From a virus, in IMG/VR virus record IMGVR_UViG_3300033148_006664, positions 1 through 40,979 of that record: a stretch of DNA of 40,979 bases; one strand, given 5' to 3'. The first letter of the stretch is position 1. Each line of letters opens with the position of its first letter. Positions 1 through 40,979 of the stretch are shown here, one piece after another. The position numbers and the translations under genes were made by a program. The notes below the pieces were generated by a model. The model was not told where the DNA came from. It saw nothing but the letters and a program-made list of their open reading frames with translations, and ran no database searches.

Positions 1-1
1 C

Positions 2-88
2 GATACAGGCCACGGCTTAGAATATCTGGTACTATTCTGCGATCATGAGGCATACTATAGGGTGATCGAGGATCTGAAAAATCTTTAA
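2..88 (+). CDS. 3' end of an unknown phage protein (partial)
   Basis: An open frame enters the window at base 2 and runs to TAA at 86-88, giving the last 28 residues of a protein that begins upstream. The tail is acidic (ends VIEDLKNL). No domain can be recognised from so little. It is followed by a CCGGC/GCCGG hairpin and the start of a conserved leader. Confidence 0.4.
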   Translation, partial: DTGHGLEYLVLFCDHEAYYRVIEDLKNL

Positions 89-96
89 CCCCTAAC

Positions 97-123
97 CCGG
101 CTTGTTGCTCTGTAACAGGCCGG
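97..123 (+). promoter_or_regulatory. Hairpin of the repeated leader cassette, copy 1
   Basis: CCGGC (97-101) pairs with GCCGG (119-123), and inside it TGTT (103-106) pairs with AACA (114-117). The hairpin is followed by tATGAgaggttaaacacta and the ribosome site of the 167 gene. Equivalent hairpins precede the genes at 687 (626-650) and 1343 (1284-1304), each followed by the same ATGA..TTAA.CACTA context. There is no U-tract, so it is not an ordinary terminator; it may be an RNA-level control or processing site. Confidence 0.5.
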
Positions 124-166
124 TATGAGAGGTTAAACACTAACCCCAAACGAAAGGAGAAGAGAA

Positions 167-463
167 ATGAAAAAACTAAAATCAATTGAAAGACTGAAAA
201 AGCTATTCGAGACCGAGGGTTGGGATCGTATAGCAATATGGGCAAATGGATCGTGGGTCAATGTAGGGAGCGGCTACGGTGGAGAGCAAGATGGGGACAA
301 CCCCAAACTGTATCTCTCTCGTCGTAGTTTCTATAACACGACGGAGAGAGAACGGAGATTGATGATCAGGGCTATTACAATGGCCCTAAATGAGGATGGT
401 TTGCCCATTACCATGGCGTATAACATTATTAGAATGGGAGGAAGAGAGAAACGGGAGAGATGA
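167..463 (+). CDS. Small unknown phage protein (98 aa)
   Basis: Encodes 98 residues, basic, with a lysine-rich N-terminus and a GGREKRER tail. The start follows AAAGGAG with good spacing. I do not recognise the family; the central part has tryptophan- and glycine-rich patches (WANGSWVNVGSGYGG) that suggest a small beta-rich domain. It is first in a run of small genes sharing a conserved leader and is probably an accessory early protein. The stop is followed after three bases by the ATG of the next small gene, so the two may be translationally coupled. Confidence 0.6.
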   Translation: MKKLKSIERLKKLFETEGWDRIAIWANGSWVNVGSGYGGEQDGDNPKLYLSRRSFYNTTERERRLMIRAITMALNEDGLPITMAYNIIRMGGREKRER

Positions 464-466
464 GAG

Positions 467-619
467 ATGAAACCCATAGCAGTTAAAAAGAGGCATGGTT
501 ACAAAATAGGCTATGATTTTCAGCGATTTATATATGAGATCGCGGAAGTATATCATAATGGGTTGCCTTGGCTTATAATTACAAATTACCAAGGCGAAAG
601 AATTTCGGTGAGACTGTGA
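467..619 (+). CDS. Small unknown phage protein (50 aa)
   Basis: ATG at 467 lies three bases after the previous stop and is preceded by GGGAGAG. The 50-residue product begins MKPIAVKKRHGYKIGYDFQR and ends in ISVRL, with a hydrophobic stretch near the end (GLPWLIITNY). No family is recognised. The spacing and ribosome site support it as real, but it is too short for certainty. Confidence 0.45.
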   Translation: MKPIAVKKRHGYKIGYDFQRFIYEIAEVYHNGLPWLIITNYQGERISVRL

Positions 620-625
620 TAAATA

Positions 626-650
626 CCGGCTTACTCACGTAGCAGGCCGG
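626..650 (+). promoter_or_regulatory. Hairpin of the repeated leader cassette, copy 2
   Basis: CCGGC (626-630) pairs with GCCGG (646-650), followed by aATGAgggatTAACACTATAAACaGGAG and the ATG at 687. It is the same arrangement as copies 1 and 3. Confidence 0.5.
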
Positions 651-686
651 AATGAGGGATTAACACTATAAACAGGAGAACTGAAA

Positions 687-989
687 ATGGAAATTAAATT
701 TAATGGTTCGGAAAAACAAAACAAATGGGTCGCTGATATAGTCAAAACAGCGAATCTGACCGGTAAACAAATTGACAATTTACTGCGTTACTCAGGACAA
801 ATTGACAATTTACTGCGTTACTCAGGGCCAACAATGCATGCACAGGGCATTATGGACGTGACAATTATCATCGACAATCGGCACAATTTGGCAGCCTATG
901 CTGACTCGCTGGGCGAGTTTTACACGCTCTCTGCGAAAGGAAAACACGCTGTTGCCGAGGAAGCTGTGGATACGATTAACAGAAATTAA
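687..989 (+). CDS. Small unknown phage protein with an internal 10-residue duplication (100 aa)
   Basis: Encodes 100 residues. The start follows AGGAG within the conserved CACTATAAAC leader. Residues 28-37 (QIDNLLRYSG) are immediately repeated, matching a perfect 30-bp tandem duplication in the DNA. The rest contains VTIIIDNRHNLAAYADSL and an acidic C-terminus. Function is unknown. The duplication is in frame and exact at every base, which points to a very recent slippage or recombination event rather than an old structural repeat. Confidence 0.6.
   Translation: MEIKFNGSEKQNKWVADIVKTANLTGKQIDNLLRYSGQIDNLLRYSGPTMHAQGIMDVTIIIDNRHNLAAYADSLGEFYTLSAKGKHAVAEEAVDTINRN
767..826 (+). repeat. Perfect 30-bp tandem duplication
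   Basis: Bases 767-796 and 797-826 are identical (unit starts ACAAATTGAC and ends TTACTCAGG). It lies inside the 687-989 gene and keeps the frame. Confidence 0.95.
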
Positions 990-1013
990 ACACTATAAAC
1001 GGGAGGGATAGAG

Positions 1014-1274
1014 ATGAAAACAATTAAAACCGGATCGCTGGCATGTGTGATAAAATATGAAGGTCATGAAAGAACAATTAATGGGCATAGAATGGTATAT
1101 GTCCAAGGAGCACACTGTACAAGACACGAGGCTGCGCAATACGGATTGAATGAATTGTTACAAACTTTTGGGCAGGAAGAACTCAAGTATTTTTCTATAC
1201 ATGGTACACGGGTAAAAGCAGAAGATCAAATAATGCCAATACAGTATAAAGATAATTCCTGGATGTGGGCTTAA
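1014..1274 (+). CDS. Small unknown phage protein (86 aa)
   Basis: Encodes 86 residues beginning MKTIKTGSLACVIKYEGHE. It starts after GGGAGG in the conserved TTAAACACTATAAAC leader shared with its neighbours. It has two cysteines (C11 and C35) and two histidine-containing turns but no clear metal-binding motif. No known family is recognised. The gene is single-copy here and its leader suggests co-regulation with the 687, 1343 and 1538 genes. Confidence 0.6.
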   Translation: MKTIKTGSLACVIKYEGHERTINGHRMVYVQGAHCTRHEAAQYGLNELLQTFGQEELKYFSIHGTRVKAEDQIMPIQYKDNSWMWA

Positions 1275-1283
1275 CCTTTGACC

Positions 1284-1304
1284 ATGCCGGTCAATAGCCG
1301 GTAT
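1284..1304 (+). promoter_or_regulatory. Hairpin of the repeated leader cassette, copy 3
   Basis: ATGCCGG (1284-1290) pairs with CCGGTAT (1298-1304; one G-U pair) around a 7-nt loop, followed by the GTTAAACACTATAAACGGGAGG leader of the 1343 gene. It occupies the same position as copies 1 and 2. Confidence 0.5.
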
Positions 1305-1342
1305 GACTGAGAAGTTAAACACTATAAACGGGAGGACTGAAA

Positions 1343-1513
1343 ATGACTAAAAAAGAGCGCGATTATTTAAGAAGATTACAAGACCTGGCTGTTAATAAAT
1401 TACATCGCCTTGGATATAACGATCAAGACATGGTATTAAATGTAAAGATATCAGATATTAAAGTACGTATATATCCAAGGCTAAAACAGGATTTCAAAGA
1501 TTTTTTAAGGTAA
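1343..1513 (+). CDS. Small unknown phage protein (56 aa)
   Basis: ATG at 1343 follows the shared leader ending GGGAGGACTGAAA. The product is 56 residues, strongly basic and amphipathic (MTKKERDYLRRLQDLAVNK at the N-terminus, KQDFKDFLR at the end), probably mostly helical. No family is recognised. Its stop TAA at 1511-1513 is also the first part of the next copy of the leader (TAAACACTATAAAC), so gene end and control element overlap. Confidence 0.5.
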   Translation: MTKKERDYLRRLQDLAVNKLHRLGYNDQDMVLNVKISDIKVRIYPRLKQDFKDFLR

Positions 1514-1530
1514 ACACTATAAACGGGAGG
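1510..1530 (+). promoter_or_regulatory. Conserved translation leader CACTATAAACGGGAGG
   Basis: Near-identical leaders, TTAAACACTATAAAC followed by GGGAGG or AGGAG, lie at about 662-676, 986-1006, 1314-1335 and 1510-1530, with weaker relatives at 133-160 and 11151-11175 (ACTATAAACGAAAGGAG, before queD). TATAAAC is fixed only a few bases before the ribosome site, too close for a promoter -10. The conserved block is therefore more likely an RNA or translation-control site. Confidence 0.55.
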
Positions 1531-1537
1531 ATTGAAG

Positions 1538-2074
1538 ATGAATACAATTAAAAATCGTTTTTCGGGACAGGTTATATTGAAAATTAAAACAACTTTTGAA
1601 GCCGACCTTCAGGAAGCCGACCTTCAGGAAGCCGACCTTCAGGAAGCTGACCTTCGGAGAGCTGACCTTCAGGAAGCCGACCTTCGGAGAGCTGACCTTC
1701 GGGGAGCCGATCTTTGGAGAGCCCAACTTCAGGGAACCGACCTTCGGGGAGCCGACCTTCGGGGATCCAACCTTCGGAGAGCCGACCTTTGGAGAGCTCA
1801 CCTTCCGGGAGCTGACCTTCGGGGAGCCCAACTTCAGGGAGCCCAACTTCAGGGAACCGACCTTCGGGGAGCCGACCTTGATTTTAGCTGTTTGCCCTTG
1901 TGGTGTGGTAGTTTTGGAATGAAAGTCAATACTCGATTTGTTTGGCAATTAATAGCTCATATAGGCCGATTAGACACAAAAAATGTATCTAAAAAAGCGC
2001 AGAAAGCGCTGAGAGTATTACGGCCATACTACAACGAATTTTGCAGATATAGAAATGATATTGAAAAAATATAA
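1538..2074 (+). CDS. Pentapeptide-repeat protein
   Basis: Encodes 178 residues from ATG 1538. A TTG six bases upstream is in frame, but ATG 1538 has the leader spacing used by the neighbours. Residues from about 21 to 116 are consecutive A(D/N/Q)LxX pentapeptides (ADLQE, ADLRR, ADLRG, AQLQG), which should fold as a right-handed quadrilateral beta-helix. The last 65 residues (starting DFSCLPLWCGSFG) look like the non-repeat tail I associate with phage and prophage pentapeptide proteins. Some family members mimic DNA and bind gyrase; whether this one does cannot be told. In the DNA the repeat is a 15-bp unit (GCCGACCTTCAGGAA and variants), almost identical between units, indicating recent expansion. 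Confidence 0.9.
   Translation: MNTIKNRFSGQVILKIKTTFEADLQEADLQEADLQEADLRRADLQEADLRRADLRGADLWRAQLQGTDLRGADLRGSNLRRADLWRAHLPGADLRGAQLQGAQLQGTDLRGADLDFSCLPLWCGSFGMKVNTRFVWQLIAHIGRLDTKNVSKKAQKALRVLRPYYNEFCRYRNDIEKI
1604..1882 (+). repeat. 15-bp tandem repeats encoding pentapeptides
   Basis: About 18 copies of a 15-bp unit, G(C/A)(C/T)GACCTTC(A/G)GG(A/G)A(A/G) and variants. The first copies are identical and later ones drift. Because the unit is a multiple of three, other frames and the opposite strand also stay open here, producing false reading frames. Confidence 0.9.
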
Positions 2075-2155
2075 CGTTAATCTTCGATCTTATGCTTGGT
2101 TTAATATAGTGCCCAAACCACTGGACTGTTTAAAACTTGAGGAGGAGGAATAAAA

Positions 2156-2647
2156 ATGCAACATTGGAATCCAGATGAAAGAAAACTCAATCCTGCCAGA
2201 AAGGCTCTACTTTTCGAACAACTTCCCTGGTTGAATTACGAACAATGGGAAAATGAATTAATCGCATCAGAAAATATTGAAATCTCAGAAACTCCAGAAA
2301 GAGAATTTCTCTTCAGAGAACTTCTTAGTATTTTATCCGAAGAGGCAAAAGAAGTAACTGAACTAATTTTCAATACTCCAACTGAATTAATAGAAATTGC
2401 ATTAGAAACAGGAAGAGGTGTAACTCGCCACGCTATATTCAAATATTTACGACATCAGGGGTGGGTTGTTCCCGCCATAAAAAATGCATTCAACGAAATC
2501 CGATTAGGCTTGAGGGAATTAGATGGAGGAAAAGAGGATAAAATAATTTCAACCTCAGAACAGGCAAAAGAAATTGAAGAAGCCAGAGCAAACCTAAAAG
2601 AACAAATTCAGATGGCGCAAGGAATTCAATACAAAAGGAGGAGATAA
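2156..2647 (+). CDS. Unknown phage protein with a possible helix-turn-helix (163 aa)
   Basis: Encodes 163 residues after an excellent GAGGAGGAG ribosome site. Residues 55-120 contain the stretch SILSEEAKEVTELIFNTP, then GVTRHAIFKYLRHQGW and a helix VPAIKNAFNEIRLGLREL. That pattern (do not exit, threshold of a sequence-order helix, then a tail) resembles phage proteins with a sigma-like or DNA-binding helix-turn-helix, but I cannot assign a named family. The C-terminal 40 residues form a charged helix ending KRRR. It sits two bases before the DUF932-like gene, suggesting co-translation. Confidence 0.6.
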   Translation: MQHWNPDERKLNPARKALLFEQLPWLNYEQWENELIASENIEISETPEREFLFRELLSILSEEAKEVTELIFNTPTELIEIALETGRGVTRHAIFKYLRHQGWVVPAIKNAFNEIRLGLRELDGGKEDKIISTSEQAKEIEEARANLKEQIQMAQGIQYKRRR

Positions 2648-2649
2648 AA

Positions 2650-3444
2650 ATGATGGAACTATCAGAAGTAAAATGGCCCATTGTATATGAGAAACCGCTC
2701 TATTACCGAAAGAATTATGATGATCAGAGCAGGAGTCTCATATTAGATACTCACAAAATGATCGTCAACGAGAATGATGACATTCTAAATGTAGTATCTA
2801 AAAATTATACCACAATTCAACATGGCGACTTTGTTGGGGATGTAATAGAAATGATTCCTAATGAATTTGGAATCCAAAAACCAAAACTTTGGATCAGTGA
2901 TGATCACGCCAGAATGTCCTTGGATATTACATTTCCTGATATCGTGGTTGACATTGGAAAAAACGATCCTATCAGCCCGACCCTGGAATTAAAAAATAGT
3001 CACGATGGACATTGGGCGGTAGACTTAATGTTAGGGGCGTTCAGATTCAGATGTTCCAATGGCCTCGTAATCGGAAAACAGATTTTCCACCAAGGCAAAA
3101 AACATATTGGAGAAAGGATTTATTTTCCTTCCCTTAAAGAGGATTTCAAAAGGTCAATGGATGATTTCTTCATTCAGACAAAAGTTTGGGATTCTTGGCA
3201 AGATCGGATCACTACATATAATGATTACGAAAGAGTAATGATTGCTTGTCAATTCGGTAAGAAGGCCATGGCTGAAATTGAAGAAGAAGTTGAAGTCAGC
3301 AGTAATAAAATGATTCATGATATTCAACTCAAGACTCTGTCATATTGGTTTTTTTATAATATTCTCATGCAATATGTCAGTCATAAAGTTGAAAGCCGGA
3401 TTCGCAAAGCTGAGTTTCAGGCCAGGATGAGAAAGGTGTTTTAA
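2650..3444 (+). CDS. DUF932/phage-plasmid-like family protein
   Basis: Encodes 264 residues; the start after AAAGGAGGAG is either of two adjacent ATGs (2650 or 2653). Features of the DUF932-type family are visible: VNENDDILNVVSKNYTTIQH near residue 37, a long beta-rich middle, and DLMLGAFRFRCSNGLVIG around residue 125. The molecular role of this family is not established; members are common in phages and plasmids near replication and recombination genes. It ends just before a strong terminator hairpin, so it closes the first transcription block. Confidence 0.7.
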   Translation: MMELSEVKWPIVYEKPLYYRKNYDDQSRSLILDTHKMIVNENDDILNVVSKNYTTIQHGDFVGDVIEMIPNEFGIQKPKLWISDDHARMSLDITFPDIVVDIGKNDPISPTLELKNSHDGHWAVDLMLGAFRFRCSNGLVIGKQIFHQGKKHIGERIYFPSLKEDFKRSMDDFFIQTKVWDSWQDRITTYNDYERVMIACQFGKKAMAEIEEEVEVSSNKMIHDIQLKTLSYWFFYNILMQYVSHKVESRIRKAEFQARMRKVF

Positions 3445-3455
3445 CATTTTGATCG

Positions 3456-3490
3456 AAAAGGCAATCTTGAGGATATTGCCTTTTATTTTG
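3456..3490 (+). terminator. Rho-independent terminator
   Basis: AAAAGGCAAT (3456-3465) pairs perfectly with ATTGCCTTTT (3475-3484) around a 9-nt loop, followed by ATTTTG. The A-run before and U-run after the stem mean it could work in both directions. Confidence 0.8.
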
Positions 3491-3515
3491 AAAATGTTAA
3501 AAAATATTATATAAT
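3488..3515 (+). promoter_or_regulatory. Sigma-70-like promoter
   Basis: TTGAAA (3488-3493), 16-nt spacer, TATAAT (3510-3515), then GAAAGGAG and the ATG at 3535. It lies directly downstream of the terminator at 3456 and begins a new transcription unit. Confidence 0.7.
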
Positions 3516-3534
3516 ACAAAGAAAGGAGAGAATA

Positions 3535-3731
3535 ATGAAACAAAAAAACATTATCGAGGAACCTTTAATTTTAGCGGACAACCCTTGATCTATTACTGTC
3601 GTGCATTTTCATCTGCTCAAGCAAAAAGATTATTCATGATGAGAATAGTAAAGGATTCCGGCCAAATCCTACGAGCAGTAATGGATAGATTTAATGGACA
3701 AGTAGATAATTTTAAAATCGAGGAGGTGTGA
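3535..3731 (+). pseudogene. Small phage protein gene broken by a frameshift
   Basis: ATG 3535, after GAAAGGAG, opens a 17-codon frame that stops at TGA 3586. If the frame changes by -1 at about 3582, the reading continues without a stop to TGA 3729-3731, giving a 64- to 65-residue product. Its second half (LIYYCRAFSSAQAKRLFMMR, then IVKDSGQILRAVMDRFNG) has ordinary phage-protein composition and uses all the space up to the next ribosome site. This is a single-base deletion, an assembly error or, less likely, programmed frameshifting. No classical slippery heptamer is present at the joint. Confidence 0.5.
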
Positions 3732-3735
3732 TTAA

Positions 3736-3819
3736 ATGAATAAATATCTAAAATACTTTTTTATCTGGCTTTTTGGAGTGGCATTTGGTTACTACTGGTG
3801 CTGGATGGCAATTCATTAG
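3736..3819 (+). CDS. Very small single-span membrane protein (27 aa)
   Basis: ATG 3736 follows GAGGAGGTG with good spacing. The 27 residues (MNKYLKYFFIWLFGVAFGYY, then WCWMAIH) form one aromatic-rich membrane segment after a short basic start. The next gene's ribosome site AGGAGG starts at its stop codon. It may be a phage membrane modulator, possibly acting with the lipoprotein that follows; function is unknown. Confidence 0.5.
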   Translation: MNKYLKYFFIWLFGVAFGYYWCWMAIH

Positions 3820-3828
3820 GAGGCAGCT

Positions 3829-4185
3829 ATGAAAATCAAAGGCGCATCAATCTATTTTATGCTGGTGTTTTTAATAGGTTGTGCCGGACATCAAAATAAA
3901 TATGGGCCGGACATAACAAAAATCAAGTTTGTCTGCGGAGAAAAGGCTCTGATCTGTGCTGAAATATATCAACTTTACTCTGGCCGTATGGCTATGGTGG
4001 CTATTGGACCGAGTATAGGAAGATCATTACACCATGCCCAGGCATATACCCTAATCAATGGTGAAAAGCAATGGATTTCTTTAAGGCATGGGTATATAAG
4101 ATTCTGGATGCAGGAAGAATTTAGACCAACAGAATTTCATACCGTGCCGCAGTTTCGGAGAATTTTAAAGATGCTAAGGAGATAA
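3829..4185 (+). CDS. Putative phage lipoprotein
   Basis: Encodes 118 residues after AGGAGG. The N-terminus is a signal peptide with a lipobox: basic MKIKGASIYF, hydrophobic core, then LIGC with the lipidated cysteine at residue 18. The mature part has CGEKALICAEIYQLYSG and HHAQAYTLINGEKQW. The spaced Cys..His pattern is loosely reminiscent of papain- or transglutaminase-like folds, but this is only a guess. It would sit at the outer face of the cytoplasmic membrane or in the outer membrane. Roles such as superinfection exclusion or envelope modification are known for other phage lipoproteins; none is shown here. Confidence 0.65.
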   Translation: MKIKGASIYFMLVFLIGCAGHQNKYGPDITKIKFVCGEKALICAEIYQLYSGRMAMVAIGPSIGRSLHHAQAYTLINGEKQWISLRHGYIRFWMQEEFRPTEFHTVPQFRRILKMLRR

Positions 4186-4190
4186 ACTAA

Positions 4191-4352
4191 ATGTATATAA
4201 CGATTAAAAATACCTTATTTAAAGTAAAGGAAATTGTTGCCAGGACAAAGAAAATATATATACTACGTCTTTTTGGATTAAGAGAAACCGTAAGTGTAAG
4301 AAGAAATGGTAAAGACTGCCGCTTCTATAAACAAAAACCTTTGTACTGGTAA
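4191..4352 (+). CDS. Small basic unknown protein (53 aa)
   Basis: ATG 4191 lies 9 nt after AAGGAG, at the end of the lipoprotein gene. The 53 residues are very basic (MYITIKNTLFKVKEIVARTK; ends CRFYKQKPLYW). No family is recognised. Its stop is just upstream of the structured RNA at 4357-4500. It may be a real short gene or an open stretch in a leader. Confidence 0.4.
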   Translation: MYITIKNTLFKVKEIVARTKKIYILRLFGLRETVSVRRNGKDCRFYKQKPLYW

Positions 4353-4356
4353 AAAA

Positions 4357-4500
4357 GGATTAATTTTTTATCCCTACTCCAAGAAGAAGATTTTTAAAGT
4401 AAGACCTATGAAAAGCCGTTAGACCACTTGATGGATCAGAAACGATGAAGCTTCATAGGCGACTCATTTGGAGTAGGTAATAAGAAATCTAATCTTCTGA
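4357..4500 (+). ncRNA. Candidate structured RNA with nested stems and a pseudoknot
   Basis: The 180 nt between the 53-aa ORF and the 4531 gene fold strikingly. P1 is CCTACTCCAA (4373-4382) with TTGGAGTAGG (4468-4477), 10 perfect pairs. P2 is CCTATGAA (4405-4412) with TTCATAGG (4452-4459), 8 pairs, extended by GC/GC (4415-4416 with 4450-4451) and CGTT/AACG (4417-4420 with 4441-4444). AGAAGATT (4385-4392), in the internal loop of P1, pairs perfectly with AATCTTCT (4491-4498), downstream of P1, making a pseudoknot. I could not match it to hammerhead, twister, HDV or preQ1 patterns. It could be a trans-acting phage RNA, a ribozyme or a leader controlling the 4531 gene. Confidence 0.6.
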
Positions 4501-4530
4501 TAACAACCATTTAATAAAAAGGAGAATAAA

Positions 4531-4764
4531 ATGACACCAAGACAAAGAGAAGTAAAAATTGCAACGATCAAGAAATTATTAACCGAAAAAGGATTTAAAC
4601 AATCAAAAAGCTATCCCCACCTCTTTTACAACGAATCCCTATCAAAAAGGTTTAAGTTTACGTCTATCAAATTAAGGAAAGAAATCAAGTTGGCGGGTGA
4701 ATGGCGAAGATCCTGGTCTGAATATATCATCAAAATTGATTTAAACAATATACCAATATATTGA
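4531..4764 (+). CDS. Small basic unknown protein (77 aa)
   Basis: Encodes 77 residues after AAAAGGAG. It is basic, with a helix MTPRQREVKIATIKKLLTEK and then KGFKQSKSYPHLFYN and a strand-rich end. The layout (helix, GF-x-xx-S-x-x-H-x-xY) is loosely like small HicA/DUF-type RNA-binding folds, but key motifs are not clear and I would not name it. It sits between the structured RNA and the SNF2 helicase, whose ribosome site begins after its stop. Confidence 0.5.
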   Translation: MTPRQREVKIATIKKLLTEKGFKQSKSYPHLFYNESLSKRFKFTSIKLRKEIKLAGEWRRSWSEYIIKIDLNNIPIY

Positions 4765-4780
4765 AAGGAGACGAAAGAAA

Positions 4781-6835
4781 ATGGCAACATCCGACAAAGC
4801 TCAAAACGAGCGACCGGACATCATAATGCTCATCCAAGAAAAAGATGAGTATGTAATAGGGGCGCTTCTGGCCCTCTATGGAAAACAAGAAGCTGATGAA
4901 CAATTAATGAAAAGAACCAACTGGCAAAACAGTGTAGGATTCAACGCCTTAGATGCCGGAGTACTCAGTGACATTGCAGAATTTTATGAAACCAGAGGAT
5001 ATCTGACATCTAAACAAATTTCATTTGTCAGAAGAACCATTATGAAATATCACAGACAACTTTCCTTTTTAGAAGTCAAACCAATGCCTATCAAAAAAAT
5101 AGAAAAGAAAAAAGAAGAAAATATTGAATCACTTAAATGGGCGGGGCAATTAGATGGAGGAAAGAAAATTCTAATCAAATTTCAATTTCCAAGAGGAGAT
5201 CCTCAATTCAGAGAAACATTAGATCGGATCAAAACTTTAGAAGGAAGAAAATGGAATCCTGATTTAGACAATAAACCTTGGACCTGCCCTTGTACTATTG
5301 ATAGTCTTGAAAAACTGATAGAATGGGGGTTTGAAATTGCCCCTAAATTAAAAGAATGGCATAACAAAATGCAATACAAAAAAACTAAAACCATTCTTAA
5401 TATTCCTGGATTAAAAAGAAAACTTTATCCTTTCCAGACGGAAGGGGTTGAATTTGTACAGAGCAGAAACGGAAGGGCTTTAATTGGAGACGAAATGGGA
5501 TTAGGCAAAACTTCTCAAGCCTTAGCCTGGCTTCAACTTAACAAAGAAATAGCTTTACCTGCCTTAATCATAACTCCTGCAACCGCCAAATTTGTCTGGC
5601 AAAAAGAGCATAAAATATGTATACCTGATATTCCTGTTCAAGTTCTTTCTGGAAGGTCAAAAGTCTTTGATTCTCTTACCTTGCAAAAAGGAATCTCAAT
5701 CATTAATTATGACATCATTGCAGACAGAGTGAGAAAAAATAAGGATGGCAAAGTTATAGAAAGATCCCAAGGATGGGAATCTATTCTAAAACAAGAGGGA
5801 TATAAAGGAAAGACTTTGATTTTAGATGAAGTCCATTATACAAAAAACAGTAACGCTCAAAGAACTAAAGCAATTAGAAAATTGGCTAAAAGATCAAAAT
5901 ATATTATAGGATTATCAGGAACACCAATCATCAACAGGCCAATTGAATTTTTTAATTGTTTAAACATGATTGCTCCAGAACGATTTCCTTCCTATTGGCG
6001 ATATGCCCAACGATACTGTGGAGCAAAAAATAACGGCTTTGGTTGGGATTTTACCGGCTCTTCCAACACAGAAGAACTTCATGAAAAAGTCACCAAATCC
6101 ATAATGATCAGACGTTTGAAAAAAGACGTCCTCAAAGAATTGCCAGCTAAAGTTCGAACTGTTATTCCCTTAGAAATTAATAATAAGGGAAAATACATAG
6201 CCGCAGAAGAAGACTTCGTTGATTGGATTAGAATACATTATGGAAACGAAAAAGCGATTAAAGCAGACAAAGCCCAAGCCCTTACTAAAATTGAAACATT
6301 AAAACAAATAATAATTGAGGGCAAAATGAAGGCGGCTATTGATTGGATTGATAATTTTCTGGACTCGAAGCAAAAATTGGTTATCTTCTGTACTCATCAA
6401 CAAACGGTTGATATCCTGACAGAAGCTTATGGACCTCAAGCGGTCAGATTAGATGGCAGAGATTCTGAAGCAGCTAAAAAGAAAGCTGTCAATGAATTTC
6501 AATCTAATAATAAAATTAGACTCTTCATTGGCAATATAAAAGCTGCTGGAGTTGCAATAACGCTCACTGCCGCCAGTTCAACCTGCTTCATAGAATTAAG
6601 CTGGACTCCCGGAGAACACGATCAAGCAGAGGACAGAATTCACAGAATAGGACAAGAAGCGGATTCTGTCAGCTCTTATTATTTAATTGCCTATGATACC
6701 CTTGAAGAAGAAATCATAGAATTGATCGATAATAAAAGAAAAATTTTATCCCAGGTTCTTGATGGAAAGAAAGTTGAAGAAAGCTCATTATTAACAGAAC
6801 TGCTTAACAAGATGATGACAAAAATAAAATATTAA
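4781..6835 (+). CDS. SNF2-family DNA helicase/ATPase, SMARCAL1-like
   Basis: Encodes 684 residues after AAAGGAG. Superfamily 2 motifs are plain: motif I GDEMGLGKT at 236-244, motif II DEVH at 349-352, motif III SGTP at 379-382, and motif VI RIHRIGQ at 619-625. Residues about 120-190 (a strand-rich segment around FQFPRGDPQFRETL and KWNPDLDNKPWTCP) resemble the HARP-type DNA-structure-binding region in front of the SMARCAL1/annealing helicase core. Such enzymes translocate on duplex DNA and remodel forks. In a phage it probably helps replication, recombination or fork restart. The product is full length with no missing core motif. Confidence 0.92.
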   Translation: MATSDKAQNERPDIIMLIQEKDEYVIGALLALYGKQEADEQLMKRTNWQNSVGFNALDAGVLSDIAEFYETRGYLTSKQISFVRRTIMKYHRQLSFLEVKPMPIKKIEKKKEENIESLKWAGQLDGGKKILIKFQFPRGDPQFRETLDRIKTLEGRKWNPDLDNKPWTCPCTIDSLEKLIEWGFEIAPKLKEWHNKMQYKKTKTILNIPGLKRKLYPFQTEGVEFVQSRNGRALIGDEMGLGKTSQALAWLQLNKEIALPALIITPATAKFVWQKEHKICIPDIPVQVLSGRSKVFDSLTLQKGISIINYDIIADRVRKNKDGKVIERSQGWESILKQEGYKGKTLILDEVHYTKNSNAQRTKAIRKLAKRSKYIIGLSGTPIINRPIEFFNCLNMIAPERFPSYWRYAQRYCGAKNNGFGWDFTGSSNTEELHEKVTKSIMIRRLKKDVLKELPAKVRTVIPLEINNKGKYIAAEEDFVDWIRIHYGNEKAIKADKAQALTKIETLKQIIIEGKMKAAIDWIDNFLDSKQKLVIFCTHQQTVDILTEAYGPQAVRLDGRDSEAAKKKAVNEFQSNNKIRLFIGNIKAAGVAITLTAASSTCFIELSWTPGEHDQAEDRIHRIGQEADSVSSYYLIAYDTLEEEIIELIDNKRKILSQVLDGKKVEESSLLTELLNKMMTKIKY

Positions 6836-6859
6836 AAAAGTCTAAAAATAATATATAAT
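6832..6859 (+). promoter_or_regulatory. Repeated-type promoter (TTAAAA-16-TATAAT)
   Basis: TTAAAA (6832-6837), 16-nt spacer, TATAAT (6854-6859), then ACTTAGAAAGGAG leading to ATG 6879. It is nearly identical over 40 nt to the promoters at 12383, 27722 and 30155. Confidence 0.75.
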
Positions 6860-6878
6860 ACTTAGAAAGGAGAACTAA

Positions 6879-7064
6879 ATGACAGAATATATTCGAAGGA
6901 AACCAGCAAAGAAAAATTTCTTTTGGTGTTATAAACAAGCTAATTGGATGTTATTAACAATGTGTATTGCCAGAGGAGAAAGAAAAGAAGAAGGATGCAT
7001 TCGTTGTCGACAACGAGATGGACTTTTAAGAGAAATAGAGGAGGTGCGTAATGGAAAAAATTAA
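6879..7064 (+). CDS. Small cysteine-containing protein (61 aa)
   Basis: Encodes 61 residues, first gene after the promoter at 6832, with a GAAAGGAG ribosome site. It contains CIRCRQRDG (a C-x-x-C pair) near residue 40 and one further cysteine in MCIARG, so metal binding is possible. No family is recognised. Its last 14 nt overlap the start of the next gene, whose ribosome site GAGGAGG lies inside it, so the two are probably translationally coupled. Confidence 0.55.
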   Translation: MTEYIRRKPAKKNFFWCYKQANWMLLTMCIARGERKEEGCIRCRQRDGLLREIEEVRNGKN

Positions 7065-7233
7065 AGACATTCTTATGAAAAGGGATCGCATGACAGAGGA
7101 AGAAGCAGAAGATTTAATTGACGAAGCTAAAACATATCTTGCTAAAAGAAGATTAGAAGCAAGGGAAATACCTTATGATATATGCGAGGATTTGTTTGGA
7201 TTGGAACCTGATTATATTGAGGAGCTTATGTAA
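7051..7233 (+). CDS. Conserved small phage protein (60 aa)
   Basis: Encodes 60 residues beginning MEKIKDILMKRDRMTEEEAE and ending ICEDLFGLEPDYIEELM. The pattern RMT.EEAE.LI.EA followed by P.DICE..FGLEPDYI.EL is one I recognise from small unannotated phage and mobile-element proteins. It is acidic and helical with no catalytic motif. It overlaps the preceding gene by 14 nt with GAGGAGG just upstream of its ATG. Confidence 0.65.
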   Translation: MEKIKDILMKRDRMTEEEAEDLIDEAKTYLAKRRLEAREIPYDICEDLFGLEPDYIEELM

Positions 7234-7263
7234 CAACCAATAACCTAAAATAAGGAGATAATA

Positions 7264-7425
7264 ATGTATTGTCCTGAATGTGATAGAAATATCGATGATT
7301 GCGAAGCTCTAACAGATAGGGACGGAGATCCTTATGATCCAGCAACCACGTTTTGGTCCATATGTCCTATATGTTTAAGCATACTTATCGATAATCAAAA
7401 AATTCAACAGACGAAGGACCGTTAA
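7264..7425 (+). CDS. Small zinc-ribbon protein (53 aa)
   Basis: ATG 7264 follows AAGGAG. The 53-residue product starts MYCPECDRNIDD and contains SICPICLSIL, giving two C-x-x-C knuckles (CPEC and CPIC) about 30 residues apart, the layout of a small zinc ribbon. Its stop overlaps the ATG of the primase gene (TAATG), so it is probably co-translated with primase and may be a primase accessory factor. Confidence 0.6.
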   Translation: MYCPECDRNIDDCEALTDRDGDPYDPATTFWSICPICLSILIDNQKIQQTKDR

Positions 7426-8330
7426 TGATATTCAACATTAAACAATTCCTTGACGATTTTGGAATCCCAAATACTGACCGAGGCAAACATGCCAGGACAA
7501 AATGGATACAAATCAAATGTCCATTCTGTTCAGGACATGAAGGTTGGCACGGAGGTTTTAATATCGAAAAGGAATATTATAATTGTTGGCGCTGCGGATG
7601 GAGATCTCTTCCCGATATTATCATGGAATTATTAGGATGTTCTTTTCCCGCAGCCAAAACCTACCTTAAAAAATATAAAAACAAGCCTGAATCCAGTCGA
7701 GACATAGGTGAGACTCGACGTTTACCCTCTCCCCAATATAAAGGCATGACTTTTCCTCCAAATTGCCAGTCTCTTAGTGATTTTCACAGAAAATACCTAT
7801 TATCCAGAAATTTTGATCCTGACGACCTTATCCATGAATGGAATCTTAAAGGAACAAGTCATCTTGGAGATTATAGATTTAGAATTATAGCCCCTATTTA
7901 TTTTCAAAATCAATTCGTTAGCTATCAAGGTAGAGATGTTACAGATAGACAAGAAGCAAAGTATAAAGCCTGTGAAATGGAAAATGAAATTCTTCACCAC
8001 AAACATACACTCTATGGAATTGATAAAACCAAAAATAAATCAGTGATCATAGTCGAAGGGATTACCGATGTTTGGAGATTTGGTCCTGGAGCGGTCGGAA
8101 CTTTTGGAATTGAATTTACTAAGAGCCAAGTCAGAATGCTTCTAAATCAATTTGAATCTTATTTCGTTTTCTTTGATGATGATCCACAAGCACAAGCGCA
8201 AGCAGATAAATTAGCTATCATCTTAAATGGATTTGGAAAAGATGTAGAAATTATATCCACAGAAGACGACCCTGCAAACATGTCGCAAAAAGACGCACGA
8301 CAATTGAAATCAGAACTGTTATCTAATTGA
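7425..8330 (+). CDS. DNA primase with zinc ribbon and TOPRIM domain
   Basis: Encodes 301 residues. The N-terminal CHC2-like zinc ribbon is visible as KCPFC (C32, C35) and CWRCGW (C54, C57). The TOPRIM catalytic fold follows, with VIIVEGITDV (conserved glutamate E211) and the metal-binding FFDDDPQAQ (D251-D253). It is shorter than bacterial DnaG (about 580 residues) and has no helicase domain; the DnaB-like helicase is encoded separately at 9439. It makes RNA primers for the phage lagging strand. It starts on the stop of the small zinc-ribbon gene. Confidence 0.9.
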   Translation: MIFNIKQFLDDFGIPNTDRGKHARTKWIQIKCPFCSGHEGWHGGFNIEKEYYNCWRCGWRSLPDIIMELLGCSFPAAKTYLKKYKNKPESSRDIGETRRLPSPQYKGMTFPPNCQSLSDFHRKYLLSRNFDPDDLIHEWNLKGTSHLGDYRFRIIAPIYFQNQFVSYQGRDVTDRQEAKYKACEMENEILHHKHTLYGIDKTKNKSVIIVEGITDVWRFGPGAVGTFGIEFTKSQVRMLLNQFESYFVFFDDDPQAQAQADKLAIILNGFGKDVEIISTEDDPANMSQKDARQLKSELLSN

Positions 8331-8364
8331 AATATTTAGGAAAATAAAAAAAATAAAAAAATAC

Positions 8365-8393
8365 TTGATTTCTCTAATTTACTATTATATTAT
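8365..8393 (+). promoter_or_regulatory. Sigma-70-like promoter of the initiator operon
   Basis: TTGATT (8365-8370), 17-nt spacer, TATTAT (8388-8393), preceded by an A-rich upstream tract (8339-8363) that could act as an UP element. It is followed by about 150 nt of structured leader. Confidence 0.65.
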
Positions 8394-8410
8394 ATCCTCA
8401 GATTGGATAT

Positions 8411-8545
8411 TTTTCCAGTCGGTCCGGTGCAGGGTGCCTTGAGGCCAACAAGGTTTTGTGTCGGGGATAGTGGTGTGTCCCCGACATACCCTCTTTTCTT
8501 ATTAACCTTCGCAACATACGACTGTTGCCAACACCTGGGAGGTTG
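8411..8545 (+). ncRNA. Structured 5' leader RNA of the replication initiator
   Basis: This G+C-rich island in A+T-rich DNA has several strong stems: CCTTG/CAAGG (8437-8441 with 8449-8453), TGTCGGGGA/TCCCCGACA (8459-8467 with 8478-8486, 9 perfect pairs), a closing GGGT/ACCC (8432-8435 with 8488-8491), and GCAACA/TGTTGC (8511-8516 with 8523-8528). Long-range GGTG/CACC (8426-8429 with 8532-8535) or CCAG/CTGG (8415-8418 with 8535-8538) would bring the ends together next to, and partly over, the GGGAGG ribosome site (8537-8542). It looks like a cis-regulatory element controlling translation of the initiator. It is not a riboswitch class I can name. Confidence 0.6.
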
Positions 8546-8548
8546 TCT

Positions 8549-9442
8549 TTGGAATATAAAAGAAATGATCCTCAAAAAGGTATGTTAATAATCGTCAAAG
8601 CAGGCAAGCAAGACGAATACCACAATACTATTAATCTAACTTCCTTATTGGACAAGAATTTATCTTTTAAAGCAAAAGGTCTTCATGCCTATATAATGAC
8701 CCGACCTGACAATTGGAAATTATGGATTAGTAGTCTAACATCTACTTCTACAGACGGAGAAACAGCTATAAGATCTTCCATTAACGAATTAATTAAAAAT
8801 CATTATTTATACAGAACTTCTATGAGGGATGAAAAAAAGAGAATAACTAATTGGGTCCATATTTGTTTTTCAACTCCGACGATAATAAATGAAGATAAAC
8901 TTGAAAAGCTTGTTTTAGATTTCCATGAAATAGATAATCCAGAAATAGAAAACCAAGGGCATAGTAATAAGATATATAGTAATAAGATATATAGTAATAA
9001 GAAAAATATTTATCCCAAAATCAAAAATCACAGACTTTACAAAAATCTTTCCAACTGGTTTCTAAAGGAAAGAGCCTCCATAACAGGAGGTAAGGATATG
9101 CATAGTATTTGGGATACAAACAAATCCTCTCCAAAAGGTTCTGTCATTTCTAATTCTGTTGATACTTTAGACAAGTTGGTTCGTATTGATGGATTCAACT
9201 TCCAAAAAGAAATTACTCCTGTAATAAAATGGGTTCTGAATAATAATTTTTGGAAAGCAAATTTAAGGAGTCTTGTTGTTCTTCGTCATAAATCTAAAAA
9301 TGGTTTAACCAAATTTGAAAACATCATGTCTGCATATCTACAATCTCAACCTGAAAAACATAAACCAAAAGTATTAAGAAAGAAAAAAGAACCTACAGGG
9401 ACAATCCGAAAAACTCCTAAGGAGGAATTTTACTATTCATGA
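8549..9442 (+). CDS. Winged-helix replication initiator/replisome organiser
   Basis: Starts are TTG 8549 (6 nt after GGGAGG) or ATG 8582 (no usable ribosome site); I prefer TTG, giving 297 residues. The N-terminal domain (LLDKNLSFKAKGLHAYIMTR, DNWKLW, GETAIRSSINELIKNHYL) matches the winged-helix domain of phage replisome organisers, where LS.KAKGL..Y and a later NEL...GYL-type helix are typical. The middle has SNKIYSNKIYSNK repeats, and the C-terminal part is a basic DnaD-like tail. It should bind the phage origin and load the DnaB-like helicase encoded next (4-nt overlap ATGA). The repeats in its own gene are a candidate origin. Confidence 0.75.
   Translation: MEYKRNDPQKGMLIIVKAGKQDEYHNTINLTSLLDKNLSFKAKGLHAYIMTRPDNWKLWISSLTSTSTDGETAIRSSINELIKNHYLYRTSMRDEKKRITNWVHICFSTPTIINEDKLEKLVLDFHEIDNPEIENQGHSNKIYSNKIYSNKKNIYPKIKNHRLYKNLSNWFLKERASITGGKDMHSIWDTNKSSPKGSVISNSVDTLDKLVRIDGFNFQKEITPVIKWVLNNNFWKANLRSLVVLRHKSKNGLTKFENIMSAYLQSQPEKHKPKVLRKKKEPTGTIRKTPKEEFYYS
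8963..9001 (+). repeat. 15-bp iteron-like repeats inside the initiator gene
   Basis: The unit AGTAATAAGATATAT occurs at 8963-8977 and 8978-8992, plus a partial copy AGTAATAAG at 8993-9001, all identical. It is very A+T-rich and lies within the initiator coding sequence, a placement like the lambda O origin. Confidence 0.8.
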
Positions 9443-10902
9443 TCACCAGACGTAAACCCATAATCGATAGTCGTATAGAACGGCAAATCATAACAGGAAT
9501 GATAATCAGTACTAACTTTTTGACACAGGTGTTGGATATCTATCGTCCTGATCTTCTTCTTTTGCCTTATGCCAAAACTATTGCAGAATGGTGCAAAAAA
9601 TATTATGGTCAATATAAGCAAGCCCCAGGGAAACAAATTCAGGATCTATTCTTAACCTATGAAAAAGGAGAAAATGATCCTGATCAGGTTGCCTTGATAA
9701 GAGATTTCCTTGCCAGCATTTCAAATGAGTATGAAAGTAATCAGACATTCAATATAGATTATATCCTCGATAAGTCAGAAATTCATTTCAGAAAGTCGTC
9801 CTTAGAAATTCTAAGACAGCAATTGTCAAGTGATCTTGTTAATGATAATGTGGAAGAAGCAGAAACTCTCATTGCCAATTTTAGTAGAATAGCCAGATCG
9901 GAAACAGTCGGAATAGATCCCATTACAGATCCAGCGATAATCAAGAAGGCATTTGATAAAGATACAGGAGATAGGATGTTTGCTCTGCCTGGTGATTTAG
10001 GTAAGATGTTTGGATCTTTTGAAAGGGATATGCTAATAATGGTCGTTGGTCCAATGGGAAGAGGAAAAACATGGTGGCTTCAAGAAATTGCATTGAGAGG
10101 ATTATTCATAGGGTTTAATGTTTTGTTCATTAGTTTGGAAATGTCGGAAAAACAAATGACAAGAAGAATTCAGCATAATTTGACAGGACTCCCTAAATCC
10201 AGATGGGCGGGCAAAATTTCAATTCCTGTATTTGATTGTGAATTAAGACAAAATAAAAAATGTAGAAAAACAGATTTAGGAAAATATTGTACCAAGTGTA
10301 GAGGAACAGAAGAATTTAAACCAGCTGTTTATCATATTGTGAAAAGAAAAGAAGAACTAACAGCTAAAGATGGAATTGATAAAGGGCAGGCTTTGAAGAA
10401 AACTTTTTTAAGAGGCAACAGATTTAAGTTAATAACCCCTCCTCCTAACTCTCTGAATATTTCAAAACTTAGAGGAATGCTTGATAATTGGGAATACTAT
10501 GAAGGATGGGTTCCTGATATAATCGTGACTGATTATGCAGACAAGTTTGCTCCTGAGAATTCAAAGACCAATGAATACCGTCACAGGATATACGAAACAG
10601 TATTAATGCATAAAGCTCTTGCTATGGAAAAGCACTGTTTAATTGTAACTGGTAGTCAGAGTAATACAGGAAGAGACGATTCAAAAGTTGTAAGATCGGG
10701 AGACTTTGCTGAGGATATTAGAAAAAAGGCAGAAGTAGATATTGCTTTTTCTTTAAATCAAACTCCAGAAGAAAAAGATCAAGGAATTATGAAAATATCT
10801 CCAATGAAAATAAGAGATGATGATTTCAGCGTTTCTCAACAGTGCATAGTTCTTCAACAACTCAAAATTGGAAAACCTTACTTGGATAGTTGCTTAATAT
10901 GA
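9439..10902 (+). CDS. dnaB: DnaB-like replicative helicase with a zinc-finger insertion
   Basis: Encodes 487 residues; ATG 9439 overlaps the initiator stop. An N-terminal helical domain (IERQIITGMIIS) is followed by a RecA-like ATPase core with Walker A GPMGRGKT at 204-211, the ISLEMSEKQMTRR block of the DnaB family at 231-243, and Walker B VTDYADK. Between these blocks, residues 267-287 hold four cysteines (C267, C275, C284, C287), which looks like a zinc-finger insertion. The helicase unwinds the fork 5' to 3' and works with the primase at 7425 and the initiator at 8549. Confidence 0.88.
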   Translation: MITRRKPIIDSRIERQIITGMIISTNFLTQVLDIYRPDLLLLPYAKTIAEWCKKYYGQYKQAPGKQIQDLFLTYEKGENDPDQVALIRDFLASISNEYESNQTFNIDYILDKSEIHFRKSSLEILRQQLSSDLVNDNVEEAETLIANFSRIARSETVGIDPITDPAIIKKAFDKDTGDRMFALPGDLGKMFGSFERDMLIMVVGPMGRGKTWWLQEIALRGLFIGFNVLFISLEMSEKQMTRRIQHNLTGLPKSRWAGKISIPVFDCELRQNKKCRKTDLGKYCTKCRGTEEFKPAVYHIVKRKEELTAKDGIDKGQALKKTFLRGNRFKLITPPPNSLNISKLRGMLDNWEYYEGWVPDIIVTDYADKFAPENSKTNEYRHRIYETVLMHKALAMEKHCLIVTGSQSNTGRDDSKVVRSGDFAEDIRKKAEVDIAFSLNQTPEEKDQGIMKISPMKIRDDDFSVSQQCIVLQQLKIGKPYLDSCLI

Positions 10903-11084
10903 AGATATTTTTGGTTGGGACTCCTCCAGAATCGAGAACAAAAAAAATGATTGACTTAAACTGCAATCAGTTACTATTTTCTTACTTTGCCATCATTGAT
11001 ATTCATAGCTCATTTGACATGGACAAAGCTTTTTTAGTTGCAATAAAGGAAAAAGTAAAAAGAAAATGTACAGATCAAGAATAA
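10899..11084 (+). CDS. Small MKI.. protein resembling a detached DpdA N-terminal module (61 aa)
   Basis: ATG 10899 overlaps the helicase stop (ATGA). It encodes 61 residues beginning MKIFLVGTPPESRTKK, with NQLLFSYFAI near residue 26 and a basic helical tail. The pattern MKI-(F/I/Y)-(L/F)-A/V at the start and LL-SY-F/Y-x-I/L about 25 residues later recurs in small genes at 11587, 18641, 18790 and 19953. From memory it matches the N-terminal strand-helix-strand of phage DpdA/TGT-like proteins (MKI.LAG...L.SYYY.). It is probably an orphan module paired with the DpdA at 17697. Function is inferred only. Confidence 0.55.
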   Translation: MKIFLVGTPPESRTKKMIDLNCNQLLFSYFAIIDIHSSFDMDKAFLVAIKEKVKRKCTDQE

Positions 11085-11179
11085 AAAATATAACAAAACA
11101 TCAAGAAAAAAACTTAAGAGAAGCTATCGGAGATGAATTATATGAATGGCTAAAAACTATAAACGAAAGGAGAGGAAAA

Positions 11180-11587
11180 ATGAATCAGGTAACAGTGGTT
11201 AAGGAATTTACTTTTGATGCTGCTCATCGTCTGCCGGGATATGAGGGAAAATGTAAAAATCTTCACGGCCATGGATACCGACTTTTAGTCGGAGTTAAAG
11301 GAAAGATAGACTATGACTCGGGAATGGTGATTGATTTTACCCATTTAAAAATCATAGTAAAACAGGAGATTCTTGATCATGTTGATCATGTTTTGCTCAA
11401 TGATTTAAAATCAGAACCCGGGCAACTTGGGTTTAACTTCCCTTGGGAAATGCCAACAGCGGAGAATATGGTTATTTGGATACTGAGTCGTTTACAGAAT
11501 AGGTGGGAGGAGGTGAGGATAGAGGGAAAGATATCTTTTGTTCGTCTCTATGAAACCCCAACATCATACGCAGAAGTGACGGCTTAA
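11180..11587 (+). CDS. queD: QueD, 6-carboxy-5,6,7,8-tetrahydropterin synthase
   Basis: Encodes 135 residues from ATG 11180, after GAAAGGAGAGG in a copy of the ACTATAAAC leader. The frame is open further upstream to 11066, but the family length (about 120-140) and ribosome site fit 11180. The zinc histidines (H16 in FDAAHRLPG, H29 and H31 in LHGHGY) and the catalytic cysteine (C25 in KCKN) are all present, as is the C-terminal LYETPTSYAEV. It converts dihydroneopterin triphosphate made by FolE (13511) to the carboxypterin used by QueE (11716). Confidence 0.93.
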   Translation: MNQVTVVKEFTFDAAHRLPGYEGKCKNLHGHGYRLLVGVKGKIDYDSGMVIDFTHLKIIVKQEILDHVDHVLLNDLKSEPGQLGFNFPWEMPTAENMVIWILSRLQNRWEEVRIEGKISFVRLYETPTSYAEVTA

Positions 11588-11758
11588 TGAAAATTTACTT
11601 AGCGGCCAGAGATGAGCATACTGCTCATATTATGATATAGCTGTAGAATCAATTCCATTCAGAAAAATAACATGGAAACTTATAATGAAACGTTATTTTG
11701 GAAAGGAGAAAGAAAATGATTATAAACGAAATCTTTACCAGTATCGACGGAGAAGTTA
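11587..11758 (+). pseudogene. MKI.. family small gene, interrupted by a frameshift
   Basis: ATG 11587 overlaps the queD stop (TAATGA) and encodes MKIYLAARDEHTAHIMI, then TAG at 11638. A -1 change near 11618 gives a continuation CSYYDIAVESIPFRKITWKL followed by IMKRYFGKEKEN, open to TAG 11756-11758 and overlapping the first codons of queE. The joined product has the MKI.LA start and SYY motif of the family (compare 10899 and 18641). It is therefore best read as a disrupted copy. The queE ribosome site lies within it. Confidence 0.5.
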
Positions 11759-12369
11759 GCACTTTTCATCAAGGAACAATGTCAACATTTATTCGTTTTG
11801 CCGGATGCAATTTAAAATGTCCTTACTGTGATACCAAGTATGCTCAGAAAGCAAATGCTGGGGAAATATATGAACAAGCTGCTATTTTTAATCTTGTTAA
11901 GGCTATTGGCTGTAAAAAAATTACGATTACTGGAGGAGAGCCCTTATTGCAGGTGAGAGAATTAATTCCTCTAATTAAAGAGCTTCTGTATAAAGGGCAT
12001 AAAGTCACAGTAGAAACAAATGGAAGTATTGAACTTCCCCAGGATTTATATGACGAGAATTTTGGTTGGGTTATTGATTACAAATTATGGTGTTGGGAAA
12101 AGATGATTACAAAAAACTTTACTCGTTTGACTTCTTGTGATTGGATTAAGTTGGTTCTTCAAAGCCCAGAAGAATACTATTTAGCAAAGGAAACAGTTTC
12201 CAGATTAAGAGATTTGGGGAGTCAAGCTAATGTGGCGTTGAGCACAGTATTTGGAAAATTCAATCCAGCAGATTTAATCTCAATGATTAAAAAGGACAAG
12301 TTTTGGGACGTGACTGTGAATGTGCAACTACATAAAATCATTTGGGATTTTGAAAAAAGAGGGATTTAA
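11716..12369 (+). CDS. queE: QueE, 7-carboxy-7-deazaguanine synthase (radical SAM)
   Basis: Encodes 217 residues from ATG 11716 after GGAAAGGAG. The radical-SAM cluster motif is C31-x3-C35-x2-C38 (AGCNLKCPYCDT). The family start IFTSIDGEV (normally IF.SIQGEG) and the SAM-binding GGEP (TITGGEPLLQ) are visible. It rearranges carboxytetrahydropterin to 7-carboxy-7-deazaguanine, the substrate of QueC (15127). The length is normal for QueE. Confidence 0.92.
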   Translation: MIINEIFTSIDGEVSTFHQGTMSTFIRFAGCNLKCPYCDTKYAQKANAGEIYEQAAIFNLVKAIGCKKITITGGEPLLQVRELIPLIKELLYKGHKVTVETNGSIELPQDLYDENFGWVIDYKLWCWEKMITKNFTRLTSCDWIKLVLQSPEEYYLAKETVSRLRDLGSQANVALSTVFGKFNPADLISMIKKDKFWDVTVNVQLHKIIWDFEKRGI

Positions 12370-12382
12370 AACAAAAAAAATA

Positions 12383-12410
12383 TTAAAAACATCTAAAAAT
12401 AATATATAAT
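12383..12410 (+). promoter_or_regulatory. Repeated-type promoter (TTAAAA-16-TATAAT)
   Basis: TTAAAA (12383-12388), 16 nt, TATAAT (12405-12410), then ACTTAGAAAGGAGGTG before the GTG start at 12432. It has the same 40-nt consensus as at 6832, 27722 and 30155. Confidence 0.75.
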
Positions 12411-12431
12411 ACTTAGAAAGGAGGTGAAAGA

Positions 12432-12869
12432 GTGAAAGAATCTATTTTAATAATTATCAATGGTAAGAAAAGATCTTATCCTTATGACGCCAATCCTAAC
12501 GAGATAATGTCGGATATTTTGTTAAGTATGCCAAATCTTAACTACTGGCCCTATCCTTCCTTGAAAAGTTTATACCTGGGTATAATGGATATGCTCGTTA
12601 ATTTTTATCATCCAATAACCAAATCTGTAAAAGGATCAGCAAAAACAAAAACAACAAAATTCCTTAAACAAGTAAATTCTGTAAAAAAATATTTTCCAAA
12701 AAATCAACCAGACCTTCTACGAAAGATATATGAATCGTGCTTGATAAATGAAGGTTTAGGGACATTGCGTGGATTTGGATTTACTAACCGTTTTGGAGAC
12801 AACCTGTCTGGGAATCCTGAAATCCATAGTATTCTTAAAGGAGGGAATCTTATAAGGAAAGAGAGATAG
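12432..12869 (+). CDS. Unknown phage protein (145 aa)
   Basis: Encodes 145 residues from a GTG start, 4-5 nt after the extended AAAGGAGGTG ribosome site supplied by the promoter cassette at 12383. It is basic and contains tryptophan/proline-rich NYWPYPSLKSLYLG and a glycine-rich end (GTLRGFGFTNRFGDNLSGN). No family is recognised. It lies alone between queE and the wing-helix gene at 12916, so a role in the deazaguanine pathway is possible but unsupported. Confidence 0.6.
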   Translation: MKESILIIINGKKRSYPYDANPNEIMSDILLSMPNLNYWPYPSLKSLYLGIMDMLVNFYHPITKSVKGSAKTKTTKFLKQVNSVKKYFPKNQPDLLRKIYESCLINEGLGTLRGFGFTNRFGDNLSGNPEIHSILKGGNLIRKER

Positions 12870-12915
12870 ACAGTCATTAACCATTTAATCAAAAAAAAGG
12901 AAAGGAGAAAAGAAA

Positions 12916-13407
12916 ATGGCGAAAAAGAAAAATAATGAACCCACAGTAAAGGAATTGATCGAGTTGGCAAAGGACCTGAACAACCTTATGGATCTTGAAC
13001 CAGCCTTACCAACAGCGCAGAAAACCACGAAAGATAAATTGATAAATGAGATCAAAAAGGTCACAAAAATGCTGGAGCCTGGTGACAAGTTGACAAAAGA
13101 ATCAATTACCACTTTAAAGGTCCTGGGATTTGAAATGCCAAAACCTCCAGAATCAAAACCATCGGAATCAAAACCTCCGAAAGAAAAGAAAGCAAAATCT
13201 GTCAAAGAGAAAAGCAGATATGGCCATAAGCTTGGCTCTCAGTCAGCCGCATTGGATGAACTCTTTTTCAAAGGAACTACCATTGAGAAAGCCGCTGAGA
13301 AATTAGGAGTAAAAGAAGGCAGAGTTAAAGGTCATCTCCAACATCTCAAAAAGGATAAAGGACTTGAAGTCAAAGAAAACAAGGGCGTTTTCAAGGTGGC
13401 CTCATAA
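12916..13407 (+). CDS. Winged-helix, lysine-rich DNA-binding-like protein (163 aa)
   Basis: Encodes 163 residues after AAAGGAGAAAAG. A basic N-terminal half has a proline/lysine/serine linker around 77-100 (SKPSESKPPKEKK). The C-terminal 65 residues (from YGHKLGSQSAALDELFFKG, then TIEKAAEKLGVKEGRVKGHL) read as a DUF3489/helix-turn-helix type winged domain with the final GVFKVA strand. It is probably a nucleoid- or transcription-associated DNA-binding protein. It ends just before the terminator-like hairpin upstream of folE. Confidence 0.65.
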   Translation: MAKKKNNEPTVKELIELAKDLNNLMDLEPALPTAQKTTKDKLINEIKKVTKMLEPGDKLTKESITTLKVLGFEMPKPPESKPSESKPPKEKKAKSVKEKSRYGHKLGSQSAALDELFFKGTTIEKAAEKLGVKEGRVKGHLQHLKKDKGLEVKENKGVFKVAS

Positions 13408-13438
13408 AGAGGAAAGGAAAAATTTAAAGATATAAGGA

Positions 13439-13499
13439 CTGGTGGGAAAAATCTTCAGAGAAGAACTTGAGAATATTCCCACCAGAACCTTTTTGTTTT
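13439..13499 (+). terminator. Terminator or attenuator in front of folE
   Basis: CTGGTGGGAA (13439-13448) pairs perfectly with TTCCCACCAG (13476-13485). TCTTC/GAAGA forms an inner stem (13452-13456 with 13460-13464), and a CCTTTTTGTTTT U-tract follows (13488-13499). It ends 11 nt before folE, whose ribosome site AAGGAG is just beyond, so it could stop upstream transcription or regulate folE by attenuation. Confidence 0.75.
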
Positions 13500-13510
13500 A
13501 AGGAGCTTTT

Positions 13511-14074
13511 ATGAAAGAAAAACAAATAGTAACCGAACTCCTAAAGTTAACAGGAGACGATCCAAGTAGAGAAGGACTGATTGAAACCCCTGAGAGAGTT
13601 GTTGAATCATTTAAACATTTATTCTCAGGATATAGTGAAAGTCCAGAAGATGTAATCAAGACCTTTGAAGATGAAGAAGAACAATTCGGAGGACTTATTT
13701 ATTTGAAGGATATCGAATTTTATAGTATGTGCGAACATCATATACTTCCATTTTATGGTAATGCTTTTATTGCTTACATTCCTAATGGACCTGTTATTGG
13801 AGCATCTAAAATGGCCCGTCTTTTGGATATCTTTTCCCGTCGACTCCAAATGCAGGAAAGAATTGGCGAGCAAGTTACCGAGGCTTTAATGAAGTACTTA
13901 AAACCTCTTGGGGCGGCGTGTCTAACCGAGGCAAAACACCTTTGTATTGCTTGTAGAGGAGTTGAAAAACAAAATTCTATTATGGGATACAGCTCTTTGA
14001 AAGGAATATTTTTGGAGGATTCTAACAAAGGTTTCGCTGCCAGAAGTGAATTAATGTCATTGTGGACCAGATAA
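13511..14074 (+). CDS. folE: FolE, GTP cyclohydrolase I
   Basis: Encodes 187 residues after AAGGAG. The zinc ligands are visible: C74 and H77 in MCEHHILPFYG and C145 in KHLCIACRG. The conserved GPVIGASKMARLLDIFSRRL block and the RG-x-EKQNS end are also there. Length matches bacterial FolE1. It converts GTP to dihydroneopterin triphosphate, the first step of 7-deazaguanine synthesis, and feeds QueD at 11180. Its stop shares a base with the start of the radical-SAM gene (TAATG). Confidence 0.95.
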   Translation: MKEKQIVTELLKLTGDDPSREGLIETPERVVESFKHLFSGYSESPEDVIKTFEDEEEQFGGLIYLKDIEFYSMCEHHILPFYGNAFIAYIPNGPVIGASKMARLLDIFSRRLQMQERIGEQVTEALMKYLKPLGAACLTEAKHLCIACRGVEKQNSIMGYSSLKGIFLEDSNKGFAARSELMSLWTR

Positions 14075-15090
14075 TGGAAATAGTAAAAGCTGAAATTTTA
14101 TGGACTAGAATCTGTCCTCTTAGATGTAGTTATTGTGGGATGGTTACTGGAAAAAGCAATTCCTTATCTTGTGAAAGTTGGTTAAAAGGAATTGATAATT
14201 TGAAAAAAATGGGATGTGGATTCATTGCATTCTATGGGGCTGAGCCCTTATATGATTTTGAAAAATTACCAGAAGTTGTAGGATATACCGAATCTTTAGG
14301 AATTCATACAACTGTTATAACTTCAGGAATGGTACCTAATTTTTGGAATAAGGTAGAACAACTTTATTTGTCCGGGGCAAAATCTTTATCAATGAGTTTT
14401 GATATTGAAGGAATAGACAAATCAAGTTCTCTCAAAAACAATCTCGCCGTTCCCGCCTTAACTCAATTTCTCCAGTTAGGGCGAGTTCGGGATGTTGCGG
14501 CTATTACAACATTGACAAGAAATAACTATAAACTATTTATTGATTCAGTGAAAAAAATGAGTCAGAAAAAAATCTGGAGTTTTTTTGATCTTATACATCA
14601 GGATAGGGGACAACCTGGAAGTAAATGCAAAAATTATCCAGAAATGCAAGAACTACTTTTCCGTAATGAAGACATAGTTCAGTTTATCTCATTCTTAAAT
14701 GAGTTATACGAATTAAAAGAACAGGGAGAATTATGTCATACAAGTAGGCTGTTCATTGACTTATTAAGGGACAATCCTAATCTACTAACAGACTACTCAT
14801 GGAATTGTGCTAATTATAAGGAATTTCCTTCATGGGTTACTGTAGATTGTGATGGCTTTGTTTACCCTTGCGATGACTTTCAACCTGATCTTGGATCGGG
14901 TAAAAAAATTTGTGTAACTGAGTTGTACAATCGTTGGCAAGAATTTCAAGACATATGGAAACCTATTGTGAAGGAAAATTGTCCTGGCTGTTTATGGGGG
15001 ACACATATTGATGCCCATTATATCAAGGCTGGGAAACTACCATTTGATAGTTATGTACATATAGGAGATTATTCAAGTGATAGAAAATAA
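14074..15090 (+). CDS. Radical-SAM enzyme of unknown substrate in the deazaguanine cluster
   Basis: Encodes 338 residues from ATG 14074, overlapping the folE stop; an earlier in-frame ATG lies inside folE. The radical-SAM CxxxCxxC is at C14, C18, C21 (RICPLRCSYCG), followed by FYGAEPLYD as the GGEP equivalent. The C-terminal third has further cysteines (NCANY, CDGFVYPCDDF, ENCPGCLWG), as in SPASM/twitch-type auxiliary cluster domains. It is distinct from QueE. Lying between folE and queC it may carry out an extra modification of the deazaguanine or a related precursor. The reaction is unknown. Confidence 0.85.
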   Translation: MEIVKAEILWTRICPLRCSYCGMVTGKSNSLSCESWLKGIDNLKKMGCGFIAFYGAEPLYDFEKLPEVVGYTESLGIHTTVITSGMVPNFWNKVEQLYLSGAKSLSMSFDIEGIDKSSSLKNNLAVPALTQFLQLGRVRDVAAITTLTRNNYKLFIDSVKKMSQKKIWSFFDLIHQDRGQPGSKCKNYPEMQELLFRNEDIVQFISFLNELYELKEQGELCHTSRLFIDLLRDNPNLLTDYSWNCANYKEFPSWVTVDCDGFVYPCDDFQPDLGSGKKICVTELYNRWQEFQDIWKPIVKENCPGCLWGTHIDAHYIKAGKLPFDSYVHIGDYSSDRK

Positions 15091-15126
15091 AGATTATGTA
15101 ATGAAAAACAAAAATAAGGAGATAAA

Positions 15127-15780
15127 ATGATTTTACTGTTTTCTGGTGGTATAGACTCCTTTGTTGCTTATCATTATTTAAATAAACCCCAAACTGTTTA
15201 TTTCGATTTAGGAACTCCCTATACTCATAGAGAGTTACGGGTAATTAAAAAACTGATACCTGATACAATTATCGACAATACACTTAATCTTAACAGTAGA
15301 CAGGTCGGTTCAAAAGCGTACATCCCTTTTAGAAACTTGTATTTAGCAATGCTTGCAGTGAAGTATGATCAAGAGATTTGTATTGCTGGAGTTAAAGATG
15401 ATGTCGTATCAGACAAAAATGAATTTATCTTTAAAGAATTTAGTCGGCTACTATCTATTATGAACCCAGGTATTTTAGTATTCAGTCCGTTCTGGCTAAT
15501 GTCGAAAGCGGAAGTTGTCAAGTGGTTTATAAAGAATGTTGGTAAGCCAGAATTATTACTCGATACCATTTCTTGTTACTCATCAACTGAAGTAAGTAAT
15601 TATTGTGGAGCTTGTCCTTCTTGTTTTAGAAAATGGACTGTCCTCCGAAGTCATGGAGTTGATATTGAATTTGTAGATCGAATACTAATGTTAAATTATT
15701 ATCAAGCGGCTAAAAAAGGACAATACTTACCAGAGAGGAATGTAGCAATTATAAGAGAAGTGGATGCCTATCTCACTTAA
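15127..15780 (+). CDS. queC: QueC, 7-cyano-7-deazaguanine (preQ0) synthase
   Basis: Encodes 217 residues after AAGGAG. The PP-loop ATPase motif SGGIDS is at 6-11. The QueC zinc site is complete (C150, C160, C163, C166 in SCYSS...YCGACPSCFRKW). It converts 7-carboxy-7-deazaguanine to preQ0 using ATP and ammonia. It is slightly shorter than bacterial QueC (about 220-230) but intact. Together with folE, queD and queE it completes preQ0 synthesis from GTP within this window. Confidence 0.93.
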   Translation: MILLFSGGIDSFVAYHYLNKPQTVYFDLGTPYTHRELRVIKKLIPDTIIDNTLNLNSRQVGSKAYIPFRNLYLAMLAVKYDQEICIAGVKDDVVSDKNEFIFKEFSRLLSIMNPGILVFSPFWLMSKAEVVKWFIKNVGKPELLLDTISCYSSTEVSNYCGACPSCFRKWTVLRSHGVDIEFVDRILMLNYYQAAKKGQYLPERNVAIIREVDAYLT

Positions 15781-15792
15781 AAAGGAGAACAC

Positions 15793-16389
15793 ATGGGAAG
15801 ACCTTTTGGACACGGCGTTAGTAATATAAAACAAGTGAGTGAATTATTTGGATTAATAGACTATATGATCGGTTTAAATTATAAAGCTTTTTCTTTTTTA
15901 GATATTGGATGTGGCAAAGGATTATATGGTAGTCTAATGAGAATGGTCTATGGTTGGAACATACAGTTGGTTGGTATTGATCTTGGAAGCTTCAAAAGAT
16001 TTGACAAACTAAATAATGAGATTTATAATGAGATTTATAAAATAGATGTTGTAGATTATATTCTAAGGAAGCGTTGTTTTAACCAGAAGTTTGATATTAT
16101 TTTAGGTCAGCAAATTTTTGAACATTTGAGAGAGAAAGATGCTCTCAAATGTTTAGATAAATTGAAATTATATGGTAAAGTAATTATTGTGGGATTTCCA
16201 AAACCAAAAAAAAATAACGATTATAAAGATATCAATAATCTCGCAAATCACAAATGGGGATGTTCTAATAAAAAGTTAAATTCAGTGGACTATAGACGTG
16301 TTAATAAAATTAAAAATAATCATGTTTATATTTGGATGGAAAATCCAAGAGGTGAAAAATGGTGGGAAATAGATGCTTATCTTAGTTGA
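15793..16389 (+). CDS. Class I SAM-dependent methyltransferase
   Basis: Encodes 198 residues after AAAGGAG. Motif I is FLDIGCGKGLYG (35-46), with the acidic VGIDLGS strand after it and FDIILGQQIFEHL as the active-site region. The last third is basic and aromatic (HVYIWMENPRG). It lacks the NPPY/SPPY motif of DNA amino-methylases, so the target may be a small molecule, the modified base or RNA. Its end overlaps the HAD gene start by 17 nt. It is inserted in the deazaguanine cluster, so base tailoring is possible. Confidence 0.75.
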   Translation: MGRPFGHGVSNIKQVSELFGLIDYMIGLNYKAFSFLDIGCGKGLYGSLMRMVYGWNIQLVGIDLGSFKRFDKLNNEIYNEIYKIDVVDYILRKRCFNQKFDIILGQQIFEHLREKDALKCLDKLKLYGKVIIVGFPKPKKNNDYKDINNLANHKWGCSNKKLNSVDYRRVNKIKNNHVYIWMENPRGEKWWEIDAYLS

Positions 16390-17008
16390 CATTGATGGAG
16401 TATTAACTTTAGAGTCAGAAGGATGGGGAAAAGATTATTATCCTTACAGGACCCCTAACTTTAAGGCAATAGGTAAGATTAATCGACTTGTGGACTTAGG
16501 ACACATGATTACTCTCTTTACTGCCCGATATGTTGAAGATAAACAAATGACTGAGGAATGGTTAGTAAAATACAATGTAAAATACACTAATATAATGTAT
16601 GGAAGAAAACCAGTATGTAATGTAATGATTGATGATAAAGCTATTCCAACAATTCCTGAAGATCTTGAAAAATATTTAAGTTACAACTTTCATAACTCAT
16701 GTTGGAGATTTAAACATGGATTTATTTCTCCGGACGAAAAACATCCTTGTTTCTTCTGTGGTTTTCAAATTGATATTTCTGTAATGGATTGTCCTAAATG
16801 TGGAATAATGCCATGTCCTAAATGTGGAAAGTGCCTTTGTAATATTCCATTACTAACTTATATAACTTTGATTAGAATACATGAAAAATATTGTTGTAAT
16901 TTACCTGAATTTGATGGAAAAATAAAACTAAGTGGTTTTGTGGATAATGATTTAATTTGTAATTGTGAAAAAACCTTATCTTATTGTAAAAGCCTGGAGA
17001 AGATATGA
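16373..17008 (+). CDS. HAD-like phosphatase fused to a cysteine-rich zinc-binding tail
   Basis: Encodes 211 residues starting inside the methyltransferase gene. The first 105 residues are a small HAD phosphohydrolase: VDIDGVL with D6 and D8, LFTAR, and NVMIDDKAI as motif IV. From residue 118 onward there are many cysteines: CFFCG, MDCPKCGIMPCPKCGKCLC, then CC and CNCE, arranged as tandem zinc ribbons. The order HAD then zinc ribbon is unusual. It may dephosphorylate an intermediate of the base-modification route or, less likely, an RNA end. It ends with a 4-nt overlap (ATGA) into the next gene. Confidence 0.75.
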   Translation: MLILVDIDGVLTLESEGWGKDYYPYRTPNFKAIGKINRLVDLGHMITLFTARYVEDKQMTEEWLVKYNVKYTNIMYGRKPVCNVMIDDKAIPTIPEDLEKYLSYNFHNSCWRFKHGFISPDEKHPCFFCGFQIDISVMDCPKCGIMPCPKCGKCLCNIPLLTYITLIRIHEKYCCNLPEFDGKIKLSGFVDNDLICNCEKTLSYCKSLEKI

Positions 17009-17682
17009 ATATAAGATGTAAGATATGTGGTTCCGGATCATGTAAAAATTTAATCTATCCGCAAGGTATTTTGAAATGTACTAACTGCGGTTGTACCTTT
17101 CGATCTACTAATGTAAATATAGAGTTTTATCATGAATCTGACTATTGGTATAAAGGGGATGAGGGATTAAAATTACATCAAAGAGCCAGATATGCTTGGT
17201 TCGAGGATTATATTCTTAATGGGGACTCAATAGAGTTTGGAGCAGCGGACGGTGATTTTACTTACTTAGTTAGAAGAAAAGTAGATTCCAAATATAGGGT
17301 CTTTTACTCGGAAATAAAAGATTTATTGAGAATGGAATATTCAGATTGTAATATTAGTAAATACATAGGTTCAATTGAGAGTTATAGAAGGAATCTTTTT
17401 TATCTCAATGTCTTCTTAGTAGATGTTATTGAGCACATAAATGACATTAGAGAAACCTTTGAACTTATTTATAGGATGTTGACACTTGGTGGTAGATTCT
17501 TTATAAGCACAAACGATGGGGATTCATTTGATGCCCATATACCAATGTTTTATCATCTTGAGCATACTTGTATGTTAACAAAAAAAGCCTTTGAAATTTT
17601 AACAAAGGACTTTGGTTTTAAAATTATCAGATATTTTAAAGCACCCCAAAATTGGATATATGTCATTCTTGAAAAAATATAG
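17005..17682 (+). CDS. Methyltransferase-like protein with N-terminal zinc ribbon
   Basis: Encodes 225 residues. The N-terminal zinc ribbon has C5/C8 (RCKICGSGSC) and C25/C28 (KCTNCGCTF). Then comes a class I methyltransferase core, with motif I SIEFGAADGDF at 75-85 and motif IV region FLVDVIEHIND. HLEHTCMLTKKAFEIL is typical of the Methyltransf_23 family of small-molecule methylases. The layout resembles zinc-finger C- or O-methyltransferases of modified sugars. It sits just before dpdA, so it may tailor the transferred base. Confidence 0.75.
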   Translation: MNIRCKICGSGSCKNLIYPQGILKCTNCGCTFRSTNVNIEFYHESDYWYKGDEGLKLHQRARYAWFEDYILNGDSIEFGAADGDFTYLVRRKVDSKYRVFYSEIKDLLRMEYSDCNISKYIGSIESYRRNLFYLNVFLVDVIEHINDIRETFELIYRMLTLGGRFFISTNDGDSFDAHIPMFYHLEHTCMLTKKAFEILTKDFGFKIIRYFKAPQNWIYVILEKI

Positions 17683-17696
17683 TTGAGGAGACCATT

Positions 17697-18644
17697 ATGA
17701 GAAAGGAAAAAATAAACTTATTTCTTGACTCTGGGGCTTACAGTGCATGGAGTAAAGGAGCAAAAATTTCTTTGCAAAAGTATATAGATTTTATTTATGA
17801 GCATAAACAATATTTAGAAGTGTATGTTAATCTTGATGATTTAAACAGTCCCGAAAAAACTTGGGAAAATCAAAAAGAGATGGAAAGACAAGGACTCTCT
17901 CCCTTACCAGTTTATCACTTTAAAGAAGATGAAAAATATTTACGAAAAGTTTTGGAATATGAATATTTTGGTTTAGGAGGAGCCGCTTTAGTAGCTACTC
18001 CAGTCAGGGCAAGATTTTACGATTACATCTTTTCTATAATATGTCCTGAAAGCAATTCTTATTTACCTACTCATAAAATACACGGCTTTGGTTTAACTTC
18101 TCTCAAGCTTATGCTTAGATATCCCTGGTACAGTGTAGACAGTACGTCCTGGGTAATGACAAGTCGAACAGGATCAATTTACATCCCAAGATATAAACAA
18201 GGAGAATGGATTTATGATGAGGATTCCTGGAAGGTAGCTATATCAAGTAAGTCTCCTTCCCAAAAAGAAGTAAATAAACATTTTAATACTTTTTCTCCTA
18301 AACAGCAGGACATCATTTTTCAATACTTCGAGGAAAAAGGATATAAATTAGGAAAGTCAGATTTGAAAAAGGTAGATAATAATTATAAACTCAAGGATGG
18401 AGAAAGATGGTTTGGTAAACAAGATGCTGATGCTCAAAGAGGAATTCATGGACTTAAAGATGGAAGGATTACTTTTGGTTGGTCAAAGGACAAAATAGTT
18501 GAAACAGTAATTGAGTCAGGTCTTAGTAATGATTATAAACAAAGAGATGAATTGAATGTTATTTATTTTCTTGACCTGGAAAAATCAATGCCAGAATGGC
18601 CTTGGCCCTTCAAAAAAAGACCATCAGGAGGTTTTGAGATATGA
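17697..18644 (+). CDS. dpdA: DpdA-like DNA 7-deazaguanine transferase (TGT superfamily)
   Basis: Encodes 315 residues after GAGGAG. It is related to tRNA-guanine transglycosylase: NLFLDSGAYSAW (D11) matches the TGT acceptor-side DSGGFQ, and WYSVDSTSW (D148) the nucleophile region. The IHGFGLTSLKLML stretch before it is typical of phage DpdA. It should swap guanine in DNA for preQ0 or a derivative. It begins with MRKEKI directly at the LFLDSGA strand and lacks the N-terminal MKI.LAG..SYYY module that phage DpdA proteins often have. That module appears instead as separate small genes (18641, 18790 and others). Confidence 0.85.
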   Translation: MRKEKINLFLDSGAYSAWSKGAKISLQKYIDFIYEHKQYLEVYVNLDDLNSPEKTWENQKEMERQGLSPLPVYHFKEDEKYLRKVLEYEYFGLGGAALVATPVRARFYDYIFSIICPESNSYLPTHKIHGFGLTSLKLMLRYPWYSVDSTSWVMTSRTGSIYIPRYKQGEWIYDEDSWKVAISSKSPSQKEVNKHFNTFSPKQQDIIFQYFEEKGYKLGKSDLKKVDNNYKLKDGERWFGKQDADAQRGIHGLKDGRITFGWSKDKIVETVIESGLSNDYKQRDELNVIYFLDLEKSMPEWPWPFKKRPSGGFEI

Positions 18645-18793
18645 AAATTATTCTTGCTACCTGGTTGGAAGAAAAAAGCCAAGAGGAAGCATTAAATAAA
18701 CTTAAAGCTTATAACAGATTACTTTCATATTATTTCCTAAGTAAAAGGGAAAATATTAATCAGGAAATTAAGAAATACGTGACTAAAAAATGA
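18641..18793 (+). CDS. MKI.. small protein, candidate split DpdA N-terminal module (50 aa)
   Basis: ATG 18641 overlaps the dpdA stop (ATGA). It encodes 50 residues starting MKIILATWLEEKSQ, with RLLSYYFLSKREN near residue 26 and a basic end KKYVTKK. This is the intact representative of the family also at 10899, 11587, 18790 and 19953. It has what dpdA lacks at its N-terminus, and the ATGA overlap makes near-stoichiometric synthesis with DpdA likely. It may complement DpdA in trans. Confidence 0.6.
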   Translation: MKIILATWLEEKSQEEALNKLKAYNRLLSYYFLSKRENINQEIKKYVTKK

Positions 18794-18961
18794 AAATATA
18801 CTTTGCGGAAACAGAAGGAAAAGACAGAGAAACTCGTCTTCAGCATTATATATTATATTCATAAACGGCTTATTTCATTTTACTATGTTATTGAGGAACG
18901 GGCTTTTCAGAAAGAATCATTAATAATGTGGATTAAAAAAATTAAAAAGGAGACATTATGA
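18790..18961 (+). pseudogene. MKI.. family small gene broken by a frameshift
   Basis: ATG 18790 overlaps the previous stop. The first frame (MKIYFAETEGKDRETRLQHY) stops at TAA 18862. Shifted by one base within the A+T-rich TTATATATTATATT stretch (18846-18859), it continues as IHKRLISFYYVIEERAFQKE and onward to TGA 18959-18961, which overlaps the clamp ATG at 18958. Both ends keep the ATGA couplings, so it was a single gene. The joined product has the RL.S.YY motif of the family. Confidence 0.6.
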
Positions 18962-19956
18962 AAATTAATAGACAAGAGTTAGTAGAAGCTTTGGTTAAAG
19001 TTAAACCTGGATTGGCAAATAAAGAAATCATTGAATTCACGACTCATTTTGTTTTCAATGAAACGACAATCCAAACTTACAATGATCAAATTTCTATTCT
19101 ACAAATGATGAAGACAGGATTACAAGGGGCAGTCAAGGCCAATGAATTTTTTGCTTTAATCAGTAAATTACCTGACGAAGAATTAGATATTCAAATGGAA
19201 GAAGATAAATTTATTATTAAAGGAAAGAGAAGCAAAGCCCATATCAATATTACACAAGAACACAAGCTTCCTCTTTCCTTCGATGATATTCAAACATGGC
19301 TTCCTTTATCAGATGATTTTTCCAATGCAGTTAAGTTCTGTTTATTCTCTGTGAGTAAAGATATGACCAGACCAGAACTTACTAATCTTAGAATTATTAA
19401 AAACAAAATTTTATCTACTGATAAATTTCGGATTACAAAAAGAATTATGAATCAGTCCATTAAAAAAGAATTTTTTCTCCCGGGGAATGCAGCCACTCAT
19501 CTTATCAACTATTCTCCAATAAAATATTCTCTACAAAAGGAATGGCTTCATTTTATCAATGAAGAAAAAACAATCTTCAGTACTCGAATCATGGATGTTG
19601 AATATCCTGATATAGAATCTTTTTTAAAAGTGGAAGGAGAGAAAGTAAAATTCCCTGTCAGTCTTGCTGAATCTATTGATAGGGCAGAAATTCTGGCCAA
19701 AACAGAATTTGAACAGGATTTGATCATTTCCTTGACTCTTAAAAAATCAACTTTAATATGTAAAGGGCAAGGTCCTCTTGGTTTTATTGAAGAAGAACAT
19801 CGTATTAGATACACAGGAGAAGAAATTAAACTTTTCATACATCCGGTATTTCTTAGAGAAATTTTGAATAGACTCAAAGAAGTTACCATTGGAGAAATGT
19901 CTCTTCTTTTTGAAGGCGATAATTTTCAACATGTTATTTCTTTGGCTTCTAAATGA
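18958..19956 (+). CDS. dnaN: DNA polymerase III beta subunit (sliding clamp)
   Basis: Encodes 332 residues after AAAAGGAG; the start overlaps the end of the interrupted small gene. It is recognised by overall clamp features: NRQELVEALVKVKPGLANKE in the first domain, FSVSKDMTRPELTNLRI in the second (normally A.S.DETRP.L.GV), and a final RLKEVTIGEMSLLFEGDN strand-turn-strand. It is slightly shorter than the bacterial clamp (about 366). It tethers the polymerase at 22733 to DNA and is loaded by the protein at 26551. Confidence 0.88.
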   Translation: MKINRQELVEALVKVKPGLANKEIIEFTTHFVFNETTIQTYNDQISILQMMKTGLQGAVKANEFFALISKLPDEELDIQMEEDKFIIKGKRSKAHINITQEHKLPLSFDDIQTWLPLSDDFSNAVKFCLFSVSKDMTRPELTNLRIIKNKILSTDKFRITKRIMNQSIKKEFFLPGNAATHLINYSPIKYSLQKEWLHFINEEKTIFSTRIMDVEYPDIESFLKVEGEKVKFPVSLAESIDRAEILAKTEFEQDLIISLTLKKSTLICKGQGPLGFIEEEHRIRYTGEEIKLFIHPVFLREILNRLKEVTIGEMSLLFEGDNFQHVISLASK

Positions 19957-20120
19957 AAATTTATTTTGCAGATACCATTATGAGAGAAACCGTCTCTTAC
20001 AAAAGACTTCCCAAAGTCAGACATAATCTCGAATCGTTTTGGAGAATTTTACTAACCAATCAAAAAATCAAAAAATGGAAAATCTTAAATACCAAAAATT
20101 TCTCGAACAGAAAACTATAG
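19953..20120 (+). CDS. MKI.. family small protein (55 aa), overlapping the helicase gene
   Basis: ATG 19953 overlaps the clamp stop (ATGA). It encodes 55 residues, starting MKIYFADTIMRETVSYKRL and with HNLESFWRILLTNQKIKKW in the place of the SYY block. The C-terminal 15 codons overlap the start of the helicase-methylase gene at 20075. It is the most divergent member of the family and may be decaying. Confidence 0.4.
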   Translation: MKIYFADTIMRETVSYKRLPKVRHNLESFWRILLTNQKIKKWKILNTKNFSNRKL

Positions 20121-22342
20121 AGGATATCAACTCGGGATTTCGACTTTCTTCCAATAAGTTGAATCCGATGTTGTTTAACTTTCAAAAAGATATCACAAAA
20201 TGGGCATTGATGAGAGGCCGCTCTGCCTGTTTTGCGGATTGTGGATTGGGCAAGACCCCTATCCAGTTGGATTGGGCAAACCATGTTGTGAAAAAAACCA
20301 AACTTCCCGTCTTGATATTCGCTCCTCTTGCCGTGTCAAAGCAGACACAAAGAGAAGGAATAAAATTCCATGTCCCTGTGAATATTTGCCGTAGGCAAAC
20401 TAATATTAAAAGGGGAATCAATATTACTAACTATGAAATGTTGAAGAATTTCAATTCTGATAATCTCGGAGGGATTGTATTGGACGAGAGTTCAATTTTG
20501 AAGGGATTTAATGGCAAATTCAGAAAGGCGATTACAGAGTTTGGTTCTCAAGTTCCTTTTCGATTCGCTTGTACGGCTACCCCAGCGCCAAATGATCTGC
20601 TTGAAATAATCAATCATGCCGAGTTCCTTGGGATAATGACAGAGAAAGAGATTAAATCGTTATTCTTTACCAATCGGGCTCAGGATATGGTTCAAAAATG
20701 GGTTCTCAAAGGCCATGCAAAACAAGCGTTTTGGAAGTGGCTTGCATCGTGGTCTGTAGCCCTACGTTCTCCTTCTGATTTAGGCTATGATAACGATGGA
20801 TTTATCCTGCCGGAATTAAGGATAATTCAAAAGACAATTCCTGCAACAAACAGAGATATCAAACCAGGAGAATTATTTGCGACTGAGGCAAGAGGTTTGA
20901 GAGACAGACAAATTGCAAGACAAAATAGTATTGAAAGTAGAATCGAACTATGTTCTGAAATGATAAACAAATCAAATGAAACGTGGTTAATTTGGTGCGA
21001 TCTTAATAAAGAGTCAAATTTACTTTCCAAGCAGATTAATAACTCGGTAGAAGTTAAAGGATCTGATTCATCACAACATAAGGAACAGTCGCTACTTGAT
21101 TTTCAGGATGGAAAAATCAAATGTCTTGTGACAAAGCCTTCTATTGCTGGATTTGGAATGAATTTTCAATCTTGTCACAATATGGCATTTGTCGGATTAA
21201 GCGATTCCTATGAAAAGTTTTATCAAGCGATGAGGAGATGCTGGCGATTTGGTCAAAAGCATTCTGTAAATGTTTATGTTATTACTACGGAAATTGAAGG
21301 GGGAGTGGTAAAGAATATCAAACGAAAGGAAAAAGATTCTACAAAAATGTTTAATGAGTTAATCTTAAATATGAATCTGTCAGGACAGCTTGGAACAAAA
21401 AGAGAGGAAATGATTTACATGGAAAAAATCAAGAAAGGGGAAGGGTGGGAATTACAATTGGGAGATAGTGTGTTGACAATGAAAAATATTAAGACGGATT
21501 CGATTGGGCTATCTGTTTTCAGTCCTCCGTTTCCTGGAATGTATGTATATACCAATAGCCAACATGATATTGGTAATACAAAATCTATTGAGGAGTTAAT
21601 TGAGCAATTCCGATTTGTCATTAATAAAGATCATCTCTTGAGAATTACTATGCCTGGTCGTCATTGTTGTATCCATCTATGCCAAGGAGTTGCTTTTCAA
21701 AGTAGAGATGGGTATATTGGTATTAAGGATTTCCGAGGTAAAGTAATACAAATGATGGAAAAAGAAGGTTGGATTTATTATGGAGAAGTTTGCATCGATA
21801 AGAATCCTCAAGTAACAGCTATCAGGACTAAAGATAGAGGCTTGCTTTTTAAAACATTGAGATCTGACGCTTCTCATTTGCATTGTGCCTTAGCGGATTA
21901 CTTATTGCAATTCAGAAAGCCTGGAGAAAATATTAATCCTATAAAAGCAGGAAAAAATAAAGAACAAGGATGGATTACTCAAGAAGAGTGGATTGAGTGG
22001 GCTGCTCCTGTTTGGTATAGACAAACTCCTCAATATCCTGGTGGTATAAGACAAACAGATGTTTTGAGAAATTATCAAGATGCAAAGAATAACAAAGACG
22101 AAAAACATTTGGCCCCTTTGCAACTTGGGGTAATCGAAAGGGCGATCAAATTATGGAGCAATCCAGGGGATATTATATATGACCCGTTCGCAGGAATTGG
22201 TTCAACGGGATATGTTGCTTTAAAACTTGAACGGAAATTCAAGGGATGCGAGCTCAAGAAAGGATATTATGACGTGGCAATAAGAAATTTGAAATCAGTT
22301 GGAAAAAGAAATAGGGGATTTAATATCGCGCAGGTAAAATAA
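20075..22342 (+). CDS. SNF2-like helicase fused to a DNA methyltransferase
   Basis: Encodes 755 residues from ATG 20075; an alternative TTG at 20039 is in frame. The first 420 residues are a superfamily 2 ATPase (DCGLGKT 55-61, LDES 136-139, CTATPAP, and MRRCWRFGQK as the last motif). The C-terminal 280 residues are a DNA methylase: SPPF at 483-486 (motif IV) precedes DPFAGIGST at 703-711 (motif I), an order typical of beta-class N4-cytosine or N6-adenine methylases. LADYLLQFRKPGENINPI is also a methylase block. No nuclease is seen. The fusion could give processive modification of phage DNA or self-marking. Confidence 0.88.
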   Translation: MENLKYQKFLEQKTIEDINSGFRLSSNKLNPMLFNFQKDITKWALMRGRSACFADCGLGKTPIQLDWANHVVKKTKLPVLIFAPLAVSKQTQREGIKFHVPVNICRRQTNIKRGINITNYEMLKNFNSDNLGGIVLDESSILKGFNGKFRKAITEFGSQVPFRFACTATPAPNDLLEIINHAEFLGIMTEKEIKSLFFTNRAQDMVQKWVLKGHAKQAFWKWLASWSVALRSPSDLGYDNDGFILPELRIIQKTIPATNRDIKPGELFATEARGLRDRQIARQNSIESRIELCSEMINKSNETWLIWCDLNKESNLLSKQINNSVEVKGSDSSQHKEQSLLDFQDGKIKCLVTKPSIAGFGMNFQSCHNMAFVGLSDSYEKFYQAMRRCWRFGQKHSVNVYVITTEIEGGVVKNIKRKEKDSTKMFNELILNMNLSGQLGTKREEMIYMEKIKKGEGWELQLGDSVLTMKNIKTDSIGLSVFSPPFPGMYVYTNSQHDIGNTKSIEELIEQFRFVINKDHLLRITMPGRHCCIHLCQGVAFQSRDGYIGIKDFRGKVIQMMEKEGWIYYGEVCIDKNPQVTAIRTKDRGLLFKTLRSDASHLHCALADYLLQFRKPGENINPIKAGKNKEQGWITQEEWIEWAAPVWYRQTPQYPGGIRQTDVLRNYQDAKNNKDEKHLAPLQLGVIERAIKLWSNPGDIIYDPFAGIGSTGYVALKLERKFKGCELKKGYYDVAIRNLKSVGKRNRGFNIAQVK

Positions 22343-22695
22343 TGAAAAAAATATATTTGGCAAGTCCATATTCGCATAGAAATCCAAACATACGGGAACA
22401 GAGATTTAAAGAGGTATGCAAAATAGCCGCAGAATTGATAAACGAAGGAAATGCTGTATTTTGTCCTATTGCACATTCTCATCCAATAGCAATATATGGA
22501 TCCTTACCAATAGGCTCTGATTATTGGGAAAAGCTCAATAGATTATGGATTGATTGGTGTGATGAGATGGTAATTGCTAATTTGCCATATTGGCCTCAAT
22601 CAAGGGGCATTGAAAAAGAAAAAAGATATGCTAAATCTATTGGAAAGAAAATTTTTCTAACACAGCCATATTATAATTTAGGAAGACAAAAATAA
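22342..22695 (+). CDS. DUF1937/nucleoside 2-deoxyribosyltransferase-like protein
   Basis: Encodes 117 residues; ATG shares a base with the previous stop (TAATG). The pattern KKIYLASPYSH, then AAELINEGNAVFCPIAHSHP, DYWEKLN and WCDEMVIANLPYWPQSRG is the DUF1937-type Rossmann fold related to nucleoside deoxyribosyltransferases. In phages such proteins may act in nucleotide metabolism or in modified-nucleotide handling. The catalytic glutamate is plausible in SRGIEKEKR. The reaction here is unproven. Confidence 0.75.
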   Translation: MKKIYLASPYSHRNPNIREQRFKEVCKIAAELINEGNAVFCPIAHSHPIAIYGSLPIGSDYWEKLNRLWIDWCDEMVIANLPYWPQSRGIEKEKRYAKSIGKKIFLTQPYYNLGRQK

Positions 22696-22732
22696 AAAGT
22701 TAATTCAGGAAATAAAGAAACGAGGATTATAT

Positions 22733-25700
22733 ATGCTAAACAAAACGTTTGCTCACCTTCATGTACATACTGAATATTCTCAGTTAGATGGATTTGGTAC
22801 AGTAAAAAATTATGTTAAAAAAGCCAAGGAATTAGGATTCAAATTTTTAGCTTGCACAGATCATGGTAACATCGACGGCCTTCTCAACTTCCAAAGGGAA
22901 TGTAATAAACAAGGCATTAAACCAATACTGGGCTGTGAAGCTTATATCGTTCCCAATGCAGCTATTAAACCTCAAAAAGAAAAAAGAGGACATATAACGC
23001 TCCTTGTTAAAAATCAAAATGGATTTGAGACTCTTTGCCAGCTCCTTACCTATGCCAATCTAACTGGAGCAAGAAGTGTGTATGGGAGAACTATTCCAAG
23101 AATCGATTATAATTATTTATTAGGATGTGAACTATCAGATTTTGTAATTATGACAGCTTGTGCAGGTTCATTTCTTCATTTAGAAGGAGCGACGGAATTT
23201 CTTTACAAATTACATCAATATTGTGATGATTTATATTTTGAAATAATGCCTCACGATATCGAAGTTCAAAAAGAAATTCACAATACCATAAAAGCTTATC
23301 GTCTTCTTGAAGAATATAAAAACATTCCCTTTATAGCTACAAATGACTGCCATTATATAAATGAGGATGAATGGAAAGTCCAGGAAGTTCTTCTTGCTAT
23401 ACAAACCAAGGCAAAATGGGATGATGAAAATCGTTTTAAATTTAACTTCAAAGGATTGCATCTTCGGACAGCAGACGAAATGGCAGAAGCTTTTAGAAAA
23501 CAAAATCATTTCTCTCGTTCAGAATATTTAATTGCTATGAGGAATACCATAAAAGTAGCCAAACAATGTTGTGAATTTAGAATTTCAAAGCAAGATATTT
23601 CTCTCCCTCCAATCCAACCAGATTGGGGACCAAAAGAACATGGCAAAGAATTAAAGCGTTTGGCTCATGAAGGATTAGATAATTTAGGAATCAATGAACT
23701 TCAAAGAGATGAATACAGACCAAGAATGGAAATGGAATTAGAACTGATTAACCGAAAGAGGTTTGCAAGATATTTTTTAATTGTTTTAGAGCTTATTACA
23801 TGGTGTAAAAAACAAAAAATTATGGTTGGGCCTGGCAGAGGTTCAGTCGGAGGATCTCTTGTTGCTTATTTAACTGGCATAACAAAAGTCGATCCTATTG
23901 AATATGATCTTCTTTTTGAAAGATTTATTGCAGAAGATAGAATCGACTATCCTGATATTGATCTTGACTTTGAGGATATCCGAAGGGAAGAAGTTATCCA
24001 ACATCTTGAAGATTTATATGGTAAATATAATGTATCTGGCATATCTACCTTCTCCAAAATGAAAGCCAGAGGAGTGATAAGAGACGTTGCCCGAGTATTT
24101 GATGTCCCTTATAAAGAGGTTGATGAATTTGCTAAAGTAATAAATATCACAGAAAAACAGCAAGAGGATAGTTTTGTTGATACAGCCTCCAAAGAAACAG
24201 ATGAAGGAAGAAAATTCAAAAAAAGGTATCCTGAAGTAACAAAATTGGCAATCAAATTGGAGGGGCAAATCCGAAATTCTGGTCAACATGCTGCCGCTGT
24301 GATTATTTCTGCTGATGATTTAAGACAAGGAGACAGATGTAATCTCTGTATTCGTAATGATCGAATTATGTGCAATTGGAATATGGAAGATTCTGAATAT
24401 GTAGGATTAATGAAATTAGACATTTTAGGCCTCAATACTTTAACTGTTTTGAATGAATGTAAAAGACTGATTAAAATTTCACAAAATAAAGATATTATTT
24501 TTGAGGATATTTCTCTTGACGATAAAAAAGTCTTTTCCGAAATTAATAAAGGAAATACTTTTGGAATGTTTCAGTTATCTGCGAAACCAACAACCGATCT
24601 TGCCAAAGAAATTAAGATCCAAAAATTTGAAGATATTGCTACTATTATCGCCCTTGTTCGCCCTGGACCTTTCAACTCTGGAATGACAGGGGAATATATC
24701 CAAAGAAAAAAGAAACTTCCAAAAGGAATATTGTGGAAACATAAACATCATATTTATGAGGAAATTACAAAAGACACTTATGGAATTCTTGTCTATCAAG
24801 AACAGGTAATGAAAGTCATATCTGAAGTAGCGGGTTTATCATATACCATAGCAGATAAAATCCGTAAAGTAATTGGCAAGAAAAGAGATCCGAAAGAATT
24901 TAAAAAATATTGGGAAATGTTTTTAAAAGGCTGTTTAAAACAAAGAACAATGGATGAAGCAGAGGCAGAAGAATTTTGGGATGGACTTCAAAAATGGGCA
25001 AGTTATGGATTTAATAAAGCCCATTCTATTGAATATGCTTTGCTTGGATATTGGACCGGATACTGCAAGGTACATTATTCTACAGAATTTATTTGTGCCT
25101 ATCTATCTTTTGGGACTGAAGGAAGCAAAGAAGATTTAATGAATGAAGCCCGTAATTTAGGCAGGGATATAATTCCTCCTAAAATAGGAATATCTGACTC
25201 TCATAAATGGATAGCGAAAAATGGCAATTTATATGTTCCCTTTATTGAGGTGAAAGGTATTGGAGATAAAGCTGCTATTCAATGTATAGAAAAGAAAACC
25301 ATCCAACAAAGACAAAGAGGTTTCTTTGATCAGGAAGAAGTAAATCCCGTGGCGAAACCGGGTAGTTCTCTGGATAAAATACTCAAACAAATTGGGGCAT
25401 ATAAAAAAGAAGGGTATCCAAAAGAAGCACAAGAATTATTTTCATTTAATTTGTCAGGAGACAAAAAAGATCTTTATCCAAAATTACATTCTGTATTGGG
25501 ATATAGTTTTCCTGATGAAGATTTGCAATATTATTTGTCTTTAAAATTTAAAGATGAACATCAAATCTCTTTTCGTAATATTATCAAACGTAAAAGATTC
25601 AGAAATTTGGATTTATTAAAATGTACAGGATGTGAATTAAATTTCAATTGTTTAGCCCCAGTTCTTCCATCGCAAGGAATTTATAATGCTGCTATAATAG

Positions 25701-26158
25701 GAGAGGCTCCTGGTTCGCAAGAAGATAAAGAGAAAAGAGGATTCTATGAGGACGCCCCTGCTGGAGAATTGTTATGGAAGGAAATTGCAAAATATGGATA
25801 TAAGAGATCATTCTTTCACGTGACAAATGTTGTCAAATGTTATCCCGGAAGAAAAATCAAAACCCCTACCAAAAAACATATTGAATATTGCTCAGATTGG
25901 TTACGAGAAGAATTGAGAAAAATAAAATGCAGATTGATACTTGCTTTTGGCAATACAGGAGTCAAAGCTTTTACGGATAAAGATTCGGGTATAACAGATA
26001 TGTGTGGAAGAACTGAATGGAATGAAAAAAGGGGTTTATGGATTTGTTGGTGTTTACATCCCGCATCAGTCAAACATAACCCTGGGAATAAACCAAAATT
26101 TGAAGAAGGAATTGAAAATTTCATTAGGACATTAGAGATATTGAAATCGCCAAAATAA
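22733..26158 (+). CDS. dnaE: DNA polymerase III alpha subunit fused to a family-4-type uracil-DNA glycosylase domain
   Basis: Encodes 1141 residues. PHP domain: HLHVHTEYS 8-16 and CTDHGNIDGL 41-50. Polymerase core: PGRGSVGGS 367-375, PDIDLDF 407-413 with catalytic D410 and D412, third aspartate D563 in KLDILGL, and YGFNKAHSIEYA 758-769. The C-terminal 185 residues are an unusual addition with family-4 UDG signatures: C964/C967 (KCTGC), GEAPG 990-994, TNVVKC with C1036, EYC with C1053, and HPAS 1109-1112. Those four cysteines match the 4Fe-4S ligands of family-4 UDGs. The enzyme is the replicative polymerase, probably able to find or excise uracil at the fork. Confidence 0.93.
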   Translation: MLNKTFAHLHVHTEYSQLDGFGTVKNYVKKAKELGFKFLACTDHGNIDGLLNFQRECNKQGIKPILGCEAYIVPNAAIKPQKEKRGHITLLVKNQNGFETLCQLLTYANLTGARSVYGRTIPRIDYNYLLGCELSDFVIMTACAGSFLHLEGATEFLYKLHQYCDDLYFEIMPHDIEVQKEIHNTIKAYRLLEEYKNIPFIATNDCHYINEDEWKVQEVLLAIQTKAKWDDENRFKFNFKGLHLRTADEMAEAFRKQNHFSRSEYLIAMRNTIKVAKQCCEFRISKQDISLPPIQPDWGPKEHGKELKRLAHEGLDNLGINELQRDEYRPRMEMELELINRKRFARYFLIVLELITWCKKQKIMVGPGRGSVGGSLVAYLTGITKVDPIEYDLLFERFIAEDRIDYPDIDLDFEDIRREEVIQHLEDLYGKYNVSGISTFSKMKARGVIRDVARVFDVPYKEVDEFAKVINITEKQQEDSFVDTASKETDEGRKFKKRYPEVTKLAIKLEGQIRNSGQHAAAVIISADDLRQGDRCNLCIRNDRIMCNWNMEDSEYVGLMKLDILGLNTLTVLNECKRLIKISQNKDIIFEDISLDDKKVFSEINKGNTFGMFQLSAKPTTDLAKEIKIQKFEDIATIIALVRPGPFNSGMTGEYIQRKKKLPKGILWKHKHHIYEEITKDTYGILVYQEQVMKVISEVAGLSYTIADKIRKVIGKKRDPKEFKKYWEMFLKGCLKQRTMDEAEAEEFWDGLQKWASYGFNKAHSIEYALLGYWTGYCKVHYSTEFICAYLSFGTEGSKEDLMNEARNLGRDIIPPKIGISDSHKWIAKNGNLYVPFIEVKGIGDKAAIQCIEKKTIQQRQRGFFDQEEVNPVAKPGSSLDKILKQIGAYKKEGYPKEAQELFSFNLSGDKKDLYPKLHSVLGYSFPDEDLQYYLSLKFKDEHQISFRNIIKRKRFRNLDLLKCTGCELNFNCLAPVLPSQGIYNAAIIGEAPGSQEDKEKRGFYEDAPAGELLWKEIAKYGYKRSFFHVTNVVKCYPGRKIKTPTKKHIEYCSDWLREELRKIKCRLILAFGNTGVKAFTDKDSGITDMCGRTEWNEKRGLWICWCLHPASVKHNPGNKPKFEEGIENFIRTLEILKSPK

Positions 26159-26286
26159 CAGTTTCTTTTTAAAAACCTATATACTGATATGGATAAGAGC
26201 AAGAAGATTGATTATAGGCTGTATTTCATAAGGGTTTCGGGTTATTTTAGAAGAGATTTTAATCTAATTTTAAGGAGGGTTTTACA

Positions 26287-26532
26287 ATGAGAAGAGATGC
26301 AACTTGGAAACGGAAAGATGGTTCACCGTACAGACCAAGCAATGGAACAGAGGGCGAAATATTCATGGCGTACTTTTGTGATCAATGTATACACGACAAT
26401 TATCCTGATGAACCTCTGTGTGAAATAATTGCAAACACAACGGTTTTTGATGTCGATGAGCCTAATTACCCTAAAGAATGGATATTTAAGAACGGACGGC
26501 CGCTCTGTACTAAATTTAAGAAATCTTTATGA
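26287..26532 (+). CDS. Conserved small cysteine-containing phage protein (81 aa)
   Basis: Encodes 81 residues after AAGGAGGG. The pattern YRPSNGTEGEIFMAYFCDQC, then CEIIANTTVFDVDEPNYPKEW and RPLCTKF is one I recognise from small hypothetical proteins common in phage replication regions. Four cysteines (CDQC, C45 and C75 area) may bind a metal. Function is unknown. Confidence 0.65.
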   Translation: MRRDATWKRKDGSPYRPSNGTEGEIFMAYFCDQCIHDNYPDEPLCEIIANTTVFDVDEPNYPKEWIFKNGRPLCTKFKKSL

Positions 26533-26550
26533 TATGAAAGGAGAAAATAA

Positions 26551-27474
26551 ATGCCATTACATATAGATTATCGGCCCAGAAATTTCGGAGAAATAATTGG
26601 AAACGAAGAAACAGTAAAAAAATTGAGATCAGTATTAGGAAGAGAAGATTGCCCTCATACATTTCTCTTTCAAGGTCCAAGCGGATGTGGAAAAACAACC
26701 TTAGCAAGAATAATGAAGGAAGAATTAAAATGCGATGATCAGGATTTTATTGAGATCAATGCCGCTAATAGCAGAGGTATCGATACCGCCCGAGAAATCA
26801 TTCAAACAATTTCTTATATGCCAATAGCAGGACCGGTAAGAGTAATTCTCATGGACGAAGTCCATATGGGAACCAAAGATTTTCAGACAGCCTTGCTCAA
26901 ACCCTTGGAGGATACTCCTGATCATGTTTATTTTATTCTTTGTACAACCGATCCCGGAAAACTTTTAAAGACAATTAGAAATAGATGTTCCGTTTTTGAT
27001 GTTGATAAACTAACTGAAGATCAGATTGATGAATTGCTTGACTGGGTCTTGAAAGAGGAAAATTTAGAAATTGATAAGTCAGCCAAAGATCTGATAATTG
27101 AATCTGTTGATGGATGTCCTCGAAGTGCATTGATTATTTTGGATCAGATCATAGACCTTCCTCCAGATGAACAGGAAGAAGTTGTTAAAATAGCCGCCAT
27201 TGGGGATAAGCAGGTTATTGATTTATGCAGGGCATTGATTAAAGGAAATGATTGGCCCGTGATTGCAGAAATTTTGAAAGGAATTAAAATAGAGCCAGAA
27301 AAAGTTAGGCAGGCGGTTTTAGGCTATATGAATTCTGTACTGCTAAATGGTAATGGATTAGGAGCGTTGATAATTGATTGTTTCAAAGAAAATTTCTTTT
27401 ATGGAGGAAAAGCCTTATTAACTTTGGCGTGTTGGGAATGTCTTGATGACGAAAAACGAAATGTTCCTTTTTAG
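26551..27474 (+). CDS. Clamp-loader ATPase subunit (DnaX/RFC-like)
   Basis: Encodes 307 residues after GAAAGGAG. It is a AAA+ ATPase: Walker A GPSGCGKT 42-49, Walker B with DEVH (LMDEVHMG, 102-105), sensor CTTD, and the arginine-finger region TIRNRCSVF. The N-terminal YRPRNFGEIIGNEE is typical of DnaX/RFC small subunits (YRP.~F.~viGqe). A C-terminal collar of helices follows. It opens and closes the clamp at 18958 on primed DNA. A single gene probably supplies all loader ATPase subunits. Confidence 0.9.
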   Translation: MPLHIDYRPRNFGEIIGNEETVKKLRSVLGREDCPHTFLFQGPSGCGKTTLARIMKEELKCDDQDFIEINAANSRGIDTAREIIQTISYMPIAGPVRVILMDEVHMGTKDFQTALLKPLEDTPDHVYFILCTTDPGKLLKTIRNRCSVFDVDKLTEDQIDELLDWVLKEENLEIDKSAKDLIIESVDGCPRSALIILDQIIDLPPDEQEEVVKIAAIGDKQVIDLCRALIKGNDWPVIAEILKGIKIEPEKVRQAVLGYMNSVLLNGNGLGALIIDCFKENFFYGGKALLTLACWECLDDEKRNVPF

Positions 27475-27487
27475 GAAAGGATAAAAA

Positions 27488-27691
27488 ATGGAAATAAAAA
27501 GTACAGGAGAAAAACTAAAGGAAATGTGGGGGTTATTAAATTCCTTGGAAGATGATATCGGCAAACTTCAGACACAAGAAGGCGTCGAGATAGTGGAAAG
27601 GTTAAAGGTTCTGACAGACGAAGTCGGCATTGCAGGTATAATCCTTCCTCATTTGCCTTCGATCTTTCCAAGCATGATATCGATGAATTGA
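27488..27691 (+). CDS. Small unknown protein (67 aa)
   Basis: Encodes 67 residues after AGGAAAGG; the gene starts 13 nt after the clamp loader stop. It begins MEIKSTGEKLKEMWGLLNS and is mostly amphipathic helix with a hydrophobic end. No family is recognised. It ends before the promoter of the TIGR-like array 1. Confidence 0.5.
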   Translation: MEIKSTGEKLKEMWGLLNSLEDDIGKLQTQEGVEIVERLKVLTDEVGIAGIILPHLPSIFPSMISMN

Positions 27692-27721
27692 AAAGAAATT
27701 GAAAGGGCAAAAAATAAAACA

Positions 27722-27749
27722 TTAAAAAAGCCTGAAAATATTATATAAT
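27722..27749 (+). promoter_or_regulatory. Promoter of array 1 and the tas gene
   Basis: TTAAAA (27722-27727), 16 nt, TATAAT (27744-27749), followed by AAAAGGAGGTAAAAAA with no start codon; instead array 1 begins at 27773. So a promoter cassette that elsewhere carries a ribosome site here feeds directly into the repeat array. The array and the Tas gene are probably one transcript. Confidence 0.8.
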
Positions 27750-27772
27750 ACTATAAAAGGAGGTAAAAAAAA

Positions 27773-27970
27773 GAGCGGGCTGGGTAGTTTTAGAAAACCA
27801 TGGAAGCAGAGCGGGCCATATTTAATGAGAAAACCAAATAAGTTGAGCGAGCCAAAATTAGAGAGAAAACCAGGCTTTAAGAGCGAGCCATCAAAAGCGA
27901 GAAAACCAAAATTGTCAAGGAGTCTGAGAAAACCAAATCAGAAGAGCGAGCCAAAAAAAGGAGAGCGAAA
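27773..27970 (+). repeat. TIGR-like array 1: alternating 9-nt repeats with 9-nt spacers, 36-nt period
   Basis: Edge-type repeat A (GAGCGAGCC; first two copies GAGCGGGC-) and loop-type repeat B (GAGAAAACC) alternate with 9-nt variable spacers. Coordinates of A: 27773, 27809, 27845, 27881, 27944. B: 27791, 27827, 27863, 27899, 27926. Spacers include GGGTAGTTT, ATGGAAGCA, ATATTTAAT, AAATAAGTT, AAAATTAGA, AGGCTTTAA, ATCAAAAGC, AAATCAGAA. Between B at 27899 and B at 27926 only 18 nt remain (AAAATTGTCAAGGAGTCT), so one A repeat is lost. The array ends with GAGCGAAA at 27963-27970, directly before the tas ATG. Stops in all relevant frames show it is not coding. Confidence 0.9.
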
Positions 27971-28945
27971 ATGACATACAAAAGACAAAAGGAAAATGGG
28001 AATGAAAGATACCAGGAATATCAACGCGACAAGGGAATTGTAAGAATGCTATTGAGAACCAGGTTAAAATTTCAAGATGTCCGCAAAGCCCAGGATAACC
28101 AGATCGGAAGAAAGGCGGATGGAAAAGACCAAAACTTGACTATTGGTAAGGCCATACAAGCAGATGATTGGGAAATGTTTATAAGGATTGCTGATGAAGC
28201 TCGAAGACAAGAAAAAGAAATTGAAAAGGATCTGGATAAAAGACTCAAACGTTTTTCAATCCATGACTGGTTAAAGCAACAGAAAGGAGTGGGAACAATA
28301 GCCATGGCTACAATCCTTGGCCACTTTGATATTTACAAGGCAACTACAGTTTCCAAGATGTGGCAGTTTGCAGGATTGAATCCGGGTTTGATCAGAGGAA
28401 AAAAGTCAGTTAAGAAAAAAGATTACAAGCCAGAGATGGGAGAAATTGAAAGAGAATTGCCACCGACAAGAAAAGAAGAAAAAAGGATAATTGTTATAAC
28501 CGATACTTTAATCAGAGGCGATCAAAACGCTCCCGGATTTCTAAGCCCATTTAATAAGACATTAAGAACAGCCTTGGTTGGAGTCCTGGCTGATGGCTTT
28601 ATCAAAGCTCAAGCCCCTTATGCTCTGGATCATTATTATGCATTGCATATACCAGAACAATATCGAACTGACAAGGAAAAGATGAAGGCCAAACCCCACT
28701 TTGCAGGGCAATATGGAAGGTTGGATTTAAGTGAACGGATCACCCAGGAAAGAAAGAAAGGAGGGAAAATAATTGAAGTGATGTGGAAGGACACGACAGA
28801 CGGCCATCGAGATAGAGCAGCTAAACGGAAAATGATCAAGGAATTCCTGAAAGATTTATATGCAGAGTGGCGAAAAGTTGAGGGATTGGAAGTCCGTGTT
28901 CCTTATGCAGAGGAGTATTTGGGCAAAATGCACAAGGCGGCTTAG
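27971..28945 (+). CDS. tasA: Tas protein, Nop/Transposase_20-like RNA-guide-binding protein without a nuclease domain (TasA type)
   Basis: Encodes 324 residues. The start directly follows array 1; its ribosome site AGGAG (27959-27963) lies in the last spacer and terminal repeat. An N-terminal helical, basic region is followed by a helix-hairpin-helix core KGVGTIAMATIL (105-116) and FAGLNPG (133-139). The C-terminal HRDRAAKRKMIKEFLKDLY (279-297) is like the end of IS110-type Transposase_20 domains, the fold shared with Nop proteins of box C/D RNPs. There is no N-terminal DEDD RuvC-like domain, no HNH and no RuvC. In known TIGR-Tas systems the Nop protein binds 36-nt tigRNAs and targets DNA; here it would bind without cutting. 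Confidence 0.88.
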   Translation: MTYKRQKENGNERYQEYQRDKGIVRMLLRTRLKFQDVRKAQDNQIGRKADGKDQNLTIGKAIQADDWEMFIRIADEARRQEKEIEKDLDKRLKRFSIHDWLKQQKGVGTIAMATILGHFDIYKATTVSKMWQFAGLNPGLIRGKKSVKKKDYKPEMGEIERELPPTRKEEKRIIVITDTLIRGDQNAPGFLSPFNKTLRTALVGVLADGFIKAQAPYALDHYYALHIPEQYRTDKEKMKAKPHFAGQYGRLDLSERITQERKKGGKIIEVMWKDTTDGHRDRAAKRKMIKEFLKDLYAEWRKVEGLEVRVPYAEEYLGKMHKAA

Positions 28946-28956
28946 CTATGCCAAAG

Positions 28957-29127
28957 GAGAAAACCAGAGGCAATAAGCGAGCCAACCTCCGTGAGAAAAC
29001 CACCGCGAGCGAGCGAGTCAAAAATGGAAAGAAAACCATTGGAATTGAGCGAGCCATTCAAGGCAAGAAAACCAAGTTTATAGAGCGAGCCAAAAATCCG
29101 AAGAAAACCAAGGGAAGAGAGCGAAAA
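28957..29127 (+). repeat. TIGR-like array 2, 36-nt period
   Basis: It begins with a B repeat (28957-28965) 12 bases after the tas stop, then runs A 28975, B 28993, A 29011 (GAGCGAGTC), B 29029, A 29047, B 29065, A 29083, B 29101 and terminal GAGCGAAAA at 29119-29127, every step exactly 18 nt. Spacers: AGAGGCAAT, AACCTCCGT, ACCGCGAGC, AAAAATGGA, ATTGGAATT, ATTCAAGGC, AAGTTTATA, AAAAATCCG, AAGGGAAGA. By chance it has no stop in one frame and so mimics a 61-aa ERA..KKT repeat protein. Confidence 0.9.
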
Positions 29128-29154
29128 AAATAAATAAAGAAAGGAGAAAAGAAA

Positions 29155-29952
29155 ATGGCAAATGCAGCAAGACAGATGAAAGAAAGAGAAATGATCCGAT
29201 TGGGAGATGTCATCATCGATCCGAGTTATCAGGTCAGAAAAAAACTCAGTGCGCACTTTTCAGCGGAATATGCACAATTACTCAGAACAAGAAAGGAAAA
29301 TCCTTTCCCTGAAATAGTGGTTGAGAAAAAGACATACAAGTTGGTCTGTGGCTTTACCCGCATGGATGCCTATCGCAAGGTTTATTCGCCTGATACTATG
29401 GTTCCGGTCCTTTTCAAATCATTCAAGAATTCTGCTGACAGATTATTCTATGCTGTTGCGGACAATAGCACTCATGGACAGCGGCTTGATAGTTTTGATA
29501 AGAAAGATATTATTCTCAGACTGGTGCAGGAAGGGGTCTCCATCAAGAAAATTTCTTATATATTAGGTTGGAAGATTGATAAAGTAAGCGTTTATGAAGG
29601 TATGGTCATTGTCCATAAAGATCCTAAACGACAAATCCCTTTGGATATTGTGGACAAGAAAAAGGTGAAGGATATTCCGCCAAGAACTGAAAAGTTTAAA
29701 TCTCACTTTGCAGTTGTGAACGGGAAACCGGAGCCATTGAAAAGGGGATTGGAACATCTTGATAACAAGGTGGTAAGCACCGAGGTCTATGAAAACATAA
29801 AAGAACATTACTCCGGATGGAATTCTAATTATCATGCTCGGCAACTTATCATGATGATTGACGACAAGACCATTAATCTAAAAGACGAAAAAACCGTTGA
29901 AGTTCTTTCTGAATTGTGCAGGAGATTGAGGGAAGTCGGAATTAGTTGTTAG
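29155..29952 (+). CDS. ParB-like protein between arrays 2 and 3
   Basis: Encodes 265 residues after GAAAGGAG. The N-terminal 100 residues look like a ParB/sulfiredoxin-fold domain: IRLGDVIIDPSYQVR (strand of the ParB start), FPEIVVEKKTYKLVCGFTR (the G-x-x-R turn) and VPVLFKSF. A helix-turn-helix region follows (RLVQEGVSIKKISYILGW). It is similar in layout to ParB-like plasmid and phage factors. Its position between two TIGR-like arrays suggests it belongs to that locus, perhaps in partition-like DNA bridging or array regulation. Its stop is 2 nt before array 3. Confidence 0.75.
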   Translation: MANAARQMKEREMIRLGDVIIDPSYQVRKKLSAHFSAEYAQLLRTRKENPFPEIVVEKKTYKLVCGFTRMDAYRKVYSPDTMVPVLFKSFKNSADRLFYAVADNSTHGQRLDSFDKKDIILRLVQEGVSIKKISYILGWKIDKVSVYEGMVIVHKDPKRQIPLDIVDKKKVKDIPPRTEKFKSHFAVVNGKPEPLKRGLEHLDNKVVSTEVYENIKEHYSGWNSNYHARQLIMMIDDKTINLKDEKTVEVLSELCRRLREVGISC

Positions 29953-29954
29953 AA

Positions 29955-30143
29955 GAGCGAGCCGTTGACGCTGAGAAAACCATGAATGACAAGCGAGCCA
30001 CAGGCATTGAGAAAACCAAATGATAAGAGCGAGCCATTGTCGGAGAGAAAACCGAAGCAGAAGAGCGAGCCACCTTTCAAGAGAAAACCACAAGACAAGA
30101 GCGAGCCATTGATGGTGAGAAAACCATTATCTTCGAGCGAAAA
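29955..30143 (+). repeat. TIGR-like array 3, 36-nt period
   Basis: Perfectly regular. A repeats at 29955, 29991 (AAGCGAGCC), 30027, 30063, 30099; B repeats at 29973, 30009, 30045, 30081, 30117; terminal GAGCGAAAA at 30135-30143. This gives five full A-spacer-B-spacer units. Spacers: GTTGACGCT, ATGAATGAC, ACAGGCATT, AAATGATAA, ATTGTCGGA, GAAGCAGAA, ACCTTTCAA, ACAAGACAA, ATTGATGGT, ATTATCTTC. TGATAA in the fourth spacer stops the frame that is open in array 2, which argues against coding. Confidence 0.92.
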
Positions 30144-30154
30144 AAAATAAAATA

Positions 30155-30182
30155 TTAAAAAAGCTTAAAAATAATATATAAT
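30155..30182 (+). promoter_or_regulatory. Repeated-type promoter after array 3
   Basis: TTAAAA (30155-30160), 16 nt, TATAAT (30177-30182), followed by GCTTAGAAAGGAGGTG and the ATG at 30206. It restarts transcription 12 nt after the end of array 3. Confidence 0.75.
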
Positions 30183-30205
30183 GCTTAGAAAGGAGGTGAA
30201 TAAAA

Positions 30206-30724
30206 ATGGATAAAGAAAATTTTGACTATGAAAACGATTTGGCAATTGACCCTCATGCACTTGATGATGAATGGTTATTACATCCCAATCTCTATATGAA
30301 ATATTCTGAGGCATTAGCTCAAGCACAAAAGTCGCGAGATAAGGTCAAAGAAAAACTTGATGTGACAAGGGCGCAGATAGATCGGGATATCAGAAAAAAA
30401 CCCGATGACTATGGAATTTCAAAGATAACAGAAACTGTGGTTGCTGGAGCAATTCTTATGGAGGCTCGATTCACAGAAGTTCAGGATCTTCTTACAGATG
30501 CAAATCTTGAAGTTAATCTGCTTCAAGCGGCAGTCAGATCTTTTGATCATAGAAAGAAAGCTTTGGAAAATCTTGTCACACTCTATATGGCGAGTTACTT
30601 CGCAGGGCCAAAGGAACCTCGGGATCTTCCACCAGGAAAACGAATGGTGGATAGGGCAAGGGATAAGGCTTCAGAGAAACAGAGAGAAGGAATTAATCGA
30701 AGGAGAAGAACGAGAAAACAATGA
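30206..30724 (+). CDS. Coiled-coil phage protein, possible recombination mediator
   Basis: Encodes 172 residues after the AAAGGAGGTG of the promoter cassette. An N-terminal D/E-rich segment (DPHALDDEWLLHPNLYMKYS) is followed by long helices (ARFTEVQDLLTDANLEVNLL, then AVRSFDHRKKALENLVTLYM) and a basic RRRRTRKQ tail. The layout reads like a phage family next to recombinase and single-stranded-DNA-binding genes that may correspond to a UvsY-like mediator; that assignment is by context and composition only. It lies directly upstream of the small membrane gene and gp32-like gene. Confidence 0.6.
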   Translation: MDKENFDYENDLAIDPHALDDEWLLHPNLYMKYSEALAQAQKSRDKVKEKLDVTRAQIDRDIRKKPDDYGISKITETVVAGAILMEARFTEVQDLLTDANLEVNLLQAAVRSFDHRKKALENLVTLYMASYFAGPKEPRDLPPGKRMVDRARDKASEKQREGINRRRRTRKQ

Positions 30725-30906
30725 AAGAGTTTTTAATTATATTCGGAGGAATTCCCTTGTTAATTATCGGAGTTTATCTTTTGACAAAGATAATTACAAA
30801 GGCGATATTAACCACTAAAAGACAGGAGGAACAAAAGCATGGCAAGAAAATCAGCAAAGGAACGGAGAGAGGCGTTAAGGCGCCGAACTCAACAATCGGG
30901 AAATGA
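30721..30906 (+). CDS. Small membrane protein overlapping the gp32-like gene (61 aa)
   Basis: ATG overlaps the previous stop (ATGA). The first 28 residues (EFLIIFGGIPLLIIGVYLL...) form one membrane segment; the remainder is basic. Its last 68 nt overlap the start of the single-stranded-DNA-binding gene at 30839, whose ribosome site AGGAGG lies inside it. The C-terminal part is therefore likely of low constraint. Function is unknown. Confidence 0.5.
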   Translation: MKEFLIIFGGIPLLIIGVYLLTKIITKAILTTKRQEEQKHGKKISKGTERGVKAPNSTIGK

Positions 30907-32026
30907 AAGAAACAAGACAGGTCTCGGAGGTTCTACGGTCCTTGATATTTCAGGGATTGAATCCTTAAACCTTTTTAAACCCAAATCCGGACAGGAGAAA
31001 AATTTTATTGACATTCTCCCTTTTGAAATCACTCAAGATTGGTATCCTGATCTTCGGACTAAAAGCGGCCGCCCAACAGGATTAGAGCCAGGGCTTGAGG
31101 ATTATAAATTAGAAGTTCCTGTTCACAGTCGAATAGGAGTGGACAATAGGCAATTTCTTTGTCGACGATTGGCATTTGGGAAGAAATGTCCAATATGCGA
31201 GGAATTGAGAGTAGAATATGATAAACCTAAATCCGAACAAAGTGAGGATGTCATTCGGGCATTAACTCCATCATGGCGTTGTTATTATAATATTTATGAT
31301 TACAATGAGCCAGACAAAGATCTTCAACTTTGGACGGATGCAAGCTATCATCTATTTGAGAAGAACTTTCTCGAAGATGCTCTTGATGGAGAAGAATATA
31401 TTACCTTCAGTGATTTGGAACGAGGAAAGTCTATCGAATTCAAAGGCAAAGAAAAGAGTCTTGGTGAGAGCAAATTTATCGAGGCTCAGTCAATTGAATT
31501 CAAGGATCGTGATGCCTATGAGGAAAGTATTCTGGATGAAACTTTGTCTTTGGATAAATTGCTTATTATTCCAACTTATGATGAAGTGAATAGAGTGTTC
31601 CTTGGACTGGATGAAGAAGAGGAAACTCAATCAGAAGAAGAGGAAACTCAATTAGAAAAAGACGATAATCCTCCAGATGAAGAAAAACCACCAGCCCGGA
31701 GATCTCGTAGTAGAAAAACTGAGCGAAAACCAAAGAAAGAAGAAACTCCAGAAGAAATTCCAGCAGGAGGCTGCCCCGATGGAGGAATCTTTGGTATAGA
31801 TTGCAATGAAAGAGAGGCTTGTCAAGACTGTCCTGAAGAAATATTCAATGCCTGTGCTGATGCCCAGGAAGGACAGGATGCAGAAGCTCAAACAACAGGG
31901 CAGGAGACAGAAGAAAAACAGGAAGAAAAACCAGAGCCTACTCCTCGGCGTCGAAGGACTACAAAGAAAGAGGAAAAGAAAACAGAAGAAAAACCTACCT
32001 CTCGTCGGAGACAGAGACGTAAATAA
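30839..32026 (+). CDS. gp32-like single-stranded DNA-binding protein
   Basis: Encodes 395 residues. The T4 gp32-type zinc site fits as H96, C108, C117, C120 (spacing 12, 9, 3, against 13, 10, 3 in T4). An OB-fold region surrounds it (LEVPVHSRIGVDNRQFLCRR and GKKCPICEELRVEYD). The basic N-terminus (KERREALRRR) fits the cooperativity arm. The C-terminal third is low complexity: acidic EEEETQSEEEE runs, then a cysteine cluster (GGCPDGG, CNEREACQDCPEEIFNACA) and a K/R/E-rich tail. That cysteine cluster and basic tail are unusual for gp32. It coats single-stranded DNA and recruits the recombinase. Confidence 0.78.
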   Translation: MARKSAKERREALRRRTQQSGNERNKTGLGGSTVLDISGIESLNLFKPKSGQEKNFIDILPFEITQDWYPDLRTKSGRPTGLEPGLEDYKLEVPVHSRIGVDNRQFLCRRLAFGKKCPICEELRVEYDKPKSEQSEDVIRALTPSWRCYYNIYDYNEPDKDLQLWTDASYHLFEKNFLEDALDGEEYITFSDLERGKSIEFKGKEKSLGESKFIEAQSIEFKDRDAYEESILDETLSLDKLLIIPTYDEVNRVFLGLDEEEETQSEEEETQLEKDDNPPDEEKPPARRSRSRKTERKPKKEETPEEIPAGGCPDGGIFGIDCNEREACQDCPEEIFNACADAQEGQDAEAQTTGQETEEKQEEKPEPTPRRRRTTKKEEKKTEEKPTSRRRQRRK

Positions 32027-32217
32027 TGAACGATCAACCAGAAAAACTTCTAACAATAAACACGGCCATATCCTATATCCAATCATTAGGGTATGGCTCT
32101 ATCTCCGGCCAAACAATTCGAGATTGGTGTAAGAAAAGAGGCATCGGGCGAAAATTTGGCGGGCGATGGGTGGTTGAACAAATCAAGTTAGATAGACTGT
32201 TAAAGAAAGGATTTTAA
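32026..32217 (+). CDS. Small MerR/excisionase-like helix-turn-helix protein (63 aa)
   Basis: The start shares a base with the previous stop (TAATG). Its 63 residues read as a MerR-type winged helix: LLTINTAISYIQSLGYGSIS, then GQTIRDWCKKRGIGRKFGGR and WVVEQIKLDRLL. It is similar to phage excisionase or HTH_17 modules that bind DNA. It may regulate the replication/recombination operon. There is no integrase nearby, so a regulatory role is more likely than excision. Confidence 0.65.
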   Translation: MNDQPEKLLTINTAISYIQSLGYGSISGQTIRDWCKKRGIGRKFGGRWVVEQIKLDRLLKKGF

Positions 32218-32248
32218 ATTCAAAACCTCTAACAAAAGGAGAGATAAT

Positions 32249-32416
32249 ATGCCAGGAAAAAAAGTAGAAGGAAAAGGTATTATGAAAAAGAACATTAATT
32301 TCAAAGGATGCCATGATACCATGGAAGAAGTATTCGGGAAAAAACCCATTGCCAGACCGGATGTTATGCGACTTGTATCCGCCTATATCCGAGAGAAAGA
32401 ATTGGTTCAGAATTGA
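32249..32416 (+). CDS. Small SWIB-like protein (55 aa)
   Basis: ATG 32249 after AAAAGGAGAG. It encodes 55 residues, with a basic N-terminus MPGKKVEGKGIMKKN and a C-terminal IARPDVMRLVSAYIREKELV, which resembles the core helix of SWIB/MDM2-type domains (RP.V...I..YI....L). It is too short for certainty. It may bind DNA or a protein partner in the neighbouring operon. Confidence 0.5.
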   Translation: MPGKKVEGKGIMKKNINFKGCHDTMEEVFGKKPIARPDVMRLVSAYIREKELVQN

Positions 32417-32432
32417 TGGGTTTGTTGGTAAG

Positions 32433-32480
32433 GGTAAGTAAAACGGTTGATTCTCCGGGTGGGCAACCTACCATCTTACC
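32433..32480 (+). promoter_or_regulatory. Nested hairpin between 32416 and 32556
   Basis: GGTAAG (32433-32438) pairs with CTTACC (32475-32480), enclosing GGTTG (32445-32449) with CAACC (32464-32468). It is more G+C-rich than its surroundings. There is no U-tract, so it is probably a leader element for the 32556 gene or an RNA processing site. The rest of the gap 32417-32555 shows nothing else. Confidence 0.45.
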
Positions 32481-32555
32481 TATCTGCCAGCACTTTAGAA
32501 GGAAGAATATTTGACTAATGAGTATACAATTTAACCCAACCAAGAAGCAGAAAAA

Positions 32556-32765
32556 ATGTATGATGACAAAGAAATAGAAATAGAGGATAAAGCAATACTA
32601 CTTATAGTATCAGTCAGAAGTGCTTTAGCAGGAGGCACAAAACACTATCGAAAAAGTGATAACAAGTTATTGATCACAGAACATGAAATTTTAGAAGCAA
32701 TGAGAAAAGAAGGGGGAATTTATTTTGAATTAAAAGGAGGAAAAGAAGATGAAAGTGGAAACTAA
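32556..32765 (+). CDS. Small unknown protein (69 aa)
   Basis: Encodes 69 residues from ATG 32556; no strong ribosome site is seen directly upstream (ACCAAGAAGCAGAAAAA). It contains AILLIVSVRSALAGGTKHYR and ends in charged EDESGN. No family is recognised. A gap of 69 nt follows with only a short 9-codon open stretch. Confidence 0.4.
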   Translation: MYDDKEIEIEDKAILLIVSVRSALAGGTKHYRKSDNKLLITEHEILEAMRKEGGIYFELKGGKEDESGN

Positions 32766-32834
32766 AATCATAAATATAAAAAATAAGAAATAAAGAAAAT
32801 GAAAGACAACGTTTATTTTTTAAATTAAAATAGG

Positions 32835-33023
32835 ATGACAGAAATGAAGAAATATCTTAGACATTTTAAAATTGATACAGAAGATATGATATACAATGAT
32901 GATCTAATTGATAAAAAATTAGAAAAAAGAGGTATTACAGCAGAGGATATTATCTCTATAACTCTTTATCATGAAGGTCCATATGAAACATATACTATAT
33001 GGTATAGATCAGAGAAGAAGTAA
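32835..33023 (+). CDS. Small unknown acidic protein (62 aa)
   Basis: Encodes 62 residues (MTEMKKYLRHFKIDTEDMIY; ends YTIWYRSEKK), with a second in-frame ATG three codons later. The ribosome site is weak (AATAGG). Its end is 13 nt before the recombinase ATG. No family is recognised; the helix-then-strand pattern suggests a compact fold. Reality is likely but not certain. Confidence 0.45.
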   Translation: MTEMKKYLRHFKIDTEDMIYNDDLIDKKLEKRGITAEDIISITLYHEGPYETYTIWYRSEKK

Positions 33024-33036
33024 AATAGGAGATAAA

Positions 33037-34125
33037 ATGGAACCAAGACGAAGAAGAAAACCTTTAACCGACCAAATAATAGATTCAGCCAAAAGGCCAG
33101 TTGAAAAGAAAACTCCCGTTGAATTTATTTCATCTGGCTCTATTATTCTTAATCTTGCGGCTTCCCAAAAAGGTAGAAGAGGAGGTTGGGCCCGAGGCAG
33201 AATCAATAACATAGTCGGAGATGGCTCAAGTGGAAAGACGCTATTAGCATTGGAAGCTTGTGCTGATGCATTTTACAATATTCAAAAGGTCAAATCCCAA
33301 CATTTCAAACCAGTCAGAAAAGTCATTATCGTATATAATAACATTGAAGGAGTAATGGATTTTCCTATTGCTAAAATGTACGGACAGAAGTTTTATGATG
33401 AGGTTGAATGGATTCAATCTGAAACCTGTGAAGAATTTGGAAGAGATTATCAGAGAAGAGTCCAAAATCTCAAATCAGGAGAATTTCTTTTATATGTTCT
33501 TGACTCTATTGATGCTACTATTCCCCAAACAGCAAAGGATAGAATTCAAGCGGCTATCAAAAAAGATACAAAAGAAGAAGGAAGCTATGGAACAGAAAAG
33601 GCAAAATATTTCAGTTCAGCCTTTTTCAATCATTTATGTAGTATCATGGAAAAGAAAGATGCGACGCTGGTTCTTGTTTCGCAAGTAAGAGAAAAAATTG
33701 GTATCACATTCGGAAAAAAACTTTATAGAACGGGAGGTAAGGCCCTCGACTTCTATACTCATCAGGTTGCCTGGTTATATGAGAAAGGAAAGCTTCATCG
33801 TACTTTTCGTACTCAGAAAAAAGATTATGGTATTAGAATAAGGGCTAAATGGGAAAGGAACAAAACCGCCACTCCATATAGAGAGGCTGAATTTACAATT
33901 TTATTTGATTATGGTTTAGATGATATTGGGACCATGCTGGATTATTTATATGGCCCTGAAGAAAAAGAAATTAAATGGGATAAAGACAAGATCAAAAAAA
34001 GTGAATTGCTCGAATTAATTGAAGGAGATCATATTTTATATGATAAATTAGTTGATCTTGTAGAACAAGATTGGTTTGAAATCGAGGAAGAAATAAAACC
34101 TAAAAGAAAGAAGAGATTTGACTAA
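33037..34125 (+). CDS. recA: RecA/UvsX-like recombinase
   Basis: Encodes 362 residues from ATG 33037 after TAGGAG; the frame is open upstream but the start fits the family. Walker A is GDGSSGKT at 61-68, Walker B LLYVLDSID at 151-159, and the L2-side TFGKKLYRTGGKALDFYTHQ matches the phage RecA/UvsX region. An acidic to basic C-terminal tail ends KPKRKKRFD. It forms filaments on single-stranded DNA and drives strand exchange, probably assisted by the gp32-like (30839) and mediator-like (30206) proteins and with RuvC (34126) acting downstream. Confidence 0.9.
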   Translation: MEPRRRRKPLTDQIIDSAKRPVEKKTPVEFISSGSIILNLAASQKGRRGGWARGRINNIVGDGSSGKTLLALEACADAFYNIQKVKSQHFKPVRKVIIVYNNIEGVMDFPIAKMYGQKFYDEVEWIQSETCEEFGRDYQRRVQNLKSGEFLLYVLDSIDATIPQTAKDRIQAAIKKDTKEEGSYGTEKAKYFSSAFFNHLCSIMEKKDATLVLVSQVREKIGITFGKKLYRTGGKALDFYTHQVAWLYEKGKLHRTFRTQKKDYGIRIRAKWERNKTATPYREAEFTILFDYGLDDIGTMLDYLYGPEEKEIKWDKDKIKKSELLELIEGDHILYDKLVDLVEQDWFEIEEEIKPKRKKRFD

Positions 34126-34605
34126 ATGAAAATCCCTTTATACATTGGAATAGACCCAGGGAAAAGCGGGGCAATAGCCTTGATTACCGCCCAATGCAAA
34201 ATACTGGAATTGGAAGATTGGCCAGGGGATGAAAATACAGCAGCTGGACTTATGTGGGCAATCAGTGAAAGGTATCCTGAAAAGAAATATGAAATCGTAG
34301 CAGCAATAGAGCAAGTCCACTCAATGCCAGGCCAAGGAATAAGCTCAAGTTTTAAATTTGGAACCAACTTTGGGATATGGAGAATGGCTCTTGCCATGCT
34401 TGCTATTCCTTTTATTCTGGTGACTCCTCAGAAATGGCAAAAAGGATTGATATCAAAAGATGACAAAATGCTTGGCAAAAGAAAAGGGAGTTGTGTTGCT
34501 GCGGCCAGATTATTTCCAAAGGCAGAACTTTATGGTCCTCAAGGAGGAGCAAAAGATGGCAGGGCAGACGCCCTCATGATTGCTGATTGGAGAAGGAGAA
34601 GTTGA
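34126..34605 (+). CDS. RuvC-like Holliday junction resolvase
   Basis: Encodes 159 residues; the ATG directly follows the recombinase stop. The RNase-H-fold catalytic residues are visible: D10 in YIGIDPGKSG, E62 in AAIEQVHSMPGQG and D144/D148 in KDGRADALMIAD. The SSSFKFGTNFG stretch that follows the glutamate is characteristic of phage RuvC-type resolvases. It cuts recombination or replication junctions before packaging. Confidence 0.92.
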   Translation: MKIPLYIGIDPGKSGAIALITAQCKILELEDWPGDENTAAGLMWAISERYPEKKYEIVAAIEQVHSMPGQGISSSFKFGTNFGIWRMALAMLAIPFILVTPQKWQKGLISKDDKMLGKRKGSCVAAARLFPKAELYGPQGGAKDGRADALMIADWRRRS

Positions 34606-34622
34606 TATTAAAAGGAGGTTTG

Positions 34623-35003
34623 ATGACTAAAAAAAGAATCAAAGTTTCAAGTGCAAAAGCCAAAGGAAGAGATCTTCAGCAATGGGTGGCAAAGATGATT
34701 TCTGATCTAATTCATTTTCCTTGGGGTAAAGATGAAATGATTGCCTCACGAGAGATGGGACAGACAGGTCCTGATATTAGATTGGTGGCAGACGCCAGAG
34801 AACAATTTCCTTGGTCAGTTGAATGCAAACGACAGGAATCTTGGTCAGTTCATAATTGGGTCGAGCAAGCTCAAAAGAATCAAATGGCTGGGACTGATTG
34901 GCTCATAGTTGCCAAACGTTCTCATAAAGATCCTGTGGTCATTTTAGATGCTTTCGTATTTTTTCAATTACTCAGACATATCCCCGGAAAAAAAGGAAGA
35001 TAA
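34623..35003 (+). CDS. PD-(D/E)XK nuclease-fold protein
   Basis: Encodes 126 residues from ATG 34623 after AAAGGAGG. The motif GPDI (D51) followed by VECK (E67, K69) is the classical PD...(D/E)XK site, set on the expected strand-turn-strand. The remainder (HNWVEQAQKNQMAGTDWLIV) fits the following helix and strand. It is small and similar to archaeal-type Hjc resolvases and to phage holliday-junction or restriction-type nucleases. It lies directly after RuvC, so it may process branched DNA. Confidence 0.8.
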   Translation: MTKKRIKVSSAKAKGRDLQQWVAKMISDLIHFPWGKDEMIASREMGQTGPDIRLVADAREQFPWSVECKRQESWSVHNWVEQAQKNQMAGTDWLIVAKRSHKDPVVILDAFVFFQLLRHIPGKKGR

Positions 35004-35006
35004 ATA

Positions 35007-36086
35007 ATGCTTAAATCTCTACAAATTCAAAACTATCAATCCCACAAAAATACTCAATTAGAATTTGATCCGGGTGTTAATGCAATAATTGGCGCGACGG
35101 ACTCAGGTAAGTCTGTTATTCTTCGAAGTCTCAACTGGATATTTAACAACAGGCCAAGCGGAGATGCTTTCCGATCTACATGGGGAGGGGATACCGTTGT
35201 TGATATTGAAATGGAAGAAGAAATAATTAGCAGAGAGAAAGGAAAGGAAAATTTATATACTATATCCTCTCAAGGAAAACAGCCAAAAGAATTCAAAGCA
35301 ATGGGTCAATCTGTTCCGGATGAGATACAATTACTTCTTAATATAAAATCAATCAATTGTCAATTTCAACATGATTCTATATTTCTTCTTAGCCAAAGTC
35401 CAGGAGAAATTGCTCGCTATTTAAACGAAATTGTTAATCTGGATAAAATAGATATTGCTCTCAAAAATATCGCCAAACAACTCAGAGGTGAAACTCAAAA
35501 TTTAAAACAAGGAACTTTTCACTTATCAGAATTGAATGAACAAATTCAACAATATGATTGGGTGAATCAGGCGGATGGAAATTTGATTGTTCTGGAAAAT
35601 TTAGAAAAGGAAATAAACAGAGGACAAAAGGAAGTTTATACCTTAAAGATTTTGATTGAAGAGGTTTCAAATATAAATAGAGAAAAAGAGCAGACTGAAA
35701 TTATTCTTGACGCTGAAAATTTCTTGGAAAAACAATTTATCGTTGAGACTGAAATCTCTAAAATACGGCTTTCAAAAGAAAATCTTATATTTTTATATAA
35801 AGAACTGGAGAAAATTGATTCTCACCTATGTTCCGCCCGTATTCTGGCAGATTTGCAGCCCGATTTAAACTTCCTTTTGACTCTTGATAACGAAATAATG
35901 ATAGAAAGTAATCAATATTTTAAACTTGAGGATATTTCCAAAGAAATTGAAGATATAGAAACACAGCAAAAAGAACTTCAAATCAAACTTAAAAAACAAG
36001 AAGAAGAATTTCATAAATTAATGCCGTCAATATGTCCATTGTGTGGACATGAAGTAAAATCAAATATCAGAAGGAAAAGAAAATGA
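35007..36086 (+). CDS. SMC/SbcC-like ATPase, N-terminal half with zinc hook
   Basis: Encodes 359 residues. The first 150 hold the ABC-type ATPase N-lobe: Walker A GATDSGKS (29-36) and a conserved VPDEIQLLLNIKSINCQFQ. A coiled coil follows (about 150-340), ending in a CPLCG zinc hook (C343/C346). The C-terminal half of SbcC (Walker B, signature motif, second coil) is missing. This half-SMC layout is common in phages and works with a separate Mre11-like nuclease, encoded next at 36273. It would bind DNA ends and tether them. Confidence 0.82.
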   Translation: MLKSLQIQNYQSHKNTQLEFDPGVNAIIGATDSGKSVILRSLNWIFNNRPSGDAFRSTWGGDTVVDIEMEEEIISREKGKENLYTISSQGKQPKEFKAMGQSVPDEIQLLLNIKSINCQFQHDSIFLLSQSPGEIARYLNEIVNLDKIDIALKNIAKQLRGETQNLKQGTFHLSELNEQIQQYDWVNQADGNLIVLENLEKEINRGQKEVYTLKILIEEVSNINREKEQTEIILDAENFLEKQFIVETEISKIRLSKENLIFLYKELEKIDSHLCSARILADLQPDLNFLLTLDNEIMIESNQYFKLEDISKEIEDIETQQKELQIKLKKQEEEFHKLMPSICPLCGHEVKSNIRRKRK

Positions 36087-36187
36087 GCCCCTTTACAAAT
36101 CCTTTTGTAAAATTATTCATTAGAAATTTTAGAGATCGAGAGAATTTAGATTTGGATCTAACCCCCAAAAGAGCAGAAAGCTTATAA
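36083..36187 (+). CDS. Very small unknown ORF (34 aa)
   Basis: ATG 36083 overlaps the SMC stop (ATGA). It encodes 34 residues, MSPFTNPFVKLFIRNFRDRE onward, ending RAESL. No family is recognised. The interval to 36273 contains no better gene; another frame there is open with lysine-rich coiled-coil-like composition but lacks a good start. It may be a coupling peptide or a remnant. Confidence 0.3.
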   Translation: MSPFTNPFVKLFIRNFRDRENLDLDLTPKRAESL

Positions 36188-36272
36188 AAAATATCAAAAT
36201 CAATCTGTTGGAAAAAACAGAAGGAAAAATAAACAGGCAAAAAAGTCTCGAAGGAGAAACAGAAAAAAATAA

Positions 36273-37202
36273 ATGGAAAGAAAACGAAGAAAAATAAATA
36301 AGAAACCATCAGCAATCTTAACCGCCGATTGGCATTTGAGAACAGATGTTCCTATCTGCCGAACAGATGATTATCTCGTAGCACAAAATGTAAAGGTAGA
36401 ATTTATTATTGCCTTAGCAGAAAAATATGAAATTCCAATAGTGGTGGCAGGCGATTTTGGTAATAAACCCCAATGGCCTAATTCATTACTAACTAATATA
36501 ATTATGGCTTGCGGAAGCGAAATATACATCATTCCTGGACAACATGATCTTCCGTATCATAGATTAGATAAATGGTCAGAAGGAGGACTCGGAGTATTAG
36601 ATGCTGCTGGGACGATTTACTATTTAATCCGAGACATGCCTACTCATATTCCAGGAATAATGAATGCAAATGTTATGGCTTTTCCTTATGGAAGTCCAAT
36701 TTCTCATTATGAAAAAGAAGGAGATAATAAATTAGTTGCCATTGCCCATCAAATGGTAATCAAAGATAAACCTTTATGGCCGGGTCAAGACGCGCCAAAA
36801 GCCAACGCTCTTCTAAAAAAGTTTTCTGAATATGATTTGATACTGACAGGAGATAACCATCAAGCTTTTGTAGAAGAATATCAAGGAAGATTGCTTGTAA
36901 ATCCTGGCAGCATGATGAGGATGTCGGTAAATCAGATAAATCATAAACCACGAGTTTACCTTTGGTATGCAAACACGAATGAAGTTGAAGCTGTATACCT
37001 TCCTATTGAAAAAGATGTTATGAATATTGATTATTTAGAAATCAAAAAAGAGAGGGACAAAAGAATTGATTTTTTTGTATCTCATCTAAAACAAGATTAC
37101 GAAACTGGTTTATCTTTCGAGAAAAATCTGGAAGAATTCTTCGAGAAAAATAGAACAAGAAAAGAAATAAAGGAAAAAGCATGGAGCGCTCTTAATGCCT
37201 AA
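36273..37202 (+). CDS. Mre11/SbcD-like metallophosphoesterase
   Basis: Encodes 309 residues. The catalytic metal motifs are ADWHLR (D19, H21), GDFGNKPQW (D61), PGQHDLP (H91, D92) and HQMV..GDNHQAF further on. It is the nuclease half of an SbcCD-type pair with the SMC-like protein at 35007. It trims or resolves DNA ends in recombination-dependent replication. The ribosome site is weak and the start is in A-rich DNA. Confidence 0.88.
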   Translation: MERKRRKINKKPSAILTADWHLRTDVPICRTDDYLVAQNVKVEFIIALAEKYEIPIVVAGDFGNKPQWPNSLLTNIIMACGSEIYIIPGQHDLPYHRLDKWSEGGLGVLDAAGTIYYLIRDMPTHIPGIMNANVMAFPYGSPISHYEKEGDNKLVAIAHQMVIKDKPLWPGQDAPKANALLKKFSEYDLILTGDNHQAFVEEYQGRLLVNPGSMMRMSVNQINHKPRVYLWYANTNEVEAVYLPIEKDVMNIDYLEIKKERDKRIDFFVSHLKQDYETGLSFEKNLEEFFEKNRTRKEIKEKAWSALNA

Positions 37203-37410
37203 AGGAAAAAAGATCTCTGAACGAATTAAAAAGAAAGTAATCAAATTTTGCCAAGCGGGATTAGATCAAAATGAAATAGCCAATGAACTTTTAATCTCAC
37301 AGTCCTCTGTCAGTAAAATAATTAGAGAATGTGAAAAGAGGAGAAAGTATGGAAATTACAATTACAGCGGGAGAACTTTTAGATCAAGGTCTTTGGGAAG
37401 ACGCTTGTGA
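37195..37410 (+). CDS. Small helix-turn-helix protein (71 aa)
   Basis: The start overlaps the Mre11-like gene by 8 nt. Residues 10-48 form a homeodomain/sigma-region-4-like helix-turn-helix (KKVIKFCQAGLDQNEIANEL, ISQSSVSKIIRE). The C-terminal 20 residues are read through the next gene's start and are probably unconstrained. It may be a transcription regulator of the end region. Confidence 0.65.
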   Translation: MPKGKKISERIKKKVIKFCQAGLDQNEIANELLISQSSVSKIIRECEKRRKYGNYNYSGRTFRSRSLGRRL

Positions 37411-37522
37411 ATTGCTGAATATTAATATTTGGACAATTAGTGAAGGACAAATGGACCTTGATTACACGTTTTCTTTGTCTATGGAACAAGCAGGAAAGTT
37501 AGGACTCAGTTTGGAGATATAA
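37349..37522 (+). CDS. Conserved small phage protein (57 aa)
   Basis: Encodes 57 residues from ATG 37349 after GAGGAG; an in-frame GTG lies at 37331. The pattern MEITITAGELLDQGLWEDAC, then NIWTISEGQMD and SMEQAGKLGLSLEI is one I recognise from small hypothetical phage proteins. It overlaps the end of the helix-turn-helix gene by 62 nt. Function is unknown. Confidence 0.65.
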   Translation: MEITITAGELLDQGLWEDACELLNINIWTISEGQMDLDYTFSLSMEQAGKLGLSLEI

Positions 37523-37530
37523 AAAAAAAA

Positions 37531-37932
37531 ATGAAATCTGAGCTTGTCGATATAATAGCCAACTTAAAAGTACCTGGTTGCACAGTTGAACCAGCAGGAG
37601 AAGCCCACTTTGGGAAATATGGAACCTATACTCGGAGTGATTTTATAGCAAAAGATGAGGAAGGCAACATTATAAGGATTTGTGTCCTTGATATCAATGA
37701 ACAGGAAGGAGAATATTATGGCCAATCAAAACGAGAAACTAATGGGGATGAAGAAAGAAATCGAACAGGCCAAAACCAAGTCCGCAGAGTACGAAGGCCA
37801 GTTGAAGGGGCTTCGCAAAAGGCTCCAAGAAGAGTTCGGATGCAAGGATTTGGCTTCAGCAGAGAAGAAATTGGACAAGATAGACAAGGAACTGGAATTG
37901 AAAGAAAAAGAATTAGAAAAAGGCATAGCTAA
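37531..37932 (+). CDS. Small unknown protein, C-terminal part overlapping another gene
   Basis: Encodes up to 133 residues from ATG 37531; no clear ribosome site is upstream (an A-run). The first 62 residues (MKSELVDIIANLKVPGCTVE, DEEGNIIRICVLDINEQEGE) look like a real small domain. After about residue 64 the frame overlaps the coiled-coil gene at 37718 for 215 nt, and its composition becomes R/G-rich and atypical (RRVRRPVEGASQKAPRRVRM). This suggests the original stop was lost or a frameshift occurred, or true dual coding. Confidence 0.5.
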   Translation: MKSELVDIIANLKVPGCTVEPAGEAHFGKYGTYTRSDFIAKDEEGNIIRICVLDINEQEGEYYGQSKRETNGDEERNRTGQNQVRRVRRPVEGASQKAPRRVRMQGFGFSREEIGQDRQGTGIERKRIRKRHS

Positions 37933-37963
37933 ATTAGAACAAGACTATGACTGGGGAGGATGA
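37718..37963 (+). CDS. Small coiled-coil protein (81 aa)
   Basis: Encodes 81 residues from ATG 37718 after AAGGAG. It is an almost continuous charged coiled coil (KLMGMKKEIEQAKTKSAEYE, then KKLDKIDKELELKEKELEKG), ending in DYDWGG. It resembles phage scaffolding-like or accessory helical proteins but no family is identified. It shares 215 nt with the 37531 frame. It ends overlapping the ribosome site of the next gene. Confidence 0.6.
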   Translation: MANQNEKLMGMKKEIEQAKTKSAEYEGQLKGLRKRLQEEFGCKDLASAEKKLDKIDKELELKEKELEKGIAKLEQDYDWGG

Positions 37964-37965
37964 TT

Positions 37966-38487
37966 ATGCAAACAAAAGAAGAAATGCTTATTAAATACAA
38001 AGAAACCATGAGAGAAGCAAGAAAAGAAGGAACGCCAGTAGATGTCTTGATTACTCTTATACGACCTTTTTATCTTGATACTTTATTAAGTATCCGAGAT
38101 GCCCTCTTTCAAGCTTGCACTGAACTTACCAAAATGAATCAACCATTAATGGCTCTTGAAGAGGTTCCAAAGCCAGAAGAGGAGGATCAAATACTTTTTC
38201 ATATCAAAAGAAGATATGCTAATATAATATGTGATCTCCATATATGGGTAGATGAGGGCAAAATAGACAGCTCCATTCCTTTAAAACAATGGGGAGGAGA
38301 AGCATATTTCAGTAATATTGAAAGTTATGAAAAAGCCGTATTAGCTTCTGGATTAGAAGATTCGAAAATATCTATTCATGGAACCTATAAAGGTATTCCC
38401 GTCTTTGGAGATGTCTTCAAACAAACTTGGAGTAAAGAAAAGTTGAAAATTGAATTTATTGGAACAGGAGAATTAAAACATGAATGA
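37966..38487 (+). CDS. Unknown phage protein (173 aa)
   Basis: Encodes 173 residues from ATG 37966 after GGGGAGGA; ATG 37960 is also in frame but overlaps the ribosome site. It contains an N-terminal helix (KEEMLIKYKETMREARKEGT), two hydrophobic stretches (VDVLITLIRPFYLDTLLSIR) and a beta-rich end (GTYKGIPVFGDVFKQTW). No family is recognised. Its last 8 nt overlap the next gene. Confidence 0.6.
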   Translation: MQTKEEMLIKYKETMREARKEGTPVDVLITLIRPFYLDTLLSIRDALFQACTELTKMNQPLMALEEVPKPEEEDQILFHIKRRYANIICDLHIWVDEGKIDSSIPLKQWGGEAYFSNIESYEKAVLASGLEDSKISIHGTYKGIPVFGDVFKQTWSKEKLKIEFIGTGELKHE

Positions 38488-38662
38488 TCAAGATTTCATA
38501 ATGCCAGAGTGGTCTAAATATCGAGGAGAAAGCATCGATGATGTTCCTCGTCATTACTTAGAATGGTTACAAGAACAAGACTGGATAGATAAACATCCGG
38601 AACTCAGTGAAGAAATAGAAGATCAGCTGGCTATGAGGGATAGGAGTTATGTTACATTCTAA
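38480..38662 (+). CDS. DUF3820-like small protein (60 aa)
   Basis: Encodes 60 residues, overlapping the previous gene by 8 nt. The pattern MPEWSKYRGESIDDVPRHYL, then EWLQEQDW fits the DUF3820-type family, where (P)FGKY.G..L.D(V/I)P..YL.WL is typical and was named after a putative quorum-sensing-regulated factor. Small phage versions are frequent and unexplained. Its C-terminus overlaps the membrane-protein gene by 14 nt. Confidence 0.7.
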   Translation: MNDQDFIMPEWSKYRGESIDDVPRHYLEWLQEQDWIDKHPELSEEIEDQLAMRDRSYVTF

Positions 38663-38945
38663 AATTAAAGTAAGATTGATGGGGATAATATTAGGATTAA
38701 TCCTTATTATACTCCTTGTATGGGGTTATTCCTATTTTACTGAGATTGAATGGCGACAAATTGACACAGAATTCTGGAATCAGGGAATGAAATATCAAAT
38801 GAGTATAAACATTGGAAAGAAAAGATATAAATGGATATGTAAAACTCATTTACTTGTTCTTTTAAATTCTGATAATTCAAATCCACTGATTATAATAGAA
38901 GCAGAATCGGATTTACCTACTGAGGAAATTTGGAAATTAGAATGA
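38649..38945 (+). CDS. Single-span membrane protein (98 aa)
   Basis: Encodes 98 residues, after TAGGAG. A membrane segment (LMGIILGLILIILLVWGYSYF) near residues 10-30 follows a short basic start, then a soluble domain of about 65 residues with one cysteine. By topology the soluble part would lie outside the cytoplasm. No family is recognised. It could be a spanin-like or envelope accessory protein, but no lysis gene is adjacent. Confidence 0.6.
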   Translation: MLHSKIKVRLMGIILGLILIILLVWGYSYFTEIEWRQIDTEFWNQGMKYQMSINIGKKRYKWICKTHLLVLLNSDNSNPLIIIEAESDLPTEEIWKLE

Positions 38946-39181
38946 GGATAACTTTCCAAGTAAAACATTTTGTAGATATTTTAAAACAAATGCCAAATAC
39001 CAATCAAGCTATTCTTCAAGTTGCTCAACCTAACGATTGTTATTTAGGAGATCCTCAATACATGGCGGATGAAATTGGAGTTGAATCAGGGGGGGGGATA
39101 TGTGCAAGTAGCAAAGGATTACATTTATATGGATATATTGAAGAATTGGCAAAACTGAGAGTAGGAAAGAAAAATGATTAA
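38942..39181 (+). CDS. Small unknown protein (79 aa)
   Basis: The start overlaps the previous stop (ATGA). It encodes 79 residues starting MRITFQVKHFVDILKQMPN. It contains VESGGGICAS, coded by a G7 homopolymer near 39089, a spot prone to slippage or sequencing error. It ends with an 8-nt overlap to the next gene. No family is recognised. Confidence 0.55.
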   Translation: MRITFQVKHFVDILKQMPNTNQAILQVAQPNDCYLGDPQYMADEIGVESGGGICASSKGLHLYGYIEELAKLRVGKKND

Positions 39182-39455
39182 AGTAAAACCTATCACAAAT
39201 AAAGAACTTCGAGAGTTTGTCGATGCTTACTCCGAAGGAACAGTTCGTTTTCAGGCTACTTTCTCCCCCAATCCTATTGTTAAATTTTACTTTTCTTCCA
39301 TGGTTCCTGATGATACAATCTTCTACGGAGATGAAATTGATAAGATTATTGCCCACCATCACTTCCCTCATTTTGTTCCAGGGAGACACAAAGGTTTTAT
39401 TGCAGCAGAAAATCTAAGATCAATAATCGAAAAATTATTTGGGGAAAAAGAATGA
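39174..39455 (+). CDS. Unknown phage protein (93 aa)
   Basis: Encodes 93 residues beginning MIKVKPITNKELREFVDAYS, with KIIAHHHFPHFVPGRHKGF, a histidine-rich patch (HHHFPHF) that might bind a metal. The ribosome site AGGAAAGAAA is inside the previous gene. It ends with a 4-nt overlap (ATGA). Function is unknown. Confidence 0.6.
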   Translation: MIKVKPITNKELREFVDAYSEGTVRFQATFSPNPIVKFYFSSMVPDDTIFYGDEIDKIIAHHHFPHFVPGRHKGFIAAENLRSIIEKLFGEKE

Positions 39456-39763
39456 AATCATTTGGAAAAGAATGGTATGAAATTTTTAGTGAAACATTAA
39501 TAACAAAAGCAGATAAAGAGATTATGAAAGGAGAAATGATTGTGAGAGATATGACCTTCAATGAATTAGAACGATACATAAAAGAAATTGAAGATAAAAT
39601 GGAAGAAGTATTGCAAAAAGCTTTTCCAGAACCAATTGAAGTCCCTTCACAAGTTAGTATTGACCAGATTATTATTCCCGCAATAGATGTTTCAGATATG
39701 CAAGGGGGTTATTATTTAATAGGAAAACCAAATATTCAGATTCAAATTAAAAAGAATCAATAA
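39452..39763 (+). CDS. Unknown phage protein (103 aa)
   Basis: Encodes 103 residues from ATG 39452 overlapping the previous stop. It starts with a helical segment (FGKEWYEIFSETLITKADKE) and a second long acidic helix (LERYIKEIEDKMEEVLQKAF), then a beta-rich tail QGGYYLIGKPNIQI. No family is recognised. It is followed by GAAAGGAGG of the next gene. Confidence 0.6.
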   Translation: MKSFGKEWYEIFSETLITKADKEIMKGEMIVRDMTFNELERYIKEIEDKMEEVLQKAFPEPIEVPSQVSIDQIIIPAIDVSDMQGGYYLIGKPNIQIQIKKNQ

Positions 39764-39778
39764 ACGAAAGGAGGGGAG

Positions 39779-40000
39779 ATGGAAACACGAGCAGAACACT
39801 TGGAATGGTGCAAGAAAAGAGCACTTGAATATATCCAAGGTGGAGACATTGAACAAGGTATTATATCAATGATGTCAGACATTAGAAAGCATCCAGAGAC
39901 AGATAGTCAAGCGCTCGCATCATTATGTATGATGATGTTAGTGTCGGGTAAATTAAAAACACAGCATGAAGCTGAGAAATTTATTAATGGATTTAATTAA
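39779..40000 (+). CDS. Conserved small phage protein (73 aa)
   Basis: Encodes 73 residues after AAAGGAGG. The pattern ETRAEHLEWCKKRALEYIQG, then SMMSDIRKHPETD and EAEKFINGFN is one I recognise in many phages, usually near late or structural-region small genes. It is helical. Function is unknown. Confidence 0.75.
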   Translation: METRAEHLEWCKKRALEYIQGGDIEQGIISMMSDIRKHPETDSQALASLCMMMLVSGKLKTQHEAEKFINGFN

Positions 40001-40012
40001 CCCCCCTCTTCT

Positions 40013-40065
40013 GCCCCTTGCCCGGTCAGGTTAAACCTATAGGGAGCTTGCGATGTGGCAGGGGC
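40013..40065 (+). promoter_or_regulatory. Structured leader before the 40100 gene
   Basis: GCCCC-T-TGCC (40013-40022) pairs with GGCA-GGGGC (40057-40065), one bulged T; within the loop GGTT-A-AACC (about 40029-40037) forms a second hairpin. It is a G+C-rich island in A+T-rich DNA, no U-tract, 35 nt before ATG 40100. Likely a cis-acting RNA. Confidence 0.5.
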
Positions 40066-40099
40066 GGTTGGGGGAAAACCTTTAATGAAAGGAGAAATA

Positions 40100-40309
40100 A
40101 TGACAGTTACAGAAAGTACAATGACCGAGTTTAAAAAGGAGTTGGAGGGTTTACTAAATTCACATTCTATAGAAAATGAGTGTGATATGCCTGATTTTTT
40201 ACTTGCTGAAATGATTGTTAATTTTATCCAAGCAGTTGGAGAACCGATTAAAAGAACTTTGGATTGGCATGGTTGTGATTCAGTTTGCCACCTCAAGCTG
40301 CTAATTTGA
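40100..40309 (+). CDS. Conserved small phage protein (69 aa)
   Basis: Encodes 69 residues from ATG 40100 after AAAGGAG. The core LEGLLNSHSIENECDMPDFL followed by LAEMIVNFIQAVGEPIKRTL resembles the small phage family L..HS.ENGSDTPDFILA.YL. Function is unknown. It lies after a structured leader. Confidence 0.7.
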   Translation: MTVTESTMTEFKKELEGLLNSHSIENECDMPDFLLAEMIVNFIQAVGEPIKRTLDWHGCDSVCHLKLLI

Positions 40310-40319
40310 GGAGAGCATT

Positions 40320-40562
40320 ATGATACCTTTTTTCTCGATAATTGATACTCCTGGACAGCTAATTATACAAGTAGCAGGTTTACTATTTTGTGGAGTTATA
40401 AGCTATATGGGGGGAGTAGTAACTACTAAAAAACATTTAAATACCATATCACTTCTATGGGCTGTTGCAGGGGCAATCTTTTTTGTTTTATTATCTTGGA
40501 TTCTCATAGGAGACTCGACTGAATGGTCAAAACCTATTGGTTTATGGTTACAGGGAAAGTAA
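40320..40562 (+). CDS. Two-span membrane protein, possible holin-like
   Basis: Encodes 80 residues, ribosome site GAGGAG. Two hydrophobic segments are visible: LIIQVAGLLFCGVISYMGGV (about 13-32) and ISLLWAVAGAIFFVLLSWIL (about 43-62), with a basic TTKKH turn between. This size and topology are those of small class II holins, but no endolysin is nearby, so the assignment stays open. Confidence 0.6.
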   Translation: MIPFFSIIDTPGQLIIQVAGLLFCGVISYMGGVVTTKKHLNTISLLWAVAGAIFFVLLSWILIGDSTEWSKPIGLWLQGK

Positions 40563-40571
40563 CACAAAGGC

Positions 40572-40661
40572 GGTGAGGGTTTGGTGTATCTCGCTTATGA
40601 GAGGCTTAAAAACCACCTCGGATGTTCCGAGTAAAAAACGAAAAAAACCTTCTGACTCACC
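40572..40661 (+). ncRNA. Candidate three-way-junction leader RNA
   Basis: GGTGAG (40572-40577) pairs with CTCACC (40656-40661), enclosing GGTTT (40578-40582) with AAACC (40610-40614) and CTCGGA (40617-40622) with TCCGAG (40626-40631, loop TGT). P1 encloses the two helices P2 and P3. It is a well-formed junction in the 149-nt gap before the 40712 gene. It may be a trans-acting RNA or leader; I do not recognise a class. Confidence 0.55.
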
Positions 40662-40711
40662 AGCCCCAAGCCGCTAACATCAGGGCGAGTTAGGAAAGGA
40701 GAAATGTTAAA

Positions 40712-40918
40712 ATGCCTATACCATTTGAGCAAAGCATGGCAGCAAAGTTAAAAAATCATGTTGCAGTAGAAATGTACCGCAATCCAAGAAGGTGGCTGTC
40801 CTATGATGAGTGTATGGCAAATTGTATTCATCCAGGTAGTTATGAAGATTGCCCAAACTGTGAAGATGGATTAGTGAAGGTTTTAAACCCTGCCCCGCAT
40901 TCAGATATGGAGAGTTAG
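40712..40918 (+). CDS. Small cysteine-containing phage protein (68 aa)
   Basis: Encodes 68 residues after GAAAGGAG. It contains SYDECMANCIHPG and YEDCPNCEDGLV, four cysteines that could form a small zinc site (CMANC, CPNC). No family is recognised. Its stop is one base before the GTG of the next gene. Confidence 0.55.
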   Translation: MPIPFEQSMAAKLKNHVAVEMYRNPRRWLSYDECMANCIHPGSYEDCPNCEDGLVKVLNPAPHSDMES

Positions 40919-40919
40919 T

Positions 40920-40979
40920 GTGAATAAACTCATTAGAATTGAGGCCCCACACTTTGTAGCCGGAATAGAAATATATTCC
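40920..40979 (+). CDS. Start of a conserved small phage protein (partial)
   Basis: GTG 40920 opens a frame that stays open to the window end (20 codons: NKLIRIEAPHFVAGIEIYS after the start). IRIEAPHFVAG is the opening of a small phage protein family that I recognise; the rest lies beyond the window. It is positioned immediately after the previous stop. Confidence 0.55.
   Translation, partial: MNKLIRIEAPHFVAGIEIYS

Follow-up and report, generated by a model that had tools for sequence, protein, structure and literature searches.

Phages use modified bases against restriction and CRISPR, and the phage 7-deazaguanine bases known so far carry, to our knowledge, only small groups at position 7. 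Gat-QueC, QueF and ArcS belong to the routes to G+ or preQ1. The closest described systems are those of DpdA-bearing phages, such as phage 9g with dG+ and CAjan with dPreQ0 (Hutinet et al. 2019, PMC6884629). The QueC fold is also found in the anti-phage defence proteins Cap9 and QatC; Cap9 is a QueC homolog that joins 7-carboxy-7-deazaguanine (CDG) to a protein amine, a precedent for coupling CDG to amines beyond ammonia (PMC13279940).

The present locus occupies positions 11180-18644 of a 40,979-nucleotide stretch of viral DNA (the window; IMG/VR record IMGVR_UViG_3300033148_006664). Like the DpdA phage systems (PMC6884629), it groups FolE, QueD and QueE with a PF06508 protein and DpdA in a single cluster; unlike them, it combines a non-canonical QueC with a BlsE-fold radical-SAM (rSAM) enzyme, an AfhF-like HAD phosphatase and variable methyltransferases, and neither QueF nor GATase was found in the window. 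Profile matches, taken gene by gene, recovered on the plus strand every gene that an earlier note on this DNA had named: QueD, QueE and FolE, a homolog of QueC, a DpdA of the phage family, a further rSAM enzyme besides QueE, two methyltransferases of class I and a HAD protein with a zinc ribbon (Table 1).

Table 1. Features of the 7-deazaguanine locus and the evidence for their assignment
Feature	Coordinates	Strand	Evidence
QueD (6-carboxytetrahydropterin synthase)	11180..11587	+	TIGR03367 97.8 bits (cutoff 89.25), PTPS PF01242 2.7e-34
QueE (CDG synthase, radical SAM)	11716..12369	+	phrog_2076 4e-35, TIGR03963 1.3e-51
145-aa protein, no assigned function	12432..12869	+	homologous neighbour gene in L003, L017 and L133
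Lysine-rich HTH protein	12916..13407	+	weak Sigma70_r4 matches
FolE (GTP cyclohydrolase I)	13511..14074	+	PF01227 5e-60, TIGR00063 above cutoff
rSAM enzyme with one four-cysteine auxiliary-cluster motif, core of proposed new module	14074..15090	+	PF04055 4e-13; CxxxCxxC + C249/C270/C307/C310
Divergent QueC-family ATP-dependent ligase (predicted), core of proposed new module	15127..15780	+	PF06508 3.5e-14
MT1, class I SAM methyltransferase, accessory	15793..16389	+	Methyltransf_25 3.5e-5, below cutoff
HAD phosphatase domain, AfhF-like, core of proposed new module	16373..16675	+	phrog_1238 2e-16; phmmer to 9iqw E 4.5e-6
Cysteine-rich zinc-ribbon-like module fused to HAD, mobile accessory domain	16676..17008	+	alignment
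MT2, zinc-ribbon class I SAM methyltransferase, accessory	17005..17682	+	Methyltransf_23 9e-7, above cutoff; CxxC..CxxC ribbon
DpdA, phage DNA 7-deazaguanine transglycosylase (predicted)	17697..18644	+	phrog_887 2e-44

Homologs support the ATG at 11180 as the start of QueD, whose longest ORF begins at 11066, and favour ATG 14074 over GTG 14062 (the longest ORF) for the rSAM enzyme; the longest ORF of QueE starts at TTG 11698. The genes for CDG synthesis, FolE, QueD and QueE, are complete and lie on the same strand as DpdA. The HTH protein has homologs in most related dpd loci and in most rSAM-bearing loci. DpdA resembles proteins in 190 phage records, many of them annotated as queuine tRNA-ribosyltransferase or DpdA-type, with about 34-41% identity to the DpdA of many phages over the N-terminal 200-245 residues. 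At the DNA level, a search of GenBank phages matched folE only. A PRT-FolE fusion was considered as a core part and set aside as not general: long FolE appears in 10 of the 34 rSAM-bearing loci with FolE in view, and the fusion also occurs without rSAM (L003, L004).

An independent 89 kb contig represents the same virus, and every ORF of the cluster is intact there. Synonymous and nonsynonymous codon differences between the two number 15 and 2 in rSAM, 2 and 0 in QueC, 3 and 0 in HAD, and 15 and 4 in DpdA; judged against this relative, the window ORFs look to be under purifying selection. In another part of this contig lies a large set of glycan-type genes.

The predicted ligase was compared with the canonical QueC signature (PF06508 Cluster 1, PMC13329287). 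The two have in common the SGGxDS ATP loop (S6-S11 in the window protein), the PxRN motif (P67-x-R69-N70), the zinc cysteines (C150/C160/C163/C166, their spacing one residue longer), a conserved Lys and the SCY tyrosine, and the Asp that reads 7-deazaguanine is retained. In contrast, the YxQxHxxE and YPDC signatures are missing from the window QueC, which has L28-G-T30 and V94-S-D96-K instead; the rSAM-linked QueCs have V-x-D-K in place of YPDC, and the relatives often bear a C-terminal HAD fusion. In E. coli QueC, Y35 and Y131 are essential, and Y131A abolishes QueC (PMC13329287). Lacking both signatures, the protein is non-canonical, and the earlier note's picture of an ordinary preQ0 synthase had to be revised. 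Loss of the YPDC tyrosine does not in itself amount to a new product, since QueC of the same lineage is the only one in view in two ordinary-looking dpd loci that are without rSAM or HAD (L007, L008). In structure comparisons the QueC domain is about equally close to QatC (Z 17.5), Cap9 (Z 16.8) and QueC (Z 17.4). On the tree it falls in a supported clade of 24 members, 22 of them rSAM-bearing; the remaining two contigs have little upstream sequence. Paired QueC genes (L028, L034, L083, L119-L121) were rejected as proof of a role other than preQ0 synthesis, as Gat-QueC together with a separate QueC could be the normal G+ route.

Examination of the rSAM enzyme shows the CxxxCxxC cysteines (C18/C22/C25) and four further cysteines, C249, C270, C307 and C310, that are invariant or nearly so among 19 family members. 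The auxiliary cysteine motifs of a second rSAM enzyme, as earlier described, are therefore present, but they number four and not the seven of SPASM: a SPASM domain with two auxiliary clusters is absent from the protein, the Pfam SPASM match being below cutoff. Four auxiliary cysteines would be enough for one auxiliary cluster, of the twitch type. The AF2 model (pLDDT 93) has as its nearest solved fold the cytosylglucuronate decarboxylase BlsE (PDB 7vob; Z 24.8, 304 residues, rmsd 3.6); at 15% identity the modelled likeness is one of fold alone and would not fix the substrate. Relatives were not found in 50,697 GenBank phage records, apart from weak general rSAM matches. A single-sequence scan of genome contigs gave no match, and an alignment scan of the same contigs gave one locus with the same cluster, which lies within a Sulfuricurvum MAG on a contig that looks phage-like.

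The HAD domain carries the HAD fold, DxD and DD motifs and sequence similarity to AfhF, a D-arabinose 1,5-diphosphate phosphatase of phage HY126 (PDB 9iqw; activity according to the PDB title), which is its nearest solved relative in both sequence and fold and likewise a phage HAD. The model of a QueC-HAD fusion matches 9iqw with Z 12.4. Identity to AfhF is about 31% and would not fix the substrate; no sugar nucleotidyltransferase partner was found here, and a literature search retrieved no paper describing AfhF. In phage 9183 a related HAD adjoins sugar-nucleotide genes. The zinc-ribbon tail noted earlier is indeed fused to the HAD, although as a mobile module that elsewhere stands alone (L012) or is attached to an FkbM methyltransferase (L021).

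A QueC of this type is present at 85 non-redundant viral loci; rSAM accompanies it in 39, in every case on the same strand and in 27 of the 39 within 250 bases of QueC. HAD lies within 3 kb in 34 of these 39 loci, compared with 11 of the 46 without rSAM, and a recognisable DpdA is present in 34 of the 39. With the models tried, DpdA was not found in three rSAM-bearing records (L126, which is truncated, L129 and L132), and TGT matches in L034 and L083 are below cutoff only. QueC-HAD fusions (L022, L024, L026, L094, L103, L113, L127, L128, L129, L132) are scattered on the tree, and a separate rSAM scan lands on the same neighbourhood as the QueC scan. Because rSAM, HAD and DpdA recur with QueC, because QueC and HAD are fused and because the rSAM search converges, the three-gene set rSAM, QueC and HAD is, on gene content, the conserved core, with the methyltransferases and zinc ribbon as swappable accessories. 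The extra enzymes, formerly taken as equal tailoring enzymes, thus divide into core partners of the non-canonical QueC (rSAM and HAD) and optional additions. The gene set recurs in dozens of uncultivated viral contigs, which, with the signs of purifying selection, speaks for more than a chance arrangement; the rSAM-HAD association is mostly within clades, and a phylogenetically independent-pairs test, with 4 pairs only, is not significant.

Enzymes of the known routes were sought in the window and the 89 kb relative. The QueF model matched FolE alone, below cutoff, and GATase_7 gave no match, in agreement with the absence of QueF and amidotransferase noted before, with the proviso that both records may be incomplete. 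Gat-QueC is present in several rSAM-bearing relatives (L028, L083, L119-L121). A nucleotide-sugar route has reportedly been proposed for RB69; no sugar nucleotidyltransferase (Pfam NTP_transferase, PF00483) was detected in 16 related records, and an RB69-like route is therefore unsupported.

The original proposal, a 7-deazaguanine DNA-modification locus whose enzyme set lies outside the known routes, is well supported and can be generalised to the conserved rSAM-QueC-HAD core. We assign a probability of about 0.6 to the reading that the locus encodes a pathway for 7-deazaguanine hypermodification of phage DNA, whose conserved and as yet uncharacterised core consists of a BlsE-fold rSAM, a non-canonical QueC ligase and an AfhF-like HAD phosphatase. 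From their clear homology, FolE, QueD and QueE would yield CDG. The QueC homolog would adenylate the 7-deazaguanine carboxylate and then link it, as an amide, to ammonia or to some larger amine, as its ATP loop, RN motif, deazaguanine-reading Asp and the Cap9 precedent suggest. In the weakest step of the scheme, rSAM and HAD may cooperate with QueC in attaching or trimming a substituent, which might derive from a sugar phosphate. DpdA, judging from its homology, would put the completed base into DNA in exchange for guanine, and the accessory methyltransferases, or in other phages glycosyltransferases or an FkbM enzyme, may cap or diversify this base. The resulting base would differ from preQ0, ADG, preQ1 and G+. 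The locus thus most likely represents a new branch among the 7-deazaguanine DNA modifications of phages, with a base beyond preQ0; the final base is likely new, and a sugar-derived, methylated side chain is our working guess. A more specific version is speculative and, on balance, improbable: QueC as an amide ligase of CDG and a non-ammonia amine, a sugar- or polyol-phosphate-derived group modified by rSAM and dephosphorylated by HAD, and a bulky base inserted by DpdA and then O-methylated or glycosylated, giving a queuine-like hypermodified base whose chemistry would have no known counterpart.

The divergent QueC could instead make preQ0 or ADG for insertion by DpdA, giving ordinary dPreQ0 or dADG, while rSAM, HAD and the methyltransferases are linked to the locus and serve another function (e.g., glycan or nucleotide metabolism). 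The intact ATP, zinc and RN motifs of QueC are consistent with this, as are the rSAM-less dpd loci in which the only QueC in view is of the same lineage, the glycan-type genes of the 89 kb relative, and the phages with FolE-QueD-QueE-QueC-DpdA that are predicted or shown to have dPreQ0 or dADG (PMC6884629). Nevertheless, the adjoining of rSAM and QueC in most of the 39 loci, the repeated QueC-HAD fusions and the rSAM-specific QueC residues argue for a shared pathway, and we consider this explanation unlikely, if a serious one. A new route to an already reported simple base, e.g., by decarboxylation to 7-deazaguanine or via methylated or formylated preQ1, is less probable still. BlsE is a decarboxylase, the cluster includes methyltransferases, and small phage derivatives of this sort (dDG, methyl- and formyl-dPreQ1) were reportedly described in a 2023 study; decarboxylation, however, would have no need of QueC, this route leaves HAD unexplained, and no QueF for preQ1 was found in the window or the 89 kb relative.

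Deazaguanylation of a protein in place of DNA, the role of Cap9/Cap10 in type IV CBASS and one suggested for QatC, would accord with the equal structural closeness of the QueC domain to QatC, Cap9 and QueC. Yet the phrog_887 match places the transglycosylase among the DpdA proteins of phages, the loci sit in phage replication modules and not in defence operons, and Cap9 keeps a YPDC-type (YxDC) motif that is missing from the window QueC (PMC13329287). Its partners here are rSAM, HAD and DpdA rather than CD-NTase or QatB, and the setting is that of phage replication rather than of CBASS; we regard protein modification as very improbable.

The module is conserved across dozens of contigs from uncultivated viruses and did not turn up among the GenBank phage records searched. 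It points to an unexplored branch that may offer radical chemistry of a new kind, a QueC put to a different use and perhaps enzymes for DNA labelling, and its core is a defined three-gene set open to testing.

The two class I methyltransferases, one with a zinc ribbon, were recovered by profile matches, that of MT1 below cutoff (Table 1); no strong sequence relative of either was found in the PDB. An AdoMet decarboxylase, seen in one cluster only (L028), was discarded as a general hint of aminopropylation; otherwise the related loci contain varied methyltransferases and glycosyltransferases, with homologs of MT1 in L027/L102, L094 and L098 and of MT2 in L014/L095 and L062.

The cluster most likely belongs to a hitherto unseen branch of 7-deazaguanine DNA modification in phages, and not to a separate kind of system. 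It adjoins a phage replication module in this 41 kb viral record, and the gene list of the earlier note, which had proposed a 7-deazaguanine DNA modification cluster with extra tailoring enzymes, proved correct, every listed gene being recovered. The genes for synthesis of 7-carboxy-7-deazaguanine (CDG), as recognised by sequence, are present together with that for the DNA transglycosylase DpdA; delivery of the base into the DNA of this virus is predicted. An independent 89 kb IMG/VR contig (3300033153_009650) is 97-99% identical across the cluster, with every ORF intact. The codon differences between the two copies are mostly synonymous (synonymous/nonsynonymous: rSAM 15/2, QueC 2/0, HAD 3/0, DpdA 15/4, FolE 13/7), which, with the intact frames, indicates that the cluster ORFs are real genes, most of which look constrained.

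Features of the window and of compared viral loci (L numbers; L002 and L135 are the 89 kb relative)
Source	Position	Feature	Remark
Window	11180-18644 (+)	QueD, QueE, X145 (145 aa), HTH protein, FolE, radical-SAM enzyme (rSAM), QueC homolog, methyltransferase MT1, HAD + zinc-ribbon protein, zinc-ribbon methyltransferase MT2, DpdA	All + strand
Window	11180	QueD start	From homologs
Window	14074	rSAM start (ATG)	From homologs; overlaps folE stop
Window		SNF2 helicase, primase, DnaD-like protein, clamp loader, RecA/UvsX	Replication neighbours; family search
Window		Sliding clamp, DNA polymerase III alpha	Replication neighbours; direct reading of sequence
Window	20039-22342	Helicase C-terminal domain fused to N6/N4 DNA methyltransferase	
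L003	11263-13542	ORF similar in length and appearance to the preceding fusion	
Window	27971-28945	Transposase-like gene (phrog_4285)	Surrounding stretch unaligned to 89 kb relative
L002	7100-7400	~290 bases between rSAM and QueC, missing in window	Apparent homing-endonuclease remnant
L135	62000-78000	Many glycosyltransferase-, SDR-, rSAM-, methyltransferase- and acyltransferase-like genes	Adjoin probable capsid gene; resemble a virion-glycosylation set
L119; L120; L121	8989-9936; 10166-11182; 8962-9921	Second rSAM paralogs adjoining Gat-QueC	Same clusters; suggest an even longer pathway
L020	9818-11745	Two tandem DpdA genes	Single rSAM+ cluster
L028	5481-6305	AdoMet decarboxylase (PF02675, 6e-20)	Between methyltransferases and Gat-QueC; rSAM+ dpd cluster
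L005	6758-7612	Class I methyltransferase in place of QueC	DpdA locus, no QueC in view; might indicate a methylated CDG base
L003; L004; L133; others	4380-5273; 4496-5341; 2565-3449	N-terminal phosphoribosyltransferase (PRT) domain fused to FolE	In dpd loci; may recycle the guanine that DpdA sets free
L010; L059; L035	8671-10869; 8680-10875; 14243-16690	DpdA seemingly interrupted by intein-like insertions	732-816 aa; homing-endonuclease-like middle parts
L016	3806-5515	QueE, 570 aa, apparent intein-like insert	HNH-like middle

A near relative, L003, has a DpdA 70-72% identical to that of the window, and both loci start with queD-queE-X-HTH. After the HTH gene, L003 carries DUF6884, a canonical QueC and a PRT-FolE fusion, followed directly by DpdA; the same stretch in the window holds FolE, rSAM, a divergent QueC, MT1, HAD-Zn and MT2. 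Judged by this arrangement, the module of rSAM, divergent QueC and HAD behaves as a replaceable cassette inside the dpd locus.

Scans of IMG/VR with alignments of the divergent QueC and, separately, of the rSAM gave 80 and 40 loci, respectively. The rSAM is present in 39 of 85 non-redundant divergent-QueC loci, always on the same strand as QueC (39/39) and within 250 bases of it in 27; 34 of the 39 have a recognisable DpdA within the sequence available. Where at least 5 kb was available on each side, FolE (26/28), QueD (22/28) and QueE (23/28) also accompany the rSAM. A HAD gene lies within 3 kb in 34/39 rSAM-containing versus 11/46 rSAM-less loci (Fisher p ~4e-9, the loci being related); on the tree, the rSAM-HAD association comprises only four independent pairs and the test was not significant. 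Ten loci, scattered across the tree, encode a QueC-HAD fusion, and gene order differs between loci (e.g., L029, L118-L121, L127), evidence against the genes having simply been passed on together as a single unit. A Sulfuricurvum MAG includes among its binned contigs a phage-like one that bears the same cluster. Among 50,697 GenBank phage records, queried with the rSAMs of the window, L119 and L129, no relatives were found; the few matches were to rSAM proteins in general and of low identity. The module appears undescribed, since the main text of a 2026 QueC-family survey contains no "HAD", "radical SAM" or "DpdA" (PMC13329287), and the enzymes named in the part of a 2019 phage survey consulted are only FolE, QueD, QueE, QueC, Gat-QueC, QueF and ArcS (PMC6884629); this comparison leaves aside a 2023 paper on further phage bases.

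The divergent QueC retains SGGxDS, PxRN, the conserved Lys and four zinc cysteines, and is devoid of YxQxHxxE and YPDC. In place of YPDC, most rSAM-linked QueCs have V-x-D-K; the Asp of this motif is invariant (85/85), and no aromatic residue is among those listed for the position, in rSAM-linked or rSAM-less proteins. In Cap9, the Tyr of the YPDC-type motif stacks against the deazaguanine, whose Watson-Crick edge is read by the Asp (PMC13279940), and Y35A, R99A and Y131A each abolish E. coli QueC function (PMC13329287). Retention of the Asp and loss of the Tyr suggest that the divergent QueC has probably kept its recognition of a 7-deazaguanine while treating it in another way. Residues such as K90-D91-D92-x-V94, W123 and W133 mark off the rSAM-linked QueCs from their rSAM-less relatives, and the window protein falls in a supported clade with 24 members: 22 are rSAM-associated and two (L012, L024) are too short upstream to tell. 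In two gut phage dpd loci (L007, L008), an rSAM-less member of the same wider lineage is the only QueC seen, so ADG or preQ0 may well be products of this lineage too.

The rSAM contains CxxxCxxC and four further cysteines, sufficient for one auxiliary cluster. Its AlphaFold model is confident (pLDDT 93). Among solved folds, BlsE comes closest (Z 24.8 over 304 residues), with a lead of three units on SuiB (21.4); SkfB (20.9), PqqE (19.8) and viperins (~19) follow. BlsE is a cytosylglucuronate decarboxylase, whose substrate is a nucleoside with a sugar acid; the likeness is one of fold, which does not fix the substrate of the rSAM. The HAD protein has intact DxD...(T/S)...K...DD residues, and both sequence (E 4.5e-6) and fold (Z 12.4, rmsd 1.5 over 77 residues) give AfhF of phage HY126 as its closest solved relative; the title of that structure names a D-arabinose 1,5-diphosphate phosphatase. 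In Enterococcus phage 9183, a related HAD lies beside sugar-nucleotide genes, and T4-like phages, Acinetobacter Ac42 for one, are among the weak tblastn matches of the window HAD; the T4-like phage RB69 carries arabinosylated hmC (PMC6024577). A search of 16 related module records gave no NTP-transferase, and a nucleotide-sugar route is thus not supported; a direct sugar-phosphate route is possible. QueC, rSAM and HAD would probably act in a single pathway upon a 7-deazaguanine; more tentatively, QueC might join CDG to an amine, the added group perhaps being sugar-derived.

The accessory genes vary. Four independent loci have MT1 and three have MT2; elsewhere there are methyltransferases of other types, an FkbM-zinc-ribbon fusion, glycosyltransferases, an SDR or, once, AdoMet decarboxylase, and the zinc ribbon appears in three architectures. 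Such variation fits a late, variable capping of a common core product.

Follow-up and report, generated by a model that had tools for sequence, protein, structure and literature searches.

The window analysed here spans an entire IMG/VR virus record of 40979 bp. An open reading frame on its plus strand (22733–26158) starts with ATG, is free of stops and codes for a DnaE-type (C-family) DNA polymerase of 1141 residues with a C-terminal uracil-DNA glycosylase (UDG) domain, as identified by Pfam, NCBIfam and AlphaFold2. The NCBIfam model TIGR00594 (polc) scores 760 bits on this frame against a cut-off of 434. In agreement with the original prediction of a full PHP and polymerase core ahead of the UDG domain, Pfam places a PHP domain at residues 8–143 (22754–23161, E 1.6e-31), the Pol3 core (DNA_pol3_alpha) at residues 306–566 (23648–24430, E 6.9e-82) and the finger domain (DNA_pol3_finger) at residues 569–737 (24437–24943, E 1.1e-43), all on the plus strand. 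The protein thus has the PHP domain, the Pol3 core with its catalytic Asp residues and the fingers that mark a C-family DnaE. In an alignment with 43 relatives, D408, D410 and D563 of the Pol3 core are invariant. The same is true for H10, H12, D19, H44, E69, H87, C143, D205 and H207 of the PHP domain; judged from the alignment, this pattern fits a proofreading site with 3'-5' activity.

The polymerase part is followed by a linker of short helices in the predicted structure (about residues 871–960, 25343–25612, plus strand) and by the UDG domain (residues 961–1129, 25613–26119, plus strand). The linker of this short form has no OB-fold domain. In contrast, long-form relatives contain an additional beta-barrel domain ahead of the UDG domain with an OB-like strand pattern. 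Because a PDB search returned no clear OB match for this barrel, we infer the OB label from the strand pattern. In cellular DnaE the region made of the OB domain and the C-terminal domain (CTD) binds DNA and tau. The window protein lacks this DnaE1 architecture of C-terminal OB and tau-binding CTD and carries the UDG domain there instead. The best 80 cellular DnaE matches listed align to the polymerase part only, with ends between residues 789 and 915, and none of these 80 is a DnaE-UDG fusion. This frame encodes the replicative DNA polymerase of the phage itself, with a UDG-superfamily domain in the OB/tau-binding position.

Profile score and fold both place the C-terminal domain in the UDG superfamily PF03167. 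The Pfam match covers residues 987–1123 (E 1.4e-20, 74.3 bits, cut-off 24.3), and in a phmmer search of the window against PDB sequences the top UDG was Tth UDGa (1ui0, 6e-16). We also modeled the protein by AlphaFold2 using 43 relatives (mean pLDDT 88.3, pTM 0.74). Foldseek matched the polymerase part of the model to Pol III alpha, with Taq 2hpi first (E 3.6e-63). The C-terminal part gave target TM scores of 0.82–0.83 to 1ui0/1ui1 (Tth, T. maritima family 4) and of about 0.72 to UdgX, so that the domain is confidently predicted to adopt a UDG fold.

Active-site residues were counted in 54 distinct UDG domains aligned to Tth UDGa. The four cysteines, the GEAPG motif and the HPAS motif of the window lie exactly at the residues originally predicted. 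C964 and C967 (25622–25633) would form the first pair of 4Fe-4S ligands and are each kept in 52/54 relatives; C1036 and C1053 (25889–25891) are the putative third and fourth ligands, conserved in 54 and 52 of the 54 domains. Motif 1 (GEAPG, residues 990–994, 25700–25714) includes E991, the equivalent of Tth E41 (Glu in 51/54). N1032 corresponds to Tth N80, which contacts N3/O4 of uracil, and lies with K1035 and C1036 at 25826–25840; this Asn is found in 49 domains, and a Lys equivalent to K83 of Tth UDGa in 53. Motif 2 (HPAS, residues 1109–1112, 26057–26068) provides H1109, the counterpart of the leaving-group residue Tth H155 (His in 50/54). All of these positions are on the plus strand. The four Cys and the equivalents of E41, N80 and H155 occur together in 47 of the 54 domains, against a median majority fraction of 0.53 across the whole UDG domain. 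Three relatives (L034, L068 and L088) retain the UDG domain with a ruined site. The UDG domains of L089 and L090, two of the seven outside the intact 47, are partial, as is that of L045.

The position of the motif 3 Asn, which in family 4 holds the water in place (Tth N89, equivalent to H109 of UdgX in our alignment), is different. The window has I1042 at this site (25856–25858, plus strand), and the 54 domains contain Thr in 25, Ser in 19, Ile in 6 and Asn in 1. Motif 1 GE(A/G)PG, the uracil-contact Asn, motif 2 HP and the four Cys of family 4 are all present in the window. The original prediction of a typical family 4 UDG is therefore correct for the Cys residues, GEAPG and HPAS, but not for motif 3. 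Likewise, the proposed profile search recovers the UDG superfamily in Pfam, but the NCBIfam family 4 models stay below their curated cut-offs (TIGR00758: 77.8 of 125.3; NF040953: 78.4 of 250). Since the motif 3 Asn is Thr or Ser in 44/54 domains and Ile in the window, we call the domain family-4-like rather than strictly family 4. The free family 4 enzymes Tth UDGa (1ui0) and S. tokodaii UDG (4zbx) share the fold, the 4 Cys, GE(A/G)PG, N80, K83 and the HP motif with the window domain; they differ in the Asn at position 89.

Published mutants indicate how much this substitution may matter. In Tth UDGa, H155S lowers k2 by more than three orders of magnitude, whereas N89A lowers it just under 6-fold (PMC5387724). 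The H109S variant of UdgX is a conventional UDG that holds the water at Ser109 (PMC10359453), and Thr or Ser at this position is therefore compatible with turnover. For Ile1042, which offers no hydrogen bond to a water molecule, the fit with turnover is less clear. We can eliminate a UdgX-like cross-linker. UdgX is a close structural match from the same superfamily, but the window lacks the KRRIH R-loop and the cross-linking His109 (Ile1042), contains Ala992 in place of Gln53 in motif 1 and scores 77.4 of 190 with TIGR03914.

Two relatives (L040/L043) contain an intein of about 370 residues (inside ORF 7905–12536) directly before the third Fe-S Cys of the UDG domain (VVK/C ... HN/CWPS), a site of the type usually found in motifs under functional constraint. 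L084 and L085 probably have inteins too, in their DnaE cores.

The reach of the search depended on the query. A single UDG-domain sequence found the nearest relative only and a three-sequence alignment of this domain found two, whereas an alignment of four polymerase relatives recovered the clade. With the latter query we analyzed the best 80 of 123 confirmed loci in the viral collection, which come from many metagenomes and show identities of mostly 40–70%. Local profile searches detected an in-frame C-terminal UDG domain in 53 of the 76 scorable viral DnaEs, a fraction that is not a population estimate because the loci were picked as best matches. The fusion recognized in the original prediction is thus real, and the suggested survey of such fusions yields 53 metagenomic viral cases in addition to cultured phages. 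The DnaE tree unites the fusions of this set, without exception, in one group (66 rows, SH-aLRT 80), with seven changes between the fused and the UDG-less state; these would fit a single gain plus about six losses. In early lineages and in lineages that lost the domain, DnaE ends near residue 900. The sampled fused UDG domains also form one clade as opposed to free and Pol I-linked UDGs (98/97).

The window differs little from its near-identical relative L003 over residues 1–840 and strongly over residues 841–1080, which looks like a recombination tract. Four 60-codon windows across this tract contain 52 synonymous and 19 nonsynonymous codon changes, with the catalytic residues unchanged. In L071 (4287–7980) and L090 (7169–10701) the DnaE core and the UDG domain are read in separate frames that overlap or adjoin; sequence errors, real splits or frameshifting may be the cause. 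An ORF carrying zinc motifs of the HNH-like type, which is probably a homing element, interrupts the DnaE gene of L006 (9992–14040).

The DnaE-UDG layout, of which the original prediction was not aware, had been reported. Timinskas et al. (NAR, PMC3919608) described an extra DnaE in some Y. pestis and S. enterica strains in which an archaeal-type PF03167 UDG replaces OB and CTD, and the deposited RHEph10 record is annotated as "uracil-DNA glycosylase-like". A 2026 survey of bacterial polymerases makes no mention of uracil or UDG. Compared by description, the window DnaE has the same order as this DnaEX-UDG: PHP, Pol3, (HhH)2 and then PF03167 in place of OB and CTD. The layout also occurs in isolated phages, namely SSU5 and relatives, Nickievirus (nickie, hairong) and the Rhizobium phages RHEph10 and RHph_Y2_11, with common domain order and similar length (1127–1172 residues). 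SSU5 was analysed in place of the related Y. pestis plasmid copy.

The UDG site is degenerate in six of six cultured phages checked (SSU5, Cyrano, nickie, hairong, RHEph10 and RHph_Y2_11). SSU5 and Cyrano no longer have the Cys set and contain Asn in place of the catalytic His, whereas the window clade keeps both. The leaving-group His is replaced by Asn in all cultured-phage UDG domains with clean C-terminal alignment, and the RHEph10 sequence also shows GFNP. In addition, Asp takes the place of E41, the N80 position holds Ser, Gly or Ala, and no Cys remains at the third Fe-S position. The cultured-phage DnaE cores form a clade of their own (100) apart from the metagenomic one; a common origin of the two sets of fused UDG domains is not rejected (p-AU 0.36). 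The refutation named at the outset, that relatives lack Fe-S or water-activating residues, is thus borne out in part: 47/54 domains of the window clade retain the Fe-S and leaving-group residues, while the motif 3 Asn is replaced (Thr/Ser in 44/54) and the whole site is lost in the cultured-phage relatives. We found no cultured phage with an intact-site DnaE-UDG among the GenBank phages searched. Within the literature searched, the new part is the widespread intact-site form, and earlier reports beyond PMC3919608 may exist.

Other viral replicases with a UDG-superfamily partner differ from this one. The SPO1-type family-A polymerases (SPO1 gp31, BSTP12, phiLo 9qhs, PaBG gp205) also combine a phage replicase with such a domain, but the window polymerase is of the C-family, and their UDG-like domain lies at the N-terminal rather than the C-terminal end; in BSTP12, motif 1 reads GDSPI. 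In the GenBank phages PMBT14, Almagne and Lebethron, the UDG query gave Pol I matches that are adjacent to dCMP deaminase genes or overlap with them. Poxviruses tie a UDG (D4, acting with A20 and E9) to a viral replicase (PMC10253040), but as a separate subunit alongside a B-family polymerase.

The polymerase gene lies among replication genes. The cluster includes a primase (at 7425), a DnaB-like helicase (at 9439), a beta-like sliding clamp (18958–19956, plus strand; phrog_947 3.5e-30, weak PF00712) and a clamp loader ATPase (26551–27474, plus strand; phrog_5846 3.8e-63, PF13177). A SNF2-type helicase fused to a DNA methyltransferase (20039–22342) directly precedes the polymerase operon, and a nucleoside 2-deoxyribosyltransferase-like gene (22342–22695; phrog_355, Pfam DUF1937) directly precedes the polymerase. 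In L004, a 759-residue ORF similar to this helicase-methyltransferase follows the polymerase. The stretch 27548–30006 of the window, with a transposase-like (27971–28945) and a ParB-like gene (29155–29952), is absent from L003. Genes for QueD-like (11066–11587) and QueE-like (11698–12369) proteins, GTP cyclohydrolase (13511–14074), and QueC-like (15127–15780) and queuine tRNA-ribosyltransferase-like (17697–18644) proteins make up a 7-deazaguanine set, which suggests that the phage DNA may contain a modified guanine. This set shows no association with the fusion, as QueC occurs in fused and UDG-less records alike.

We also examined other genes of uracil metabolism. None of 48 records has a free UDG beside the fused one, and the 18 UDG-less records have no UDG. 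Trimeric dUTPase was found in 0 of 49 records, which are often fragments, and dimeric dUTPase gave one match below cut-off; AP endonuclease families gave no match above cut-off in the same 49, often fragmentary, records. Among these records, the fused domain is therefore the sole uracil enzyme observed. Within the same scope, a link of the fusion with dUTPase, AP endonuclease, dCMP deaminase or ThyX can be discarded, as these are absent or sporadic. Since the UDG-less records also have no dUTPase, the absence of this enzyme does not account for the fusion.

How might the fused domain function? Sequence comparison directly establishes that the fusion is in frame, that it persists across a wide clade and that the uracil pocket, the leaving-group His and the four Cys are conserved. 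From these sequence features we consider replication-coupled uracil excision the most likely role, with a probability slightly better than even. The UDG domain would bind a 4Fe-4S cluster, flip out uracil and cut its glycosidic bond. It would thereby detect uracil from dUTP incorporation or cytosine deamination and remove it at the fork, either in the course of copying or immediately afterwards, and leave downstream repair to host AP endonucleases. This role is favored by the 53 fusions among 76 DnaEs on many separate contigs, by catalytic residues kept in 47/54 domains against a domain median of 0.53, by the large effect of H155S relative to N89A together with the behavior of UdgX H109S, and by the predicted fold and the intein site. 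The single fused-UDG clade, the lack of a free UDG in 48 records and of a confident dUTPase in 49, and the L003 tract of mostly synonymous changes with its catalytic residues kept point in the same direction. Against it count the loss of the motif 3 Asn nearly everywhere, with Ile in the window, and the dead sites of L034, L068, L088 and all cultured-phage relatives. Excision of template uracil ahead of the polymerase would also leave an abasic block, no AP endonuclease is seen in the records, which may be fragments, and the fusion does not correlate with the absence of dUTPase. Because the degenerate copies show that the UDG fold can be kept without catalysis, we do not place excision higher.

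The same degenerate copies would suit a non-cutting uracil reader that binds template uracil and stalls or marks the replicase. Archaeal B-family polymerases read template uracil by a different fold. The cultured-phage fusions keep the domain despite the change of His to Asn and of E41 to Asp and the lost Fe-S Cys, three relatives of the window likewise have degenerate sites, and cutting the template would be self-harming. Pure binding, however, needs neither the leaving-group His nor E41 that the window clade so largely retains, and we regard a reader as improbable, at roughly one chance in five. Somewhat more doubtful is a structural or processivity module, in which the domain would be retained to bind DNA or to contact other proteins. 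It sits where cellular DnaE has its DNA- and tau-binding region, degenerate copies persist, and vaccinia D4 sets a precedent with a processivity role that does not need catalysis (PMC10253040, PMC1936997). Nevertheless, at least six losses within the clade, leaving DnaEs that end near residue 900, show that the polymerase can dispense with the domain, its catalytic residues are much more conserved than the average position of the domain, and the phage encodes its own clamp and loader. A glycosylase that damages U-rich DNA of competitor phages or DNA altered by host deaminases has general logic in its favor and no sequence evidence that we could find. Its physical connection to the replicase suggests the DNA of the phage itself as target, and we consider such an attack very improbable. 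Finally, a join of two genes by sequencing, assembly or frameshift error, the other refutation originally named, recalls the split frames of L071 and L090 but is refuted, with a negligible residual probability, by the number of separate contigs on which 53 viral DnaEs carry the identical in-frame fusion at amino-acid identities down to about 40%, and by its presence in cultured complete phages.

We give an even chance to the broader proposal, drawn from sequence comparison, that replicases of widespread uncultivated phages have a built-in active [4Fe-4S] UDG, with Thr or Ser (Ile in the window) in place of Asn, which would bring uracil surveillance into the polymerase itself; the cultured fusions would then be dead remnants or cousins. 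If the domain is active, it is puzzling how the polymerase avoids abasic blocks in front of itself. The clade with intact sites, the cultured clade with degenerate sites and the several losses together provide a natural series on UDG function in a replicase, a question that the SPO1-type polymerases pose as well. If true, an active base-removing enzyme in the replicase chain would be a new tie between uracil repair and copying.

What the first reader, a model, noticed from the sequence alone, without database searches (positions are those of the whole stretch)
27722..30143. A TIGR-Tas-type RNA-guided DNA-targeting locus: three 36-nt-period arrays, a nuclease-less Tas (Nop/Transposase_20-like) protein and a ParB-like protein
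Seen: three arrays (27773-27970, 28957-29127, 29955-30143) in which GAGCGAGCC and GAGAAAACC alternate, each followed by a variable 9-nt spacer, with an exact 36-nt period (arrays 2 and 3 perfect) and a shared terminal GAGCGAAA. The flanking 324-aa protein has a helix-hairpin-helix KGVGTIAMATIL..FAGLNPG core and a Transposase_20-type C-terminus, but no RuvC-like, HNH or DEDD domain. Known: TIGR-Tas systems (first described in 2025) have Nop-domain Tas proteins and arrays processed to 36-nt tigRNAs carrying two short spacers, used to target DNA by tandem-spacer recognition; TasA lacks a nuclease. Inference: this is a TasA-type, DNA-binding system, apparently with a multi-array layout.
Basis: partly seen in the sequence, partly recalled or inferred. 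Interest (0 to 1): 0.97.

Follow-up and report, generated by a model that had tools for sequence, protein, structure and literature searches.

The report
Phage TIGR-TasA/TasParB RNA-guided DNA-binding locus
This phage carries a compact RNA-guided DNA-recognition system (TIGR-Tas, type TasA with a ParB-like partner) of a kind first described in 2025; the system itself is known, but a 97%-identical sister phage keeps an intact guide array with completely different guides and no effector genes, which makes the pair a useful natural experiment.

Summary
Three dual-repeat arrays (10-nt GAGCGAGCCA 'edge' and GAGAAAACCA 'loop' repeats, 8-nt spacers, 36-nt period, 13 complete two-spacer units) flank and separate a nuclease-less Tas protein and a ParB-like protein. 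The Tas protein passes NCBI's curated TIGR-Tas model (116.5 bits, cut-off 100). It matches solved TasH and TasR by sequence profile (7e-53, 2e-46) and by predicted fold. The repeats are nearly those of the experimentally characterised Salicola phage CGphi29 system. Faure et al. 2025 already describe TasA-TasParB operons with arrays upstream, between and downstream, so the multi-array layout is not new: a new member of a known kind. Beyond that, comparison with 51 further viral contigs shows: (i) the edge-A-loop-B unit is what is conserved between related phages, supporting the tigRNA unit; (ii) some arrays lie 10-75 kb from tas yet share its peculiar loop repeat; (iii) a 97%-identical, nearly complete sister phage has a perfect four-unit array at the same site, shares no spacer with the window and encodes no Tas. 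Natural targets were not found: no spacer-pair matches above chance in 2.26 Mb of relatives, and no self-targeting. RNA processing and DNA binding are inferred.

The parts
27722..27749 (+). Promoter-like site (TTAAAA-16-TATAAT) upstream of array 1; belongs to a promoter family repeated in this phage
   Evidence: Consensus scan; the 27722-27768 stretch recurs at 3501-3528, 6832-6872 and 12383-12429 and is conserved in the sister phage
27773..27970 (+). TIGR array 1: four edge-A-loop-B units (27773, 27809, 27845, 27881), then a unit shortened by deletion and a one-spacer end; ends with truncated edge GAGCGAAA 27963-27970
27958..27963 (+). Shine-Dalgarno AAGGAG of tasA, lying inside the end of array 1
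   Evidence: Sequence; inference from position 7 nt before the ATG
27971..28945 (+). tasA: 324-aa nuclease-less Nop-domain Tas protein
   Evidence: NF052498 above cut-off; PDB TasH/TasR; fold; phrog_4285 1.8e-32
28957..29127 (+). TIGR array 2: starts with a loop, then four edge-A-loop-B units (28975, 29011, 29047, 29083), truncated edge at the end
29155..29952 (+). tasParB: 265-aa ParB-like protein
   Evidence: phrog_1033 9e-6; Foldseek Noc/ParB/KorB 3e-6 to 1e-3; family of 20 homologues beside tasA genes
29955..30143 (+). TIGR array 3: five edge-A-loop-B units (29955, 29991, 30027, 30063, 30099), truncated edge at the end
30155..30182 (+). Second promoter-like site of the same family, upstream of the uvsY-like gene after the cassette (right boundary)

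Best explanation
This is a phage-borne TIGR-Tas locus of the TasA-TasParB subtype. Shown by sequence or model: three dual-repeat arrays, a Nop-domain Tas protein without nuclease, and a ParB-like protein, all on one strand between two copies of a phage promoter in the replication-gene region. Inferred from the characterised TasH and TasR systems: the transcript is cut in each edge repeat, with a host RNase and Tas required, into about thirteen 36-nt tigRNAs of the form half-edge, spacer A, loop, spacer B, half-edge. A TasA dimer binds one tigRNA by the CCA (box C) and AG (box D) ends of both repeats. Spacers A and B pair with opposite strands of a 16-18 bp site (A followed by the reverse complement of B on one strand). 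Without a nuclease, TasA would hold, bend or block the site, silencing transcription or replication of another element, with TasParB as a partner that may load or spread on the bound DNA. Spacer content turns over fast and by whole units, and the arrays themselves offer homology by which tas genes can be gained or lost.
For: Arrays: 13 motif copies against 0.00 expected. Tas identity: NF052498 116.5 bits, cut-off 100; profile hits TasH 6.8e-53, TasR 2e-46, IS621 4e-4; AF2 pLDDT 90 and top Foldseek hits TasH (9.6e-11) and TasR (2.5e-6) complexes with tigRNA and DNA. Repeats nearly identical to those of the processed CGphi29 SpTIGR array: edge AAGCGAGCCA, loop AAGACAACCA, 36-nt period (PMC12045711). 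ParB fold of the partner; tasA-tasParB operons known. The same motif is in 51 other viral contigs, most with a Tas homologue. Unit conservation: 21 identical and 18 one- or two-mismatch edge-A-loop-B units between related phages against 0.07 expected; out of phase only 5 and 3. Non-coding, fast-changing arrays: no spacer shared with a 97.2%-identical relative.
Against: No RNA or binding data for this locus. No rho-independent terminator after the arrays, which the original description reports as typical. No natural target found by any spacer pair. Array 1 is partly degraded, so part of the locus may be inactive. The window TasParB lacks the His of the GxHR motif common in its family, so a nucleotide-driven clamp is uncertain.
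Confidence: 0.85

Rival explanations
1. IS110-type RNA-guided transposase remnant: the protein is the C-terminal half of an IS110 recombinase and the repeats are decayed element ends.
For: PHROG annotation 'transposase' for phrog_4285; weak profile match to IS621/ISCro4; Transposase_20 hits in 23 of 44 family members.
Against: NF052498 TIGR-Tas passes its cut-off, while IS110 model NF033542 matches only relatives and far below its cut-off of 140; no DEDD domain; 44 aligned homologues of one architecture beside dual-repeat arrays; TasH/TasR score far better than IS621.
Confidence: 0.02
2. The system regulates the phage's own genes: TasA tigRNPs act as programmable repressors of promoters in the phage's own genome.
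For: TasA has no nuclease; the locus lies among replication genes and shares their promoter family.
Against: No spacer pair matches its own genome better than chance in any orientation across 71 records including the window; spacers differ completely between 97%-identical phages whose own genes hardly differ.
Confidence: 0.08
3. The locus is a non-functional relic, kept by drift.
For: Array 1 has degraded repeats and a deletion; the sister phage lacks both genes.
Against: tasA and tasParB are intact open frames with well-formed models; array 3 and the sister's array are in good order; the family is widespread.
Confidence: 0.08

Closest known systems
TIGR-TasA with TasParB (Faure et al. 2025, Science; PMC12045711)
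   Same: Solo Nop-domain Tas, ParB-like partner gene in operon, dual-repeat arrays upstream, between and downstream, 10-nt repeats
   Different: In the window tasA precedes tasParB with an array between them; among the homologous loci here this order is the minority (also L009, L014, L035), most having tasParB first. The tasA start abuts the end of array 1.
Salicola phage CGphi29 TIGR-TasH (SpTIGR; PDB 21kl, 9w04 and others)
   Same: Nearly the same edge repeat (AAGCGAGCCA) and loop (AAGACAACCA), 36-nt period, 8-nt spacers, homologous Nop domain
   Different: TasH carries an N-terminal HNH nuclease; the window protein does not and has a ParB-like partner
TIGR-TasR (TaTasR, PDB 9mty)
   Same: Nop fold, coiled coil, dual-spacer array with CCA ends (PMC12045711)
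   Different: TasR has a RuvC nuclease and 9-nt spacers with UG/CCA boxes; here AG/CCA boxes and 8-nt spacers
IS110 recombinases (IS621, ISCro4)
   Same: Homologous RNA-binding Nop-like region
   Different: No DEDD domain and no bridge RNA here; arrays instead

Membership tests
TIGR-Tas (dual-repeat) | Tas protein with Nop domain | tested here: met
   NF052498 116.5 bits > 100; TasH/TasR profile and fold matches
TIGR-Tas (dual-repeat) | Two alternating 8-12-nt repeats interspaced by short spacers, about 36-nt unit, next to tas | tested here: met
   13 units, 18+18-nt period, against 0.00 expected
TIGR-Tas (dual-repeat) | Box motifs shared by edge and loop repeats | tested here: met
   Both repeats start (G/A)AG and end CCA across about 1,400 units
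TIGR-Tas (dual-repeat) | Array ends with a truncated edge repeat | tested here: met
   GAGCGAAA at 27963-27970 and at the ends of arrays 2 and 3
TIGR-Tas (dual-repeat) | Predicted rho-independent terminator after the array (typical, not obligatory) | tested here: not met
   Only one terminator-like site in the region, inside tasA at 28305
TIGR-Tas (dual-repeat) | Processing into 36-nt tigRNAs | not testable with these tools
   Only indirect: the edge-A-loop-B unit is the conserved unit
TIGR-Tas (dual-repeat) | Tandem-spacer DNA targeting on opposite strands | tested here: inconclusive
   No spacer-pair matches above control orientations in 2.26 Mb of relatives or in contigs returned by three pattern scans
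TasA subtype | No RuvC or HNH nuclease domain | tested here: met
   No Pfam nuclease; model starts directly with the coiled coil at residue 12
TasA-TasParB operon | ParB-like gene in operon with tasA | tested here: met
   phrog_1033 9e-6; ParB/Noc/KorB fold; 20 homologues near tas
IS110 transposase | N-terminal DEDD catalytic domain | tested here: not met
   No catalytic-domain match for the window protein in Pfam or NCBIfam, and the model has no such domain
CRISPR-Cas | Single long repeat and Cas proteins | tested here: not met
   Two alternating 10-nt repeats; the neighbours examined are phage replication genes and TasParB

The most novel reading that the evidence does not exclude
TasA tigRNPs act as RNA-programmed 'parS' sites: the guide-bound TasA dimer nucleates loading and spreading of the ParB-like partner on a chosen rival DNA, silencing or mis-partitioning it without cutting. 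Guide arrays circulate separately from the effector, so that array-only phages such as the 97%-identical sister borrow Tas from co-resident elements.
Probability: 0.15. Interest if true: 0.85.

Novelty: new member of a known kind. Interest (0 to 1): 0.5.

Why it matters
TIGR-Tas biology is open: natural targets, spacer origin and the role of nuclease-less TasA are unknown (PMC12045711). This phage and its sister are a near-isogenic pair in which the effector genes are present or absent and all guides differ, and the wider clade shows that whole edge-A-loop-B units are inherited, mutated and replaced. Together they give concrete, testable material on how arrays change without an adaptation module and whether arrays work with an effector in trans.

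Tried and rejected
Target search: 662 spacer pairs against 2.26 Mb of TIGR-bearing contigs in four orientations, gaps 0-3 and up to 3 mismatches; the expected geometry and the control orientations gave similar counts, for own and for other genomes. Exact scans of all IMG/VR contigs for three of the most conserved spacer pairs in the A-rc(B) geometry returned 36, 52 and 94 stretches; gaps were spread, most repeated hits were near-identical contigs, and support of one contig by several spacers of one array was no commoner than in control orientations. A cluster of three related contigs with the GAGATTTT/GCTCTCCG pair at gap 2 (L208, L213, L215) looked promising, but no other exact or one-mismatch spacer pair of the same arrays supported it. 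Rfam: no match in the window. Genome contigs: one Spirochaetaceae MAG contig of 4.3 kb only, too little to name a host. Considered and rejected: IS110 remnant; CRISPR-like array; array as coding repeat (spacers turn over completely in a 97%-identical relative).

Full report
What is there. The window is one 40,979-base virus record. Between a clamp-loader gene (26551-27474) and a UvsY-like gene (30206-30724) lie, all on the + strand: a promoter-like site (27722-27749), array 1 (27773-27970), a 324-aa gene (27971-28945), array 2 (28957-29127), a 265-aa gene (29155-29952), array 3 (29955-30143) and a second promoter-like site of the same family (30155-30182). The motif GAGCGAGCC-N9-GAGAAAACC with up to 3 mismatches occurs 13 times, nowhere outside the arrays, against 0.00 expected. 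Base counts over about 1,400 homologous repeats give 10-nt repeats (R)AGCGAGCCA and (R)AGAAAACCA with 8 freely variable bases between them. Array 1 is partly degraded and its truncated last edge abuts the tasA start codon, with the Shine-Dalgarno sequence inside the array end.

What the proteins are. The 324-aa protein passes NCBIfam NF052498 (TIGR-Tas; 116.5 bits, cut-off 100). Alone it matches PDB TasH (2e-14) and TaTasR (2.8e-8); as a 44-member profile 6.8e-53 and 2e-46, with IS621 and ISCro4 at about 5e-4. The AlphaFold2 model (pLDDT 90) starts with two long helices (12-45, 64-92) followed by the RNA-binding part, and its best PDB matches are TasH and TasR complexes. No nuclease domain was found. 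The 265-aa protein matches a ParB-like PHROG, and its model (pLDDT 84) matches Noc, KorB and ParB. It keeps G66, R69 and N104, invariant or nearly so in 19 homologues, but has Thr where most have His in GxHR.

Relation to known systems. Faure et al. 2025 (PMC12045711) define TIGR arrays, TasA/TasH/TasR, 36-nt tigRNAs and tandem-spacer targeting, and report tasA-tasParB operons with 10-nt-repeat arrays upstream, downstream and between. The CGphi29 array tested there as SpTIGR has edge AAGCGAGCCA and loop AAGACAACCA, nearly those of the window. The locus therefore belongs to a known kind.

Comparative results. The array motif retrieves 51 other viral contigs. In the loci collected by all searches, 58 frames match the Tas profile and 20 the TasParB profile. 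(a) Unit of inheritance: between related phages, 21 edge-A-loop-B units are identical and 18 differ at one or two of 16 spacer bases, against about 0.07 expected; out-of-phase pairs give 5 and 3. Arrays in the L031/G022/G033/L041/G012/L052 clade replace whole units while keeping others. (b) Remote arrays: record G008 has an array about 10 kb from its tas gene with the same unusual loop GAGACACCCA as its tas-proximal arrays, and G037 has arrays 60-75 kb away with related loops; G026 is a counter-example, its remote array having a different loop. (c) Array without effector: IMGVR_UViG_3300033153_009650 (89,129 b) is 97.2% identical to the window over 34.7 kb. At the same site it has eight perfect repeats (four units), no spacer shared with the window, and no Tas by profile or family search. 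It encodes terminase, portal, head and tape-measure genes, and both its ends lie in tail-fibre J-type genes, so it is probably nearly complete (inference). Promoters and flanks on both sides are conserved. G024/G041 likewise have arrays at this site and beside recA with no tas on 28-31 kb. A more distant relative (L193) has other genes and no array at the site. The perfect repeats of the sister's array argue against simple decay after loss of tas.

Targets. None found. The geometry assumed, spacer A followed by the reverse complement of B on one strand, was derived from the published C-5 rule and 8-nt 3' overhangs, and the other orientations were run as controls. Self-targeting was not above control orientations.

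Mechanism. Processing, tigRNP assembly, DNA bending and silencing are inferred from the characterised relatives; the role of TasParB is a hypothesis. What is shown is membership, anatomy, unit-wise inheritance and the separability of arrays from the effector genes.

Noticed in passing
L192:14901-15056 (G014), compared with window 27773-30143: A 97.2%-identical, nearly complete sister phage carries a perfect four-unit TIGR array at the same site with none of the window's spacers and no tas genes.
   Followed up: yes
G008:13689-13886; G037:82606-83669 and 98545-98725: TIGR arrays 10 to 75 kb away from the only tas gene of the record, with loop repeats like those next to tas.
   Followed up: partly
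window 22733-26155: DNA polymerase III alpha with a C-terminal uracil-DNA glycosylase superfamily domain (Pfam UDG 1.4e-20) in one open frame.
   Followed up: no
window 17697-18644: Queuine tRNA-ribosyltransferase-like gene (phrog_887), possibly part of a deazaguanine DNA-modification pathway.
   Followed up: no
window 20039-22342: 767-aa frame with helicase matches and, in its C-terminal part, DNA methyltransferase PHROG matches.
   Followed up: no
window 3501-3528, 6832-6872, 12383-12429, 27722-27768, 30143-30195: A repeated promoter-like sequence (TTAAAA...TATAAT...GGAGGT) upstream of several genes, probably one phage promoter class; the TIGR operon uses it.
   Followed up: partly
L193:15241-17489: In a more distant relative the clamp loader/uvsY gap holds other genes, including a Cys-rich homing-endonuclease-like protein: the site looks like an insertion hotspot.
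   Followed up: partly
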